Assembly (NCBI RefSeq): GCF_029233945.1
Contig: NZ_JARGOQ010000023.1
Span: forward strand, 1 to 47,027
Source of the DNA: Sneathiella sp.
Lineage (GTDB): Bacteria; Pseudomonadota; Alphaproteobacteria; Sneathiellales; Sneathiellaceae
Direction: 5' to 3'
DNA: 47,027 nt
Shown here: positions 1 through 47,027 of the stretch, piece by piece
Layout: each line of letters begins with the position of its first letter
Position numbering within the stretch: position 1 is the first letter of the stretch
The notes under the pieces: generated by a model
Told to the model about the DNA's origin: nothing
The model's input: the letters and a program-made list of their open reading frames with translations, nothing else
Databases searched by the model: none
Program-made: the position numbers and the translations under genes

Positions 1-1412
1 AGGCCCTGAATGAGCGCCTCGCGACTATCCACATCGAGATGGTTGGTCGGCTCGTCAAGGATGAGCAGATGCGGTTTTTCCTCCGCGATCAGGCAGAAAT
101 TGAGCCGCGCTTTTTCGCCGCCCGAAAGCTGCTTTACCGCCGTGTCGGTCTTCTGGCGGGAAAAGCCGAACTGGCCGAGACGGGCGCGCACTTTTGACTC
201 TTGCGCGTTTTCCATCTTCGAGGCGAGATGCTGATAGGCGGTTTCCTCGGGGTGCATCTCGTCAAGCTGATGCTGCGCGAAGAAGCCGATTTTCAGCTTG
301 TTCGATTTCTGCATCCGGCCGGTTTCGGGCGCGAGCCGGTTGGCGAGCAGTTTCGCGAAAGTCGATTTTCCGTTGCCGTTGGAGCCCAGAAGCGCGATGC
401 GGTCATCCATATCGATGCGAAGGTCAAGCCCGCGCAGGACCGGCTTGCCCGGCTCATAGCCGACGGCGCAATGCTCCATCGTGATGATGGGGGAGGAGAG
501 CGGCTCCGGCGCGTGAAAGGTCAGGCTCGCCGTATGCTCATCGACAATGCCGACGACCGGCTTCATCTTTTCGAGCATCTTCACCCGGCTCTGGGCCTGA
601 CGAGCTTTCGAGGCCTTGGCGCGGAAGCGATCGACGAAGCTCTGCAGATGCTTCCTCTGGGTTTCCTGCTTGCGGGCCATGCCGGCGAGAAGCTCCATCT
701 GCTCGCGGCGGGTCTTCTCGAAGAAATCATAGTTGCCGGTATATTTAACCAGCTTCATCTGGTCGAGATGGGCAATTTCCGTCACCACATTGTTGAGCAG
801 GTCCTTGTCATGGCTGATGATGACGAGGGTGCGCTGATACCCGCGGAGGAAATTCTCCAGCCACAGCGTCGCTTCGAGATCGAGATAATTGCTCGGCTCA
901 TCGAGGAGGAGGAGGTCAGGCTCGGCGAAGAGCGTGCCCGCAAGCGCGACACGGGTCCGCCAGCCACCGGAGAAGGAGGAGCAGGAGCGCTGCTGCGCCG
1001 CATGGTCGAAGCCAAGACCGGCGAGGATTTTCGCCGCCCGCGCTTCCGCCGTATGGGCGTCGATATCGGCCAGGCGGGTATGGATCTCGGCAATCCTCAT
1101 GCCGTCGGTGGCGGTCTCCGCCTCCTGCATGAGCTCCGCGCGCTCCACATCGGCGGCGAGCACCGCCTCGATCAGGCTTTCCGGCCCGCCCGGCGCCTCC
1201 TGCGGGAGAACGCCAAGGCGTGCGCCATTGCGCAGCTCGATCGTGCCGCCATCCTGCTGGATTTCATGGGTGATCAGCTTGAGCAGCGTTGACTTGCCCG
1301 TGCCGTTGCGCCCGATCAGGCCAAATTTATGCCCGACCGGAATATGCAGCGAGGCATTTTCCAGCAGCGTACGGCCCGCGATGCGGTATGTCAGATCCTT
1401 GATTTGCAGCAT
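1..1412 (-). CDS. ABC-F family ATPase, YheS-like (C-terminus cut by window edge)
   Basis: This is a soluble duplicated ABC ATPase of the ABC-F family, whose members act on the ribosome and are not transporters. About 470 codons are visible. The first Walker A, GRNGTGKST, lies at residues 34-42, and the first Walker B/D-loop reads LDEPSNYLD near residue 170. A basic linker with RFRAKASKARQAQSR follows and matches the YheS-type inter-domain linker. A second Walker A, GSNGNGKST, sits near residue 344 and a second LDEPTNHLD near residue 455. The start is the ATG read from 1412, giving MLQIKDLTYRI. The gene is divergent from the arsR-type gene at 1539. The exact ABC-F subgroup (YheS versus Uup or EttA) is inferred from the linker. 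The C-terminal end lies outside the window. Confidence 0.93.
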   Translation of the reverse strand, partial: MLQIKDLTYRIAGRTLLENASLHIPVGHKFGLIGRNGTGKSTLLKLITHEIQQDGGTIELRNGARLGVLPQEAPGGPESLIEAVLAADVERAELMQEAETATDGMRIAEIHTRLADIDAHTAEARAAKILAGLGFDHAAQQRSCSSFSGGWRTRVALAGTLFAEPDLLLLDEPSNYLDLEATLWLENFLRGYQRTLVIISHDKDLLNNVVTEIAHLDQMKLVKYTGNYDFFEKTRREQMELLAGMARKQETQRKHLQSFVDRFRAKASKARQAQSRVKMLEKMKPVVGIVDEHTASLTFHAPEPLSSPIITMEHCAVGYEPGKPVLRGLDLRIDMDDRIALLGSNGNGKSTFAKLLANRLAPETGRMQKSNKLKIGFFAQHQLDEMHPEETAYQHLASKMENAQESKVRARLGQFGFSRQKTDTAVKQLSGGEKARLNFCLIAEEKPHLLILDEPTNHLDVDSREALIQG

Positions 1413-1489
1413 GGGGCACTCTCTAACAGAAAGCGCGGCGGCCCGAAAGCCGGAAAATGGGACTTGCACGTGAATTCAGAACAATTCTG

Positions 1490-1519
1490 TTGACATGCAG
1501 GTAAATGCCTGCATATTAT
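1490..1519 (+). promoter_or_regulatory. Promoter with a palindromic operator for the arsR/START operon
   Basis: A consensus -35 TTGACA lies at 1490-1495 and a -10 TATTAT at 1514-1519, with an 18-bp spacer. The perfect-arm palindrome ATGCAGG-N6-CCTGCAT occupies 1495-1514, so it fills the spacer. A repressor bound there would block RNA polymerase. The ArsR-type protein encoded 20 bp downstream is the obvious candidate ligand. The sequence boxes are seen directly; the regulation is inferred. Confidence 0.72.
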
Positions 1520-1538
1520 CCACGCCAAGAGGTAGAGT

Positions 1539-1862
1539 ATGGACGATGACAAGACATTCAAGGCGCTCGGCGATCCGACCCGCAGGAAACTGCTGGATCT
1601 GCTGTGTGAGAAGAACGGCCAGACGCTGGGGCAGTTATGCGAGCATATGGACATGAAACGCCAGTCCGTGACGCAGCATATCGGCCTGCTGGAGGAGGCC
1701 AATCTGGTCTCAACGGTAAAAAGGGGGCGGGAGAAGTTGCATTTCCTCAACCCGGTGCCGCTGCAGACCATCTATGAACGCTGGATACGAAAATTCGAGC
1801 AGCAGCGATTGAGCCTGCTGCATGATTTGAAAACCGAACTGGAAGGAGAGAATGATGAGTAA
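1539..1862 (+). CDS. ArsR-family winged-helix transcriptional regulator
   Basis: A 107-residue DNA-binding repressor. The opening motif FKALGDPTRRKLLDLL is the standard ArsR N-terminal signature. The recognition helix region is near residues 35-60 (MKRQSVTQHIGLLEEA), followed by a wing with KRGREKLHFL and an acidic C-terminal tail. No cysteine pair suited to arsenic or metal sensing is seen at the usual positions (the ELCV-type box is replaced by TLGQLC with a single Cys). It therefore belongs to the ArsR group that partners START-domain proteins rather than to the metal sensors. The stop codon overlaps the start of the next gene, so the two are translationally coupled. Autoregulation through the palindrome at 1495-1514 is likely. 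The ligand is unknown. Confidence 0.92.
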   Translation: MDDDKTFKALGDPTRRKLLDLLCEKNGQTLGQLCEHMDMKRQSVTQHIGLLEEANLVSTVKRGREKLHFLNPVPLQTIYERWIRKFEQQRLSLLHDLKTELEGENDE

Positions 1863-2331
1863 GGAAAAGACGACTTTTGTGTATGTGACCTTCATTCGCG
1901 CGACGCCGGAAAAGATATTCGAGGCGATTACCCGGCCCGAGGTCGCGGCGCGCTACTGGGGGCATGAGAATGTCTCCGACTGGAAGGTGGGATCGCGCTG
2001 GGAGCATATCCGCGCCGATGCAGAGCGGGAGGTGAAGTTGGCCGGTGACGTGGTGGAGATTGATCCACCGAAAAAGCTGGTTATTAGCTGGGCGAACCAG
2101 TCCGACTATGACAACCGCGACAAGCATAGCCGGGTGACGTTTGACCTTGTGCCGTATGAGGATATGGTACGGCTGACCGTCACCCATGACGAACTGGAGG
2201 CGGGCAGCGGCATGGCGATCGGCATCTCGAAAGGCTGGCCGCTCGTACTCTCAAGCCTCAAATCCTATCTGGAGACGGACGAGGCGATTGATGTTTTCGC
2301 GGAGCCCTGCGCCACCGGTGCCGCGGCGTGA
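1855..2331 (+). CDS. SRPBCC (AHSA1/START-like) domain protein
   Basis: A protein of about 158 residues with the helix-grip fold of the AHSA1/CalC-type START superfamily. It opens with YVTFIRATPEKIFEAIT and continues with RYWGHENVSDWKVGSRW, the usual early motif of this family. It ends in the amphipathic helix GWPLVLSSLKSYLET. Such proteins bind hydrophobic ligands or act as small hydrolase-like partners; no specific activity can be read from the sequence. Two adjacent ATGs exist, at 1852 and 1855. The AGGAG at 1844-1848 is better spaced from 1855, so I chose that one. The gene overlaps the arsR-type stop codon, which is a very common two-gene arrangement, and is presumably controlled by that regulator. 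The Ala-rich tail after residue 150 is outside the domain. Confidence 0.88.
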   Translation: MSKEKTTFVYVTFIRATPEKIFEAITRPEVAARYWGHENVSDWKVGSRWEHIRADAEREVKLAGDVVEIDPPKKLVISWANQSDYDNRDKHSRVTFDLVPYEDMVRLTVTHDELEAGSGMAIGISKGWPLVLSSLKSYLETDEAIDVFAEPCATGAAA

Positions 2332-2356
2332 CGCCATCGCGCTGCCATCAGGGCCG

Positions 2357-2377
2357 GGCGGGAGAGGGAATCCCGTC
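2357..2377 (+). terminator. Possible weak hairpin terminator after the START gene
   Basis: GGCGGGA at 2357-2363 can pair with TCCCGTC at 2371-2377 (one G-T wobble) across a 7-nt loop. There is no proper T-run, only a T-rich stretch about 10 nt further on. It separates the arsR operon from the transporter gene, but its function is uncertain. Confidence 0.3.
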
Positions 2378-2462
2378 CGGTTATCTCTATTTACTGTACG
2401 ACCGGCTGGAATTGTGTCTATAAATAAAGCACATCGTGCCACTCCGTCCATAAGTTCTCCTG

Positions 2463-3728
2463 ATGCGCCAACCGAAGATCCTGACGACAATCCAGTCCTA
2501 TAGCTGGTCCTTGTTTATATCCGATTTGCTGGCGGGCGCGACCGTTGCCATGGTTGCCCTGCCGCTCAGTCTTGCCATTGCGATTGCGTCCGGGGCCGAT
2601 CCGGCGAAGGGCATCGTGACGGCTATCGTCGCGGGCTTCCTGATCTCCCTGCTCGGCGGGAGCCGGGTGCAGATCGGCGGTCCGACAGGTGCCTTTATCG
2701 TCGTGGTTTTTGGCGTGATTGCCGAGCATGGCTATGACGGTCTTGTTCTGGCAACCTTCATGGCGGGCATTATTCTGCTCATTGCGGGGTATTTTCGCGC
2801 CGGGAACCTGATCGCGTTCGTACCGGAGGCGGTGGTGAACGGCTTCACCATCGGGATCGGCGTTATTATCGCCACGAGCCAGCTGAAGGACTTTCTGGGT
2901 CTGAGCGTGGCGAATTTGCCCGCCGATTTTCTTGAGAAAATCCCCGCCCTTTGGGATGTCCGCGAGACATTCAGTCTGGCGACATTCGCGGTTGCGATTA
3001 TCACGCTGGTTCTGATTGTTGTCCTGCGCCGGGTTGCGCCCCGTTTCCCGGGACTGATCGTTGCCGTGGGCGTTGGCTCGGCGCTGGTGGTGTTCATGAA
3101 TTTACCGGTGGAGACGCTCGGCTCCCGCTTTGGGGAATTGCCAAGCCAGCTCCCCTGGCCGGAACTGCCGGACTTTTCCGTCTCGCGGATTATTGAGCTG
3201 CTTCCCTCCGCCTTTATCATTGCCTTTCTGGCGGCCGTTGAATCGCTGCTCTCCGCCATGGTTGCGGATAAAATGATCGAGGGGCGTCACAGACCGAATG
3301 CCGAACTCTCCGCGCAAGGGATGGCCAATATCGCCTCGGCGCTGTTCACGGGCCTTCCGGCAACCGGCGCGATTGCGCGGACGGCAACCAACGTCAAGGC
3401 GGGCGGAAAAACGCCGGTGGCGGGAATTGTCCATGCCGTTGTCATTCTGCTGGTGATGCTGCTTGCCGCGCCGCTTGCAAGCTATCTCGCCATGCCGGCG
3501 CTTGCCGCGCTTCTGATCGTCACCGCCTGGAACATGACCGAGCCGCATAAATGGGGGGAGTATTTGCGCGGACGGAAAAGTGACATCTTCCTTCTGTTGC
3601 TGACCCTTATCCTGACTGTCATCGTCGATTTGACCGTGGCTATTGGCGCCGGGGTCTCCATCGGCCTTGCCCTGCGGTTTAGCCGGCGCAATTCCGTGGA
3701 AAGCGACTGGACCCCGCCGGACAGGTAA
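2463..3728 (+). CDS. SulP family inorganic anion transporter, transmembrane domain only
   Basis: A 421-residue polytopic membrane protein of the SulP (SLC26-like) family, which moves sulfate, bicarbonate or related anions. The family core is visible from LFISDLLAGATVAMVALPLS through the conserved LLGGSRVQIGGPTGAF at about residues 63-78. About ten hydrophobic segments follow, then the late conserved region GMANIASALFTGLPATGAIARTATN, here split: GMANIASALFTGLPATG and IARTATNVKAGGKTPVAG. The chain stops at WTPPDR just after the last membrane segment, so the usual C-terminal cytoplasmic STAS domain is absent. The substrate cannot be deduced. A TATAAA box at 2419-2424 could be its -10 element, but the ribosome binding site is weak. 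A 40-codon ORF follows after 105 bp. Confidence 0.9.
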   Translation: MRQPKILTTIQSYSWSLFISDLLAGATVAMVALPLSLAIAIASGADPAKGIVTAIVAGFLISLLGGSRVQIGGPTGAFIVVVFGVIAEHGYDGLVLATFMAGIILLIAGYFRAGNLIAFVPEAVVNGFTIGIGVIIATSQLKDFLGLSVANLPADFLEKIPALWDVRETFSLATFAVAIITLVLIVVLRRVAPRFPGLIVAVGVGSALVVFMNLPVETLGSRFGELPSQLPWPELPDFSVSRIIELLPSAFIIAFLAAVESLLSAMVADKMIEGRHRPNAELSAQGMANIASALFTGLPATGAIARTATNVKAGGKTPVAGIVHAVVILLVMLLAAPLASYLAMPALAALLIVTAWNMTEPHKWGEYLRGRKSDIFLLLLTLILTVIVDLTVAIGAGVSIGLALRFSRRNSVESDWTPPDR

Positions 3729-3833
3729 ATACGGCAAAACCTTCCCTCCGCGCGATTGTCACGCACCCTTAATTTGGCGCCGCTTCCCTCCTGCGGTATA
3801 TTGGGTTTATCATTGCATTAAAGGGGGCGGCAG

Positions 3834-3956
3834 ATGGCAAATTTGGCGAATTTAGGAATATTTTTCGGCGGGATTGGCGTGTTCTTTCTCGGCTGCGGGT
3901 ATCTGTGGAAGATTTCGCTCCAGAGCAAGGAACTGAAAAAGAAAGACCTGATATAA
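3834..3956 (+). CDS. Small single-pass membrane protein, 40 residues (candidate)
   Basis: This ORF is preceded by an AGGGGGCGG purine-rich ribosome binding site about 5 nt from the ATG. The product begins [18 protein letters not shown], has a hydrophobic segment at about residues 7-24 and ends in a highly basic tail with KELKKKDLI. It therefore looks like a single transmembrane helix with a positively charged cytoplasmic end. It lies between the SulP gene and ndk in an interval that otherwise holds no gene. No family is recognised. It could be a real microprotein or a chance ORF; the good ribosome binding site and protein-like composition favour the former. Confidence 0.5.
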
Positions 3957-4155
3957 ATTTCCTCCCGTCACGAGATCCGTCGGCTTTGCGGTTATCTGGA
4001 ACAATATGGGAAAATCAGGGCTTGGGCGGGCTAAACCGGCCCCAAAAAGGAAACAGCGGGATAAATTGGGATCAAACGCCTTGCCGTGGGCGGACGGGGG
4101 GGCTATAAGGCGCGGAAATATTCCTTTGTCCCCTATATTTAAGGTGAGTGACCCA

Positions 4156-4578
4156 ATGGCTCTTGAACGTACTTTCTCCATCATCAAACCCGACGCGACC
4201 CGCCGCAACCTGACCGGCAAGATCAATGCCAAGCTGGAAGACGCTGGCCTCAAGATCGTCGCGCAGAAGCGCATCCAGATGACCCGCGAAAATGCCGAGA
4301 CTTTCTACAGCGTTCACAAGGAACGCCCGTTCTTTGGGGAGCTGTGCGATTTCATGGTGTCCGGCCCGGTTATCGTGCAGGTCCTGGAAGGGGAAAACGC
4401 CATCATGAAGAACCGCGAAGTCATGGGCGCGACGAACCCGGCCGATGCCGATGAAGGCACGATCCGCAAGGAATTCGCCGAAAGCATCGAGGCCAACTCC
4501 GTGCATGGTTCCGACAGCCAGGCCAACGCCGCAATCGAGATTGCCTATTTCTTCTCCGGCTCCGAAATCCACGGCTAG
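4156..4578 (+). CDS. ndk: Nucleoside diphosphate kinase
   Basis: A 140-residue enzyme that transfers the terminal phosphate of ATP to nucleoside diphosphates through a phosphohistidine. It begins [14 protein letters not shown], the classic NDK start, and contains the active-site segment NSVHGSDS near residue 117, where H is the phosphorylated residue. The length is exactly that of bacterial NDK. The ATG at 4156 follows AAGGTGAG at 4141-4148. The gene is monocistronic, with a strong intrinsic terminator directly after it. The 200 bp ahead of the ribosome binding site show no other gene. Confidence 0.98.
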
Positions 4579-4594
4579 GCGCTCAAGACCCAAT

Positions 4595-4626
4595 AAAAAG
4601 GCCCGCCATTTGCGCGGGCCTTTTTT
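4595..4626 (+). terminator. Intrinsic terminator of ndk
   Basis: AAAAAGGCCCGC (4595-4606) pairs with GCGGGCCTTTTT (4614-4625) across a 7-nt loop. The A-tract and T-tract make it able to work in both directions, so it may also stop transcription coming from the YhaV gene on the other strand. Confidence 0.9.
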
Positions 4627-4682
4627 GTGTCTGTCGTGTCATCCAATAAAAAATAGCAACTGCAGCGTAGCTGGCAAGGGGC

Positions 4683-5204
4683 CTATTTCCCGGCAGGATC
4701 TGATAACGGTTCCGTTTTCAGGGCTGCCGCAAATTGTTCAGCCGATTTCGCGGCGTCCTTCAGCAGCATATCAAAATCATCTGGCGGGTTCTTCTTGTCC
4801 AGCATCTCTTTAAATATCTTGTAAGCGTCTGTCTTGCTACCGTAAGCCCGCAAAGACTTTTCATCATTCACCCAGGCCAAAACGATGATCTTGCTGGTAC
4901 TATCAAACCGAAAGAACAGGCGATATTGTTGGAAAAATTTTGCCCGGAACCAGTGTTTCCGGGCTGAACCGAGTGTATGGCCTTGCCGAAACTGATCGGA
5001 CGTCGGATCGGTGGGGATGACCTCGGTCACCAGTTTAAGAATTGCCGCCAATCGCTTGGTGCAGTTCTTCTTCTTCCAGTTTTTTGGGTCACGGATTTTC
5101 CGAGTTTCAACCTCCTCGATAAGCCCGTCAATTTGTTCAAGGAAGACGGAATGCGCAAATATCGACCAACCGTTGACGACAAGGGGCGCAACGGGTTTCG
5201 TCAT
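4683..5204 (-). CDS. yhaV: YhaV-type toxin of a PrlF/YhaV toxin-antitoxin system
   Basis: A 173-residue RelE-superfamily endoribonuclease toxin. It matches the YhaV pattern: VNGWSIFAHSVFLEQ at the start, then KRLAAILKLVTEVIP, the segment FRQGHTLGSARKHWFRAKF, the core YRLFFRFD, and VLAWVNDEKSLRAYGSKTDAY near residue 120. In E. coli YhaV cleaves mRNA and is neutralised by PrlF. Residues after about 150 form a C-terminal extension not needed for the fold. The ATG overlaps the antitoxin stop by 4 nt (ATGA), giving the usual antitoxin-first, coupled arrangement. The pair lies between ndk and the bactofilin operon and is visibly less GC-rich than both, which suggests acquisition. Confidence 0.92.
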   Translation of the reverse strand: MTKPVAPLVVNGWSIFAHSVFLEQIDGLIEEVETRKIRDPKNWKKKNCTKRLAAILKLVTEVIPTDPTSDQFRQGHTLGSARKHWFRAKFFQQYRLFFRFDSTSKIIVLAWVNDEKSLRAYGSKTDAYKIFKEMLDKKNPPDDFDMLLKDAAKSAEQFAAALKTEPLSDPAGK

Positions 5205-5527
5205 TCGTCATCTGAAGACAATGATGCCTCAAGGTCAATCTCGATACCTCCAACCAGCGCTTTGAGACGGTCACGCAGGCCGCCGTCAAATGCCTGCAGG
5301 CGCTCCGGATGCGCCTCGATATCCGTTTCGATCAGCTCGAGGAAGGCGTCAAGTGCCGGATCACTTTCCGGTGTCCGAACGGGCTCAATGTAAATTCGAC
5401 CGTTGGGTTCAGTGGAATAGCGAATTTGATCACCCTTATTGAGCTTCAACTGCTTGCGCACGCCGCTCGGCACCGTTGTCTGGTAGCGGTCAGTGAGTTT
5501 CGAAAGTTCTTGTGTAAGCACAGTCAT
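5201..5527 (-). CDS. prlF: PrlF-type antitoxin with an AbrB-like DNA-binding domain
   Basis: A protein of about 108 residues that neutralises YhaV and represses the operon. The SpoVT/AbrB-like N-terminal domain is visible as LTDRYQTTVPSGVRKQLKL followed by GDQIRYS, and the acidic C-terminal part (ALDAFLELIETDIEAHPERL) binds the toxin. The ATG at 5527 is chosen because it has a GAGGTGG ribosome binding site. The in-frame ATG at 5548 has none and lies inside the palindromic operator at 5544-5576. The gene is followed directly by yhaV with a 4-nt overlap. Confidence 0.92.
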   Translation of the reverse strand: MTVLTQELSKLTDRYQTTVPSGVRKQLKLNKGDQIRYSTEPNGRIYIEPVRTPESDPALDAFLELIETDIEAHPERLQAFDGGLRDRLKALVGGIEIDLEASLSSDDE

Positions 5528-5543
5528 CACCACCTCTTGCCTC

Positions 5544-5576
5544 TGCATTACTTAATTTGACTTATTAGGTAATGCA
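5544..5576 (-). promoter_or_regulatory. Palindromic operator of the prlF-yhaV operon
   Basis: TGCATTACTTAAT (5544-5556) and ATTAGGTAATGCA (5564-5576) are inverted repeats matching at 12 of 13 positions around a 7-bp centre. On the minus strand a TTGACA box lies at 5594-5589, so the palindrome covers the expected -10 region. It is probably the site where PrlF, alone or with YhaV, autoregulates. Binding is inferred. Confidence 0.65.
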
Positions 5577-5618
5577 TTTGCATTGCCATGTCAAGTTTAA
5601 TGTCTTGCTCAGGGTGGG

Positions 5619-6041
5619 TTATTTCTCGCCGCTCACGGCCTCGGATTTTTCAAAGAAGGTGACCGTGTCGGGGAGATCGCGGGGGTTGTCGCTATGCTTG
5701 AGATGGCCATCGATCTTCGCGCCGGGCTCGATACTGAGGGAGGCGTGGACGATATCGCCGTTTACCGTCGCGCTGGAGGTGACCGTGATTTCCTCGCCGC
5801 GCAGGTTGCCATTCACCGCGCCGCGGATGATCAGGGTGCCCGCATTGATATCGCCCGTGATCACGGCATTCTGGCCGATGGTCAGGATTTTTGCCCGCAC
5901 GTCGCCATGGACCGCGCCGTCGATCTGGATTTCCCCCTCCGACAGGAGGTTCCCCTCAATATTGAGGTTTTCCGCAATGATCGAGGGCATGGCGTTGGAC
6001 TTGGCGGATTTCGGTTCGGTTTTGCTGTTACCGGAAAACAT
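5619..6041 (-). CDS. Bactofilin (polymer-forming cytoskeletal protein)
   Basis: A 140-residue protein of the bactofilin family, which self-assembles into nucleotide-independent filaments under the inner membrane and scaffolds cell-wall enzymes. A short polar N-tail is followed by the beta-helical DUF583 core at about residues 22-115. Regular hydrophobic/glycine repeats are visible: IAENLNIEGNLLSEGEIQID, VHGDVRAKILTIGQNAVITG and LSIEPGAKIDGHLKH. The tail is polar. It lies 21 bp downstream of the M23 peptidase gene on the same strand, with an AAGAGG ribosome binding site, so the two are almost certainly one operon. That pairing is known from several Alphaproteobacteria, where the bactofilin localises the peptidase. 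Confidence 0.94.
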   Translation of the reverse strand: MFSGNSKTEPKSAKSNAMPSIIAENLNIEGNLLSEGEIQIDGAVHGDVRAKILTIGQNAVITGDINAGTLIIRGAVNGNLRGEEITVTSSATVNGDIVHASLSIEPGAKIDGHLKHSDNPRDLPDTVTFFEKSEAVSGEK

Positions 6042-6062
6042 GGAATAACCTCTTTCGCAGAT

Positions 6063-7508
6063 TTAGTCGGCGGCGGCTTTCTCAAGCTTCGGCGTTGCTT
6101 TGAACGCATATCGACCGGCCTTGATAAAGTTCGCCGGGTTTTGATGCTCGCCTTCATAGATGACTTCATAATGGACATGACGGCCGGTGCTTCGACCGGT
6201 TGATCCCATCACGCCAATTTCGGTTCGGTACTCGATCTTGGCGCCCTTCTTGACAAGCGCTTTCTTCAGATGGCCATAGCGCGTCTTGAATCCCCGGCCA
6301 TGATCGATGGTGACCATGGTGCCATAGGCGCCGTTCTTGCCCACGAAGGTAACGACCCCCGGCGCGGTGGCCAGGATTTTCGAATTTTTCGGTCCCGCGA
6401 TATCGACGCCGGAATGAAAGGCGGTCCGCTTGGTGATCGGGTCCCGCCGCTTGCCGAAGCTCGACGTGATATAGCCGACATCCACGGGCCGGGCGAGGGG
6501 GATCTGCTTGAGCAATGTCTGCAGGTTCTCCCAGCGGGTGAGGCTCGCCTCCATCTTCTGGGTCTGGGCGTAGAAATCCTGCTCCGTCTCCATCAGGTTT
6601 GCGCCGGGCACAGCGGCAACGAACGGTCCGCCAAGGCCCGCCTCCGCATCAGAGGAGCCGAGGAGCTTCTCCGGATCGAGGCCGGTCAGGACAATAATCT
6701 CGCGCAGCGCCGCCACGCTTTCATTGGTGCGGTCATGGATGCGGGAGATCAGGTCCTTGTTGTCGGTTGACATTTTCGTCAGGCGGGAGCGCAGCTCGCC
6801 CACCTCGGAATTGAGCGCGTCCTCCTTGTGAAGATGGCCGCTGAATTCCTGTTTCAGGCTGGCGAACTGGGCACGGGTCTGCTCCAGTTCCTTGTAAATC
6901 TCGTCCTTGGTCGAGGCATAGAGATTGACCAGCCCGCGTAACGAGGCCAGCCGTTTTTCGGTTTTCTCCCGGTTAGAGGCCGCCTCATCGCGGGCGCGGG
7001 TGGTCTGGAACAGCGCCTTGTTGAGCTGCGTGATCTCCATTTCGAGCTGCTCGCGCCGGGCGTTGGTGCTGTGCAGGCTCTCGCCAAGGGTGCGGATGCG
7101 ATCCTCGACGGATTTCTCCTGCTTCTTGTCGCCCGGGGTGATTGCTGCGAATTCCAGGGCCTGCTCAACGACATGGCGATCGGCCAGCACATCTTCGAGG
7201 CGGGCATATTGCTGGTCCAGCTCGGCCTGGGTGGCGATGATCTTTGATTGCGCCAGCTCGAAATCCGCCGAAACGGCGCTGAAGTCGGACTGAAGCGAGA
7301 GAAGGTTGGCCTGCGCCTGCGTTATTTCGCGGTACTGCAACGCGCCGGAGACCATCAGATAGGCGAATACACCGCCAAGGCCGACGACGGCGGCGAACCC
7401 CATCGCCTGCGTCGCAACGGAAAGCCGGAGATATTTGAGCTGCCCCCGGGTGGAGATGATAACCTGACGGTCCGTAAAGAGTTTATCTATGACGGCCTTC
7501 AGCCTCAT
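6063..7508 (-). CDS. Membrane-anchored M23 family metallopeptidase with coiled coil
   Basis: A 481-residue peptidoglycan hydrolase or regulator. A cytoplasmic N-terminus contains TRGQLKYLRLSV and one transmembrane helix covers about residues 35-55. A long coiled coil (about residues 60-270, rich in Q, E, L and R heptads) follows, then a C-terminal LytM/M23 domain from about residue 350. Zinc-ligand motifs are present: FHSGVDIAG (first His and Asp) and HVHYEV (last His), with YGHLKKALVKKG between them. All key residues are there, so it is probably an active endopeptidase and not an EnvC/NlpD-type activator. The bactofilin gene follows directly, suggesting the filament positions this enzyme through the N-terminal cytoplasmic segment. 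Confidence 0.93.
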   Translation of the reverse strand: MRLKAVIDKLFTDRQVIISTRGQLKYLRLSVATQAMGFAAVVGLGGVFAYLMVSGALQYREITQAQANLLSLQSDFSAVSADFELAQSKIIATQAELDQQYARLEDVLADRHVVEQALEFAAITPGDKKQEKSVEDRIRTLGESLHSTNARREQLEMEITQLNKALFQTTRARDEAASNREKTEKRLASLRGLVNLYASTKDEIYKELEQTRAQFASLKQEFSGHLHKEDALNSEVGELRSRLTKMSTDNKDLISRIHDRTNESVAALREIIVLTGLDPEKLLGSSDAEAGLGGPFVAAVPGANLMETEQDFYAQTQKMEASLTRWENLQTLLKQIPLARPVDVGYITSSFGKRRDPITKRTAFHSGVDIAGPKNSKILATAPGVVTFVGKNGAYGTMVTIDHGRGFKTRYGHLKKALVKKGAKIEYRTEIGVMGSTGRSTGRHVHYEVIYEGEHQNPANFIKAGRYAFKATPKLEKAAAD

Positions 7509-7604
7509 TTGTTCATCCTGCTTCTTCGCTGCGTATTAATAGGTACGGGAGTGCCGGATAATAGAACCGATTTTTCCGCAAACTTCAACCGCTCACCGGG
7601 GCCG

Positions 7605-8435
7605 TTAAAATTTGCCATTTTTTGTCTGTTTTTGCGGCAGGGGCGACGACAGGGGAAGATAGTATTCCGACGGTAATCCTGCAACCGCGCGCGCGGTGTC
7701 GTTAAACGGGGGTTTTAAAAGGCCTTTGAAGAATTTCTGCACCAGTTCCTGCCAGGTCTTTTCCGCATCGAGGTCGTTTTTTTCGCAAAAATGGTGGAAC
7801 CAGCGGCTGCCGATGGCGACGTGACCAATTTCATCCTTTAAGATGACATTAAGCACGTTGACGCTCTTTTCATCGCCGATCTTGCCGAATCGGGTGATCA
7901 TCGCGGGTGTCACATCAAGGCCGCGCGCCTCCAGCACCATCGGCACCACCGCGAGGCGGGCGGCGAGGTTCTCGCGCGTCGCTATCGCCGCCTCCCACAG
8001 GCCATCATGGGCGGGAAAATCACCGTAAGCGAACCCGAGCTCGGCGATCCGGTCGGCAAGCAGGGTAAAATGCCTGGCCTCCTCTTCGCCGACGCGGACC
8101 CAGTCATCATAGAAGTCACGGGGGAGGGTCTCGTTCGTGAAGCGCGCCACCATGTCCCAGGCGAGATCAATGGCGTTTAGCTCGATATGCTGGACCGCAT
8201 GGAGCAAGGTCGCGCGCGCCGCATCGGACTGCCCGCGCCGGCGCGGCATCTCGGCGGGCGGCAGGAGTTCCGGCCGCGCCGGTCTTGCGGGCCGGCCGGG
8301 AGGCAGGGTGCCGCCGATCTCCATCCTCCCGTTCGAGGCGCGCCAAGCGATTGCCGCGTCCCGGCTTTTTGCGGCCTTCCGGGCGGCGTCCGGCTCGGCC
8401 AGGATGGCGACGGCAAGATCGGAGAGTGTTGTCAC
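7605..8435 (-). CDS. DUF455 family ferritin-like protein
   Basis: A protein of about 276 residues in the DUF455 family of ferritin-like helical-bundle proteins, whose function is not established. Possible di-metal ligands are visible as HAVQHIELNAIDLAWD, EEARHFTLLADR and KDEIGHVAIGSRW, i.e. repeated E/H-x-x-H arrangements on helices. The start is GTG at 8435, whose GTGA overlaps the TGA stop of bcp; the reading frame continues further upstream, but only through bcp in another frame. The N-terminal 90 residues are Arg/Pro-rich and variable. Coupling to a peroxiredoxin suggests a role in oxidative stress or metal handling, but this is context only. Confidence 0.88.
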   Translation of the reverse strand: MTTLSDLAVAILAEPDAARKAAKSRDAAIAWRASNGRMEIGGTLPPGRPARPARPELLPPAEMPRRRGQSDAARATLLHAVQHIELNAIDLAWDMVARFTNETLPRDFYDDWVRVGEEEARHFTLLADRIAELGFAYGDFPAHDGLWEAAIATRENLAARLAVVPMVLEARGLDVTPAMITRFGKIGDEKSVNVLNVILKDEIGHVAIGSRWFHHFCEKNDLDAEKTWQELVQKFFKGLLKPPFNDTARAVAGLPSEYYLPLSSPLPQKQTKNGKF

Positions 8436-8899
8436 GTTTGAAGCGCGGTTGCCGCCTCCAGCACGGCGTCCACATGGCCCTTCACCCGCACCTTGCGCCA
8501 GACATTGCGGATGAGGCCTTCGCCATCGATCAGGAAGGTGGAGCGTTCGATCCCCATATATTCGCGCCCGTAATTCTTCTTCATGACCCAGACGCCGAAG
8601 GCCTCGCAAGCTTCGCCCTCCTCATCGGCGGCCAGGATCACCTTGAGCGCGTGTTTTTCGCGAAAATTCGCATGTTTTTTAAGAGAATCCTTCGACACCC
8701 CGATGATTTTCACGCCGAGCCTGTCGAACTCCGTGAGCTTTTCCGAAAATTCGATGGCCTCCGTCGTGCAGCCGGGCGTGTTGTCCTTGGGGTAGAAATA
8801 AAGCACGAAGGGCGTGCCTTTCAGGGAGTCAAGGCTCACATCCTCCCCGCCATCGGTGGGCATGTTAAAGTCCGGGGCTTTCTCTCCAACGTCGGGCAT
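8432..8899 (-). CDS. bcp: Thioredoxin-dependent peroxiredoxin, Bcp/PrxQ type
   Basis: A 155-residue peroxidase that reduces hydrogen and alkyl peroxides. The active-site loop FYPKDNTPGCTTEA carries the peroxidatic Cys44. The E. coli-type resolving cysteine five residues later is replaced by Ile49. The only other cysteine is Cys98 in EACEAFGVW, which could serve as resolving residue from another helix, as in some PrxQ proteins. MPDVGEKAPDFNMPT is a typical start. The gene overlaps the DUF455 gene by 4 nt, so the two are co-translated. The upstream interval 8900-9168 is about 270 bp with no gene. Confidence 0.94.
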   Translation of the reverse strand: MPDVGEKAPDFNMPTDGGEDVSLDSLKGTPFVLYFYPKDNTPGCTTEAIEFSEKLTEFDRLGVKIIGVSKDSLKKHANFREKHALKVILAADEEGEACEAFGVWVMKKNYGREYMGIERSTFLIDGEGLIRNVWRKVRVKGHVDAVLEAATALQT

Positions 8900-9070
8900 G
8901 GCTCTCTCCTTTGGTGCATCGTTTTGCAGGCAATTTGACTAGCAGCAGAGCGACGCGCGCGCAAGTCCCGAGGGAACTTTTCAGCGGCAAAATCCGGACG
9001 CCGCCGCCGCAGGGTTTCGACGTTGCATGAGGAATTCCTGAAAATATAAAATAAGTATCTGAAAACCCGT

Positions 9071-9099
9071 TTGGAGATGCTTTCATTTGCCCCTATGCT
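9071..9099 (+). promoter_or_regulatory. Possible promoter of the histidine kinase gene
   Basis: TTGGAG (9071-9076) and TATGCT (9094-9099) are spaced by 17 bp in an AT-richer stretch ahead of the kinase start. The match is moderate. The rest of 8900-9168 holds only a short palindrome, AGGAATTCCT, and no gene. Confidence 0.35.
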
Positions 9100-9168
9100 G
9101 AAAGTTCAGGAACGAATAACTAAATTAGAATAATCTTGGTTCAGGCAATAGTAGGTATTTGGGAATTT

Positions 9169-10953
9169 ATGAACGCCAAGGGGTACAAGCGTATAGGCTT
9201 CGCCGTTCTCGGTATCATGCTGCTGGTCAGTGTCGCGGGGGGGTTATACTCGATAAACCTCGCCCAGCAATATGGTGAGGAACGCAATCGCCTTATTGAG
9301 TTCGAGCAGGACCTGGTCGAGAAAACCCGGTTGAATAATACTCTCGAAAATGCCTTCGGCTATGGCGGCTTCATCCATAATTTCAAGAATTTTGTCCTTC
9401 GCCATGATCCCGTCTACCAACTGACGGCGGAGAAAAAATTCGATGAAATCAGTCAGGCGCTTGCCGCTTATCGTGAGTTGCCCCTGAGCGACGAGGAGCA
9501 TCAGGCGATAGAGGATGTCCTGGTGACGCTCCGCGAATATCGCGTAAATCTGGACCGGGCAGCGGCCTTTATCGCGGGAGGAATGACCGTGAAGGAGATT
9601 GACCGGCTGGTCCGCGTGGATGATACAAACGCCGTGGCGGCGCTGGCGGTGCTCAACGGCGTCTGGGACAAGAGCTTTGCGGATCGGTTTGCCTTCCTGG
9701 ATGAGATGATGGCGATGGAAGAGCGGGAAATTGTCATTGTCCAGCTGACAATCGCCGGGTTCATCCTGTTTGCTCTCGCGCTTTTCTGGTGGATCATAAA
9801 ATACGAGAGTGCATGGTTGCAGACGCTGCGCCTGCTGCGCGCCAGCGAGACCAAGTTCCGCCAGATCATTTCCAACAGCGCGGACGCCATCATCACGACG
9901 AACAAATCCGGCCAGATCGAGGTTTTTAATCGCGCGGCGGAACGGTTCTTCGGTTATACGGAAGACGAGGTCGTCGGGCATGAAGTATCGATTTTATTGC
10001 CGCCGACGGATCGCGCCGAGATGGACACTTTCTTCAGCCAGCCCGCACAGACGGCCGGGGTGGAGGAGAATGTCTCCCTCGGCCTGAATGCCTGGCGCAA
10101 GGATGGCAGCTCGTTCCCGATCGAGTCCCACACGGCCGCCTATAATTTCGACGGCAAGAAGACCTATGTGAGCATTATCCGCGATATAACGGAGCAGAAG
10201 AAATCCGAGGAGATGCTGATCAACACGATGAAGAGCGCGATCGATGCGCATAAGGCGAAAAACCTGTTCATCGCCAATATGAACCATGAGCTGAGAACGC
10301 CGCTCAATGCCATAATCGGCTATTCCGACATGATGCTGATGGAGACATTCGGTAAACTGCCGTCGGAGAAATATCGCGAATATGCCGCCGATATCAACGG
10401 CTCGGGGAAGCATCTGCTGGCGATTATCTCCGATCTACTCGACCTTGGCGCGATTGAGGAAGGCAAGCTCCAGCTGGAGAAGGAGTTTTTCGACCTTGCC
10501 GAGATCGTCAATGAGTCGCTGAAAATGATCATGCAGCAGGCCAATGAAAACGGCGTGACGGTGCGGTATAACAAGGGAGATTTCGACTTCTCGATTTTCG
10601 CCGATGCCCGGCGGGTGCGGCAGATTTTGCTCAATATCCTCAGCAACAGCATCAAATTCACGCTGAAAGGCGGCGTGATCTCCATGACATGCGCCCAACA
10701 TGATGATGAGGTGATCCTGTCGGTGGATGACACGGGGGTTGGCGTGGCGGAGAAAGACCTGCCGACGATTTTCGAGCCGTTCGTGCAGGCGACGGAATCC
10801 CATCTCACCACGAAGGACGGGACCGGCCTCGGCCTGTCGCTGTCGCGCACCCTGGTGGAGCTGCATGGCGGCACCATGGAGTTTATCAGCGAACTCGGCA
10901 AGGGCAGCCGCGTCACCATCCGCCTGCCAAACGCCCCGTATCTTCAATGCTGA
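9169..10953 (+). CDS. Membrane-bound PAS-domain sensor histidine kinase (orphan)
   Basis: A kinase of about 594 residues. Transmembrane helix 1 is at about residues 8-28, followed by a periplasmic sensor region (about 30-185) that contains the aromatic-rich motif GYGGFIHNFKNFVLR, then transmembrane helix 2 (about 190-212). A PAS domain (about 225-345, with IEVFNRAAERFFGY) follows, then HisKA with NHELRTPLNAIIGY, where His373 is the phosphorylation site. The HATPase domain has an N-box (ILLNILSNSIKF), DDTGVGV and GTGLGLSLSR. No receiver domain or HAMP domain is seen. I chose ATG 9169; the longer frame would need TTG at 9136 without a ribosome binding site. No response regulator gene is adjacent, so the partner is unknown. 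Its 3' end faces glnE 18 bp away. Confidence 0.92.
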   Translation: MNAKGYKRIGFAVLGIMLLVSVAGGLYSINLAQQYGEERNRLIEFEQDLVEKTRLNNTLENAFGYGGFIHNFKNFVLRHDPVYQLTAEKKFDEISQALAAYRELPLSDEEHQAIEDVLVTLREYRVNLDRAAAFIAGGMTVKEIDRLVRVDDTNAVAALAVLNGVWDKSFADRFAFLDEMMAMEEREIVIVQLTIAGFILFALALFWWIIKYESAWLQTLRLLRASETKFRQIISNSADAIITTNKSGQIEVFNRAAERFFGYTEDEVVGHEVSILLPPTDRAEMDTFFSQPAQTAGVEENVSLGLNAWRKDGSSFPIESHTAAYNFDGKKTYVSIIRDITEQKKSEEMLINTMKSAIDAHKAKNLFIANMNHELRTPLNAIIGYSDMMLMETFGKLPSEKYREYAADINGSGKHLLAIISDLLDLGAIEEGKLQLEKEFFDLAEIVNESLKMIMQQANENGVTVRYNKGDFDFSIFADARRVRQILLNILSNSIKFTLKGGVISMTCAQHDDEVILSVDDTGVGVAEKDLPTIFEPFVQATESHLTTKDGTGLGLSLSRTLVELHGGTMEFISELGKGSRVTIRLPNAPYLQC

Positions 10954-10971
10954 GATAAAGCCGCTCGCGGC

Positions 10972-13900
10972 CTATTCCGCCGTCGCGCCCTTTCCAAGAT
11001 AGTCATTGAGCAGCCGGTCGACATCGCTTTGTGCGGCTTTCAGCTTTTTCGCGAGCGCGTCGAAAGTGTCAACCTCCCCGGCCTCCGCGAGGGCTTTTTT
11101 GAGGGCGAGGGGGATCGTCTCGTCGATTTTCCGGTCGCCGAGGCAGAGCTGTTTCAGCCCGCTGATATTGAGATAGAGCTTCAGGATATCGACGAGCCGG
11201 TCGGCCGTCTCCGCCGGGAGAATGCCTTCCGCCTTCATGACCTTCAGGCTGTCCATGGAATTGGGCCGAAGGATATCCGGATGGTCCGGGCCATGCTTCA
11301 GGCGGAGATACTGGCAGAGGAATTCAAGGTCCATCAGGCCGCCGCGCGCATGCTTGACGGTGAGGGGGTTGTCGGTGCCGTGCTGCTTCAATACCCGCCG
11401 GCGCATGTTGAGGGTCTCGGTACGGATTTTCTCCGGATCGCGCCTGGTGAGGGCAATCTCGCGCAGCATTTTCTCGGCTCTCCCGCAGAGGGCAGGGTCG
11501 CCCGCGACAACCCGCGCGCGGGTGAGGGCGAGATGCTCCCATGTCCAGGCTTCCTCCTCATAATATTTCCGGGCGCTGGCCAGCTTCAGGGCGATGGGGC
11601 CGGACTTGCCATGGGGGCGCAGCCGCATATCGACCTCATAGAGCTGCCCTTCCCCGGTGTGGACGCTGAGCGCATTGATATAGCGCTGGCAAAAGCGGGT
11701 GTAATAAAGACCGGCGGAGATCGGCTTTTGGCCGTCGGTCACCATATCCTCCTCCGGTGTCTCGAACAGGAAGATCAGGTCCGCGTCGGAGGCCGGGGTC
11801 ATCTGCCGGCTGCCGAGCTTGCCCATGCCGATAACGGCGAACTCCCCGCCCGGCACGACGCCATGGGTGCGGGCGAATTCTTCGCGCGTCTTGAACAGGA
11901 TCGCCTCCAGGATCACCTCGGTCACGTCGGAAAAGGCGGGACCGGCGGCGACCGTCGCCCCGAGGCCGGTGCCATGGTCGACATTATCGAGGATCTGCAC
12001 GCCGAGGCGGAATTTGCGATCATTCGCCCAGCGGCGGGTGTAGTCGAGCACGTCCTGAAAATCCCGCGCGGTTGCGAGAATCATTTCGAGATCAGCCTCC
12101 AGGAAGGTCTTCGGGAGCAGCGGCGCCATGAACTCCGTATCCAGCACGCCGTCGAGCAGCATGGTATTCCGCGCGAGCGTCTCGGCCAGCTCCGGTGCCA
12201 TCCCCATGATCTTCGCGAGCAGCTTGAGCAAGCTCGGGTGCGCCTTGAACATGGTGAAAAGCTGTATCCCGGCGGGCAGCTTCTGCAAGAAGACATCGAA
12301 GCGGGTGAAGGCGGCGTCCGGGTTGCTGGTATCGCCAAGCGCTTCGAGCAGTTGCGGGATCAGCTCGGTCAGGATCTGCTGCGCGCGCACCGTCCGGGTT
12401 GCGCGGTAGCGGCCATGATGCCATTCCCGGACTTTCTGGGAGATGGCGCTGGTTTCCTCAAAACCCAGCTCGGCGAGCGATTTAAGCGTTTCGGGGTCAT
12501 CCTCCGCCCCGGTGAAGACCAGGCGGCCCGCTTTGCGGTCTGTCGTTTCCTCAAAGGCGAAGAGGGCGTCGTAATGGCGCTGCACGGTTTCAAGGGTGGC
12601 GCGCAAACTCGCGCGGAATTCCTGCACCTCGTCATAGCCGAAGAAAACGCCGAGTTTGCGGAAATCCTCCGCATCGTCGGGCAGGAGCTGGGTCTGCTCG
12701 TCATGGATCATCTGCAGGCGATGTTCCAGCTCGCGCAGATATATATAGGCGTCCTGTAGCTCCCCCCGCACGGCCGGACTGATTTTGCCCGCGGCGGCCA
12801 GCTGGGAGAGGGTGCCGAGCGTCGTCACCTCCCGCAAGAACGGGTTGCGCCCGCCCTCGATCAGCTGCTGGGTCTGGCAGAAAAACTCGATCTCGCGGAT
12901 GCCGCCCCGACCGATCTTGATATTATGCCCCTCCAGCGAGATTTTCGAAAATCCCTTATGGGTGTGGATTTGCGACTTGATCGCCTGAATATCCTCAATC
13001 GCCGCGAAATCCATGGATTTGCGCCAGATAAAGGGGGTGAGGAAGGAGACAAACTCCGCTCCTGCGTCAAGGTCTCCGGCGATGGCGCGGGCCTTGATCA
13101 TGGCGGCGCGTTCCCAGTTCTGGCCCTGGCTTTCGTAATAGACATGGGCCGCGCCGATGGACAGCGCGATGGGCGTCGCGCCGGGATCAGGCCGCAGCCG
13201 CAGATCGGTGCGGAAGACATAGCCGTCGCGGGTGCGTTCCTGCATCATGGTGACGAGGTTGCGGGCAATGCGGACGAAGCAGTCCTGCACCGAACGGCGA
13301 CCGGTATAGCTCGTCTTCGCCGCATCGAAGAGGATGACAAGATCGATATCGGAGGAATAATTAAGCTCCCCCGCGCCCAGCTTGCCCATGCCGATGATGA
13401 TCAGGCCGCTGTCCTTCGTCGGATCGTCCGGGTGGGGCAGGGTCAATTCGCCCTTGTCGCTCGCGGCTTTGAGGAGATGGCGGCAGCAGATTTCCACCGC
13501 CGTGTCGGCAAAGGTGGAGAGGACGCCGGTGATCTTCATCAACTCCCAGACTTTCCCCATGTCCGAGAGCGCCGTCAGCAGGGCAATGCGCCTTTTTGCG
13601 ATGCGCAGCGCCGCCATCACCGTCTCTCGCTCCGCCTCCAGCTCGCAATCCGCATGGAGCGCATTATATATCCATTGGAGCGTCCGCTCCGTGCCGTCTT
13701 CCACCAGATACCGGAGGAGATGCGGCTCGGCCAGCAGGCAGCTTGAGAGAAACGGGCTGTTGCCAAAGATGCTGGCGAGGATTTGCGGGCCCTCGTCGAT
13801 TTCTGCAAGCCGCCCGGCGAAGGCGGCCAGCTCCGGGTCGGCGGCGGTAACCTCCTGCCAGCTTTCAAGGCCGACCACCAGCAGCTCCGCGTCGCCGGGC

Positions 13901-13980
13901 GCGGGAAGATCCGCCATCACGTCGGGGAAGGGAATTTTTTCTATTTCTGCGATATCCTGCATTCCTAATCCGGGTTGCAT
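10972..13980 (-). CDS. glnE: Bifunctional glutamine synthetase adenylyltransferase/adenylyl-removing enzyme
   Basis: A 1002-residue enzyme that adenylylates and deadenylylates glutamine synthetase in response to PII proteins. Two nucleotidyltransferase domains are visible. The N-terminal removing domain has GMGKLGAGELNYSSDIDL, and the C-terminal adenylylating domain has GMGKLGSRQMTPASDADL. Each is followed by its regulatory helical region (GRGGIREIEFFCQ and ARGGLMDLEFLCQ). The length is normal for Alphaproteobacteria. MQPGLGMQDIAEIE gives two possible starts, residues 1 and 7; I kept the first. No glnA, glnB or glnD gene lies in the window, so its target is encoded elsewhere. Confidence 0.97.
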   Translation of the reverse strand: MQPGLGMQDIAEIEKIPFPDVMADLPAPGDAELLVVGLESWQEVTAADPELAAFAGRLAEIDEGPQILASIFGNSPFLSSCLLAEPHLLRYLVEDGTERTLQWIYNALHADCELEAERETVMAALRIAKRRIALLTALSDMGKVWELMKITGVLSTFADTAVEICCRHLLKAASDKGELTLPHPDDPTKDSGLIIIGMGKLGAGELNYSSDIDLVILFDAAKTSYTGRRSVQDCFVRIARNLVTMMQERTRDGYVFRTDLRLRPDPGATPIALSIGAAHVYYESQGQNWERAAMIKARAIAGDLDAGAEFVSFLTPFIWRKSMDFAAIEDIQAIKSQIHTHKGFSKISLEGHNIKIGRGGIREIEFFCQTQQLIEGGRNPFLREVTTLGTLSQLAAAGKISPAVRGELQDAYIYLRELEHRLQMIHDEQTQLLPDDAEDFRKLGVFFGYDEVQEFRASLRATLETVQRHYDALFAFEETTDRKAGRLVFTGAEDDPETLKSLAELGFEETSAISQKVREWHHGRYRATRTVRAQQILTELIPQLLEALGDTSNPDAAFTRFDVFLQKLPAGIQLFTMFKAHPSLLKLLAKIMGMAPELAETLARNTMLLDGVLDTEFMAPLLPKTFLEADLEMILATARDFQDVLDYTRRWANDRKFRLGVQILDNVDHGTGLGATVAAGPAFSDVTEVILEAILFKTREEFARTHGVVPGGEFAVIGMGKLGSRQMTPASDADLIFLFETPEEDMVTDGQKPISAGLYYTRFCQRYINALSVHTGEGQLYEVDMRLRPHGKSGPIALKLASARKYYEEEAWTWEHLALTRARVVAGDPALCGRAEKMLREIALTRRDPEKIRTETLNMRRRVLKQHGTDNPLTVKHARGGLMDLEFLCQYLRLKHGPDHPDILRPNSMDSLKVMKAEGILPAETADRLVDILKLYLNISGLKQLCLGDRKIDETIPLALKKALAEAGEVDTFDALAKKLKAAQSDVDRLLNDYLGKGATAE

Positions 13981-14053
13981 GGTTTACGATACGAAGATCA
14001 ATTATCGGGACAGACTTTTTTTATACAAGCCTTATTAAAAGCGAAATTTTCAG

Positions 14054-17000
14054 TTGGTCAGAACTACTTCCAGATTATTGTACCGGACCCTGATGGGGGT
14101 CGTCGTGCTGGTCTTTATCGTTGCGCTCGCGCTGGTCGCGGGGCTGTCGCGCGGACCGATGTCGCTGTCCTTTATCGAACCCTATGTGGTGCAGATACTG
14201 GAGGCGCAATATCCGGATGTCGATTTTTCCTTTCAGAAGCTGGAACTGGAATGGAACGCCCGCGACAAGAACCTGATGGTGGCGATCGATGACCTTGTGA
14301 TAGCGGAGGAGAAACGGCGGGTTGCCTCCATCCCCGATGTGACCATGGTGTTCAGCGGCGCGGCGCTGCTCCGGGGTCGGATCGCCCCGGCGGAGCTGGA
14401 ATTCACCGGGCTTAAAATCCGCCTGAACCGGAACAAAACCGGCGAGATCAAGTTCGGCTATGAGCATAGCCTGATGGCTGAGGCCGGAACCAGCGGAGAC
14501 AACGCGATCGAGACCGAAAAGAGCCCGGACGAGGTCGCGATGGAGGATGGCTATCTTGATATCCTGAAGGAGTTGAGCCGGGAGCCGGACCCTTCGAGCC
14601 TGACCGGCTATCTTCAGCGGGTGGAGCTTTATGATTCCGGGGTCTTTATCGAGGATGAGATTCTCGGCCGGTTCTGGCGGGTGACTGGCGCGGATGTCTT
14701 TGTCTGGCGCGAAGAGCGGGGATTGCGCGGGCAGGCCAGCGGGAACATCAAGGTCGGCAATGAGAATGTCTCCGTGGTGGCCCTCGGCGATTATGACCGG
14801 GAGCTCAAGCGCACACTGATTGACGGGCAGTTCAATGACCTGCCGCTTCCTCTGGTGGGGGAGCAGGTCAAGGAGCTGGAGATGCTGAAAGGCATCGATT
14901 TATCCCTCTCCGGGCATGTTAATGTCGATCTCGATGAGAAATTCAGCTTCGATTCCCTCGGTTTTGATGTATCGGCGGGGGCCGGCAACATCGATTTGCC
15001 GGAGTTGTATAAGCAACCGCTGGCGATTGACAGCATTGATGTTTCCGGGGAGGTGACCGGCGATTTCAGCAAGGTCACCCTCGACAGTGTGACGGCCAAG
15101 ACCCTGGGCGTGGCGCTGCAGCTCGCGGGTGCCGTCGATATCGCGGAGGCAGGCATGGGCCTCTCGCTGAAAGGCGGTCTTGCCAATCTCAAGGTCGATG
15201 ATCTCGGGCGGTTCTGGCCCTATTCCATGGCGAGTAACGGCTATGACTGGGTGACGCAGAATATTCGCGGCGGCATGGTGCCGAAGGCGGAGTTCGAGAT
15301 CGATCTGCCCGCCGGTGCGCTTTCGAGCGGAGATATCCCGAAAGGCGCGGTGAACCTGAGCTTTAACATCGACGGCACCTCGGCGAATTATTTCTCGCCG
15401 CTGCCGAAGGTGACCGATATCGACGGACGTGCGGTGCTGACGGAAACCGGGGTCACGATCAGCGGCATGACCGGCAAGCTGGGCAGTCTCGAAGTAACGT
15501 CTGACAAGGTGATTATCGATGAATTTGATAAATATGATCAACTCGCCGATATCGTCATTCGCGTGACCGGCAGCAGCCGGGAAATCTTCACCTTTCTTGA
15601 TCTGGAGCCGCTCGGCCTCGCGTCCCCCTATGGCATTGTCCCTTCCGCGATGACGGGGACGGGGGCGGTCGATGCGTCGTTTAAATTTCCGCTGCGCTTC
15701 GATTTGAAGCTTGAGAATGTCGAGTATGCCGCGACGGGCGATTTCACCGAGGCGACCATCCCCGACGTGGCGGAGGATGTTACCCTTACCGAGGGCGCGC
15801 TGAAGGTTGCGGTCGATCCGAAGGGGGTGCAGGTGACGGGCAACGCCGCGCTCAATGGCGTGGCCGCTAAGATTGAGGCGGAAAGCTGGTTCTCCGGGGC
15901 GAAGGAAGGCCATCGCCGCTATGTCCTGAACGCGGTGCCGGATGATGCGGATCGCAAGGCGCTTCATGTCGCGACGCCGTTTCTGCAAGGACCGATGACG
16001 ACGGATATTACGCTGGAAACCGTGCCCGATGGCAGCGCGACCGGTAATGTCCGGATTGACCTGACCGAAACCACCGTGCTTGCCGATACGCTGCACTGGT
16101 CCAAGCCCGCGGGCGTGGCCGGGCTGTTCACGGCGGATATCAGCTCCACCGCGGCGGCGGTGACGACGCTGTCGAATATCGCTGTGACGGCGGGGGATCT
16201 GACGGCGGCGGGCACGGCGGTGATGAAGAAGGATCTGCTGACCGAGCTTACCCTGCCGACCGTTCGCTATGGGGAGAATGACTTCAATGTCGATTTCACC
16301 CAGCGGGCGGCGGGGGAGATGAAGATCGAGGTGCATGGCGCGCAGTTTGATTTAAAACCCTTCGTGGTGGCGACCTATGATTTGAACGAGGCGGTTATCG
16401 ACGGCCCGAAACAGGACCGCCTGATCGATATCCATCTTGAACTGGAGCGGATGCTGCTCGATCAGGATTTGACCCTGAACAACGTCATTTCGGACATGAA
16501 GATCGACGGAAACCTGATCAAGACCGGCATGACCACGGGCCGGTTCGCGGGCGACAAGAGTTTCGAATTCAAGATCAACCCGTCCCCCAAGGGTCGGCAG
16601 GTCAGCTTTTTCTCCGATGATGCGGGGTCGCTCTTTCGCGGGCTGGATCTTTTTGATGATTTTCGCGACGGCAAGCTGAAACTGACCGCCGAGATTGACG
16701 ATAGCCTGCCCTCCCGCCCGGCCACGGGAACGATCGAGATCAAGGATGTGCGCGTCGTGAATGCGCCGGTGCTCGGCAAGATATTGACCCTCGGCTCCCT
16801 TGGCGGGATTGTCGATTTGCTGCGCGGGGAGGGGATGGTTTTCGCGACGGTGGAGGGGCCGTTTTCTTACGAGAACGGGATTTTCGAGACAAGGGATTTT
16901 CGCGCCATCGGCTCTATCGGCATCACGCTGACCGGTAGCGTGGATCAACCGGCCAACAAAATCGATATGTTCGGGACGGTGATCCCGTCCTACACGCTGA

Positions 17001-17236
17001 ATTCCATGCTTGGGAATATACCTATCCTCGGCACCCTGCTCGTCGGCAAGAAGGGGGAGGGGATTTTCGGCTTTTCCTACAAGGTGACGGGCGGGCTGAA
17101 AGATCCGGACATAGACGTCAACGCCGTCTCGGCACTGGCGCCCGGTATTCTCCGGCGGATGTTCTTCGAGCCCTGGGACCAGGATGATATCGAGCCGCCG
17201 TCCACCAATAAACCGGGCAGCCGCCCGAGTCCCTAG
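14054..17236 (+). CDS. Very large AsmA-like protein with DUF3971 region
   Basis: A 1060-residue envelope protein of the AsmA/YhdP-like group. Family members are thought to bridge inner and outer membrane and help move phospholipids. One N-terminal transmembrane helix (about residues 14-36) is followed by a long stretch of beta-strand repeats with alternating hydrophobic residues, typical of the DUF3971 core. The AsmA-like C-terminal region contains GTIEIKDVRVVNAPVLGK, GSLGGIVDLLRGEG and NSMLGNIPILGTLL. The start is uncertain: TTG at 14054 includes a basic stretch before the helix, whereas ATG at 14093 would start inside it; a stop lies at 14036. It is a single gene converging on tyrS. Confidence 0.88.
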   Translation: MVRTTSRLLYRTLMGVVVLVFIVALALVAGLSRGPMSLSFIEPYVVQILEAQYPDVDFSFQKLELEWNARDKNLMVAIDDLVIAEEKRRVASIPDVTMVFSGAALLRGRIAPAELEFTGLKIRLNRNKTGEIKFGYEHSLMAEAGTSGDNAIETEKSPDEVAMEDGYLDILKELSREPDPSSLTGYLQRVELYDSGVFIEDEILGRFWRVTGADVFVWREERGLRGQASGNIKVGNENVSVVALGDYDRELKRTLIDGQFNDLPLPLVGEQVKELEMLKGIDLSLSGHVNVDLDEKFSFDSLGFDVSAGAGNIDLPELYKQPLAIDSIDVSGEVTGDFSKVTLDSVTAKTLGVALQLAGAVDIAEAGMGLSLKGGLANLKVDDLGRFWPYSMASNGYDWVTQNIRGGMVPKAEFEIDLPAGALSSGDIPKGAVNLSFNIDGTSANYFSPLPKVTDIDGRAVLTETGVTISGMTGKLGSLEVTSDKVIIDEFDKYDQLADIVIRVTGSSREIFTFLDLEPLGLASPYGIVPSAMTGTGAVDASFKFPLRFDLKLENVEYAATGDFTEATIPDVAEDVTLTEGALKVAVDPKGVQVTGNAALNGVAAKIEAESWFSGAKEGHRRYVLNAVPDDADRKALHVATPFLQGPMTTDITLETVPDGSATGNVRIDLTETTVLADTLHWSKPAGVAGLFTADISSTAAAVTTLSNIAVTAGDLTAAGTAVMKKDLLTELTLPTVRYGENDFNVDFTQRAAGEMKIEVHGAQFDLKPFVVATYDLNEAVIDGPKQDRLIDIHLELERMLLDQDLTLNNVISDMKIDGNLIKTGMTTGRFAGDKSFEFKINPSPKGRQVSFFSDDAGSLFRGLDLFDDFRDGKLKLTAEIDDSLPSRPATGTIEIKDVRVVNAPVLGKILTLGSLGGIVDLLRGEGMVFATVEGPFSYENGIFETRDFRAIGSIGITLTGSVDQPANKIDMFGTVIPSYTLNSMLGNIPILGTLLVGKKGEGIFGFSYKVTGGLKDPDIDVNAVSALAPGILRRMFFEPWDQDDIEPPSTNKPGSRPSP

Positions 17237-17242
17237 ACCCCG

Positions 17243-17262
17243 GCCCGCGCCCAGAGGCGGGC
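17243..17262. terminator. Hairpin between the convergent AsmA-like gene and tyrS
   Basis: GCCCGC (17243-17248) can pair with GCGGGC (17257-17262) across an 8-nt loop in the 27-bp gap between two converging genes. No T-run is present on either strand, so this is a weak candidate. Confidence 0.3.
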
Positions 17263-17263
17263 G

Positions 17264-18517
17264 TCAGACCGGCTGGATCAGGTAATGCCGCTTCTTGCCC
17301 GCCGAAAGCTTGATCCGCCCGTCCGCGTCGAGGGCGTCGAGAGTGAGGACAGCTTTCTCATCGGCAATTTTCTCGTCATTCACGCGGGCGCCGCCGCCCT
17401 TGATCAATTTCCGCGCTTCGGAATTTGACTGCGCCAGGCCCGTCCGCTGAAATAATGTCGCGGCGGGAATACCCTCCGCCAGCTCCGCCTTCGGGATTTC
17501 CAGTGTCGGCAGGCCTTCCGCGGTCTGCCCCATCTCAAAGGTCTGGCGCGCGGTTTCGGCGGCGGCCTCGGCGGCCTGCTTGCCATGGGCCATCTCGGTG
17601 CAGGCATCGGCGAGGATTTTCTTCGCCTCGTTCAGCTCCGCCCCGTCGAGACTTTCCAGACGCGCCACCTCATCCATCGGGATTTCAGTGAACAGCCGGA
17701 GGAACTTGCCGACATCGGCGTCTTCGGTGTTGCGCCAGAACTGCCAGTAGTCATAGGCCGAGAGCATCTCCTCATTGAGCCAGATGGCGCCGCCCGCCGT
17801 CTTGCCCATCTTCGCGCCCGAGGAGGTGGTGAGCAAGGGCGAGGTCATCCCGAACAGCGAGAAGCCGTTGGTCCGGCGGCCCAACTCGACGCCGTTGACG
17901 ATATTGCCCCACTGATCGGAGCCGCCAAGTTGCAGGCTGCAATTGTAGTTCTTCTTGAGCTCAACGAAATCATAGGCCTGCAGGATCATGTAGTTGAATT
18001 CGAGGAAGGTCATCGATTCCTCGCGTTCCAGCCGGAGCTTCACGCTGTCAAACGACAGCATCCGGTTGATCGAGAAATGCGGCCCGTATTCGCGTAAGAA
18101 CGGGATGTACTCGATCTTGTCGAGCCAGTCCGCGTTATTGACCATGATCGCGTCCGTCGGGCCATCCCCGAAGGTGAGGAACTTCTCGAACACCTTCTTG
18201 ATGCCGTCCATGTTTTCCTGAATAACTTCATCGGTCACCAGCGGGCGGCTTTCGTCGCGCCCCGTCGGGTCGCCGACCTTCGTCGTCCCGCCGCCCATCA
18301 GCACGATCGGCTTATGCCCGGCCTGTTGCAGGCGCCGCAGGATCATGATCTGCATCAAGCTGCCCGCATGAAGGCTTTTCGCCGTACAGTCAAAACCGAT
18401 ATAGGCGGTCACGATCTCGTCAGCAAAAGCTTTATCCAGCGCGTCTAAATCTGTACATTGATGCAGGTAGCCGCGTTCAGTGAAGACTTTCAGGAAGTCG
18501 GAGCGTAATTCGGTCAT
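17264..18517 (-). CDS. tyrS: Tyrosyl-tRNA synthetase
   Basis: A 417-residue class I synthetase that charges tRNA-Tyr. The nucleotide-binding motif is [11 protein letters not shown] (HIGH variant), substrate-site sequence [14 protein letters not shown] follows, and the mobile loop is [11 protein letters not shown]. The C-terminal S4 domain reads [23 protein letters not shown] chose the ATG at 18517 ([12 protein letters not shown]), which gives the common alphaproteobacterial length; an in-frame ATG at 18556 would add 13 residues unlike the family. The gene is divergent from anmK, with about 80 bp between starts, a frequent arrangement in this class. Confidence 0.96.
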
Positions 18518-18600
18518 GGGACGTAATTCTGTTCTATTGAGGTTCAAGAGCGCCATCGTTTAGCACATATGAGGCGCATTTTAAAAGTGCGGGATAGCAT

Positions 18601-19722
18601 ATGACGTCAATTAAGCAAAATCAGGGTGAAAACACGCCGCTTCGCGCCCTTGGATTGATGAGCGGCACGTCGCTCGACGGCATCGATGCCGCGATTATCG
18701 AGACCGACGGGATTGAGGTTTTTACCCATGGTCCCGTTCGCTCCACCCCTTATGAGCCGGAATTCCGGGCGCAGCTGCGCGAGGTTCTGGGCAAAGACGC
18801 GGCGCCCGATGGCCTGATCACCGACTTCACCAAGGCGCAGGCGGAGTTTGTCCTCGCATTGCTGGCGGCGAATAACCTCTCCCCCGCCGATATCGACCTG
18901 ATCGGTTTTCACGGGCAGACGATTTTTCATGATCCCGCCAACCGCCTGACCGTACAGATGGGCGATGGCGCGCTGATGGCGGAACTGACGGGGATCGATA
19001 CGGTCGCTGAATTCCGCCACGCGGATGTCGCTGCGGGCGGGGAGGGGGCGCCCTTTGCGCCGCTCTATCACCGGGCGCTGGCAACGGAACTCGAAGGGCC
19101 GCTCGCCGTGCTTAATCTCGGCGGGGTCGGCAATGTCACCTATATTGACGGGGAGACGGTGCTGGCCTTCGATACCGGGCCCGCGAACGCGCTCCTTGAT
19201 GACTGGGTATTGACCCATACGGGCCAGCCCTTTGATGAAGGCGGCAAGATCGCCGCCGCCGGTCTGGTGAATGAGGTTGTTCTCGCGACACTTCTCGATA
19301 ACCCCTATTTCGACCAGAGGCCGCCCAAAAGCCTTGACCGGGATGAATTCCCGGTGGCGGCGGCGATCAATGGCCTCGGGCTGGAGGAAGGGGCGGCGAC
19401 CTTGCTGCATTTCACGAGCGAGAGCCTCCGCCGCGCGCTGGCCCATCTGCCCGGAAAGCCCGCGCGCTGGCTGCTGACCGGCGGCGGGCGCAAGAACCCG
19501 GCGCTGGTGCAGGCGATTGAGGCGGTGGTGCAAGTCCCGGTCGAACCGGTGGAGGCGGTCGGCTGGCGCGGCGATGATCTGGAGGCGGAGGCCTTCGCCT
19601 TCCTCGCCGTGCGGTCGGTACGCGGCCTTCCCTTAAGCCTGCCAACGACGACAGGCGTACCGGAGCCGATGACGGGCGGGCAATTTTATCCTGCGCCGTC
19701 CAAAAAACGGGTCTCGGCGTAA
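18601..19722 (+). CDS. anmK: Anhydro-N-acetylmuramic acid kinase
   Basis: A 373-residue kinase that phosphorylates and opens 1,6-anhydro-MurNAc during cell-wall recycling, yielding MurNAc-6-phosphate. Signature motifs are GLMSGTSLDGIDAAIIETDG, GFHGQTIFHDP, the adenosine-site region LNLGGVGNVTYI and FDTGPANALLDDW, and LTGGGRKNP near residue 297. The length matches the family. The gene is monocistronic and divergent from tyrS. Its 3' end is only 4 bp from the convergent hydrolase gene, with no room for a separate terminator. Confidence 0.97.
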   Translation: MTSIKQNQGENTPLRALGLMSGTSLDGIDAAIIETDGIEVFTHGPVRSTPYEPEFRAQLREVLGKDAAPDGLITDFTKAQAEFVLALLAANNLSPADIDLIGFHGQTIFHDPANRLTVQMGDGALMAELTGIDTVAEFRHADVAAGGEGAPFAPLYHRALATELEGPLAVLNLGGVGNVTYIDGETVLAFDTGPANALLDDWVLTHTGQPFDEGGKIAAAGLVNEVVLATLLDNPYFDQRPPKSLDRDEFPVAAAINGLGLEEGAATLLHFTSESLRRALAHLPGKPARWLLTGGGRKNPALVQAIEAVVQVPVEPVEAVGWRGDDLEAEAFAFLAVRSVRGLPLSLPTTTGVPEPMTGGQFYPAPSKKRVSA

Positions 19723-19726
19723 GGGG

Positions 19727-20386
19727 TCAATCTTCCTCTTCGTCGTCGCCGTTCAGCCGCATATCGAGATAGTCATTGACGGAAACCATCAGCCTGTCGA
19801 GGCTGTTCTCGAAGAAATGATCGGCGTCGGGGATTTCATCATAGTGAATGGTAATGCCCTTCTGCGCCTTCAGCTTCTCGACCAGCTTCTTGATATCTTT
19901 TCGCGGCACCAGAACGTCCTTGTCGCCATGAATGATGATGCCGGATGACGGGCAGGGGGCGAGGAAGGAGAAATCATACATATTGGCGGGCGGCGCTACG
20001 GAGATGAATCCGGCCACTTCCGGACGCCGCATCAGCAACTGCATGGAAATCCAGGCGCCGAAGGAAAAGCCGCCGATCCAGACAGCGGGCGCGTTCGGGT
20101 TATGGGTTTGCATCCAGTCGAGCGCGGCGGCGGCATCGGAGAGTTCGCCCACGCCATGATCATAATCGCCCTGGCTGCGGCCGACGCCCCGGAAATTGAA
20201 GCGCAGCACCGAGAAGCCGCGCTTCTTGAAGGTGGTAAAGAGATTGTAGACGACCTTGTTATTCATCGCGCCGCCATATTGCGGATGCGGGTGGAGGATC
20301 AGGGCGAGCGGGGCATTCGGATCATCGGAATGGTGATAGCGCCCCTCAAGGCGTCCTTCGGGTCCATTAAAAATAACGTCGGGCAT
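19727..20386 (-). CDS. Small alpha/beta hydrolase
   Basis: A 219-residue alpha/beta-hydrolase of the COG2945 type. It contains LILHPHPQYGGAMNNKVV, an early oxyanion-region motif typical of this subgroup. The nucleophile elbow is GGFSFGAW (Ser in GxSxG). The later segments HGDKDVLVP (acid region) and DADHFFEN (catalytic His) complete the triad. No signal peptide is present, so it is cytosolic. The substrate is unknown. The acidic tail is NGDDEEED. It stands alone on its strand between anmK and cysE. Confidence 0.88.
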   Translation of the reverse strand: MPDVIFNGPEGRLEGRYHHSDDPNAPLALILHPHPQYGGAMNNKVVYNLFTTFKKRGFSVLRFNFRGVGRSQGDYDHGVGELSDAAAALDWMQTHNPNAPAVWIGGFSFGAWISMQLLMRRPEVAGFISVAPPANMYDFSFLAPCPSSGIIIHGDKDVLVPRKDIKKLVEKLKAQKGITIHYDEIPDADHFFENSLDRLMVSVNDYLDMRLNGDDEEED

Positions 20387-20484
20387 TTCTTTTCTAATTC
20401 CTACAACAGCTTCTATTTCGAGCCGGATACACTCGGGATATGACCCATTTTTCAGCCTGCCCCGGCGAACGACTTGTCAAATGA

Positions 20485-20524
20485 ATACCAATGGTATCCT
20501 TGACGGTCCTCCCGATATGCATAT
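20485..20524. promoter_or_regulatory. Palindromes in the cysE upstream region
   Basis: ATACCA-A-TGGTAT (20485-20497) is a perfect inverted repeat, and ATATGCATAT (20515-20524) is a second palindrome 18 bp on. Both lie in the 214-bp gap ahead of cysE. They could be operators for a sulfur- or Fe-S-responsive regulator, but no regulator can be named from the sequence. Confidence 0.4.
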
Positions 20525-20600
20525 ATCTGTTAATTATGGGCGCTTTAAACCTCAGGTGAATTCCGCTACAAGAGCGGCACAATACAGAAGGTAAGGGCAA

Positions 20601-21365
20601 ATGTTCAAGCATATTAGCGAAGAAATTAGTTGCGTGATGGAGCGCGACCCCGCCGCACGGAGCCGATTGGAGGTTGCGCTGCTGTATCAGGGCTTCCACG
20701 CCATCGTCCTGCACCGCCTCGCCCATTGGCTGTGGGGCCATAAATGGCGTCTGCTTGCGCGGCTGTTTTCGCAGTTCAGCCGCTTCCTTACCGGCATTGA
20801 AATTCATCCCGGCGCGCAGATCGGCCGCAAGTTCTTTATCGACCATGGCATGGGCGTCGTGGTCGGGGAAACCTCGGAAATCGGCGATAATGTGACCCTT
20901 TATCATGATGTGACCCTGGGCGGCGTTGCCCCGTCAATCGATTCCGATGCGCAGCGCGGCGTGAAGCGCCATCCGACATTGCAGGACGGTGTGATCATTG
21001 CCTCCGGTGCGCAGATCATCGGCCCGATCACGGTCGGCAAATGTGCCCGCGTCGGCGCAAACTCGGTTGTGCTGAAAGACGTGCCGGACCATACGACGGT
21101 TGTCGGTGTTCCTGCGCGTGCGGTGAGCGCCAGCAAGAAAGACCGCCTGGATGAGAGATTCGCCGCCTATGGTGTCGGGAATCACGACCTGCCCGATCCG
21201 GTGTTCAAGGTGATGGATGGTCTGCTCGACAAGGTGCAGTCGCTGTCCATGCGCGTGGAAGAGCTGGAAAATGAGCGCCGCACCACGGCAGACGCGCCGA
21301 TTGCCCTGAAGCCGAAGAAGAAACCCACCGCCCGCGCCGCCAGCAAGGCGAAAACGGATACTTGA
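20601..21365 (+). CDS. cysE: Serine O-acetyltransferase
   Basis: A 254-residue enzyme that makes O-acetylserine, the direct precursor of cysteine. An N-terminal helical region is followed by the left-handed beta-helix hexapeptide repeats from about residue 70. The catalytic segment is [17 protein letters not shown], and [13 protein letters not shown]-like repeats continue to VVGVPAR. The C-terminal 60 residues are coiled-coil-like, then Lys/Ala-rich ([15 protein letters not shown]), an extension beyond the usual CysE end. An AAGGTAAGGGCAA ribosome binding site precedes the ATG. It is first in a plus-strand run with a cysteine desulfurase, ferredoxin and tenA. The cognate cysteine synthase gene (cysK) lies at 38.6 kb. 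Confidence 0.95.
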
Positions 21366-21404
21366 TCTCAACGAATGACCGCCCCGGCGGGCCTGATTGT
21401 GCTT

Positions 21405-22520
21405 ATGGCGAAACCCGTTTATCTCGATTTTAACGCGACCGCCCCAATCCGGCCCGAGGTGGTGACCGCCATGGTTGCCATGATGGAGCAGGGCGGCAAT
21501 CCGTCCTCCGTCCATCAGGCGGGGCGCACAGCGCGCAACCGGGTGGAGGAGGCGCGCAGCCTGCTCGCCCATCTTCTGGGCTGTAAAGCGCCCGAGATTG
21601 TCTTTACCTCCGGCGGGACGGAGGCGAATAACTTCGCGCTTTCCGCCTTCCCGGACAGGCCGCTCTTTATCTCCGCCGGGGAACATGATTCGGTCCTTGC
21701 CGCGGCAGGCCCCGCAATCCGGCTTCCGCTTAAAAGCGATGGCCTGCTCGATCTGGCGGCGCTTGAGACGCAATTGAGCGAGGCGGGACAGGGCGCGCTT
21801 GTCTCTATCATGCTTGCCAATAACGAGACTGGTGTGATCCAGCCGATTGCCGAGATTGCCGCCCTGGTGCAGGGGAAAGGCGGAATTTTTCATTGTGACG
21901 CCATTCAGGCGGTCGGCAAAATCCCTCTCGATTTTGCGGCGCTGGGCGTGGATATGATGTCCGTCTCGGCCCATAAATTCGGTGGGCCGCAGGGGATCGG
22001 CGCGCTGGTTATACGCGATGGCCTTGCCGTGCCGCCGCTGCTCAAAGGCGGCGGGCAGGAGCTGGGCCGCCGCGCGGGCACGGAGAATGTCGCCGGAATT
22101 GTCGGCATGGGCACGGCCGCGCGGTCGGCGATGGAGGGTCTTGAGGGTTATACGGCAATCGCCAATTTGCGCGATTCCATGGAGGCGCGGTTGCTCGAAA
22201 TCTCACCCGAAAGCCATATTTATGGCCGCAATGCGCCAAGATTACCCAACACCACGACTATTTCGATGCCGGGCGTCGCCTCCGAGCTTCAGGTTATGTC
22301 CCTCGATCTCGATGGCATTGCAGTGAGCGCAGGCTCGGCCTGTTCGTCGGGCAAGGTGAAGGCCAGCCATGTGCTTACCGCCATGGGCGCCAGCGCGGAG
22401 GAGGCGGGCGCCGCCATCCGTATCAGCCTCGGCTGGTCCACAACGCCCGATGACATCGACCGGCTTGTCGAGAGCTGGGCAAGGCTCTACCGGCGGAAAT
22501 CGCCGAAATATGCCGCCTAA
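21405..22520 (+). CDS. NifS/IscS-like cysteine desulfurase
   Basis: A PLP enzyme of about 371 residues that takes sulfur from cysteine for Fe-S clusters or tRNA thiolation. It begins MAKPVYLDFNATAPIRPEV and contains GGNPSSVHQAGR and FTSGGTEANNFAL. The PLP lysine is Lys191 in SAHKFGGPQG, and the persulfide cysteine is Cys313 in SAGSACSSGK. I chose ATG 21405; ATG 21375 would add ten residues with no better ribosome binding site. The short active-site Cys loop is of the NifS/IscS type, not SufS. No iscU or suf genes are adjacent; a ferredoxin follows at 66 bp. Confidence 0.93.
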   Translation: MAKPVYLDFNATAPIRPEVVTAMVAMMEQGGNPSSVHQAGRTARNRVEEARSLLAHLLGCKAPEIVFTSGGTEANNFALSAFPDRPLFISAGEHDSVLAAAGPAIRLPLKSDGLLDLAALETQLSEAGQGALVSIMLANNETGVIQPIAEIAALVQGKGGIFHCDAIQAVGKIPLDFAALGVDMMSVSAHKFGGPQGIGALVIRDGLAVPPLLKGGGQELGRRAGTENVAGIVGMGTAARSAMEGLEGYTAIANLRDSMEARLLEISPESHIYGRNAPRLPNTTTISMPGVASELQVMSLDLDGIAVSAGSACSSGKVKASHVLTAMGASAEEAGAAIRISLGWSTTPDDIDRLVESWARLYRRKSPKYAA

Positions 22521-22586
22521 CCTCTGGACAGGACACCGCGGGCAGGATAGGTAAAACAGGAAGAGTATTCAGGAGTTCACGCCCGT

Positions 22587-22916
22587 ATGCCGAAAATGAC
22601 TTTTATCAAGCCCGATGGCACCCGTCAGGAAGTCGATGCGCCGCTTGGCCGGACAATTCTGGAAATTGCGCATCAGAATAACATCGATCTTGAAGGCGCC
22701 TGCGAGGGGAGCCTTGCCTGTTCGACCTGCCATATCATCGTCTCGGAGGAGGATTTCGAGCGGCTGCCCGACCCGACCGAGGATGAGGAAGACATGCTCG
22801 ATCTCGCCTATGGCCTGACCCGCACCTCGCGCCTTGGCTGCCAGATTGAGATCACCGAGGAACTTGACGATCTCGTGGTGTCCTTACCCGGCGGATCGAA
22901 CAATATGATGGTATAA
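22587..22916 (+). CDS. Adrenodoxin-type [2Fe-2S] ferredoxin
   Basis: A 109-residue electron carrier. Cluster ligands are in [10 protein letters not shown] and a fourth in SRLGCQIEI, the adrenodoxin/Isc-Fdx spacing. It has the typical start [15 protein letters not shown] and the acidic partner-binding helix [14 protein letters not shown]. It is the likely electron donor in Fe-S cluster assembly or to a P450 or hydroxylase. An adrenodoxin-reductase-like gene lies less than 2 kb away on the other strand and is the natural partner. The stop codon TAA shares its last base with the ATG of tenA. Confidence 0.95.
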
Positions 22917-23584
22917 TGGCCGCGCCTCTTTTCGATCAGTTAAAGGCCGATAACGCCGACGCGTGGCAGGCCTATACCCATCATGACTTTGTTGTCGGCA
23001 TGCAGAGCGGGGAACTCCCCAAGACGGCGTTTCAGCATTACCTGAAGCAGGATTATCTCTTCCTCATACAGTTTGCGCGGGCCTATGCGCTGGCGATCTA
23101 CAAGGCCGATAACCTGACCGAGATGCGCTCGGCGCTGGCCGGGGTGAAGGCCATTCTTGAGATGGAGATGGACCTCCATGTGGGCTATTGCGCCGACTGG
23201 GGCATTGAGGCTGCGGAACTTGAAACGCTGGAGGAGGCGCCCGAGAATATCGCCTATACCCGCTTCGTGCTGGAACGCGGCATGGCGGGCGATCTGCTCG
23301 ATCTGATGGTCGCGCTGGCCCCTTGCGCCATTGGCTATGGGGAGATCGGCGCGCGGCTCTCGAAATCGCGGGAGACAAAGATCGAGGGCAACCCCTATCT
23401 CACCTGGATCGAGATGTATGCGGGCGAGGAATATCAGGCGCTGGTCGCGGATATGACGGCGGAGATTGATACGCTCGCGGTCAAGCGCTTTACCAAGGCC
23501 CGCTTCCCCGACCTCTCCAAAACCTTCGGCGTGGCCACCCGGCTGGAAGCGGATTTCTGGCAGATGGGCCTGAGCGCGGGGTAG
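22916..23584 (+). CDS. tenA: TenA family aminopyrimidine aminohydrolase (thiaminase II)
   Basis: A 222-residue all-helical enzyme that hydrolyses 4-amino-5-aminomethyl-2-methylpyrimidine, salvaging degraded thiamin. Family motifs are LPKTAFQHYLKQDYLFLIQFARAYA (split: LPKTAFQHYLKQDY, LFLIQFARAYA), the catalytic Cys in VALAPCAIGYGEIG near residue 138, and the C-terminal TRLEADFWQMGL with the late Glu. The length matches TenA. Its ATG overlaps the ferredoxin stop codon by one base (TAATG), so it is translationally coupled to an electron-transfer protein, although no thiamin synthesis gene is in the window. It ends 11 bp from the convergent phosphoesterase. Confidence 0.92.
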   Translation: MAAPLFDQLKADNADAWQAYTHHDFVVGMQSGELPKTAFQHYLKQDYLFLIQFARAYALAIYKADNLTEMRSALAGVKAILEMEMDLHVGYCADWGIEAAELETLEEAPENIAYTRFVLERGMAGDLLDLMVALAPCAIGYGEIGARLSKSRETKIEGNPYLTWIEMYAGEEYQALVADMTAEIDTLAVKRFTKARFPDLSKTFGVATRLEADFWQMGLSAG

Positions 23585-23595
23585 GCGATCGTTGC

Positions 23596-24399
23596 CTACA
23601 TCTCGCCGTCGAAGGTCCAGGCGACGTCATAATCCTTCACATAGTCGCTATGGGTGACGAGGCCGCTCTCTTCCGTCCAGTAATGCAGGAGATATTCCGG
23701 CGGCTCGAACGTGGTGCCGAGGGCGTTATTTTCGCCCAGCAACAGCCGTACCTGATGGGAGGTGGAGGGGCATGTCTGCGCAACCGTGCCGCCGACCCGC
23801 GCCTGGATGGCCCGGTGCAGATGACCGCAGAGAATGCGCTCGATATGATCATGGCGGCTCACCACCTCGGCGAAATCCGCCATATCGAGCAGGCCCATCT
23901 CATCCATACTGGTAAGTCCGGTCTTGAACGGCGGGTGATGGAGCAGGATAACCACGGGCCGCGCCGTTTCGGCCTTTAGTTCCTGATCCAGCCAGCCCAG
24001 TTGCTCCGGGCCGAGGTGACCTTGCGGCTTGCCGTGGATATTGGTGTCGAGGCAGATGAGTTTGAGCGGCCAGCCCTCCACCGTGAAGTTGAGCTTGCCC
24101 TCTTTCGGCAGATAGTCATGCTCGGGGAACATCTCCCGCAGGAGCCCGCAGTCATCATGATTGCCGGGGAGGAGATAGACCGGCATCTCGAATTCCCGGA
24201 TCACCTCGCGGAGGATGTCATATTCCTCCCGCAGGGCGGTATTCACCAGATCGCCGGTCAGGAACACGATATCGGGGCGGTTGGCGCTCGTATTGACATG
24301 CCGCGCGGCGTCGCGCAGTTTCGCGGTCGGATGATAGAGCTTGGCGAACTCGTCCTCCGGAACGGCGATATGGCAATCACTCAGCTGCGCGATCAGCAT
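23596..24399 (-). CDS. Calcineurin-like metallophosphoesterase (CpdA-like)
   Basis: A 267-residue di-metal phosphoesterase. All five metal motifs are visible: LSDCHI (D-x-H, near residue 8), LTGDLVN (GDx2N), PGNHDD, LLHHPPF and CGHLHRA. The pattern resembles class III cyclic nucleotide phosphodiesterases such as CpdA. A role in cAMP breakdown would fit the Crp-type regulator about 2.5 kb away, but the substrate is not determined by sequence. No signal peptide is present. It lies 3 bp downstream of the ferredoxin reductase gene on the same strand, so they are probably co-transcribed. Confidence 0.9.
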   Translation of the reverse strand: MLIAQLSDCHIAVPEDEFAKLYHPTAKLRDAARHVNTSANRPDIVFLTGDLVNTALREEYDILREVIREFEMPVYLLPGNHDDCGLLREMFPEHDYLPKEGKLNFTVEGWPLKLICLDTNIHGKPQGHLGPEQLGWLDQELKAETARPVVILLHHPPFKTGLTSMDEMGLLDMADFAEVVSRHDHIERILCGHLHRAIQARVGGTVAQTCPSTSHQVRLLLGENNALGTTFEPPEYLLHYWTEESGLVTHSDYVKDYDVAWTFDGEM

Positions 24400-24402
24400 G
24401 GC

Positions 24403-25737
24403 CTATCCTTCTTCCTGTACGATAGAGAGCATATCACGGGTGCGGACAAATTTCTTCCGTGGAGAGGTGCCGCCGCCGCGCGCGACTTCGGCCTGATCGA
24501 TTTTCTTCCAGTCATCGAAGGAGACGGCATGGATATTTTTCTCCCGGCACCAGGCGTCAAGCCCGGCAGGGCCCAGCTTCGCGGGATCGCCGCCGCCCTC
24601 GAAATCGGTGAGCATTTTCTCGACCACATTCTGGCTGTCGATACGGTTGGTGCCGATGGTGCCGGAGGGGCCGCGCTTCGCCCAGCCGACCACATAGAGC
24701 CCCTCGGCGACGTAGCCCTCGTCATTCTTGATGATGCCTTTTTCGACGGGCAGCCCTTCCAGTATCCCCATCTCATAGCCGATGCAGGAGACAAGCAGCT
24801 GGCAGTCGATTTCGTAGGTCTCCCCGGTGCCGACGGCCTTGCCATCGATGATCTTGTTACGTTCGAACCGGACGCCGCTGATCGCCTCATCTCCCAGAAT
24901 TTCGACCGGGCTCGCCAGAAAATCAAGATGGATGGAGCGGCCTTCGATGCCGGGGCGGATCTGCTCAAAACTGCGGAGGAGGTCGAGATTGGTGTTGACG
25001 ACTTTCTCCTCCTTTTTATCCTCGGAGGTGAATTCCTCGGGCAGGGCGGTCTTGTCCGTATAGGTCTTGGCGGAGGTCAGCTCGGCGAATTCGCCCAGCT
25101 CCTTGGAGGAGAATTGCGCATTCTCCGGCGCCCGCCGACCGACCACATGCACGCATTCAAGCGGGCTTCTGAATATTTCGCTGGCGGCATGTTCGGCCAG
25201 GTCGGAGGTGACCATTTCATCCTCCGTCCGCATCAGGATGCGCGCGACATCAAGGGCGACATTGCCGTTGCCGATGACGACCGCCGTCTCGATGTCGAGA
25301 TTGGGCACCGCGTCGCGAAATTCCGGATGGCCGTTGTACCAATAGACAAAAGTCTGCGCGCCGAAGACGCCTTCCTTGTCCTCGCCGGGGATGCCGAGGT
25401 TGCGGTCCTTCGGCGTGCCGGTCGCGATCACCACCACGTCATAAAGCTCCCTCAGCTTATCGAGCGGGATGTCGGCGGAAAGGCCGACATTGCCGACGAA
25501 GCGGACATTGCCGTTTTCCATGATCTTGTCATAGGCGCGGGTGACATTCTTGGTGGTCTGGTGATCCGGGGCGACGCCGGCGCGCACCAGCCCGTAGGGC
25601 GTGGCCAGCTTGTCGATGATATCGATCTGGCTTTCGGGGTTTTTCTTGACGATGGCGCCCGCCGTGTACATACCCGCCGGACCGGAGCCGACGATACATA
25701 TTGTTAGTTTCCCTGCAGACATTTTCCCCTGGCTCAT
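24403..25737 (-). CDS. Adrenodoxin reductase-like NADPH:ferredoxin oxidoreductase
   Basis: A 444-residue flavoenzyme that passes electrons from NADPH to ferredoxin. The FAD-binding motif GSGPAGMYTAG is at about residues 17-27, followed by YGLVRAGVAPDHQTTKN, the hallmark of the adrenodoxin reductase/FprA family. The NADPH motif is GNGNVALDVAR near residue 164, and RRAPENAQFSSKEL and WAKRGPSGTIGTNR close the family pattern. The start is residue 1 or Met6 (25722), the latter with AGGGGA directly upstream. Its likely partner is the ferredoxin at 22587. Together they form a complete NADPH-to-ferredoxin chain. Confidence 0.95.
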   Translation of the reverse strand: MSQGKMSAGKLTICIVGSGPAGMYTAGAIVKKNPESQIDIIDKLATPYGLVRAGVAPDHQTTKNVTRAYDKIMENGNVRFVGNVGLSADIPLDKLRELYDVVVIATGTPKDRNLGIPGEDKEGVFGAQTFVYWYNGHPEFRDAVPNLDIETAVVIGNGNVALDVARILMRTEDEMVTSDLAEHAASEIFRSPLECVHVVGRRAPENAQFSSKELGEFAELTSAKTYTDKTALPEEFTSEDKKEEKVVNTNLDLLRSFEQIRPGIEGRSIHLDFLASPVEILGDEAISGVRFERNKIIDGKAVGTGETYEIDCQLLVSCIGYEMGILEGLPVEKGIIKNDEGYVAEGLYVVGWAKRGPSGTIGTNRIDSQNVVEKMLTDFEGGGDPAKLGPAGLDAWCREKNIHAVSFDDWKKIDQAEVARGGGTSPRKKFVRTRDMLSIVQEEG

Positions 25738-25767
25738 TCTTGTTCTTGAACTGTTGTTTGTACGGAA

Positions 25768-26703
25768 CTAGCGTCTCTTCAGTTCACCAAAGCGCCGGTA
25801 AAACTCCTCTGACGCTGGCGGCAGTCTTCCTGTTTCATTTTCAAGTATCGTCATCAGATATGTCTCTGCGTCCTCCCAGACCAGATTATAGATGGTGCGG
25901 AACAGGTCTCTCGCCTGGTTTCCGTTCCATCCCGGCGGCAGGAGTTCTGCCGGTAACATCGGGTCCCTGAGCAGCACCCGCCGGTAATCATGCACCAAGA
26001 GGCTGCGAATGATAAAACATTTTTTTTCATCGAGGCTTGCCGCCGGTTCCGTGAATTCGGCAAAGCCGCTGAAATGGCGGATGAAGCGGGCGTAGTCAGC
26101 TTCGAGGTCTTTGAGGGTCCAGCCCTTGGCCACGAGTATTTCCGGCGTATCGAAGGGGGTATTTCCGCTGCCGGTCGCCTTCAGGATGGTCACTTTCCCG
26201 GCGAGGTCGAGATCAGTGAGCAGGCTATCGACGCTCGCGGCGCTGGCCGTTGGATGGGCATATATCCCGCCGCCGAGATTGCCAAAACCGAGCCAGCCAA
26301 GCTCTGTCTCCAGCTTGCGGCGCTCTTTCTCGGCAAGGTCCCGCCGGAGCGCGAAGAGGAACAGCCAGTTGCCGTCCCAACGGATATCGCCCGCGGCATA
26401 GATGCGCGTGGTTGCCTCGGCGAAGCGATGCGCGCCGGTCTCCGTCAGGCGATAGAAGCTGCGCCGCCCGACCTGGTTGGAGGCGAGCAGCCCTTCCTTT
26501 TGCAGGCGGAAGACATTGGTGCGCACCGCCCGATCATTCAGGCCAAGCGGCGCCACGAGATTGATCAGGCTGCCGAGCCAGACGGTGCCGCCATGGGGCG
26601 CGACCGCATCGCCCCAGACGGTGACGAGCAGGGATTTCGCCTTGAGGTCCAGCCTTTGGAAGAGCGGCGCGATCAGTGGATCACTGGTCGGCGGCCTGCT
26701 CAT
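25768..26703 (-). CDS. PaaX family transcriptional repressor
   Basis: A 311-residue GntR-like winged-helix regulator of the PaaX family. PaaX binds phenylacetyl-CoA and represses phenylacetate catabolism in other bacteria. The N-terminal helix-turn-helix is at about residues 20-85 (KSLLVTVWGDAVAPHGG, then VRTNVFRLQKEGLL with SFYRLTETG). The central and C-terminal PaaX domains show WDGNWLFLFALRRDLAEKERR and the dimer/CoA region LLVHDYRRVLLRDPMLPAELL followed by PPGWNG. No phenylacetate genes (paaA-K) are seen here, so its targets lie elsewhere. It is divergent from the Crp-type gene. Confidence 0.92.
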   Translation of the reverse strand: MSRPPTSDPLIAPLFQRLDLKAKSLLVTVWGDAVAPHGGTVWLGSLINLVAPLGLNDRAVRTNVFRLQKEGLLASNQVGRRSFYRLTETGAHRFAEATTRIYAAGDIRWDGNWLFLFALRRDLAEKERRKLETELGWLGFGNLGGGIYAHPTASAASVDSLLTDLDLAGKVTILKATGSGNTPFDTPEILVAKGWTLKDLEADYARFIRHFSGFAEFTEPAASLDEKKCFIIRSLLVHDYRRVLLRDPMLPAELLPPGWNGNQARDLFRTIYNLVWEDAETYLMTILENETGRLPPASEEFYRRFGELKRR

Positions 26704-26805
26704 GCGGCTCCCATGCGCCCGGGATGGAAATACCGGTTCTTGCTGCTGCGTGATTGCGCCAATTTACACCCTTAGCTTCTTGTTTTGATTTTCCAATTTA
26801 TCCTT

Positions 26806-26811
26806 TATAGT
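26806..26811 (+). promoter_or_regulatory. Candidate -10 box for the Crp-type regulator gene
   Basis: TATAGT at 26806-26811 lies in an AT-rich patch 45 bp ahead of the start codon. TTGATT at 26785-26790 is a weak, slightly close -35 (15-bp spacing). No clear palindromic Crp/Fnr site was seen in the 152-bp divergent gap. Confidence 0.3.
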
Positions 26812-26855
26812 CTGTTCCGATCCTAAGCGACAAGAGGGGCGACGGTCCAGCGGCC

Positions 26856-27557
26856 ATGCAAAATCTTGACAAGATAGACCTGCTGAGCGGACTCACGGCT
26901 CAGGAGCGGGCGGACATTGCCGCCAAATGCGTCTGGCGAACCTATGGCGCGAATGAACAGATCCTGGAGCGGTCCACGGACAGCCGGGATATGTATTTCG
27001 TGGTGACGGGAAGTGTCAATATCGTCAATTACGGCGTCTCCGGGCGGGAGGTGACCTATGCCACCGTAGGGGAGGGGCAGTATTTCGGCGAGCTGTCGGC
27101 GATTGACGGGCGCGCGCGCTCGGCCAATGTGGTGGCGAGTTCGCGCTGCTTGCTGGCGAGCCTGAGCCCGGAGCTGTTCCGCGATCTGTTGATGCGCAAC
27201 CCGAAAATCATGATGGCGGTGCTGCAGCGGCTCGCGCGGATTATCCGCATCAATGACGACCGTATCCTTGATCTATCGACATTGGGCGCGGTGCAACGGG
27301 TCTGTCAGGAACTCTTGCGCATGGCGGAGGCGGACCCGGTGACAGCGAATAGTTGGCTGATCTACCCGATGCCGACCCAGAGCGTGATCGCGAGCCGTGT
27401 TTCCACGACGCGGGAGACCGTGGCGCGCGTCCTCGGCCAGCTCGGCCATGAGGGGATGGTCCTCAAAAAAGGCAAGACGCTGTATTTGAAGGACAAGGGC
27501 GCGATCGAGGACTATATCAAGACCCTCGCCATGACGCCGAGTCAGGCCAGCCGATAA
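26856..27557 (+). CDS. Crp/Fnr family transcriptional regulator
   Basis: A 233-residue regulator with an N-terminal cyclic-nucleotide-binding beta-barrel (about 10-120) and a C-terminal winged helix (about 150-220). The phosphate-binding cassette GQYFGELSAIDGRARSA is close to the cAMP-binding consensus (FGE-x6-RS-type), so a cyclic nucleotide ligand is plausible. The recognition helix contains SRVSTTRETVARVLGQL. No N-terminal Cys cluster of Fnr type is present. It converges with modC, 6 bp away. A CpdA-like phosphodiesterase gene nearby fits a cAMP signalling theme, which is inference. Confidence 0.92.
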   Translation: MQNLDKIDLLSGLTAQERADIAAKCVWRTYGANEQILERSTDSRDMYFVVTGSVNIVNYGVSGREVTYATVGEGQYFGELSAIDGRARSANVVASSRCLLASLSPELFRDLLMRNPKIMMAVLQRLARIIRINDDRILDLSTLGAVQRVCQELLRMAEADPVTANSWLIYPMPTQSVIASRVSTTRETVARVLGQLGHEGMVLKKGKTLYLKDKGAIEDYIKTLAMTPSQASR

Positions 27558-27563
27558 TCGCCG

Positions 27564-28637
27564 CTACGACCGGCTGATCGTGACCGCTTTCACCAGCGCC
27601 CAGACGGGTGTGTCCTTGGTGAGTTTCATTTCCTCGAAGGATTTGCGGGTGATCCGCGCGGTGAGCGGGAAGCCCACATTGAGGAGCAGTTCCTCCATCC
27701 CTTGTGCGCCGCTGCAATGATCGACCAGGCGTCCCTCGAAGCGGTTGAGGATGGAGAGGGATTTCGGCTCCGTCTTGGCGAGGGCGACATCGCGCGCGCG
27801 GATACGCAGGCGGACTGCCGCGCCGATCTCTTTCGCGCTGCCCGTGATATAGAGCCTGCCGCCGCTTTCCGTCTCCAGGGTGAGCATATGATGGCCGGGC
27901 TCATAGGCGGCGACCCGCGCCTCAACCAACGTGCCCGCGTCATAGCCCCCGGCGTAGGGGACGAGATCAAGCCGGCTCAGGATATCCCCCACCGGACCGG
28001 CGGCTTTCATCTCCCCCTTGTCGAGCAGCAGAAGAGAATCGGCGAGGCGGGTAATCTCCTCAATCGAGTGGGAAATATAAAGCGTGGTGAGGTTGAATTC
28101 CGATTTCAGCTCCTCGATCAGAGGCAGGATTTCCGCTTTTCGTGCGTCATCGAGGCTGGAAAGCGGCTCGTCCATGATCAGGATTTTCGGATTGCTGAGC
28201 AGCGCCCGGCCGATGGCGACCCGCTGACGCTCCCCGCCCGACAGGGAGGCGGGCTTGCGATCGAGTAGCGTATTGAGGCCGAGGATATTGACCACCATGT
28301 CGAAGGAAACGGGGGTGGCTTTCCCGGCGCGCCGACCGCTGCCATAGGTGAGGTTGCTGCGCACGGAATAATGCGGGAACAGGCGATGCTCCTGAAAGAC
28401 AAAGCCGATATGCCGCTTGTGCACCGGGACATTGATGTTTTTCGCGCTGCTGAACAGCGTCCGTCCGGCAATCTCGATATGGCCTTCATCGGGGGTGATC
28501 AGCCCGGCCAGCATCTGCGAGAGCAATGTCTTGCCCGCGCCGGAGGGGCCGAACAGGGCGGTCAGCCCGGCCTCGGCGTTGAATTCCGCGCTTAAATGGA
28601 ACCGGCCGAGGGATTTCTTGAGGCGGATATCGGCCAT
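27564..28637 (-). CDS. modC: Molybdate ABC transporter ATP-binding protein
   Basis: A 357-residue ATPase of the molybdate importer. Walker A is FGPSGAGKTLLSQ near residue 32, the signature is LSGGERQRVAIGRAL and Walker B is ILIMDEPLSSLDD. A C-terminal TOBE/MOP domain (about 290-357) has FEGRLVDHCSGAQGMEELLL. The ATG at 28637 follows GGGAGG and overlaps the modB stop by one base. An upstream in-frame ATG at 28682 lies inside modB and is not needed. A modA gene for the binding protein is missing from this locus. Confidence 0.95.
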   Translation of the reverse strand: MADIRLKKSLGRFHLSAEFNAEAGLTALFGPSGAGKTLLSQMLAGLITPDEGHIEIAGRTLFSSAKNINVPVHKRHIGFVFQEHRLFPHYSVRSNLTYGSGRRAGKATPVSFDMVVNILGLNTLLDRKPASLSGGERQRVAIGRALLSNPKILIMDEPLSSLDDARKAEILPLIEELKSEFNLTTLYISHSIEEITRLADSLLLLDKGEMKAAGPVGDILSRLDLVPYAGGYDAGTLVEARVAAYEPGHHMLTLETESGGRLYITGSAKEIGAAVRLRIRARDVALAKTEPKSLSILNRFEGRLVDHCSGAQGMEELLLNVGFPLTARITRKSFEEMKLTKDTPVWALVKAVTISRS

Positions 28638-29332
28638 CAGAAATTTCCTCCCAACCGGCGAATGGAACGCCGTGTCAGCCATTCGGAAAGGGCGATGGCG
28701 GCGAAGGCGAGCACGACCGAGATAATGACCAGCCGCCAGACCGCCGTTTCCGCGTTCGGCGTCTGCAACAGGGAATAGATGGCGAGCGGCAGGGTCTGCG
28801 TCTCCCCCGGGATATTGGCGACAAAGGTAATTGTCGCGCCAAACTCCCCAAGTGCACGGGCGAAGCCCAAGGTCATGCCCGCGAGAATACCGGGCAGGAT
28901 GAGCGGCAGCGTGATCGTGAGGAACACCATGAACGGCGGGCGGCCGAGGGTGAGGGCCGCAACCTCCAGATTTTTATCCACCGCTTCGATCGCCTGACGG
29001 ATGGCGCGGGTGATAAAGGGGAAGGCCATCACGGCGGTGGCCGCGACCACGCCCTTCCAGTTGAAGATGAGGGAAATGCCGAAATGTTCCAGCAGCCAGC
29101 CGCCGACCGGCCCGCGATTGCCAAGCAGGACCAGCAGGAAATAACCGACGACCACCGGCGGCAGCACGATCGGCAGATGCACCAGCACATTAAGCGCCGT
29201 CTTGCCGTAAAATTCCCGCCGCGCCAACAGCCACGCTATCAGCAGGGCAGGGAGCAATGAAATGCCGACGCACCAGAGCGCGACTTTCAGGGAAAGCAGG
29301 ATCACGTCCAGCTCTGCCGGGGAGATACTCAT
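28637..29332 (-). CDS. modB: Molybdate ABC transporter permease
   Basis: A 231-residue inner-membrane permease with about five to six hydrophobic helices. Family motifs include [20 protein letters not shown] and the EAA loop [20 protein letters not shown] followed by [15 protein letters not shown]. Its ATG overlaps the hisI stop by 4 nt (ATGA), so translation is coupled to a histidine-biosynthesis gene rather than to modA. modC follows with a one-base overlap. The subfamily (molybdate versus tungstate) cannot be told from sequence alone. Confidence 0.95.
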
Positions 29333-29730
29333 GTCGTGGGGGTCTTATCCCCATAGATTTCCTCGGGGGAAATCTCCACCTCGCTGATAATCTCCGCCTT
29401 GCCGTCCCGCACGCTGGTGAAAAAGCAGTTATGGCGGCCCGTATGGCAGGCCACGCCGGTCTGATCGACCAGCAGGAGAAGCGTGTCGCCGTCGCAATCG
29501 ATGCGAAAATCGATGAGCCGCTGCACATGGCCGGAGGTTTCGCCCTTGCGCCAGAGTTTTGCGCGCGAACGCGACCAGTAGCAGACCTGCCGCTTTTCGA
29601 GGGTTTCCTGAACCGCATCCCGGTTCATCCACGCCATCATCAGGACTTCGCCCGTATCATGCTGCTGCGCAATCGCAGGGACGAGGCCGTTCGCGTCAAA
29701 GGTAATTCTGTCCAGAATGTCGCTGTCCAT
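29329..29730 (-). CDS. hisI: Phosphoribosyl-AMP cyclohydrolase
   Basis: A 133-residue zinc enzyme for the third step of histidine synthesis (opening the adenine ring of PR-AMP). Motifs are [29 protein letters not shown], the metal-binding [14 protein letters not shown], and [10 protein letters not shown] with the zinc cysteines. It is the stand-alone form without a HisE domain. Separation from other his genes and fusion by overlap to modB is unusual. metC lies 52 bp upstream on the same strand. Confidence 0.97.
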
Positions 29731-29782
29731 GTGAAAACTTCACCTAAATTTATCGAATCGCTCACCGATTCGTCATATTTTA

Positions 29783-30958
29783 CTATTTTGCCGCGTTTAG
29801 CCGATCAAACCCGCTCTTTAAATCTGCAATCAGGTCATCGACTGACTCCAGTCCGACATGAACCCGGATCAACTGATTTGTATTGTCCCATTTGGTGGCC
29901 GTCCGGACGCCCGTCGGGTCGGCGGGAAGGATCAGGCTTTCATATCCGCCCCAGGAGGAGCCCATGCCGAAAAGCTCCAGATGATCGAGAAAGGCCGCGA
30001 GGGCGTCGTTCGAAACCTCATGAAGCCGGAATGAGAACAGTCCGGAGGCACCCAGGAAGTCGCGCTTCCAAAGGGCATGGCCCGGATCATCCGGCAGGGC
30101 GGGATGGAACACTTCCACGACTTCCTTGCGGCCCTTCAGCCATTCGGCGATGGCGATGCCGTTTTCCATATGCTGTTTCAGGCGCACAGAGAGTGTGCGG
30201 ATGCCGCGCTGCGCCAGATAGACATCGTCCGGGCCGGTCGTCTGCCCGAGCAGATTCGCCCCCTTCTGCAAGGTCGGCCAGCAATCCTGTGTCGTTGTGA
30301 CAAGGCCGATCATCACATCGCTGTGACCGACGATATATTTCGTGCCCGCCTGAACCGAGACATCGACGCCATGCTCGAACGGTTTGAAGAACAGCGGAGA
30401 GGCCCAGGTATTGTCCATCACCACCAGGGCATCCCTTGAATGCGCTACGTCCGCGATGGCGGGGATATCCTGCATCTCGAAGGTGAGGGAGCCCGGCGCC
30501 TCGACATAGATAAGGCGCGTGTTGGGGCGCATCAGCTCGGCAATCCCGGCGCCGATTTTCGGATCGTAATAGGTCGTCTCCACCCCGAAACGTTTCAGAT
30601 ATCCCTCACAGAAAGAGCGGACAGGGCTGTAGACGGTATCGAGCATCAGGATATGATCCCCGGCTTCGACGAACGCGAGGATCGCATTGGCGCAAGCCGC
30701 CATGCCGGAGGGGAAAACCTGCGCGCGATAGCCGCCTTCCAGTTCCGCCACCGCATCCTCCAGCGACCAGGTTGTCGGCGTGCCAATGCGACCGTAAGAG
30801 ACAATTCGTTCGCCCGCGGCGCGGGCGGCATGGGCCTCCTGTCGCGCCTTCAAGGTCGGAAAGAGAACGGTCGAGGCGTGATAGACCGGTACGTTTACAA
30901 TGCCGAAATTGGACTCCGGGTCGCGTCCGGCGGTAACAATTTTTGTTTCGTCTTTCAT
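29783..30958 (-). CDS. metC: Cystathionine beta-lyase
   Basis: A 391-residue PLP enzyme of the Cys/Met metabolism family that converts cystathionine to homocysteine, pyruvate and ammonia. YGRIGTPTTWSLEDAVAELEG is split here as YGRIGTPTTWSLED and VAELEG. FPSGMAACANAILAF and MDNTWASPLFFKP follow, and the PLP lysine is Lys207 in QAGTKYIVGHSD. The late GMGSSWGGYESL region is characteristic of MetC-like beta-lyases rather than gamma-synthases. It is the first gene of a possible metC-hisI-modB-modC run. Confidence 0.93.
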   Translation of the reverse strand: MKDETKIVTAGRDPESNFGIVNVPVYHASTVLFPTLKARQEAHAARAAGERIVSYGRIGTPTTWSLEDAVAELEGGYRAQVFPSGMAACANAILAFVEAGDHILMLDTVYSPVRSFCEGYLKRFGVETTYYDPKIGAGIAELMRPNTRLIYVEAPGSLTFEMQDIPAIADVAHSRDALVVMDNTWASPLFFKPFEHGVDVSVQAGTKYIVGHSDVMIGLVTTTQDCWPTLQKGANLLGQTTGPDDVYLAQRGIRTLSVRLKQHMENGIAIAEWLKGRKEVVEVFHPALPDDPGHALWKRDFLGASGLFSFRLHEVSNDALAAFLDHLELFGMGSSWGGYESLILPADPTGVRTATKWDNTNQLIRVHVGLESVDDLIADLKSGFDRLNAAK

Positions 30959-31030
30959 GGGAAGGATCAGCCTGCTGATTTATTTTTGCGATTGCTATTT
31001 GCATATAGGATGGGCGATCAAGTTAAAAGT

Positions 31031-31118
31031 GCAAATTTTTTCGGCAATGACGCAGCGTAAAGTATTTTTTTTCGCACTTGCAGCAAATTTTTACATTGAC
31101 GCATGATACAAAAATATT
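31031..31118 (+). repeat. Diverged tandem repeat upstream of aapJ
   Basis: Two related copies with a period of about 50 bp lie in the AT-rich region ahead of aapJ. GCAAATTTTT recurs at 31031 and 31083, TGACGCA at 31048 and 31097, and an AAA(G/A)TATT element at 31059 and 31111. The gap between metC and aapJ (about 310 bp) holds these, an AAGTGC/GCACTT inverted pair and presumably the aap promoter, but no gene. Confidence 0.5.
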
Positions 31119-31271
31119 ATCGTCAAAGACTTAGGAGATCATGATAACACAGATTGTGATCTTCAGATGTAATTCACTCAAGTGCTCAGGATAAGGGTGC
31201 GGTACTTAATGGAAGTATGTGATTTACCAGAAAGAATATTGAGACTTATCAATGGACAGGAAGGTCATTTC

Positions 31272-32288
31272 ATGAAAAAAGCGAGTTTTATTGCTGTCGC
31301 TACAGCAGCTACTTTTATGGCGACGGCGGCAACCGCAGCGACTTTGGATGATGTGAAAGCCAAAGGCTTCATTCAATGTGGCGTCACAACCGGTCTCGCG
31401 GGTTTTGCCGCGCCAAACAATGATGGTAAATGGGAAGGCTTCGACGTGGACTTCTGCCGCGCGATGTCTGCCGCCATCTTCGGGGATCCGGAAAAAGTCA
31501 AATACACACCGACAACCGCAAAAGAGCGTTTTACCGCCCTGCAGTCCGGTGAAATCGACGTGCTGGCCCGGAACACGACCTGGACCTTCAGCCGCGACGT
31601 TAACCTCGGCTTCGAATTTGTCGGTGTTAACTACTATGACGGTCAGGGCTTCATGGTCAAAAAGGCTCTCGGCGTGAAATCCGCGCTTGAGCTTGATGGT
31701 GCCCGGGTTTGTGTGCAGTCCGGTACAACGACCGAACTGAACCTCGCCGACTATTTCACCGCCAATGGCATGAAATACGACTCAGTCGTTTTCGACACGG
31801 CAGACGAAGTTCGCGAAGCGTATCTGAAAGATACCTGCGACGTTTACACGACGGACCAGTCCGGCCTCTATGCACAGCGTTCGGTGATTGCCGATCCTGA
31901 AGCGCATATCGTTCTGCCGGAAGTGATCTCGAAAGAGCCGCTCGGCCCGCTCGTTCGTCACGGCGACAACCAGTGGGGTGATATTGCCCGCTGGACGTTG
32001 AATGCCATGGTTGAAGCGGAAGAGCTGAACATTTCCTCTGCGAATGTTGACACGTTGAAGGCGGATACCAAGAACCCGAGTATCCAGCGTATCCTCGGCA
32101 CCTCCGGTGATCTCGGGCAGCAGCTCGGCCTCAGCAACGAATGGGCCTATAACATTATCAAGAATGTCGGCAACTATGGCGAAAGCTTTGCCCGCAACCT
32201 TGGTGAAGGAACCGCCCTCAACATTGCCCGCGGTCTGAACGCACAGTGGAACAAGGGGGGCATTCTTTACGCACCGCCACTGCGCTAA
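31272..32288 (+). CDS. aapJ: General L-amino acid ABC transporter, periplasmic binding protein
   Basis: A 338-residue solute-binding protein of the AapJ type that delivers L-amino acids to the AapQM permease. The signal peptide MKKASFIAVATAATFM...ATAATA is followed by a mature start near TLDDVKAKGFIQCG. Binding-site regions include GFDVDFCRAMSAAIFGD and VLARNTTWTFSRDVNLGF. The ATG at 31272 has AGGAAGG about 8 nt upstream; the frame extends 30 codons further without a signal peptide, so the later start is right. The C-terminus NIARGLNAQWNKGGILYAPP is typical. A long stem-loop separates it from aapQ. Confidence 0.96.
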   Translation: MKKASFIAVATAATFMATAATAATLDDVKAKGFIQCGVTTGLAGFAAPNNDGKWEGFDVDFCRAMSAAIFGDPEKVKYTPTTAKERFTALQSGEIDVLARNTTWTFSRDVNLGFEFVGVNYYDGQGFMVKKALGVKSALELDGARVCVQSGTTTELNLADYFTANGMKYDSVVFDTADEVREAYLKDTCDVYTTDQSGLYAQRSVIADPEAHIVLPEVISKEPLGPLVRHGDNQWGDIARWTLNAMVEAEELNISSANVDTLKADTKNPSIQRILGTSGDLGQQLGLSNEWAYNIIKNVGNYGESFARNLGEGTALNIARGLNAQWNKGGILYAPPLR

Positions 32289-32307
32289 GGGTAGTTGATT
32301 ATGTGAA

Positions 32308-32351
32308 ATGAAAGGAGCGCATGACCTGTTTCGACCGGACATGCGCTCCTT
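32308..32351 (+). other. 14-bp perfect stem-loop between aapJ and aapQ
   Basis: GAAAGGAGCGCATG (32308-32321) is exactly complementary to CATGCGCTCCTTTC (32338-32351) across a 16-nt loop, 20 bp after the aapJ stop. It has no T-run, so it looks like an RNA structure that protects the 3' end of the aapJ message, or a partial terminator, rather than a classic intrinsic terminator. It would explain higher yield of the binding protein than of the membrane components. Confidence 0.8.
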
Positions 32352-32400
32352 TCGTCTTTCGGCAGCCGTAATCTTAACAATCCCTGGGGAGGTGTAGTTT

Positions 32401-33594
32401 ATGACGGCAGAAGCAGCAGATCTTGAAGTTGCCAAGATCAACAAGTTTCGCGACCCAAGAATTCGGGCGATCTTCTATCAGATTCTCGTTATTGTCCTCA
32501 TCGTCGGCTTCGTTGCCTATGTTGGACATAATACCGCTGTAAATCTGGAAAAGCGCGGCATTGCGTCCGGGTTTAATTTCCTGAGCCAGCCTGCGGGCTT
32601 CGGTATCGGCATCGTCCTTTTGATGGACTTCGACAGCCAGACATCAACCCATCTTGATGTTCTTCTTATCGGTATTATCAATACCCTTGCTGTATCGATC
32701 TCCGGCATTTTCCTCGCGACGATCATCGGTTTTATCTTCGGTGTCCTGCGGCTGTCCAAGAACTGGGTCGTCAACAAGATCGCCGCCGTCTATATCGAGG
32801 TGATCCGCAATATTCCGCTGCTGGTGCAGCTGATGTTCTGGTATTTCGCGGTTCTGTCCGTGCTGCCGCTTGTCGGCGACAGTATGTCAATCGGCAACAA
32901 TTTCTTTGTCAACAACCGCGGGGTTAACTTCCCGGCCATGATTCCGTCAACCGGGTTCTGGCTCATTCCCGTGGCGTTGCTGGTGGCCATTGTGGCCTCC
33001 GTCCTCGTGCGGAACTGGGCCCATAAACGGCAGGATTTGACCGGGCAGATATTCCCTGTGTTCTGGGTGTGCCTCGGCCTGATCATCGTCCTGCCGGTGA
33101 TCGCCTCGCTGATCATGGGCAACCCGTTCACCATGAGCTATCCGGAATTCGGCCGGTTCAGCATCACGGGGGGCTGGTCGCTGGAGCCGGAATTCCTGGC
33201 GCTCCTGCTGGGGCTGTCGATCTATACCGGCGCCTTTATCGCGGAAATCGTCCGCTCGGGCATCAACGCGGTGAGCCATGGCCAGACGGAGGCCGCCCAT
33301 TCGCTGGGCATCCGTCCGGGGCTGACGACGCGGCTGGTGATCCTGCCGCAGGCGCTCCGGGTGATTGTCCCGCCGCTGACGAGCCAGTATCTGAACCTGA
33401 CGAAAAACTCTTCCCTCGCCACGGCCATCGGCTATGCGGACATTACGGCGCTTTTCGCCGGAACCTCGCTCAACCAGACGGGTCAGGCGATTGAGTGCAT
33501 TATGATCACGATGTTGTTCTACCTGTCCATAAGCCTCCTGATTTCGATGTTTATGAACTGGTACAATAAACGCATTGCATTGGTGGAGAGATAA
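32401..33594 (+). CDS. aapQ: General L-amino acid ABC transporter permease
   Basis: A 397-residue inner-membrane permease of the polar amino acid (HisMQ) family. Several membrane helices run from IFYQILVIVLIVGFVAYVG onward. It includes the HisMQ N-terminal motif NTLAVSISGIFLATIIGFIFG and EVIRNIPLLVQLMFWYF, and the EAA loop EAAHSLGIRPGLTTRLVILPQALR (split: EAAHSLGIRPGL, RLVILPQALR). The large loop between helices is typical of AapQ. A GGGGAGGTG ribosome binding site precedes the ATG. aapM follows one base after the stop. Confidence 0.96.
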   Translation: MTAEAADLEVAKINKFRDPRIRAIFYQILVIVLIVGFVAYVGHNTAVNLEKRGIASGFNFLSQPAGFGIGIVLLMDFDSQTSTHLDVLLIGIINTLAVSISGIFLATIIGFIFGVLRLSKNWVVNKIAAVYIEVIRNIPLLVQLMFWYFAVLSVLPLVGDSMSIGNNFFVNNRGVNFPAMIPSTGFWLIPVALLVAIVASVLVRNWAHKRQDLTGQIFPVFWVCLGLIIVLPVIASLIMGNPFTMSYPEFGRFSITGGWSLEPEFLALLLGLSIYTGAFIAEIVRSGINAVSHGQTEAAHSLGIRPGLTTRLVILPQALRVIVPPLTSQYLNLTKNSSLATAIGYADITALFAGTSLNQTGQAIECIMITMLFYLSISLLISMFMNWYNKRIALVER

Positions 33595-33595
33595 G

Positions 33596-34699
33596 ATGGC
33601 TATAGTCAAAACAGAACGCCACGAAGATCTGCCGCCTCCGGTCAGCCAGACCGGTGTGATCGGCTGGATGCGGGAGAATTTATTCTCCAGCCCGCTGAAC
33701 GCGCTTCTGACGGTGGTGTCGATTTATGTAATCTGGGGGGCATTGAGTTCGATCATTTCCTACGCCTTCATCAATGCCAATTTCGTCGGAGAAACCCGGG
33801 AGGATTGCACGGGCACGGGGGCCTGCTGGGTCTTTATCAAGGCCCGCTTTGGCCAGATCATGTACGGCTTTTACCCGGTTGAGGAACGCTGGCGGGTCGA
33901 TGTCGGGTATATCCTCGCGGCGATTGGCCTGTTCCTGGTTTTGTCCGATTTCGTGAAGAACAAGAAATGGCCGGCGATCTATACCTTTGTTGTCGTACCG
34001 ATTGTCTGTTACTTCCTGTTTTACGGCGGTTCTTTCGGCCTGGAAGTCGTGGAAACCTCCCAGTGGGGCGGATTGTTCCTGACCCTGGTGCTGGCGTCGG
34101 TGTCGATCTTTGTCGCCCTGCCGCTCGGCATTGTCCTTGCGCTCGGCCGGCGATCGACCATGCCGATTGTGCGCATGCTCTGCGTCGGTTTTATCGAGTT
34201 TGTGCGCGGAGTGCCGCTGATTACGGTGCTGTTCATGGCCTCGGTCATGCTGCCGTTGTTCCTGCCGGAGGGCATGAACTTCGACAAGCTTATCCGGGCG
34301 CTCGTCGGCATGTCGCTCTTCTCCGCGGCCTATATGGCGGAGGTGGTGCGCGGCGGCTTGCAGGCGATCCCCAAAGGCCAGACAGAGGCGGCAAGTTCGC
34401 TCGGTCTCGGATACTGGAAGGCGATGGGACTGATCGTGTTGCCACAGGCGCTGAAGATTTCCATTCCGTCCATCGTCAACACCTTCATCGGCCTGTTCAA
34501 GGACACGACGCTGGTGTTGATTATTGGACTGCTGGACTTGCTCAGCATCGTCAAGGCAGGAACCACTGATAAGGAATGGGTCGGGATGGCGACCGAAGGC
34601 TATGTCTTCGTTGCGGCTGTCTTCTGGGTCTTCTGCTTCAGTATGTCACGTTATAGCATCTGGTTGGAGAACAAGCTCCATACCGGTCACAAAAGATAG
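33596..34699 (+). CDS. aapM: General L-amino acid ABC transporter permease
   Basis: A 367-residue partner permease of AapQ. Helices start at NALLTVVSIYVIWGALSSII. The HisMQ core has GIVLALGRRSTMPIVRM, EFVRGVPLITVLFMAS and the EAA-loop region GQTEAASSLGLGYWKAMGL followed by IVLPQALKISIPSIVNTFIG. The ATG at 33596 has GGTGGAGAG upstream; translation from an earlier codon in frame is not supported. It lies between aapQ and aapP with minimal spacing, so aapQMP forms one translational unit. Confidence 0.96.
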   Translation: MAIVKTERHEDLPPPVSQTGVIGWMRENLFSSPLNALLTVVSIYVIWGALSSIISYAFINANFVGETREDCTGTGACWVFIKARFGQIMYGFYPVEERWRVDVGYILAAIGLFLVLSDFVKNKKWPAIYTFVVVPIVCYFLFYGGSFGLEVVETSQWGGLFLTLVLASVSIFVALPLGIVLALGRRSTMPIVRMLCVGFIEFVRGVPLITVLFMASVMLPLFLPEGMNFDKLIRALVGMSLFSAAYMAEVVRGGLQAIPKGQTEAASSLGLGYWKAMGLIVLPQALKISIPSIVNTFIGLFKDTTLVLIIGLLDLLSIVKAGTTDKEWVGMATEGYVFVAAVFWVFCFSMSRYSIWLENKLHTGHKR

Positions 34700-34711
34700 G
34701 AGGGCGGAAAG

Positions 34712-35482
34712 ATGAGTGAAGCTGCCATGACCCAGACTGATATCGATGTCGCGATCCAGCTGATCGGGATGCATAAATGGTATGGGGAATTCCATGTCCT
34801 GAAAGACATCAACCTGACGGTGGAGCGGGGAGAAAAAATCGTTGTCTGCGGACCGTCCGGTTCCGGCAAGTCAACGATGATTCGCTGTATCAACCGGCTG
34901 GAGGAGCATCAGCAGGGCCAGATCATCGTCGACGGGATCGAGCTGACCAATGATGTGAAGAAGATCGACGAGATCCGCCGCGAGGTGGGGATGGTCTTCC
35001 AGCATTTCAACCTGTTCCCGCATCTGACGGTTCTGGAAAACTGCACGCTGGCGCCGATCTGGGTCCGCAAGACCCCGAAGGCGGAGGCCGAGGCAACGGC
35101 GATGAAGTTCCTTGAGAGGGTGAAAATCCCCGAGCAGGCGATGAAATATCCGGGGCAGCTTTCCGGCGGCCAGCAGCAGCGCGTGGCGATTGCCCGCTCG
35201 CTCTGCATGAACCCGCGCATCATGCTGTTCGATGAGCCGACATCGGCGCTCGACCCGGAAATGATCTCGGAGGTGCTGGACACCATGATCAGCCTCGCCG
35301 AGGAGGGGATGACGATGATCTGCGTGACCCATGAAATGGGCTTCGCCAAGACCGTCGCCGACCGGGTGCTGTTCATGGACGCCGGGGAAATTATCGAGCA
35401 GGCCCCGCCGCAGGAATTCTTCGAAAACCCGCAAAGCGAACGGACCCAGCTGTTCCTCAGTCAGATCCTCCACAACGGCTGA
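34712..35482 (+). CDS. aapP: General L-amino acid ABC transporter ATP-binding protein
   Basis: A 256-residue ATPase that drives AapQM. Walker A is [14 protein letters not shown] near residue 52, the Q-loop is [13 protein letters not shown], the signature is [15 protein letters not shown] and Walker B is [15 protein letters not shown]. The switch His is in [22 protein letters not shown] gives a strong ribosome binding site. An intrinsic terminator lies 20 bp after the stop, closing the aapJQMP operon. Confidence 0.97.
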
Positions 35483-35501
35483 TAAGCCCTTTAAACAAAA
35501 G

Positions 35502-35534
35502 AAAAATCCCGGTGAGAAATCCCCGGGCTTTTTT
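35502..35534 (+). terminator. Intrinsic terminator of the aap operon
   Basis: CCCGG (35508-35512) pairs with CCGGG (35523-35527). Flanking A5 and T6 tracts extend the stem past a single mismatch and supply the T-run. It lies 20 bp after aapP and can also stop the opposite-strand gene at 35550. Confidence 0.75.
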
Positions 35535-35549
35535 CTATGGGAAGGGCGT

Positions 35550-36365
35550 CTAGCTCCCCGCGTTGAGCGATTTCCAGTATTTTGTATTGAGCTTGCCGAT
35601 CATCCGGTCGTGCCAGCTGCCCAAACAGCCCCGAAAGCTGAGGCTGCCGGCGATGGTGCGGTCGTAGCATTCCTTGACGACGGCGCCCGCGTTATCTTTT
35701 GCGCCGCTCGCAAAGCCGGAGCTCTCGGTAATTTCCTGATGGGTCGCGCGGACGGTGGCGCGTTCCGCATCGCTGGCGCGGCCGCGCCAGGGCAGGCGGT
35801 TGATCGCCTGGCTGATCAGTTCCGCCGCGTCGCGCTTGTTGCTATCCAGATCGACGAGCTGCGTCGCTGCCGCCCGAAGCGGTCCGGTGGCGAGCAGGAT
35901 ATCCTCCTCCGTCTGTGGCTTTACATCCCCCGCGACGGGCAGCGGCACGAGGGAGAGGTTTTCCGGCACGGAGATGCTCACCTCCAGCGGGCCGTATTTG
36001 GTCAGCTGGCTTTCGCGAAAGGCGAGGCGGACCGCGTTATGGCCGCGCGTCGCGGTAATCTCAAGCGGCAGATGGGCGAGGGAGATTTCCTGTCCGGCGG
36101 CGTTGCGGCCTTTAAGGTCGAAGAATTTCTCGCCATGCACATAATAGCCCGCCCCGATATTGGGGGAGGCGCGATGCTCCTGCAAACAGATGGTGGTCAG
36201 CTCAACGGTGCATTCGCCCGCGTCGCAAATCACTGGGAGTTTCAGGTCCGTTGCGGCGACGGCGAGGATCTGCGGCGCGGCAAGCGCGGGCAGGGCGGCC
36301 ATGGCTCCGGCAAGTGACGCCGCGGTAAAAAGGGGAAAGCGTAGTTTTTTGTTCAAGGGCGCCAT
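35550..36365 (-). CDS. Exported protein of unknown function with several cysteines
   Basis: A protein of about 271 residues with no recognised family. A Sec signal peptide is clear: basic MAPLNKKLRF, a hydrophobic core and an ALPALA cleavage site before APQIL. The mature part has cysteines in VICDAGECTVELTTIC (three close together), KECYDR and RGCLGSW, suggesting disulfides in the periplasm. The C-terminal region GCLGSWHDRMIGKLNTKYW looks helical and well ordered. The ATG at 36365 has GGAGG 7 nt upstream; an earlier ATG at 36383 lacks one. It lies 94 bp after the GNAT gene on the same strand and may be a separate transcript. Function unknown. Confidence 0.8.
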   Translation of the reverse strand: MAPLNKKLRFPLFTAASLAGAMAALPALAAPQILAVAATDLKLPVICDAGECTVELTTICLQEHRASPNIGAGYYVHGEKFFDLKGRNAAGQEISLAHLPLEITATRGHNAVRLAFRESQLTKYGPLEVSISVPENLSLVPLPVAGDVKPQTEEDILLATGPLRAAATQLVDLDSNKRDAAELISQAINRLPWRGRASDAERATVRATHQEITESSGFASGAKDNAGAVVKECYDRTIAGSLSFRGCLGSWHDRMIGKLNTKYWKSLNAGS

Positions 36366-36459
36366 TGGAAAACCTCCGCGCATGTCAAACCAGCATATAT
36401 ATCAGGATAAACTGATACGGCGCGCCGGTCAACGCATCTGCGCGGTCACGTCTTCGCGA

Positions 36460-37017
36460 TCAGAGGTCTTCGATGGGGTCGATCTCTATCTCGCGGCGGC
36501 GGACGGGCTCAAACCCGGTGCGCTGATACATGGGCAGGGCCTTCGGATGGTCGAGCGTGCAGGTATTGACGGTGACTTTTTCCGGTTCCTTCACCCAGGC
36601 CTCCTCCAGCGCCCAGTTCAGGAACCAGGGGCCGAGCTTCATTCCGATAAAGTCCGGCATGATGCCGAAATAGGCGACATCGACAGCCGCCGGCAGGTCG
36701 GCGGCATTCAGCTCGACAAAGCCCGCAGGCACCCCCCGGATATAGAGCACATAGACTTCGGTTGTTTCCGCCTGCAGGATTTCTTCAAGCTCCGCATCGG
36801 AAACAAGGCGGCGATCAATCCAGCCCCAGTCGCGCCCGACCGTATCATAGAGATAGCGATAGAAAGAGACCGTCGGCTTCTCCGCGCGGATGATCGCATG
36901 GGGGATGGCGGGCGGCAGCGGCGGGGCGGTATGCTGGCGCTCCGTCATTTCCAGGAAGGTGATGGTCACAGGCCATTTGCCCGTGTGGGTCGGGGTCGGG
37001 GGTCGTTTAAGGGGCAT
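36460..37017 (-). CDS. GNAT family N-acetyltransferase
   Basis: A 185-residue GNAT-fold protein. The acetyl-CoA region is near residues 115-140 (VAYFGIMPDFIGMKLGPWFL, with a degenerate Q/R-x-x-G-x-G/A), and the C-terminal NTCTLDHPKALPMYQRTGFE is the usual beta6/alpha4 motif. The upstream half has RDWGWIDRR and VYVLYIRGVPAGFVEL. The substrate is unknown. Its start is 2 bp after the sseA stop, so it is co-transcribed with the sulfur genes. Confidence 0.9.
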   Translation of the reverse strand: MPLKRPPTPTHTGKWPVTITFLEMTERQHTAPPLPPAIPHAIIRAEKPTVSFYRYLYDTVGRDWGWIDRRLVSDAELEEILQAETTEVYVLYIRGVPAGFVELNAADLPAAVDVAYFGIMPDFIGMKLGPWFLNWALEEAWVKEPEKVTVNTCTLDHPKALPMYQRTGFEPVRRREIEIDPIEDL

Positions 37018-37019
37018 GC

Positions 37020-37877
37020 CTACTTTCCGGTATCGACGGGTAACTCCTCATCGAGAGCCCATTCGGTCCAGGATCCGTCAAAGACGGCGACGCGATGGTG
37101 ACCCAGAAGATGCAGGCCGAACGCCAGGACGCAAGCGGTAATTCCCGATCCACAGGATGTAATCACCGGTTTCTTTAAGTCAATACCGGCACCCTCGAAA
37201 GATGCAGAAAGTTCGGCGGCCGGACGGAAGGTCCTGTCCTCGTCATGGAGCAGCTGCGTGTAGGGCAGGTTTTTCGAGCCTGGAATATGGCCGCTGCGCA
37301 ACCCCTCGCGCGGTTCCGGTTCCGTCCCGTCGAACCGCCCGGCGGAGCGGGCATCGAGGACCTGCTCGCGGCTCTGGCCGATATTGCGGGCGACCTGCTC
37401 CTTCTCGCGCAGCATGAAGCTGTTGATGCGGGAGGTGAAATGCCGCTCGGCGGGCTTGACCGGCATGTCATCGACGGGGCGTCCCTCCGCCTTCCATTTG
37501 GGCAGGCCCCCGTCGAGAATGGCGACATCCTGATGACCGAACAGGCGGAGCAGCCACCAGGCGCGGGCGGCGCTGACCATGCCGAGAGTGTCATAAACGA
37601 CGATCCGGTTGCCATCCCCAAGGCCGAGTTTGCGCATTCGGCTTGAAAATTTTTCCGGGCTTGGCACCATATGGGGGAGCGGGTTGTCGGTGTCGGAAAT
37701 CTCGTCAATATCGAAGAAGATGGCGCCGGGGATATGTTCCGCGTCATATTCCGCCCGCGGATCGCGGTTGGTGGCCGGCATATGCCAGGAGGCATCGACG
37801 ATGCGCACATCGGGGGCGTCGGCATGCTTCGCCAGCCATTCAGTGGAGACAAGAGAGGATGAATTTACATAGGACAT
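37020..37877 (-). CDS. sseA: 3-mercaptopyruvate sulfurtransferase
   Basis: A 285-residue two-domain rhodanese-like enzyme that moves sulfur from 3-mercaptopyruvate to an acceptor such as thioredoxin or cyanide. Catalytic Cys242 sits in ITSCGSGITA; the CGSG(V/I)T loop marks mercaptopyruvate rather than thiosulfate specificity. The inactive N-terminal domain shows VDASWHMPATNRDPRAEY and HIPGAIFFDIDEISD. The second domain has VLDARSAGRFDGTEPEPREG and HIPGSKNLPY. It lies in the order cysK-alaX-sseA-GNAT on one strand, linking cysteine synthesis with sulfur transfer. Confidence 0.95.
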   Translation of the reverse strand: MSYVNSSSLVSTEWLAKHADAPDVRIVDASWHMPATNRDPRAEYDAEHIPGAIFFDIDEISDTDNPLPHMVPSPEKFSSRMRKLGLGDGNRIVVYDTLGMVSAARAWWLLRLFGHQDVAILDGGLPKWKAEGRPVDDMPVKPAERHFTSRINSFMLREKEQVARNIGQSREQVLDARSAGRFDGTEPEPREGLRSGHIPGSKNLPYTQLLHDEDRTFRPAAELSASFEGAGIDLKKPVITSCGSGITACVLAFGLHLLGHHRVAVFDGSWTEWALDEELPVDTGK

Positions 37878-37917
37878 ATTTCTATTTTCACATTTCTTTT
37901 GTGGCTATAGTGTGATT

Positions 37918-38631
37918 TTATTCCGCAAATACTAACGATACCCGCCGGTTTTGCCGACCCTTCTTTTCAATTTTTCTGACCCGGACCGCGCCGATTTCCG
38001 ACGTGTTGCGGACATGGGTCCCGCCGCAGGGCTGCAAATCCACCCCATCGACCTTGATCAGGCGGATGCGCCCGGCGCCGCGCGGCGGCTGTACGGACAT
38101 GGTTTTGACAAGCTCGGGCTTGGCGTCGAGCTCTTCTTCGGAAATCCAGTCGCTGGTCAGCGCGTGGTTCTCATTGATGATCCGGTTGAGTTCCGTCGTG
38201 ATTTCGTCCTTGTCCAGCGTGGCTTCGGGCAGATCGAAATCGAGCCGCCCCTTGCCGTCGGAGACCTGTCCGCCGGTCACCGGATAGGGCAGCACGGCGG
38301 ACAGAAGATGCAGGCAGCTATGCATGCGCATGAGGCGATGGCGGACGTCCCAGTCAATCTCGGCGGTGACACCTGCGCCAACATCGGGGCGGGGGCTTCC
38401 CTCGGCGGGGACATGGACAATCTCGTCCGGGGTCTCCCCCTTGACGGTTGTCGCGATTTCAATCGTCGTCCCGTCCGCGAGGATCAGGCGACCGGAATCG
38501 CCGGGCTGTCCGCCGCCGGTGGGATAGAAGTTGGTCTGGTCGAGAATTATGCCGCCCCGCTCATTGACGCCGGTCACCACCGCCGACGTTCGGGTGAGGT
38601 AAGCGTCGTCGCGAAAGAGGGGTAACGTCAT
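37918..38631 (-). CDS. AlaX-type alanyl-tRNA editing protein
   Basis: A 237-residue free-standing editing enzyme that deacylates mischarged tRNA-Ala (Ser- or Gly-tRNA-Ala). Two zinc motifs are visible: HSCLH (HxxxH, near residue 103) and PCGGTHVRNTSEIG (CxxxH, near residue 190). The N-terminal QTNFYPTGGGQPGD is the usual AlaX/AlaRS-editing start. It contains no synthetase domain. Its stop is 40 bp from the sseA start and its own start is 21 bp after cysK, so it belongs to the cysteine operon. Confidence 0.94.
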   Translation of the reverse strand: MTLPLFRDDAYLTRTSAVVTGVNERGGIILDQTNFYPTGGGQPGDSGRLILADGTTIEIATTVKGETPDEIVHVPAEGSPRPDVGAGVTAEIDWDVRHRLMRMHSCLHLLSAVLPYPVTGGQVSDGKGRLDFDLPEATLDKDEITTELNRIINENHALTSDWISEEELDAKPELVKTMSVQPPRGAGRIRLIKVDGVDLQPCGGTHVRNTSEIGAVRVRKIEKKGRQNRRVSLVFAE

Positions 38632-38652
38632 GGCAGGCTCCGGCTCGGGTTG

Positions 38653-39663
38653 TCAGCTTTTGCCGGTAAGCCAGGGGGCGACCGGCAGGTTCTTTTCTTT
38701 CAGCATATCAATGTCCATCAATTTGCTAAAGTATTTTTGCGCGGTATCGCAGAGAACGGTGACAATCGTGTGACCGGGGCCCATTTCCTTCGCCATGCGG
38801 ATGGCACCGGCGACATTGATGCCGGTGGAAAGGCCCATCTGCAACCCTTCATGGATGTTAAGGTCATAGAGCACGTCGAGCGCCTCGACATCGTCGATCT
38901 GGAACGGCATGTCGATATCGAGACCCTCCAGATTGGCGGTGATGCGGCCCTGACCGATGCCTTCGGTGATCGAGCTGCCCTCGGATTTCATTTCGCCATT
39001 CTTGTAGTAGTTATAGAGCGCCGCGCCCATGGGATCGGCGAGGCCGATCTTGACGCCGGGGTTTTTCGCCCGGAGCGCCGTCGCCACCCCGGCAAGCGTG
39101 CCGCCGCTGCCGACCGCGCAGATAAAGCCGTCGATTTTGCCGTCTGTCTGATCCCAGATTTCCGGGCCCGTGGTGTCGATATGCCCCTGGCGGTTGGCGA
39201 CATTGTCGAACTGGTTGGCCCAGATGGCGCCGCCGGGATGGGTTTTCGCCAGCTCTTCCGCCAGCCGGCCGGAGTATTTGATATAATTATCCGGGTCCTT
39301 GTAGGGCTTCGCCGGGACGAGACGCAGATCCGCACCGCAGTATCTGAGCAGGGCTTTTTTCTCGTCGGTCTGGGTTTCGGGCATGACGATGACGGTCTTG
39401 TAGCCCTTGGCGTTGGCCACGAGCGCGAGGCCGATCCCCGTGTTTCCCGCCGTCCCCTCGACGATCAGCCCGCCGGGTTTCAGCAGGCCCTTCGCCTCGG
39501 CGTCTTTCACAATGGCGAGCGCCGCGCGGTCCTTCACCGATCCGCCGGGATTGAGGAATTCAGCCTTGCCGTAGATGTCACAGCCTGTTGCCTCCGAGGC
39601 GGCGGTCAGGCGGATAAGCGGCGTATTGCCGATGCTGTCGATAAAGTCTTTGCGGATTTCCAT
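38653..39663 (-). CDS. cysK: Cysteine synthase A (O-acetylserine sulfhydrylase)
   Basis: A 336-residue PLP enzyme that makes cysteine from O-acetylserine and sulfide. The PLP lysine is Lys44 in NPGGSVKDRAAL, the substrate loop EGTAGNTGIGLALVA follows, then PLP-phosphate loop CAVGSGGTLAGVATAL. The length is about 20 residues longer than E. coli CysK, as in many alphaproteobacterial homologues with a different middle section (YKDPDNYIKYSGRLAEELA). Its substrate comes from CysE encoded at 20.6 kb. It heads the cysK-alaX-sseA-GNAT operon. Confidence 0.94.
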   Translation of the reverse strand: MEIRKDFIDSIGNTPLIRLTAASEATGCDIYGKAEFLNPGGSVKDRAALAIVKDAEAKGLLKPGGLIVEGTAGNTGIGLALVANAKGYKTVIVMPETQTDEKKALLRYCGADLRLVPAKPYKDPDNYIKYSGRLAEELAKTHPGGAIWANQFDNVANRQGHIDTTGPEIWDQTDGKIDGFICAVGSGGTLAGVATALRAKNPGVKIGLADPMGAALYNYYKNGEMKSEGSSITEGIGQGRITANLEGLDIDMPFQIDDVEALDVLYDLNIHEGLQMGLSTGINVAGAIRMAKEMGPGHTIVTVLCDTAQKYFSKLMDIDMLKEKNLPVAPWLTGKS

Positions 39664-39813
39664 GAGGTGCTCTGTAGTTCTTTGTTATTACCATTGTATT
39701 ACTGTTAATCTGGCAATTTACCTTGGAAGCGTCAAGCGTTGTCGGGGAAATAAATTCCGGACCCTTTGCCGGGCGGGATTTGCACCCTGCCGACGCAGTT
39801 TGAATTCTAACTA

Positions 39814-39842
39814 TTGACGAAATAAATAGAATGTTTTACACT
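39814..39842 (+). promoter_or_regulatory. Candidate promoter in the AT-rich gap before the phage genes
   Basis: TTGACG (39814-39819) and TACACT (39837-39842) are spaced by 17 bp, with TATAAA just beyond. The interval 39664-40091 is markedly AT-rich, has no convincing gene, and marks the junction between chromosomal genes and the phage-type genes. Confidence 0.5.
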
Positions 39843-40091
39843 ATAAATAGAATTAATATTATGACAAAGCCGCATTTGTAATTATTATGATATGTGAGTT
39901 CGTACTGTTTCTTCATTTTTTCCCAACCAACCATACCATTCTTTTTACGCGCGGCGCGTCGGTCTCCGAAGCATATATTTGCGCATTTGCATTTCCGACT
40001 ACTTCCACGGCACCACAGGAACGGCAGAATGCCCTCCGTGGCTGGATTACGAGTAACGCAACAAATCAGCATTATATGATGGAGAGGAACA

Positions 40092-40601
40092 ATGACATCC
40101 AAACAGACTGATGTTCGCACGGTGCAGGAAACTCCTTTGGTGCCGCAATCGACGGATCACAACGTCATGCCGGCCCCCGGTGACAGGAGGGCAAGAATAC
40201 GACCCCGGCCCTGTGCCAATCCTTCGGGCAGACTTAGAAAGACAGAGAACAAGGCGCGGGAACCACGCCTGTTTTCCATGCTGACGGACGATCAGATCCG
40301 GGTCGCGGAACTGATCGCGCGGGGCTTTCATTTGCGCACGGCGGGCCTCGGCATGCGAACGCAGACCTATTGCTGGCAACCGCCGGGCACCGGCAATACG
40401 GAGGACTGGTTGTTCGATGTGATGCGCCGCTTTACGCGCTGGGCAGTGGCGGTGCAGGAGGCGGGGCTATCTCTCGCCGCTGTGCTTGATGTGATTGTTT
40501 TCGGGCAGAGTTGCCGGGCTGTGGACCGGGCGCGGCGCAAGCGAAACGGATATGCGCGCGCGCAAATTCTGGACGCCCTGGAACTCTACGGGAAAATCTA
40601 A
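40092..40601 (+). CDS. Phage-associated protein of unknown function (possible regulator)
   Basis: A 169-residue protein that I cannot assign. The first 55 residues are polar and Arg-rich (GDRRARIRPRPC and RLRKTENKAREPR). The rest looks helical: LTDDQIRVAELIARGFHLRT resembles the start of a helix-turn-helix segment, followed by DWLFDVMRRFTRWAVAVQEA and a basic end with DRARRKRNGYARAQ. A GGAGAGGAACA ribosome binding site is present. Its place just ahead of the terminase genes is where many tailed phages carry a late-gene activator or antiterminator (RinA/ArpU/Q-like position), but no motif proves that. A direct-repeat copy starts at its stop codon. Confidence 0.6.
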   Translation: MTSKQTDVRTVQETPLVPQSTDHNVMPAPGDRRARIRPRPCANPSGRLRKTENKAREPRLFSMLTDDQIRVAELIARGFHLRTAGLGMRTQTYCWQPPGTGNTEDWLFDVMRRFTRWAVAVQEAGLSLAAVLDVIVFGQSCRAVDRARRKRNGYARAQILDALELYGKI

Positions 40602-40624
40602 AAACACTTACTGATAGAAAATAC
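40600..40624 (+). repeat. Direct repeat copy 1 before the terminase genes
   Basis: AAAAACACTTACTGATAGAA followed by AATAC begins at the stop codon of the gene at 40092. It is nearly identical to a copy at 40828-40851, differing at a few positions and by one A. Confidence 0.7.
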
Positions 40625-40822
40625 TTGACTGTACGGGAACATTACTTTATTCTAATTGCCATAGTCGGAAAATGGGTCCATGGAAATGAAAGTATTTCTG
40701 TGGGCCTTTCTTTTTGTAAATTTTCCAACAAAAACAACAGATAAATTCATGAATCCGGGATATAAATCCTGAGAGGAGGAAATCTTTTCTGGCTGAAACG
40801 CCTCAATGGCGAATTTGATCCG

Positions 40823-40851
40823 GGTGTAAAAACACCTAATGATAGAAATAC
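40823..40851 (+). repeat. Direct repeat copy 2, with a hairpin, before the small terminase gene
   Basis: AAAAACACCTAATGATAGAA (40828-40847, continuing ATAC) matches the copy at 40600. It overlaps a small hairpin GGTGT-AAAA-ACACC (40823-40836). The interval between the copies, about 200 bp, is AT-rich. It contains an AGAGGAGGA sequence at 40772-40780 with no start codon at the usual distance, and no firm gene. Confidence 0.65.
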
Positions 40852-40883
40852 ATCGTATTTATCAAAAATTTGAGGCTTCTGGA

Positions 40884-41285
40884 ATGACGACCATCGATCT
40901 GCTGAAATCGGCCCTTCATAACAAAATCTGGCGCCGCAATGCCGCCCTGCCACTGCTGGAGGATATCAAGCAGGCGGGGCGGATCAACGATATCGTCGCG
41001 CTGCTGGGATCGGTCTTCCAGAAGAAGGAGGAGGAGACCATCCGCCGCTTCGTCGCCGATGTGTTTGCCGGGGAAATTCTCGAAATCGCCGATGGCGCCA
41101 ATGACAACGGAGAGGAAGCGGAGCCAAAGGAGGACATCGCCCGCTCCAAGCTGCGGATCGATACGCGCAAATGGCTGATGGCGCATTTCGCGCCCGCGCA
41201 ATATGGCGACGGCGCGGCCAATGACAAGGGCAAGCGCAGCTTCCTGCCGCCGCGTCTGTATTTGCCGGAAAATGGCCGTGATTAA
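40884..41285 (+). CDS. Phage terminase small subunit
   Basis: A DNA-recognition subunit of the packaging motor, about 133 residues. The C-terminal motif SKLRIDTRKWLMAHFAPAQY followed by GDG is a hallmark of one small-terminase family in tailed phages of Proteobacteria. Residues 1-60 are helical (LLKSALHNKIWRRNAALPLL). ATG 40884 has GAGG 8 nt upstream; the longer in-frame ATG at 40839 lies in the repeat and has no ribosome binding site. The 3' end overlaps the large subunit by 14 nt. Confidence 0.82.
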   Translation: MTTIDLLKSALHNKIWRRNAALPLLEDIKQAGRINDIVALLGSVFQKKEEETIRRFVADVFAGEILEIADGANDNGEEAEPKEDIARSKLRIDTRKWLMAHFAPAQYGDGAANDKGKRSFLPPRLYLPENGRD

Positions 41286-42618
41286 ACCCCAACCGGGCCC
41301 GCAGGAAATGTTCCTTGGCACCGCTGCCGATATCGCCATCTATGGCGGCGCGGCGGGCGGCGGCAAGAGCTTTGCCCTGCTGATGGAGCCGCTCCGTCAT
41401 GTGGTGCAGGGGGAATTCAAGGCCGTCATCTTCCGCCGCACCTCGAAGCAGGTGAAGAATGAGGGCGGGCTCTGGGATGCGTCCGCCGCGCTTTACGGCA
41501 CCCTCGGCGGGCAGGCGAAGGAGAGCGAGCTTGCCTGGAAATTCCCGAGCGGGGCGTCGATCAGCTTTGGCCATCTGGAGCATGAGAAGAACAAATATGA
41601 CTGGCAGGGATCGGAACTTGCCTTCATCGGCTTTGACGAGCTGACCCATTTCACCGAGAGCCAGTTCTTCTATCTGTTGAGCCGTAACCGCTCCACCGGG
41701 CGGGCGCGGCCCTATGTGCGGGGAACCTGCAACCCCGATGCGGACAGCTGGGTCGCCGATTTTATCCGCTGGTGGCTCGACCCGGAGACGGGCTATCCGA
41801 TTCCGGCGCGGTCGGGCCAGCTCCGCTGGTTCGTCCGCAGCGAGGACAATCTCGTCTGGGGCGATGACAAGGCAGCGTTGGAGGCGGCACATCCGGGACA
41901 AGTCGCGAAGTCGGTGACCTTTATCGCCGCCTCGATCGAGGATAACCGGGTGCTGATGGAGCGGGATCCGGGCTATCGCGCCAATCTCGCCGCGCTTTCC
42001 ACGGTGGATCGCGAACGGCTGTTGAAGGGCAACTGGAAAATCCGCCCCGCCGCGGGCGCCTATTTTCGCCGGAGCTGGTTTCCGGTTGTCACGGCCGCGC
42101 CGCTGGAGGCGCGACGGGTGCGCGGCTGGGATCTGGCGGCGAGCCAAAAAGAAGCCGGGGTCTCGCCCGACTGGACCGTTGGGGCGCGGCTTGCCCGGGA
42201 CACGGGCGGGGTCTTCTATGTCGAGCATGTGGAGCGGTTGCAGGGCACGCCGAACGAGGTCGATCGCACCATCTATAATCTCGCGGGCAGTGACGGGCGG
42301 GAGACGGAGATTGCGCTGCCGCAGGATCCGGGGCAGGCGGGCAAGGCGCAAAAACTGGCGCTCGTCCGGCTGCTGGCGGGCTTCCGGGTGAAAAGCCAGC
42401 CGGTGACGGGCAGCAAGATCGTCCGGGCCATGCCTTTTTCGTCGCAGGCCGAGGCGGGGAATGTCAAGCTGGTCGAGGGGCCGTGGAACGCGGCATTTCT
42501 CACTGAGCTGGAGAATTTCCCCACCGGCCGCCATGACGATCAGGTCGATGCGGTGTGCGAGGCGTTTAATGCGCTCACCCAAGTTTCACAGAAATCACAA
42601 CGGGATATGTACTCATGA
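41272..42618 (+). CDS. Phage terminase large subunit
   Basis: A 448-residue packaging ATPase and nuclease. The P-loop is YGGAAGGGKSFALL near residue 25, Walker B is FIGFDELTHF and the coupling motif is GTCNPD. The RNase-H-like nuclease has GWDLAAS near residue 282 and the late acidic motif RHDDQVDAVCEAF. All catalytic residues appear intact. ATG 41272 is used; GTG 41278 is possible. It overlaps the small subunit upstream, and the portal gene downstream by 4 nt (ATGA). Confidence 0.95.
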   Translation: MAVIKPQPGPQEMFLGTAADIAIYGGAAGGGKSFALLMEPLRHVVQGEFKAVIFRRTSKQVKNEGGLWDASAALYGTLGGQAKESELAWKFPSGASISFGHLEHEKNKYDWQGSELAFIGFDELTHFTESQFFYLLSRNRSTGRARPYVRGTCNPDADSWVADFIRWWLDPETGYPIPARSGQLRWFVRSEDNLVWGDDKAALEAAHPGQVAKSVTFIAASIEDNRVLMERDPGYRANLAALSTVDRERLLKGNWKIRPAAGAYFRRSWFPVVTAAPLEARRVRGWDLAASQKEAGVSPDWTVGARLARDTGGVFYVEHVERLQGTPNEVDRTIYNLAGSDGRETEIALPQDPGQAGKAQKLALVRLLAGFRVKSQPVTGSKIVRAMPFSSQAEAGNVKLVEGPWNAAFLTELENFPTGRHDDQVDAVCEAFNALTQVSQKSQRDMYS

Positions 42619-43937
42619 TCGATCCTTCCACTTCCTCCCAGCTGTATGATGCGATGGCGACGCGCTGGGCGCTGCCCAAAGCGCTGATGGGCGGGACGCT
42701 GGCCATGCGGGCGGCGGGCACGCGCTATCTGCCGCGCCACCCGGCGGAAAACAGCGCCATCTATACGGAGCGGGCGAGCCGCTCGGTGCTGCGCAATCAT
42801 TTCCGCCGCACGGTAACAAAGCTTGTGGGCCGCATCTTTGCGGAACCCTTGATTATATCCGAGGATATGCCGGGCGAACTGGTGGCAATTTTGCGCAATA
42901 TCGATCTTGTGGGGCGGGGCCTGAATGTCTTCGCCCGCGACTGGTTCGAGGATGCGATGGTTTCCGGCCTGTCCCATGTGCTGGTGGATTTCCCGGCGGC
43001 GGCGGGCGGTCAGTCCCTGGCCGAGGAACGCGAGCGCGGCGCGCGGCCCTATGCGGTGCATATCCGCGCCGATCAGCTGATTGCGGCGCAATGGGACAGC
43101 CGGGGCGGCGACAAGGTGTTGACCCAGATCCGCATCCGCGAGAAAGCGCTCCGCTATCACGGGTTTGAGGAGCGGGAGGAAGAGCAGATCCGGGTGATCG
43201 AGCCCGACCGCTGGCGTCTCTACCGGCAGGATAAAAAAGGCGTCTGGCAGGAGGTGGAGGCGGGGGAGAATACCCTCGGCCGCATCCCGCTCGTCACCCT
43301 GTACACCGCGCGGACGGGCTTTTTGCAAGCCGAGCCGCCGCTTGAGGATTTGGCCTTCCTCAATCTGGAGCATTACCAGATCAGATCGGATCAGCGCAAC
43401 GCCCTCAATGTCGCGTCCTTCCCGATTTTGGCGGCGAGCGGTTATAATCCGGAGATCGACGGCCCGATCGAGGTCGGCCCCAACAAGGTGCTGACCACCA
43501 GCGAGAGCGAGGGCAAATATTACTATGTGGAAAGCTCCGGCGCGGCGCTGGAGGCGGGCGCGCGGGAGTTGGAGGCATTGGAGAAAGCCATGCTCTTGTT
43601 CGGCCTGCAATTTGAAACGCCAAAAGAGAGGGAGACGGCAACGGGTCGGGCGCTGGATGCCGCCGATGCGCTCTCTCCGCTATCCGCCATGGCGATGAAT
43701 CTGGAGGATAGCCTCAACGCCATGCTGTCGCTGTTTGCGGGCTGGCTGGAAATGCCGCTCACCGGCAGTATCGGCGTCAGCACCAAATCGGGCGCGGCGC
43801 AAAATAGCGCGCGCGATCTTGATTTCCTTCTGGAGGCGCGGCGCCTCGGCGATGTGAGCGGGGAGGAGCTGATCCGCGAAGCGAAGGCGCGCGGGCTTCT
43901 CTCCGACAGTCTCAAGGTGAACGCCGCCGCAAAATAA
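42615..43937 (+). CDS. Phage portal-like protein (DUF4055)
   Basis: A 440-residue protein of the DUF4055 family, a group of tailed-phage portal proteins forming the DNA gateway of the head. A typical start is MGGTLAMRAAGTRYLP and ENSAIYTERASRSVLRNHF. The middle has GLSHVLVDFPAA and LVTLYTARTGFL followed by PPLEDLAFLNLEHYQIRSD, and the C-terminus carries a helical stretch with LEDSLNAMLSLFAGWL. Size, and position between the terminase and scaffold genes, fit a portal. No frameshift is seen. A terminator hairpin follows 30 bp after its stop. Confidence 0.87.
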   Translation: MIDPSTSSQLYDAMATRWALPKALMGGTLAMRAAGTRYLPRHPAENSAIYTERASRSVLRNHFRRTVTKLVGRIFAEPLIISEDMPGELVAILRNIDLVGRGLNVFARDWFEDAMVSGLSHVLVDFPAAAGGQSLAEERERGARPYAVHIRADQLIAAQWDSRGGDKVLTQIRIREKALRYHGFEEREEEQIRVIEPDRWRLYRQDKKGVWQEVEAGENTLGRIPLVTLYTARTGFLQAEPPLEDLAFLNLEHYQIRSDQRNALNVASFPILAASGYNPEIDGPIEVGPNKVLTTSESEGKYYYVESSGAALEAGARELEALEKAMLLFGLQFETPKERETATGRALDAADALSPLSAMAMNLEDSLNAMLSLFAGWLEMPLTGSIGVSTKSGAAQNSARDLDFLLEARRLGDVSGEELIREAKARGLLSDSLKVNAAAK

Positions 43938-43967
43938 CTGTTTCGAAATTTTATGTCATCCATCAGG

Positions 43968-43988
43968 GCCCCGTTTCGGGGCTTTTTT
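43968..43988 (+). terminator. Intrinsic terminator between portal and scaffold genes
   Basis: GCCCCG (43968-43973), TTT loop, CGGGGC (43977-43982) and T6 (43983-43988) form a textbook terminator, located inside the phage head operon and only 13 bp before the next start codon. Confidence 0.85.
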
Positions 43989-44001
43989 ATTGAGGTTTTC
44001 C

Positions 44002-44706
44002 ATGTTTGATTTTCCCAATGACGTGACCGATCTAAACGCGGTGCCGGAGCCGTATCGCGGGCTCTACCAACCGGGGGAGGAGGGTTTCACGCTCAATCCC
44101 GTGCTTGCCGAGAAGCTGGATGTGTCCGGCCTGCTCTCGGCGCTGGAGAAGGAGCGCGGCAATGCGCAAGCCTTTGAAAAAGAGCTGAAAGCCTGGCAGG
44201 CGCTCGGTCCCGATCCCGAGACCGCCTGGGCCGACAGGCAGAAGGCGCTTACCGCGGAATTTACCGAACAGTTTGACACGCTCCTGACCGCGAAAGACGC
44301 TGAGATTGCCCGCCTTAAAGAGCTGAACGCCGACTTCCTGATCACGACCCGCGCGACGGAGGCCCTGTTCAAGGCGGGGGGCAGTGTCGAATTGCTGATG
44401 CCGCATATCCGCGCGGCCGTCACCTTGATTGAGGAAGAGGGCGCACCGGTCTTGCGAATAATGGATACCGATGGCTCCTTCCGGGAGACGGCGGAAGGGG
44501 TGGCCATGACGGTGGAAGATCTGGTGGCGGAGATGCGGAGCTCCCCCGTTTTTGCCCGCGCCTTCAACCCGACCGGCAGCAAGGGGAGCGGCATGGACCC
44601 GAGCGGGGTTCCCGTCAATCTCGCCACCATCAATGGACAGAACCAATGGGCGCTGAATGCCCGGATCGAGGATATCGCCGCCGGGAAGGTGTCGGTCTCC
44701 CTGTAA
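44002..44706 (+). CDS. Phage scaffold-like protein
   Basis: A 234-residue acidic protein directly ahead of the coat gene. Early PEPYRGLYQPGEEGFTL is typical of capsid scaffold proteins of this phage type. Residues 45-125 form an Ala/Glu/Leu-rich helical region (LLSALEKERGNAQAFEKELK), and a C-terminal helix follows. No protease motif (Ser-Lys or Ser-His dyad) is evident. ATG 44002 has TGAGG upstream; a longer TTG start is not supported. It is separated from the portal gene by a terminator. Confidence 0.72.
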   Translation: MFDFPNDVTDLNAVPEPYRGLYQPGEEGFTLNPVLAEKLDVSGLLSALEKERGNAQAFEKELKAWQALGPDPETAWADRQKALTAEFTEQFDTLLTAKDAEIARLKELNADFLITTRATEALFKAGGSVELLMPHIRAAVTLIEEEGAPVLRIMDTDGSFRETAEGVAMTVEDLVAEMRSSPVFARAFNPTGSKGSGMDPSGVPVNLATINGQNQWALNARIEDIAAGKVSVSL

Positions 44707-44787
44707 AGTCCCAAGTCCGCGCGAGGCGGCAAAGGCCCGGGATGGGCTTCTTCGAACTCATAACCCCTCATTTTGGAGACTACGAAA

Positions 44788-45918
44788 ATGGCAAATGATA
44801 TCTCGGCCGCCATGCCGAAAATTCTGGCGCGTGGCCTGATGGCCCTGCGCGAGCAGACCGTGATGCCCCGCCTTGTCAATGGTGATTTCAGCGCCGACGC
44901 GGCGCAGAAGGGCGACACCATCGATGTGATCCTGCCCTCGGATCTCACGGCGGATGACGTGACGCCGGGCACCACCCCACCAACGCCCACCAGCTCGACC
45001 CTGGAGAAAGTGCAGATCGAGCTTTCCAACTGGAAGAAGGCCGATTTCTATCTCACCGATAAGGAGATGATGGAGGTCGAGGCACGCGAAAACTTCATGC
45101 CCGTGCAGGCGAGTGCCGCCATCCGCGCGCTGGCGAATGCCGTCAACCAGTCGATCCATGCCAAATATACCGGCATTTTCGGCCTCGTCGGCACGGCGGG
45201 CGTGACGCCTTTTGCGAGCGATGCCAGTTCCGCGACGGCGGCGCGCAAGCTTCTGATGGAGCAGAAGGCGCCCAAGGAATTCCGCTATGGCGTGCTCGAT
45301 TTCGATGCGGAATCGAACGCGCTCGATCTCGCGGCCTTTGCCGATGCGGACCGGGCAGGCAGCAGCTCCGCCAAGATCGAAGGCGAGATCGGTCGCAAAT
45401 ACGGCATCGACTGGTACAGCGATGATCATGTCGCCACCCATGTCACCGGGGCGGAAGGCACCCCGCTGGTGGACGGCGGATCGCAGACGGGCTCGACGCT
45501 CATCGCCGACGGTTTCACCACCAAGCCGTCCGTCGGTGATATCTTCACCATCGACGGCGATACCCAGCAATATGCGGTGCTGGCGGCGACGGAGCTCTCG
45601 AGTACGGAATCGACCCTCACCATCTCCCCGGCGATTACCTCCGCCCCTGCGGATAACGCGGCAATGACCTTCGTCGATGATCATGTGGTCAATCTGGTGT
45701 TCAACCGTGACGCCTTCGCCTTCGCCAACCGGCCGCTGGCCCACAGTACGCAGGACATGGGGCTCGGCAGCCAGATCCTGTCGATGACCGATCCGGCGAC
45801 GGGCATCTCGCTGCGCCTGGAAGTCTCGCGCCAGTACAAGCAGGTGGTCTGGGAGTTCGACATCCTCTGGGGTGTCGCGCTGGTCCGCCCGGAACTGGCG
45901 GTCCGTCTCGCTGGCTGA
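44788..45918 (+). CDS. P22-like major capsid protein
   Basis: A 376-residue coat protein of the P22 gp5 family (HK97 fold). It begins MANDISAAMPKILARGLMAL and contains LSNWKKADFYLTDKEMMEVE and AANAVNQSIH-type spine-helix sequence. An inserted Ig-like I-domain is present at about residues 215-295 (GFTTKPSVGDIFTIDGDTQQ). The C-terminal SLRLEVSRQYKQVVWEFDIL and GVALVRPELAVRLAG are characteristic. A GGAGA ribosome binding site precedes ATG 44788. A strong terminator follows the stop. Confidence 0.93.
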   Translation: MANDISAAMPKILARGLMALREQTVMPRLVNGDFSADAAQKGDTIDVILPSDLTADDVTPGTTPPTPTSSTLEKVQIELSNWKKADFYLTDKEMMEVEARENFMPVQASAAIRALANAVNQSIHAKYTGIFGLVGTAGVTPFASDASSATAARKLLMEQKAPKEFRYGVLDFDAESNALDLAAFADADRAGSSSAKIEGEIGRKYGIDWYSDDHVATHVTGAEGTPLVDGGSQTGSTLIADGFTTKPSVGDIFTIDGDTQQYAVLAATELSSTESTLTISPAITSAPADNAAMTFVDDHVVNLVFNRDAFAFANRPLAHSTQDMGLGSQILSMTDPATGISLRLEVSRQYKQVVWEFDILWGVALVRPELAVRLAG

Positions 45919-45925
45919 CCGGACC

Positions 45926-45960
45926 GGGGAGCGGTGCGAACTGTCGCCGCTCCCCTTTTT
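45926..45960 (+). terminator. Intrinsic terminator after the coat gene
   Basis: GGGGAGCGG (45926-45934) pairs with CCGCTCCCC (45947-45955) across a 12-nt loop, followed by T5 (45956-45960). It lies immediately after the coat stop codon and upstream of more head genes on the same strand. Confidence 0.9.
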
Positions 45961-45986
45961 CTAAACGCATTAGCAGGAACACATCC

Positions 45987-46457
45987 ATGACCTTGATAAC
46001 CGAAACCGGCAGCGGCGTGGCGGGCGCGACGACATATGTCTCGCTGGCTGAGGCGGACAGCCATTTCACCGCGCTCGCCAATGACGACTGGACCAGCGCC
46101 CCGGAAGGACAGCGCGAACAGGCGCTGATCCGGGCGGCCCTGCATATCGACAGCTATCTCTATCCCGGGATGGTGCTGGACTGGGATCAGGGCCTCAAAT
46201 GGCCGAGGAGCAGTGCCTATGACCGGGACGGGCGGGCCATGACGGGGATCCCCCACGCGCTTCGGACCGCCGCGTTGGAGCTTGCCGATATTTTCCTGCG
46301 TGACCCGGCGGGCCTTGATGAACGGCGCATTGCGCGCCAGAAGATCGGCCCGATTGAGGTGTCTTACGAGGAGGGAAAGAAGCGCATGAGCTTTATCTTC
46401 CGCCTGCTGCAACAGATCGGCGCGCGCGTCGCCGACAGCCAGATGATCCGGGGGTGA
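45987..46457 (+). CDS. Phage DnaT-like head-tail connector protein
   Basis: A 156-residue protein of the family annotated as putative DnaT-like ssDNA-binding protein, found between coat and tail genes and thought to be a head-completion adaptor. TYVSLAEADSHFTAL and the helical REQALIRAALHIDSYLYPGM followed by GLKWPRSSAYD are the family pattern. The C-terminal KIGPIEVSYEEGKKRM is also usual. It starts 27 bp after the terminator. The DNA-binding label comes from family naming, not from experiment. Confidence 0.82.
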   Translation: MTLITETGSGVAGATTYVSLAEADSHFTALANDDWTSAPEGQREQALIRAALHIDSYLYPGMVLDWDQGLKWPRSSAYDRDGRAMTGIPHALRTAALELADIFLRDPAGLDERRIARQKIGPIEVSYEEGKKRMSFIFRLLQQIGARVADSQMIRG

Positions 46458-46460
46458 GCC

Positions 46461-46820
46461 ATGCGCAATGACACAATCCGGCAGATGGTGCGCGATCTCT
46501 TCGATACCATCGGCGAGGTGGCACTGAGCGCCACGCTCCGCCAGAAGACACAAGGCGATTATGAGCCCGGCAGCGGGGCGGCGGAGACGACGAGCGATAC
46601 CTCGATCCGGCTGGTTCGGACGGAAAAAAGCCTGAGCGAGGCCCACAACGCCACCGGCACGCCGATTAACCCGTCGCTGCATCACGCGCTGATCGAATGC
46701 GAGGATGTAACGCCGAAGGCTGACGATGACCTGATCATCGGCGCGGAAACATTCACCCTGTTGCAGGCGGTCGCGGTCGATACCGGCGCAGGCATTCTCT
46801 ATGAGGTGAGCTACCAATGA
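46461..46820 (+). CDS. Phage head-closure or tail-connector protein
   Basis: A 119-residue protein in the position of head-closure proteins. It has a short N-terminal helix and then a beta-rich part with VEC-type strands (HHALIECEDVTPKADDDLII) and TLLQAVAVDTGAGILYEVSY, which resembles small stopper proteins. No family name is certain. It starts 3 bp after the preceding stop and overlaps the next ORF by 4 nt (ATGA). Confidence 0.7.
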   Translation: MRNDTIRQMVRDLFDTIGEVALSATLRQKTQGDYEPGSGAAETTSDTSIRLVRTEKSLSEAHNATGTPINPSLHHALIECEDVTPKADDDLIIGAETFTLLQAVAVDTGAGILYEVSYQ

Positions 46821-47027
46821 GCTATCGCAAAATTCAGGCGGCGCTGGACGCGCGGCTTCAGGCCTATCAATCCGACGATGTGGCCTTTCCGGGCGCACCC
46901 TATCACCCCGCCCATGGCAAGAGCTATCTGGAGGTCGCCTTCCTGCCCGCCCCGGCGGAGGGGATATTTTTAGGATCCGGCGCGGTCGAGCTGCATACCG
47001 GCGCGTACCGCATCACCGTCCATGACG
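46817..47027 (+). CDS. Phage tail terminator-like protein (cut by window edge)
   Basis: The first 70 codons of an ORF that runs out of the window. The product begins MSYRKIQAALDARLQAYQSD, then VAFPGAPYHPAHGKSYLEV, a pattern matching DUF4128, a family of tail terminator or completion proteins that caps the tail tube. Its start overlaps the previous stop. It shows that the tail module continues to the right. Confidence 0.72.
   Translation, partial: MSYRKIQAALDARLQAYQSDDVAFPGAPYHPAHGKSYLEVAFLPAPAEGIFLGSGAVELHTGAYRITVHD

Follow-up and report, generated by a model that had tools for sequence, protein, structure and literature searches.

Conserved terminators around the scaffold and coat genes of a GTA-like element in Sneathiella, and a candidate antitermination switch

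The scaffold and coat genes of a phage-like cluster in the DNA of a marine Sneathiella sp. are enclosed by two hairpins which, judged from the comparison of sequences across genomes, are real terminators and have been kept in evolution. They lie in a window of 47,027 nucleotides (the whole stretch of contig NZ_JARGOQ010000023.1 that was analysed), and all features located below are on its plus strand. In the reading that we prefer and regard as probable, both hairpins are intrinsic terminators within one long late operon of a GTA-like element, where read-through depends on the protein encoded by ORF40092.

Results

The operon in the window comprises genes for the small terminase subunit (40839-41285; phrog_1482, PF20901), the large terminase subunit (41203-42618 as the listed reading frame, whose start is perhaps further in; phrog_979, PF03237, PF17289), the portal (42615-43937; phrog_145), the scaffold (44002-44706; phrog_206), a major coat protein of P22 type (44788-45918; phrog_283, PF11651), the head-tail adaptor Ad1 (45987-46457; phrog_477) and the head closure protein Hc1 (46461-46820; phrog_161). 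A previous sequence-only reading had named portal, scaffold, coat and connectors, and the family matches bear these identities out.

The terminator between portal and scaffold (43965-43985) reads AGGGCCCCG-TTT-CGGGGCTTT followed by TTTATT and folds at -14.3 kcal/mol (z -2.3, with 4 of 200 shuffles equally good), and the hairpin between coat and adaptor (45926-45955; GGGGAGCGGTG...CGCCGCTCCCC, then TTTTTCT) folds at -24.2 kcal/mol (z -4.2). The two are top-ranked among the terminator-like sites of positions 30000-47027. Since the total of such sites in that region is not unusual (23 on both strands against 15.8, sd 4.4, in shuffled sequences), the case is carried by the strength, position and conservation of these two hairpins. 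At the portal-scaffold junction a hairpin with at least four T is present in 14 of 15 Sneathiella genomes, G019 being the one without it; at the coat-adaptor junction the hairpin is found in 14 of 14, followed by at least four T in ten and by a weak U-tract in four. The sequence-only reading had placed terminators at precisely these two junctions, and this part of it stands. Stem letters differ between the genomes and pairing is kept: arms pair with their own partner at 1.00, but with arms from other genomes at 0.73 (portal-scaffold) and 0.56 (coat-adaptor). The conserved terminators share junctions and sense strand across the elements scanned. Among 23 dereplicated viral relatives, 22 possess a GC-rich hairpin 3' of the coat gene, 15 of them with at least four T, compared with 114 (hairpin) and 10 (at least four T) of 920 random windows from the same viral loci.

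The scan returned weaker sense-strand sites at further places, for example at the junction of hc1 and the tape-measure gene in eight elements, that of the window included, and at orf116 in three. Antisense terminator-like sites occur inside genes too, and other sites lie elsewhere in the operon.

The post-coat hairpin fits partial stopping of polymerase and likewise protection of a 3' end. Its retention without a U-tract in 4 of 14 Sneathiella genomes and in 7 of the 22 hairpin-bearing viral relatives would suit a different explanation, in which this hairpin, and perhaps that between portal and scaffold, would chiefly form or protect mRNA ends, or would be a leaky terminator tuning the dosage of coat against connectors, no special factor being needed for read-through. 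We hold this to be possible but rather unlikely, as the U-tract between portal and scaffold is kept in 14 of 15 genomes and a further terminator, the first of the operon, is placed behind a promoter of antitermination type (see below). Under ORF40092-dependent read-through, too, the post-coat hairpin may stop some polymerase or shield the end of the coat mRNA, and either effect, we propose, would leave more coat than connectors. It is possible that the box around scaffold and coat gives the coat a separate level; a stop ahead of the scaffold gene would lower, not raise, the output of scaffold and coat.

The leader of the coat gene carries two hairpins of its own: CCGC-GCGAG-GCGG at 44717-44729, which has a GGA triloop in some relatives, and a second at 44733-44749, with its GGA triloop at 44740-44742, 48 nt 5' of the coat start. 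At least one GGN-triloop hairpin was found in 29 of 36 coat leaders (those left of 68 after removal of near-identical ones), and these hairpins are common to the Sneathiella element and distant marine phages. As the leader alone is not unusually stable in the fold test (z -0.02), the case for it rests on motif and covariation. Rfam gave no match in the window at the gathering threshold and none up to E 1 in ten viral loci, and we found no such element in the literature searched.

The element, a cluster of about 17 kb, starts close to one particular host gene in 17 genomes. In all 17 with that flank, a divergent cysK lies upstream, at a distance of 0.4-2.6 kb in 15 and farther off in G005 (6.2 kb) and G009 (12.7 kb). 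Host and element distances are strongly correlated (r 0.969; Mantel 0/10000), and the two trees have 6 of 9 splits in common, where 5000 label shuffles never gave more than 3. Three element splits are absent from the host tree, two of them strong (0.98, 0.94) where the host splits are weak, and the host pair G020+G022 (support 1.0) is missing from the element tree. The trees comprise the 12 genomes in which the six host genes and the four element genes were all present (left out of the 20 read: G001, G002, G004, G005, G007, G009, G013 and G014); the six host genes are the element's neighbours, so that the agreement is also compatible with transfer of the whole region. Purifying selection is indicated by dN/dS, which is 0.03-0.27 in four pairs of close genomes.

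Damage to the element was seen in four genomes: the head genes are lost in G001 and G005, the coat frame is broken in G009, and G014 has a stop codon in terL. Such deletions and broken genes could indicate a defective prophage in decay, serving no function today, that was fixed by chance in the ancestor of the genus. This we judge to be unlikely, because dN/dS of the structural genes compared is 0.03-0.19 (with the exception of one lip220 pair at 0.21), terL is detected in 21 of 24 Sneathiella genomes, and the promoter pattern is retained.

The promoter in question, TTGACT-17-TATTCT at 40625-40653, is found in 19 of 19 aligned genomes, with a 17-nt spacer in 17. Within the spacer lies the box cGGGrwY (40634-40640), a candidate binding element for the ORF40092 protein, whose GGG is invariant in all 17 promoters with the 17-nt spacer; among the 21 Sneathiella genomes readable at this place, 20 have a promoter with a conserved GGG box between -35 and -10 behind an ORF40092-type gene. 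The box is missing at the relative of ORF40092 in the element of G007, and also at a second, distant relative elsewhere in the genome of G020 (L081). At the predicted transcription start there is a -10-like CATAGT (40660-40665), a candidate sigma-dependent pause, of which the C, A and T of CANNNT are invariant in 17 aligned sequences. Close 3' of the promoter stands the first terminator (40674-40707; -21.0 kcal/mol, z -5.1). At several junctions of ORF40092 and terS an exact-stem search settled on the wrong hairpin or on a short one (14 of 19 with at least four T) and is unreliable there, so we used a scan allowing one mismatch, which found the first terminator in 12 of 13 elements. Both this terminator and the promoter at 40625 had been missed by the sequence-only reading. 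Near-consensus -35 and -10 elements with GGG between them, a CANNNT where transcription should begin and a terminator behind it: as a predicted arrangement, this has the layout of Q/AlpA/GafZ antitermination. The full promoter pattern, itself derived from the alignment of these late promoters, matches once per genome, at this locus only, in 17 of 24 Sneathiella genomes, and the reversed pattern used as control gave no match. With a single match per genome where it is found, the target is unambiguous.

Expression of the boxed genes had been thought to need antitermination or internal promoters. The promoter layout gives the former good support. As to the latter, strong examples of which would have told against an antiterminator, a -35/-10 scan of the plus strand from 40600 to 46000 matched only the promoter at 40625, and in 11 further elements the same scan found no internal promoter common to all near scaffold and coat. 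Scattered matches in those elements included TTCCCA/TATGAT inside the portal gene, 555-589 nt 5' of the scaffold, in G020, G022 and G015, and single matches close to the scaffold start in G012; these scans thus lend no support to internal promoters.

ORF40092 (40092-40601) encodes 169 amino acids, and relatives occur in 22 of 24 Sneathiella genomes. Its N-terminal tail, predicted with low confidence, is Arg/Lys-rich by eye, and its C-terminus has a predicted helix-turn-helix (HTH) fold like that of sigma region 4 (best Z 6.9), a common fold for which Z values of 6-7 are middling. No family in Pfam, PHROG or NCBIfam matched the protein, and no relative was found among 50,697 phage records; its profile gave two meaningless hits and no credible sequence match among PDB chains, and a Foldseek search with the predicted fold yielded nothing at E 0.001. 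In a second fold comparison a chain of a QLambda complex appeared at Z 2.9 and was not counted, sigma region 4 ranking first. The model of DUF6456 (PF20057), the family to which GafZ belongs, scores in Caulobacter but in none of 24 Sneathiella genomes at E 0.001, and a direct comparison of the ORF40092 and DUF6456 profiles was weak and at most suggestive (probability 4.7%, with a score of 23.7 where the highest of 200 column shuffles reached 21.4). Directly 5' of the ORF40092 relative, 8 of 17 genomes carry a small divergent repressor-like HTH regulator, and the one of these eight that was tested had weak PHROG repressor hits.

We regard ORF40092 as a candidate antiterminator that matches no known one in sequence. 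The sequence-only reading had pointed to this protein in that capacity, and the suggestion is well supported by the GGG-box promoter that follows the gene in 20 of 21 genomes and from the terminator hairpin in 12 of 13 elements, as the conserved layout of Q/AlpA/GafZ type backs an antiterminator role. The fold resembling sigma region 4 and the position of the conserved box within the promoter might speak for a protein that activates the late promoter or serves it like a sigma factor, with terminators acting on stray transcripts only. We consider this improbable: a promoter so close to consensus, its spacer measuring 17 nt in 17 of 19 genomes, should need little help, and such a role leaves unexplained both a terminator within about 60 nt and the -10-like CANNNT, invariant in 17 sequences.

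Discussion

If the ORF40092 protein is an antiterminator, the late operon would be transcribed from the promoter at 40625-40653, and the protein would contact the GGG box via its sigma-4-like HTH and join RNA polymerase while this is paused at CANNNT. The polymerase thus modified would ignore the first terminator and then those between portal and scaffold and between coat and adaptor. With the protein the operon would be read through; in its absence, head and tail genes would remain silent, because leaking polymerase would be halted at up to three points.

For the Caulobacter GTA, PMC11150451 reports a GafZ element between -10 and -35, read-through of terminators, a sigma-factor-like HTH in GafZ and an in-operon terminator that is passed only with the antiterminator. 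The Sneathiella system is alike in its GTA-like structural operon, in the candidate element between -35 and -10, in terminators inside the operon and in the predicted sigma-like HTH; moreover, RogA represses the activator genes in Caulobacter, and 8 of 17 Sneathiella genomes have a repressor-like gene next to ORF40092. The Caulobacter system further has GafY, an IHF site and 150-bp repeats of terGTA. The two differ in the -35, which is degenerate in CcGTA (PMC11150451) and near consensus in Sneathiella, and in head type. AlpA of Pseudomonas aeruginosa (PMC9371919) likewise acts with an element between -10 and -35, a -10-like CACGAT pause and an intrinsic terminator, and has a C-terminal HTH, as predicted for ORF40092. 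The layout of promoter element, -10-like pause sequence at the start of the transcribed region and early intrinsic terminator is shared with the Q proteins of lambda, 21 and 82 as well (PMC9371919, PMC6606751). Unlike AlpA and Q, ORF40092 precedes a GTA-like element, and its profile has no credible sequence match in the PDB.

Among P22-type-coat siphophages, HK639 has a depositor-annotated terminator directly 5' of the gene preceding the coat and, by eye, a hairpin 3' of the coat as in the Sneathiella element. Vibrio phage MAR10 also has a hairpin 3' of the coat, but differs in a terminator between scaffold and coat that is followed by a promoter-like TTGACG...TATAAT. In contrast to the Sneathiella element, both are free phages.

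With RcGTA-like elements (Rhodogtaviriformidae) the cluster shares vertical inheritance and the families of the tail tip, for which TIGR02217 and TIGR02218 scored above, and GTA_megatron and RcGTA_tape below, the cut-off. RcGTA-type tail families occur in ordinary phages too. The RcGTA head has an HK97-type coat, whereas the Sneathiella coat is of P22 type (PF11651, phrog_283), and terminase, portal and scaffold are of phage families. In Kogay 2019 (PMC6821227), 0% of its two Sneathiellales OTUs had RcGTA-like clusters. GTAs are characterised in PMC9662315 as endogenized, mostly vertically inherited and co-diversifying with the host, and these attributes are found in the Sneathiella element, the host genes compared being the flanking ones. 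GTA particles package random host DNA, their own genome being too large, and deliver DNA to other cells (PMC9662315).

GTAs are not known to carry genes for self-mobility (integrase, replication), and none were detected among the proteins searched (8 from the window, 12 from G003, where about 1.2 kb of the element was not covered directly, and 4 from G012). We disfavour, and think very unlikely, the alternative of an ordinary temperate prophage that has integrated repeatedly at one locus and of which the cluster would be the late half: phage-like head and tail genes, the viral classification of such contigs in IMG/VR and the repressor-like regulator in 8 of 17 genomes are in keeping with it, but the searched proteins include neither an integrase nor a replication family, a comparison of the left 500-840 nt with the right 900 nt in four genomes showed no direct repeat of at least 11 bp, and the single locus, the host-like tree, the host-type genes (by eye) in the longer gaps to cysK of G009 and G005 and the remnants at the same locus all argue against it. 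The inducible prophage implied by the sequence-only reading gives way to a cluster vertically inherited at one locus across the genus; an inherited, GTA-like element with a P22-type head and an RcGTA-type tail tip, not a mobile prophage, is likely on the evidence of its genes and locus.

The element is apparently undescribed, no description having been found in the literature searched (open-licence papers only). That it adds at once a new GTA lineage (P22 head, RcGTA tail tip), a new antiterminator family with a single site of action in each genome and a new RNA element in the coat leader that helps to control the coat gene and occurs in distant marine phages too, we suggest tentatively, short of an even chance. 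If the preferred reading, read-through dependent on ORF40092, is true, antitermination control of GTAs would not be peculiar to GafZ and Caulobacter, as it would be exerted by another protein in another GTA-like lineage, and this would argue that a lethal domesticated phage operon needs a tight read-through switch. Box, pause and terminator would then form a single testable switch of 80 bp.

Terminators around the scaffold and coat genes

The sequence-only reading had placed one terminator between the portal and scaffold genes and a second after the coat gene, within a run of genes on a single strand, and this observation is confirmed: both hairpins were found on the forward strand, at 43965-43985 (portal|scaffold) and 45926-45955 (after coat), and both fold better than shuffled sequences (z -2.3 and -4.2, respectively). 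Terminator-like matches are not unusually numerous in this region, 23 compared with 15.8 in shuffles (sd 4.4), and therefore conservation was tested.

The portal|scaffold hairpin is followed by at least four T in 14 of the 15 Sneathiella genomes having that junction (the exception is G019), and a hairpin at coat|adaptor occurs in 14/14, with at least four T in 10. Stem letters vary between genomes, and arms pair with their own partners at 1.00, versus 0.73 (portal|scaffold) and 0.56 (coat|adaptor) when arms are swapped. A second scan, covering both strands of 13 elements, gave sense-strand terminators behind ORF40092 in 12/13; of 12 elements with both portal and scaffold, 11 have one at that junction, and coat|adaptor has one in 9/12. 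Weaker sense sites lie at hc1|tape measure (8 elements), at orf116 (3) and within the tail hub gene (several), while antisense terminator-like sites fall nearly all within genes.

Relatives sought by coat protein in IMG/VR comprised 55 loci. Among 23 dereplicated viral relatives, 22 carry a GC-rich hairpin at most 110 nt past the coat stop, 15 of them with at least four T, against 114 and 10 of 920 random windows, respectively. The post-coat hairpin is retained even where the U-tract is lost, in Sneathiella as well as in the viral relatives. The record of coliphage HK639 annotates a terminator immediately 5' of the gene preceding coat, and in Vibrio phage MAR10 (locus L152, 2293-2503) the scaffold|coat gap holds, as judged by eye, a terminator and then a sigma-70-like promoter-like site. 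Because such stops are conserved in Sneathiella and in the viral relatives, with similar arrangements in HK639 and MAR10, their placement around scaffold and coat is a long-standing trait of P22-type head modules and not exotic.

The late promoter and a candidate antiterminator

Downstream of the 40092 gene lies a forward-strand promoter, TTGACT-17-TATTCT (40625-40653), followed by a third terminator (40674-40707, forward strand). Promoters from 19 genomes were aligned, 17 of them with a 17-nt spacer; in these 17, GGG is invariant within the spacer and its neighbourhood, cGGGrwY..T, is conserved, while the rest of the spacer varies, and the start region has an invariant CANNNT followed by a hairpin. 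GGG is kept in G005 and in the 18-nt spacers of G011 and G023, and is absent at the G007 promoter. The full pattern, derived from this same alignment, has a single genome-wide match in 17/24 genomes, every one at the late promoter; the reversed pattern has none in the 24.

In PMC9371919, the layout for AlpA of Pseudomonas aeruginosa (an element between -10 and -35, a -10-like CACGAT and an intrinsic terminator) is the same as in the Sneathiella late promoter, and that described for Q proteins corresponds as well; PMC11150451 gives the same layout for GafZ of the Caulobacter GTA, without the pause.

The proposal that the 40092 protein is an antiterminator is, given the conserved order of promoter, box, CANNNT and terminator, better founded than the bare sequence had allowed. 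Relatives of this protein occur in 23 of 142 genomes, 22 of these among the 24 of the genus, and Sneathiella accounts for six of the eight named genome records that contain one; no relative was found among phage records. Searches with the protein and its alignment members returned no family in Pfam, PHROGs or NCBIfam. In an AlphaFold2 model the C-terminal part is confident from about residue 58, following a low-confidence N-terminal tail, and is similar in fold to sigma region 4 (Z up to 6.9, top matches mostly sigma factors), though a Z in this range can reflect a common arrangement. A profile comparison with DUF6456, which has model matches in Caulobacter and which we take to be the family of GafZ, gave a collinear alignment of 102 columns with E 0.0085 yet a probability of 4.7%; 0/200 column-shuffled decoys attained its score. 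A remote kinship with GafZ is possible; DUF6456 itself matched in 0/24 Sneathiella genomes.

We propose that in the uninduced state polymerase from the late promoter would halt at 40674, and that polymerases leaking past it would be halted again before scaffold and after coat. ORF40092 would load at the box during the pause and let polymerase read through all terminators. The portal|scaffold terminator would then be a safeguard, because a stop 5' of scaffold cannot raise coat, and the post-coat hairpin may additionally define the end of a coat-rich mRNA.

Hairpins in the coat leader

Between scaffold and coat (44704-44787) the window has two small hairpins (44717-44749), one with a GGN triloop and one with a different loop. 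Many phages with P22-type coats have tandem GGN-triloop hairpins upstream of the coat start, at a distance of roughly 40-80 nt and with about 20 nt from loop to loop (e.g. L011, L013, L016, L017, L024, L031 and L046). Of 36 dereplicated leaders, 29 have at least one such hairpin (at least 5 bp) and 18 have two, compared with two in 22/1440 random windows; it is absent from seven (G004, G009, G011, G012, G015, L050, L051), and in G019 it lies at the ribosome-binding site. In 236,623 bp from 23 viral loci, tandem pairs occur 14 times at most 110 nt before coat, twice elsewhere on the plus strand and never on the minus strand. Stem positions 2-5 show at least five pair types each, with GG constant, a count that depends on the search itself, since only pairing stems were counted. 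Ten of the loci were compared with Rfam and gave no match at E values up to 1. The hairpin element may act as a translational operator of the coat gene.

Setting and inheritance of the element

The host cysteine-synthase gene cysK, named from its sequence (38653-39663), lies upstream and divergent of the element, as in 17/17 genomes with that flank, at a distance of 0.4-0.7 kb in eight, 1.2-1.7 kb in six, 2.6 kb in G020, 6.2 kb in G005 and 12.7 kb in G009; in the last two the gap holds host-like genes, as judged by eye. An IMG/VR contig of locus L002 called viral, L082, is probably chromosomal despite that label, because Sneathiella cysK stands at its left end. Immediately 5' of the ORF40092 relative, 8 of 17 genomes (G005, G007, G009, G011, G012, G015, G019, G023) have a small divergent, repressor-like HTH regulator (L101 783-1364, minus strand; L107 843-1409; L109 153-800; L112 397-903), with weak PHROG repressor matches in G012; it is absent from this position in the window's clade. 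The G003 cluster, about 17.3 kb long, ends on the right before a LysE-like gene, a neighbour also found in G021, G018 (fragment), G001, G020 and G022. A class-3 lipase-like gene (PF01764; L098 6262-6921) lies near the cluster end in several species.

The element encodes terminases, portal, scaffold, P22-type coat, adaptors, tail terminator, a 246-aa tape measure and a tail tip. Tail-tip families shared with RcGTA, also found in phages, score above cut-off (TIGR02217, TIGR02218) or below it (GTA_megatron, RcGTA_tape). None of the element proteins searched matched an integrase or replication family; for about 1.2 kb of G003 the search used G012 proteins of the corresponding regions. On contig C1 (6165 and 15139; locus L081), G020 carries a further ORF40092 relative, remote at 30% identity, and some 9 kb downstream of it a P22-type coat gene that is likewise remote (35%); the two may mark a separate prophage of the ancestral type.

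In 12 genomes, 6/9 splits are common to the element tree and a host tree of six upstream neighbours (label shuffles: mean 0.12, maximum 3 in 5000), and the correlation between element and host distances is 0.969 (Mantel, 0 of 10000), results also compatible with transfer of the whole region. Four pairwise comparisons within a set of four close genomes gave dN/dS values of 0.03-0.27. A close, single-copy terL is present in 21/24 genomes; the three lacking it are two genomes of about 65% completeness and the complete genome G005, which lacks coat as well. In S. chungangensis (G001, L093) an internal deletion fuses the portal start to a tail-fibre-like gene, and the flanks, regulator gene, terminase genes and promoter box are still carried; the coat frame is broken in G009, and G014 has one stop within terL. 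On this genomic evidence, we read the setting of the terminators as a vertically inherited, putatively GTA-like cluster, mostly kept, with losses.
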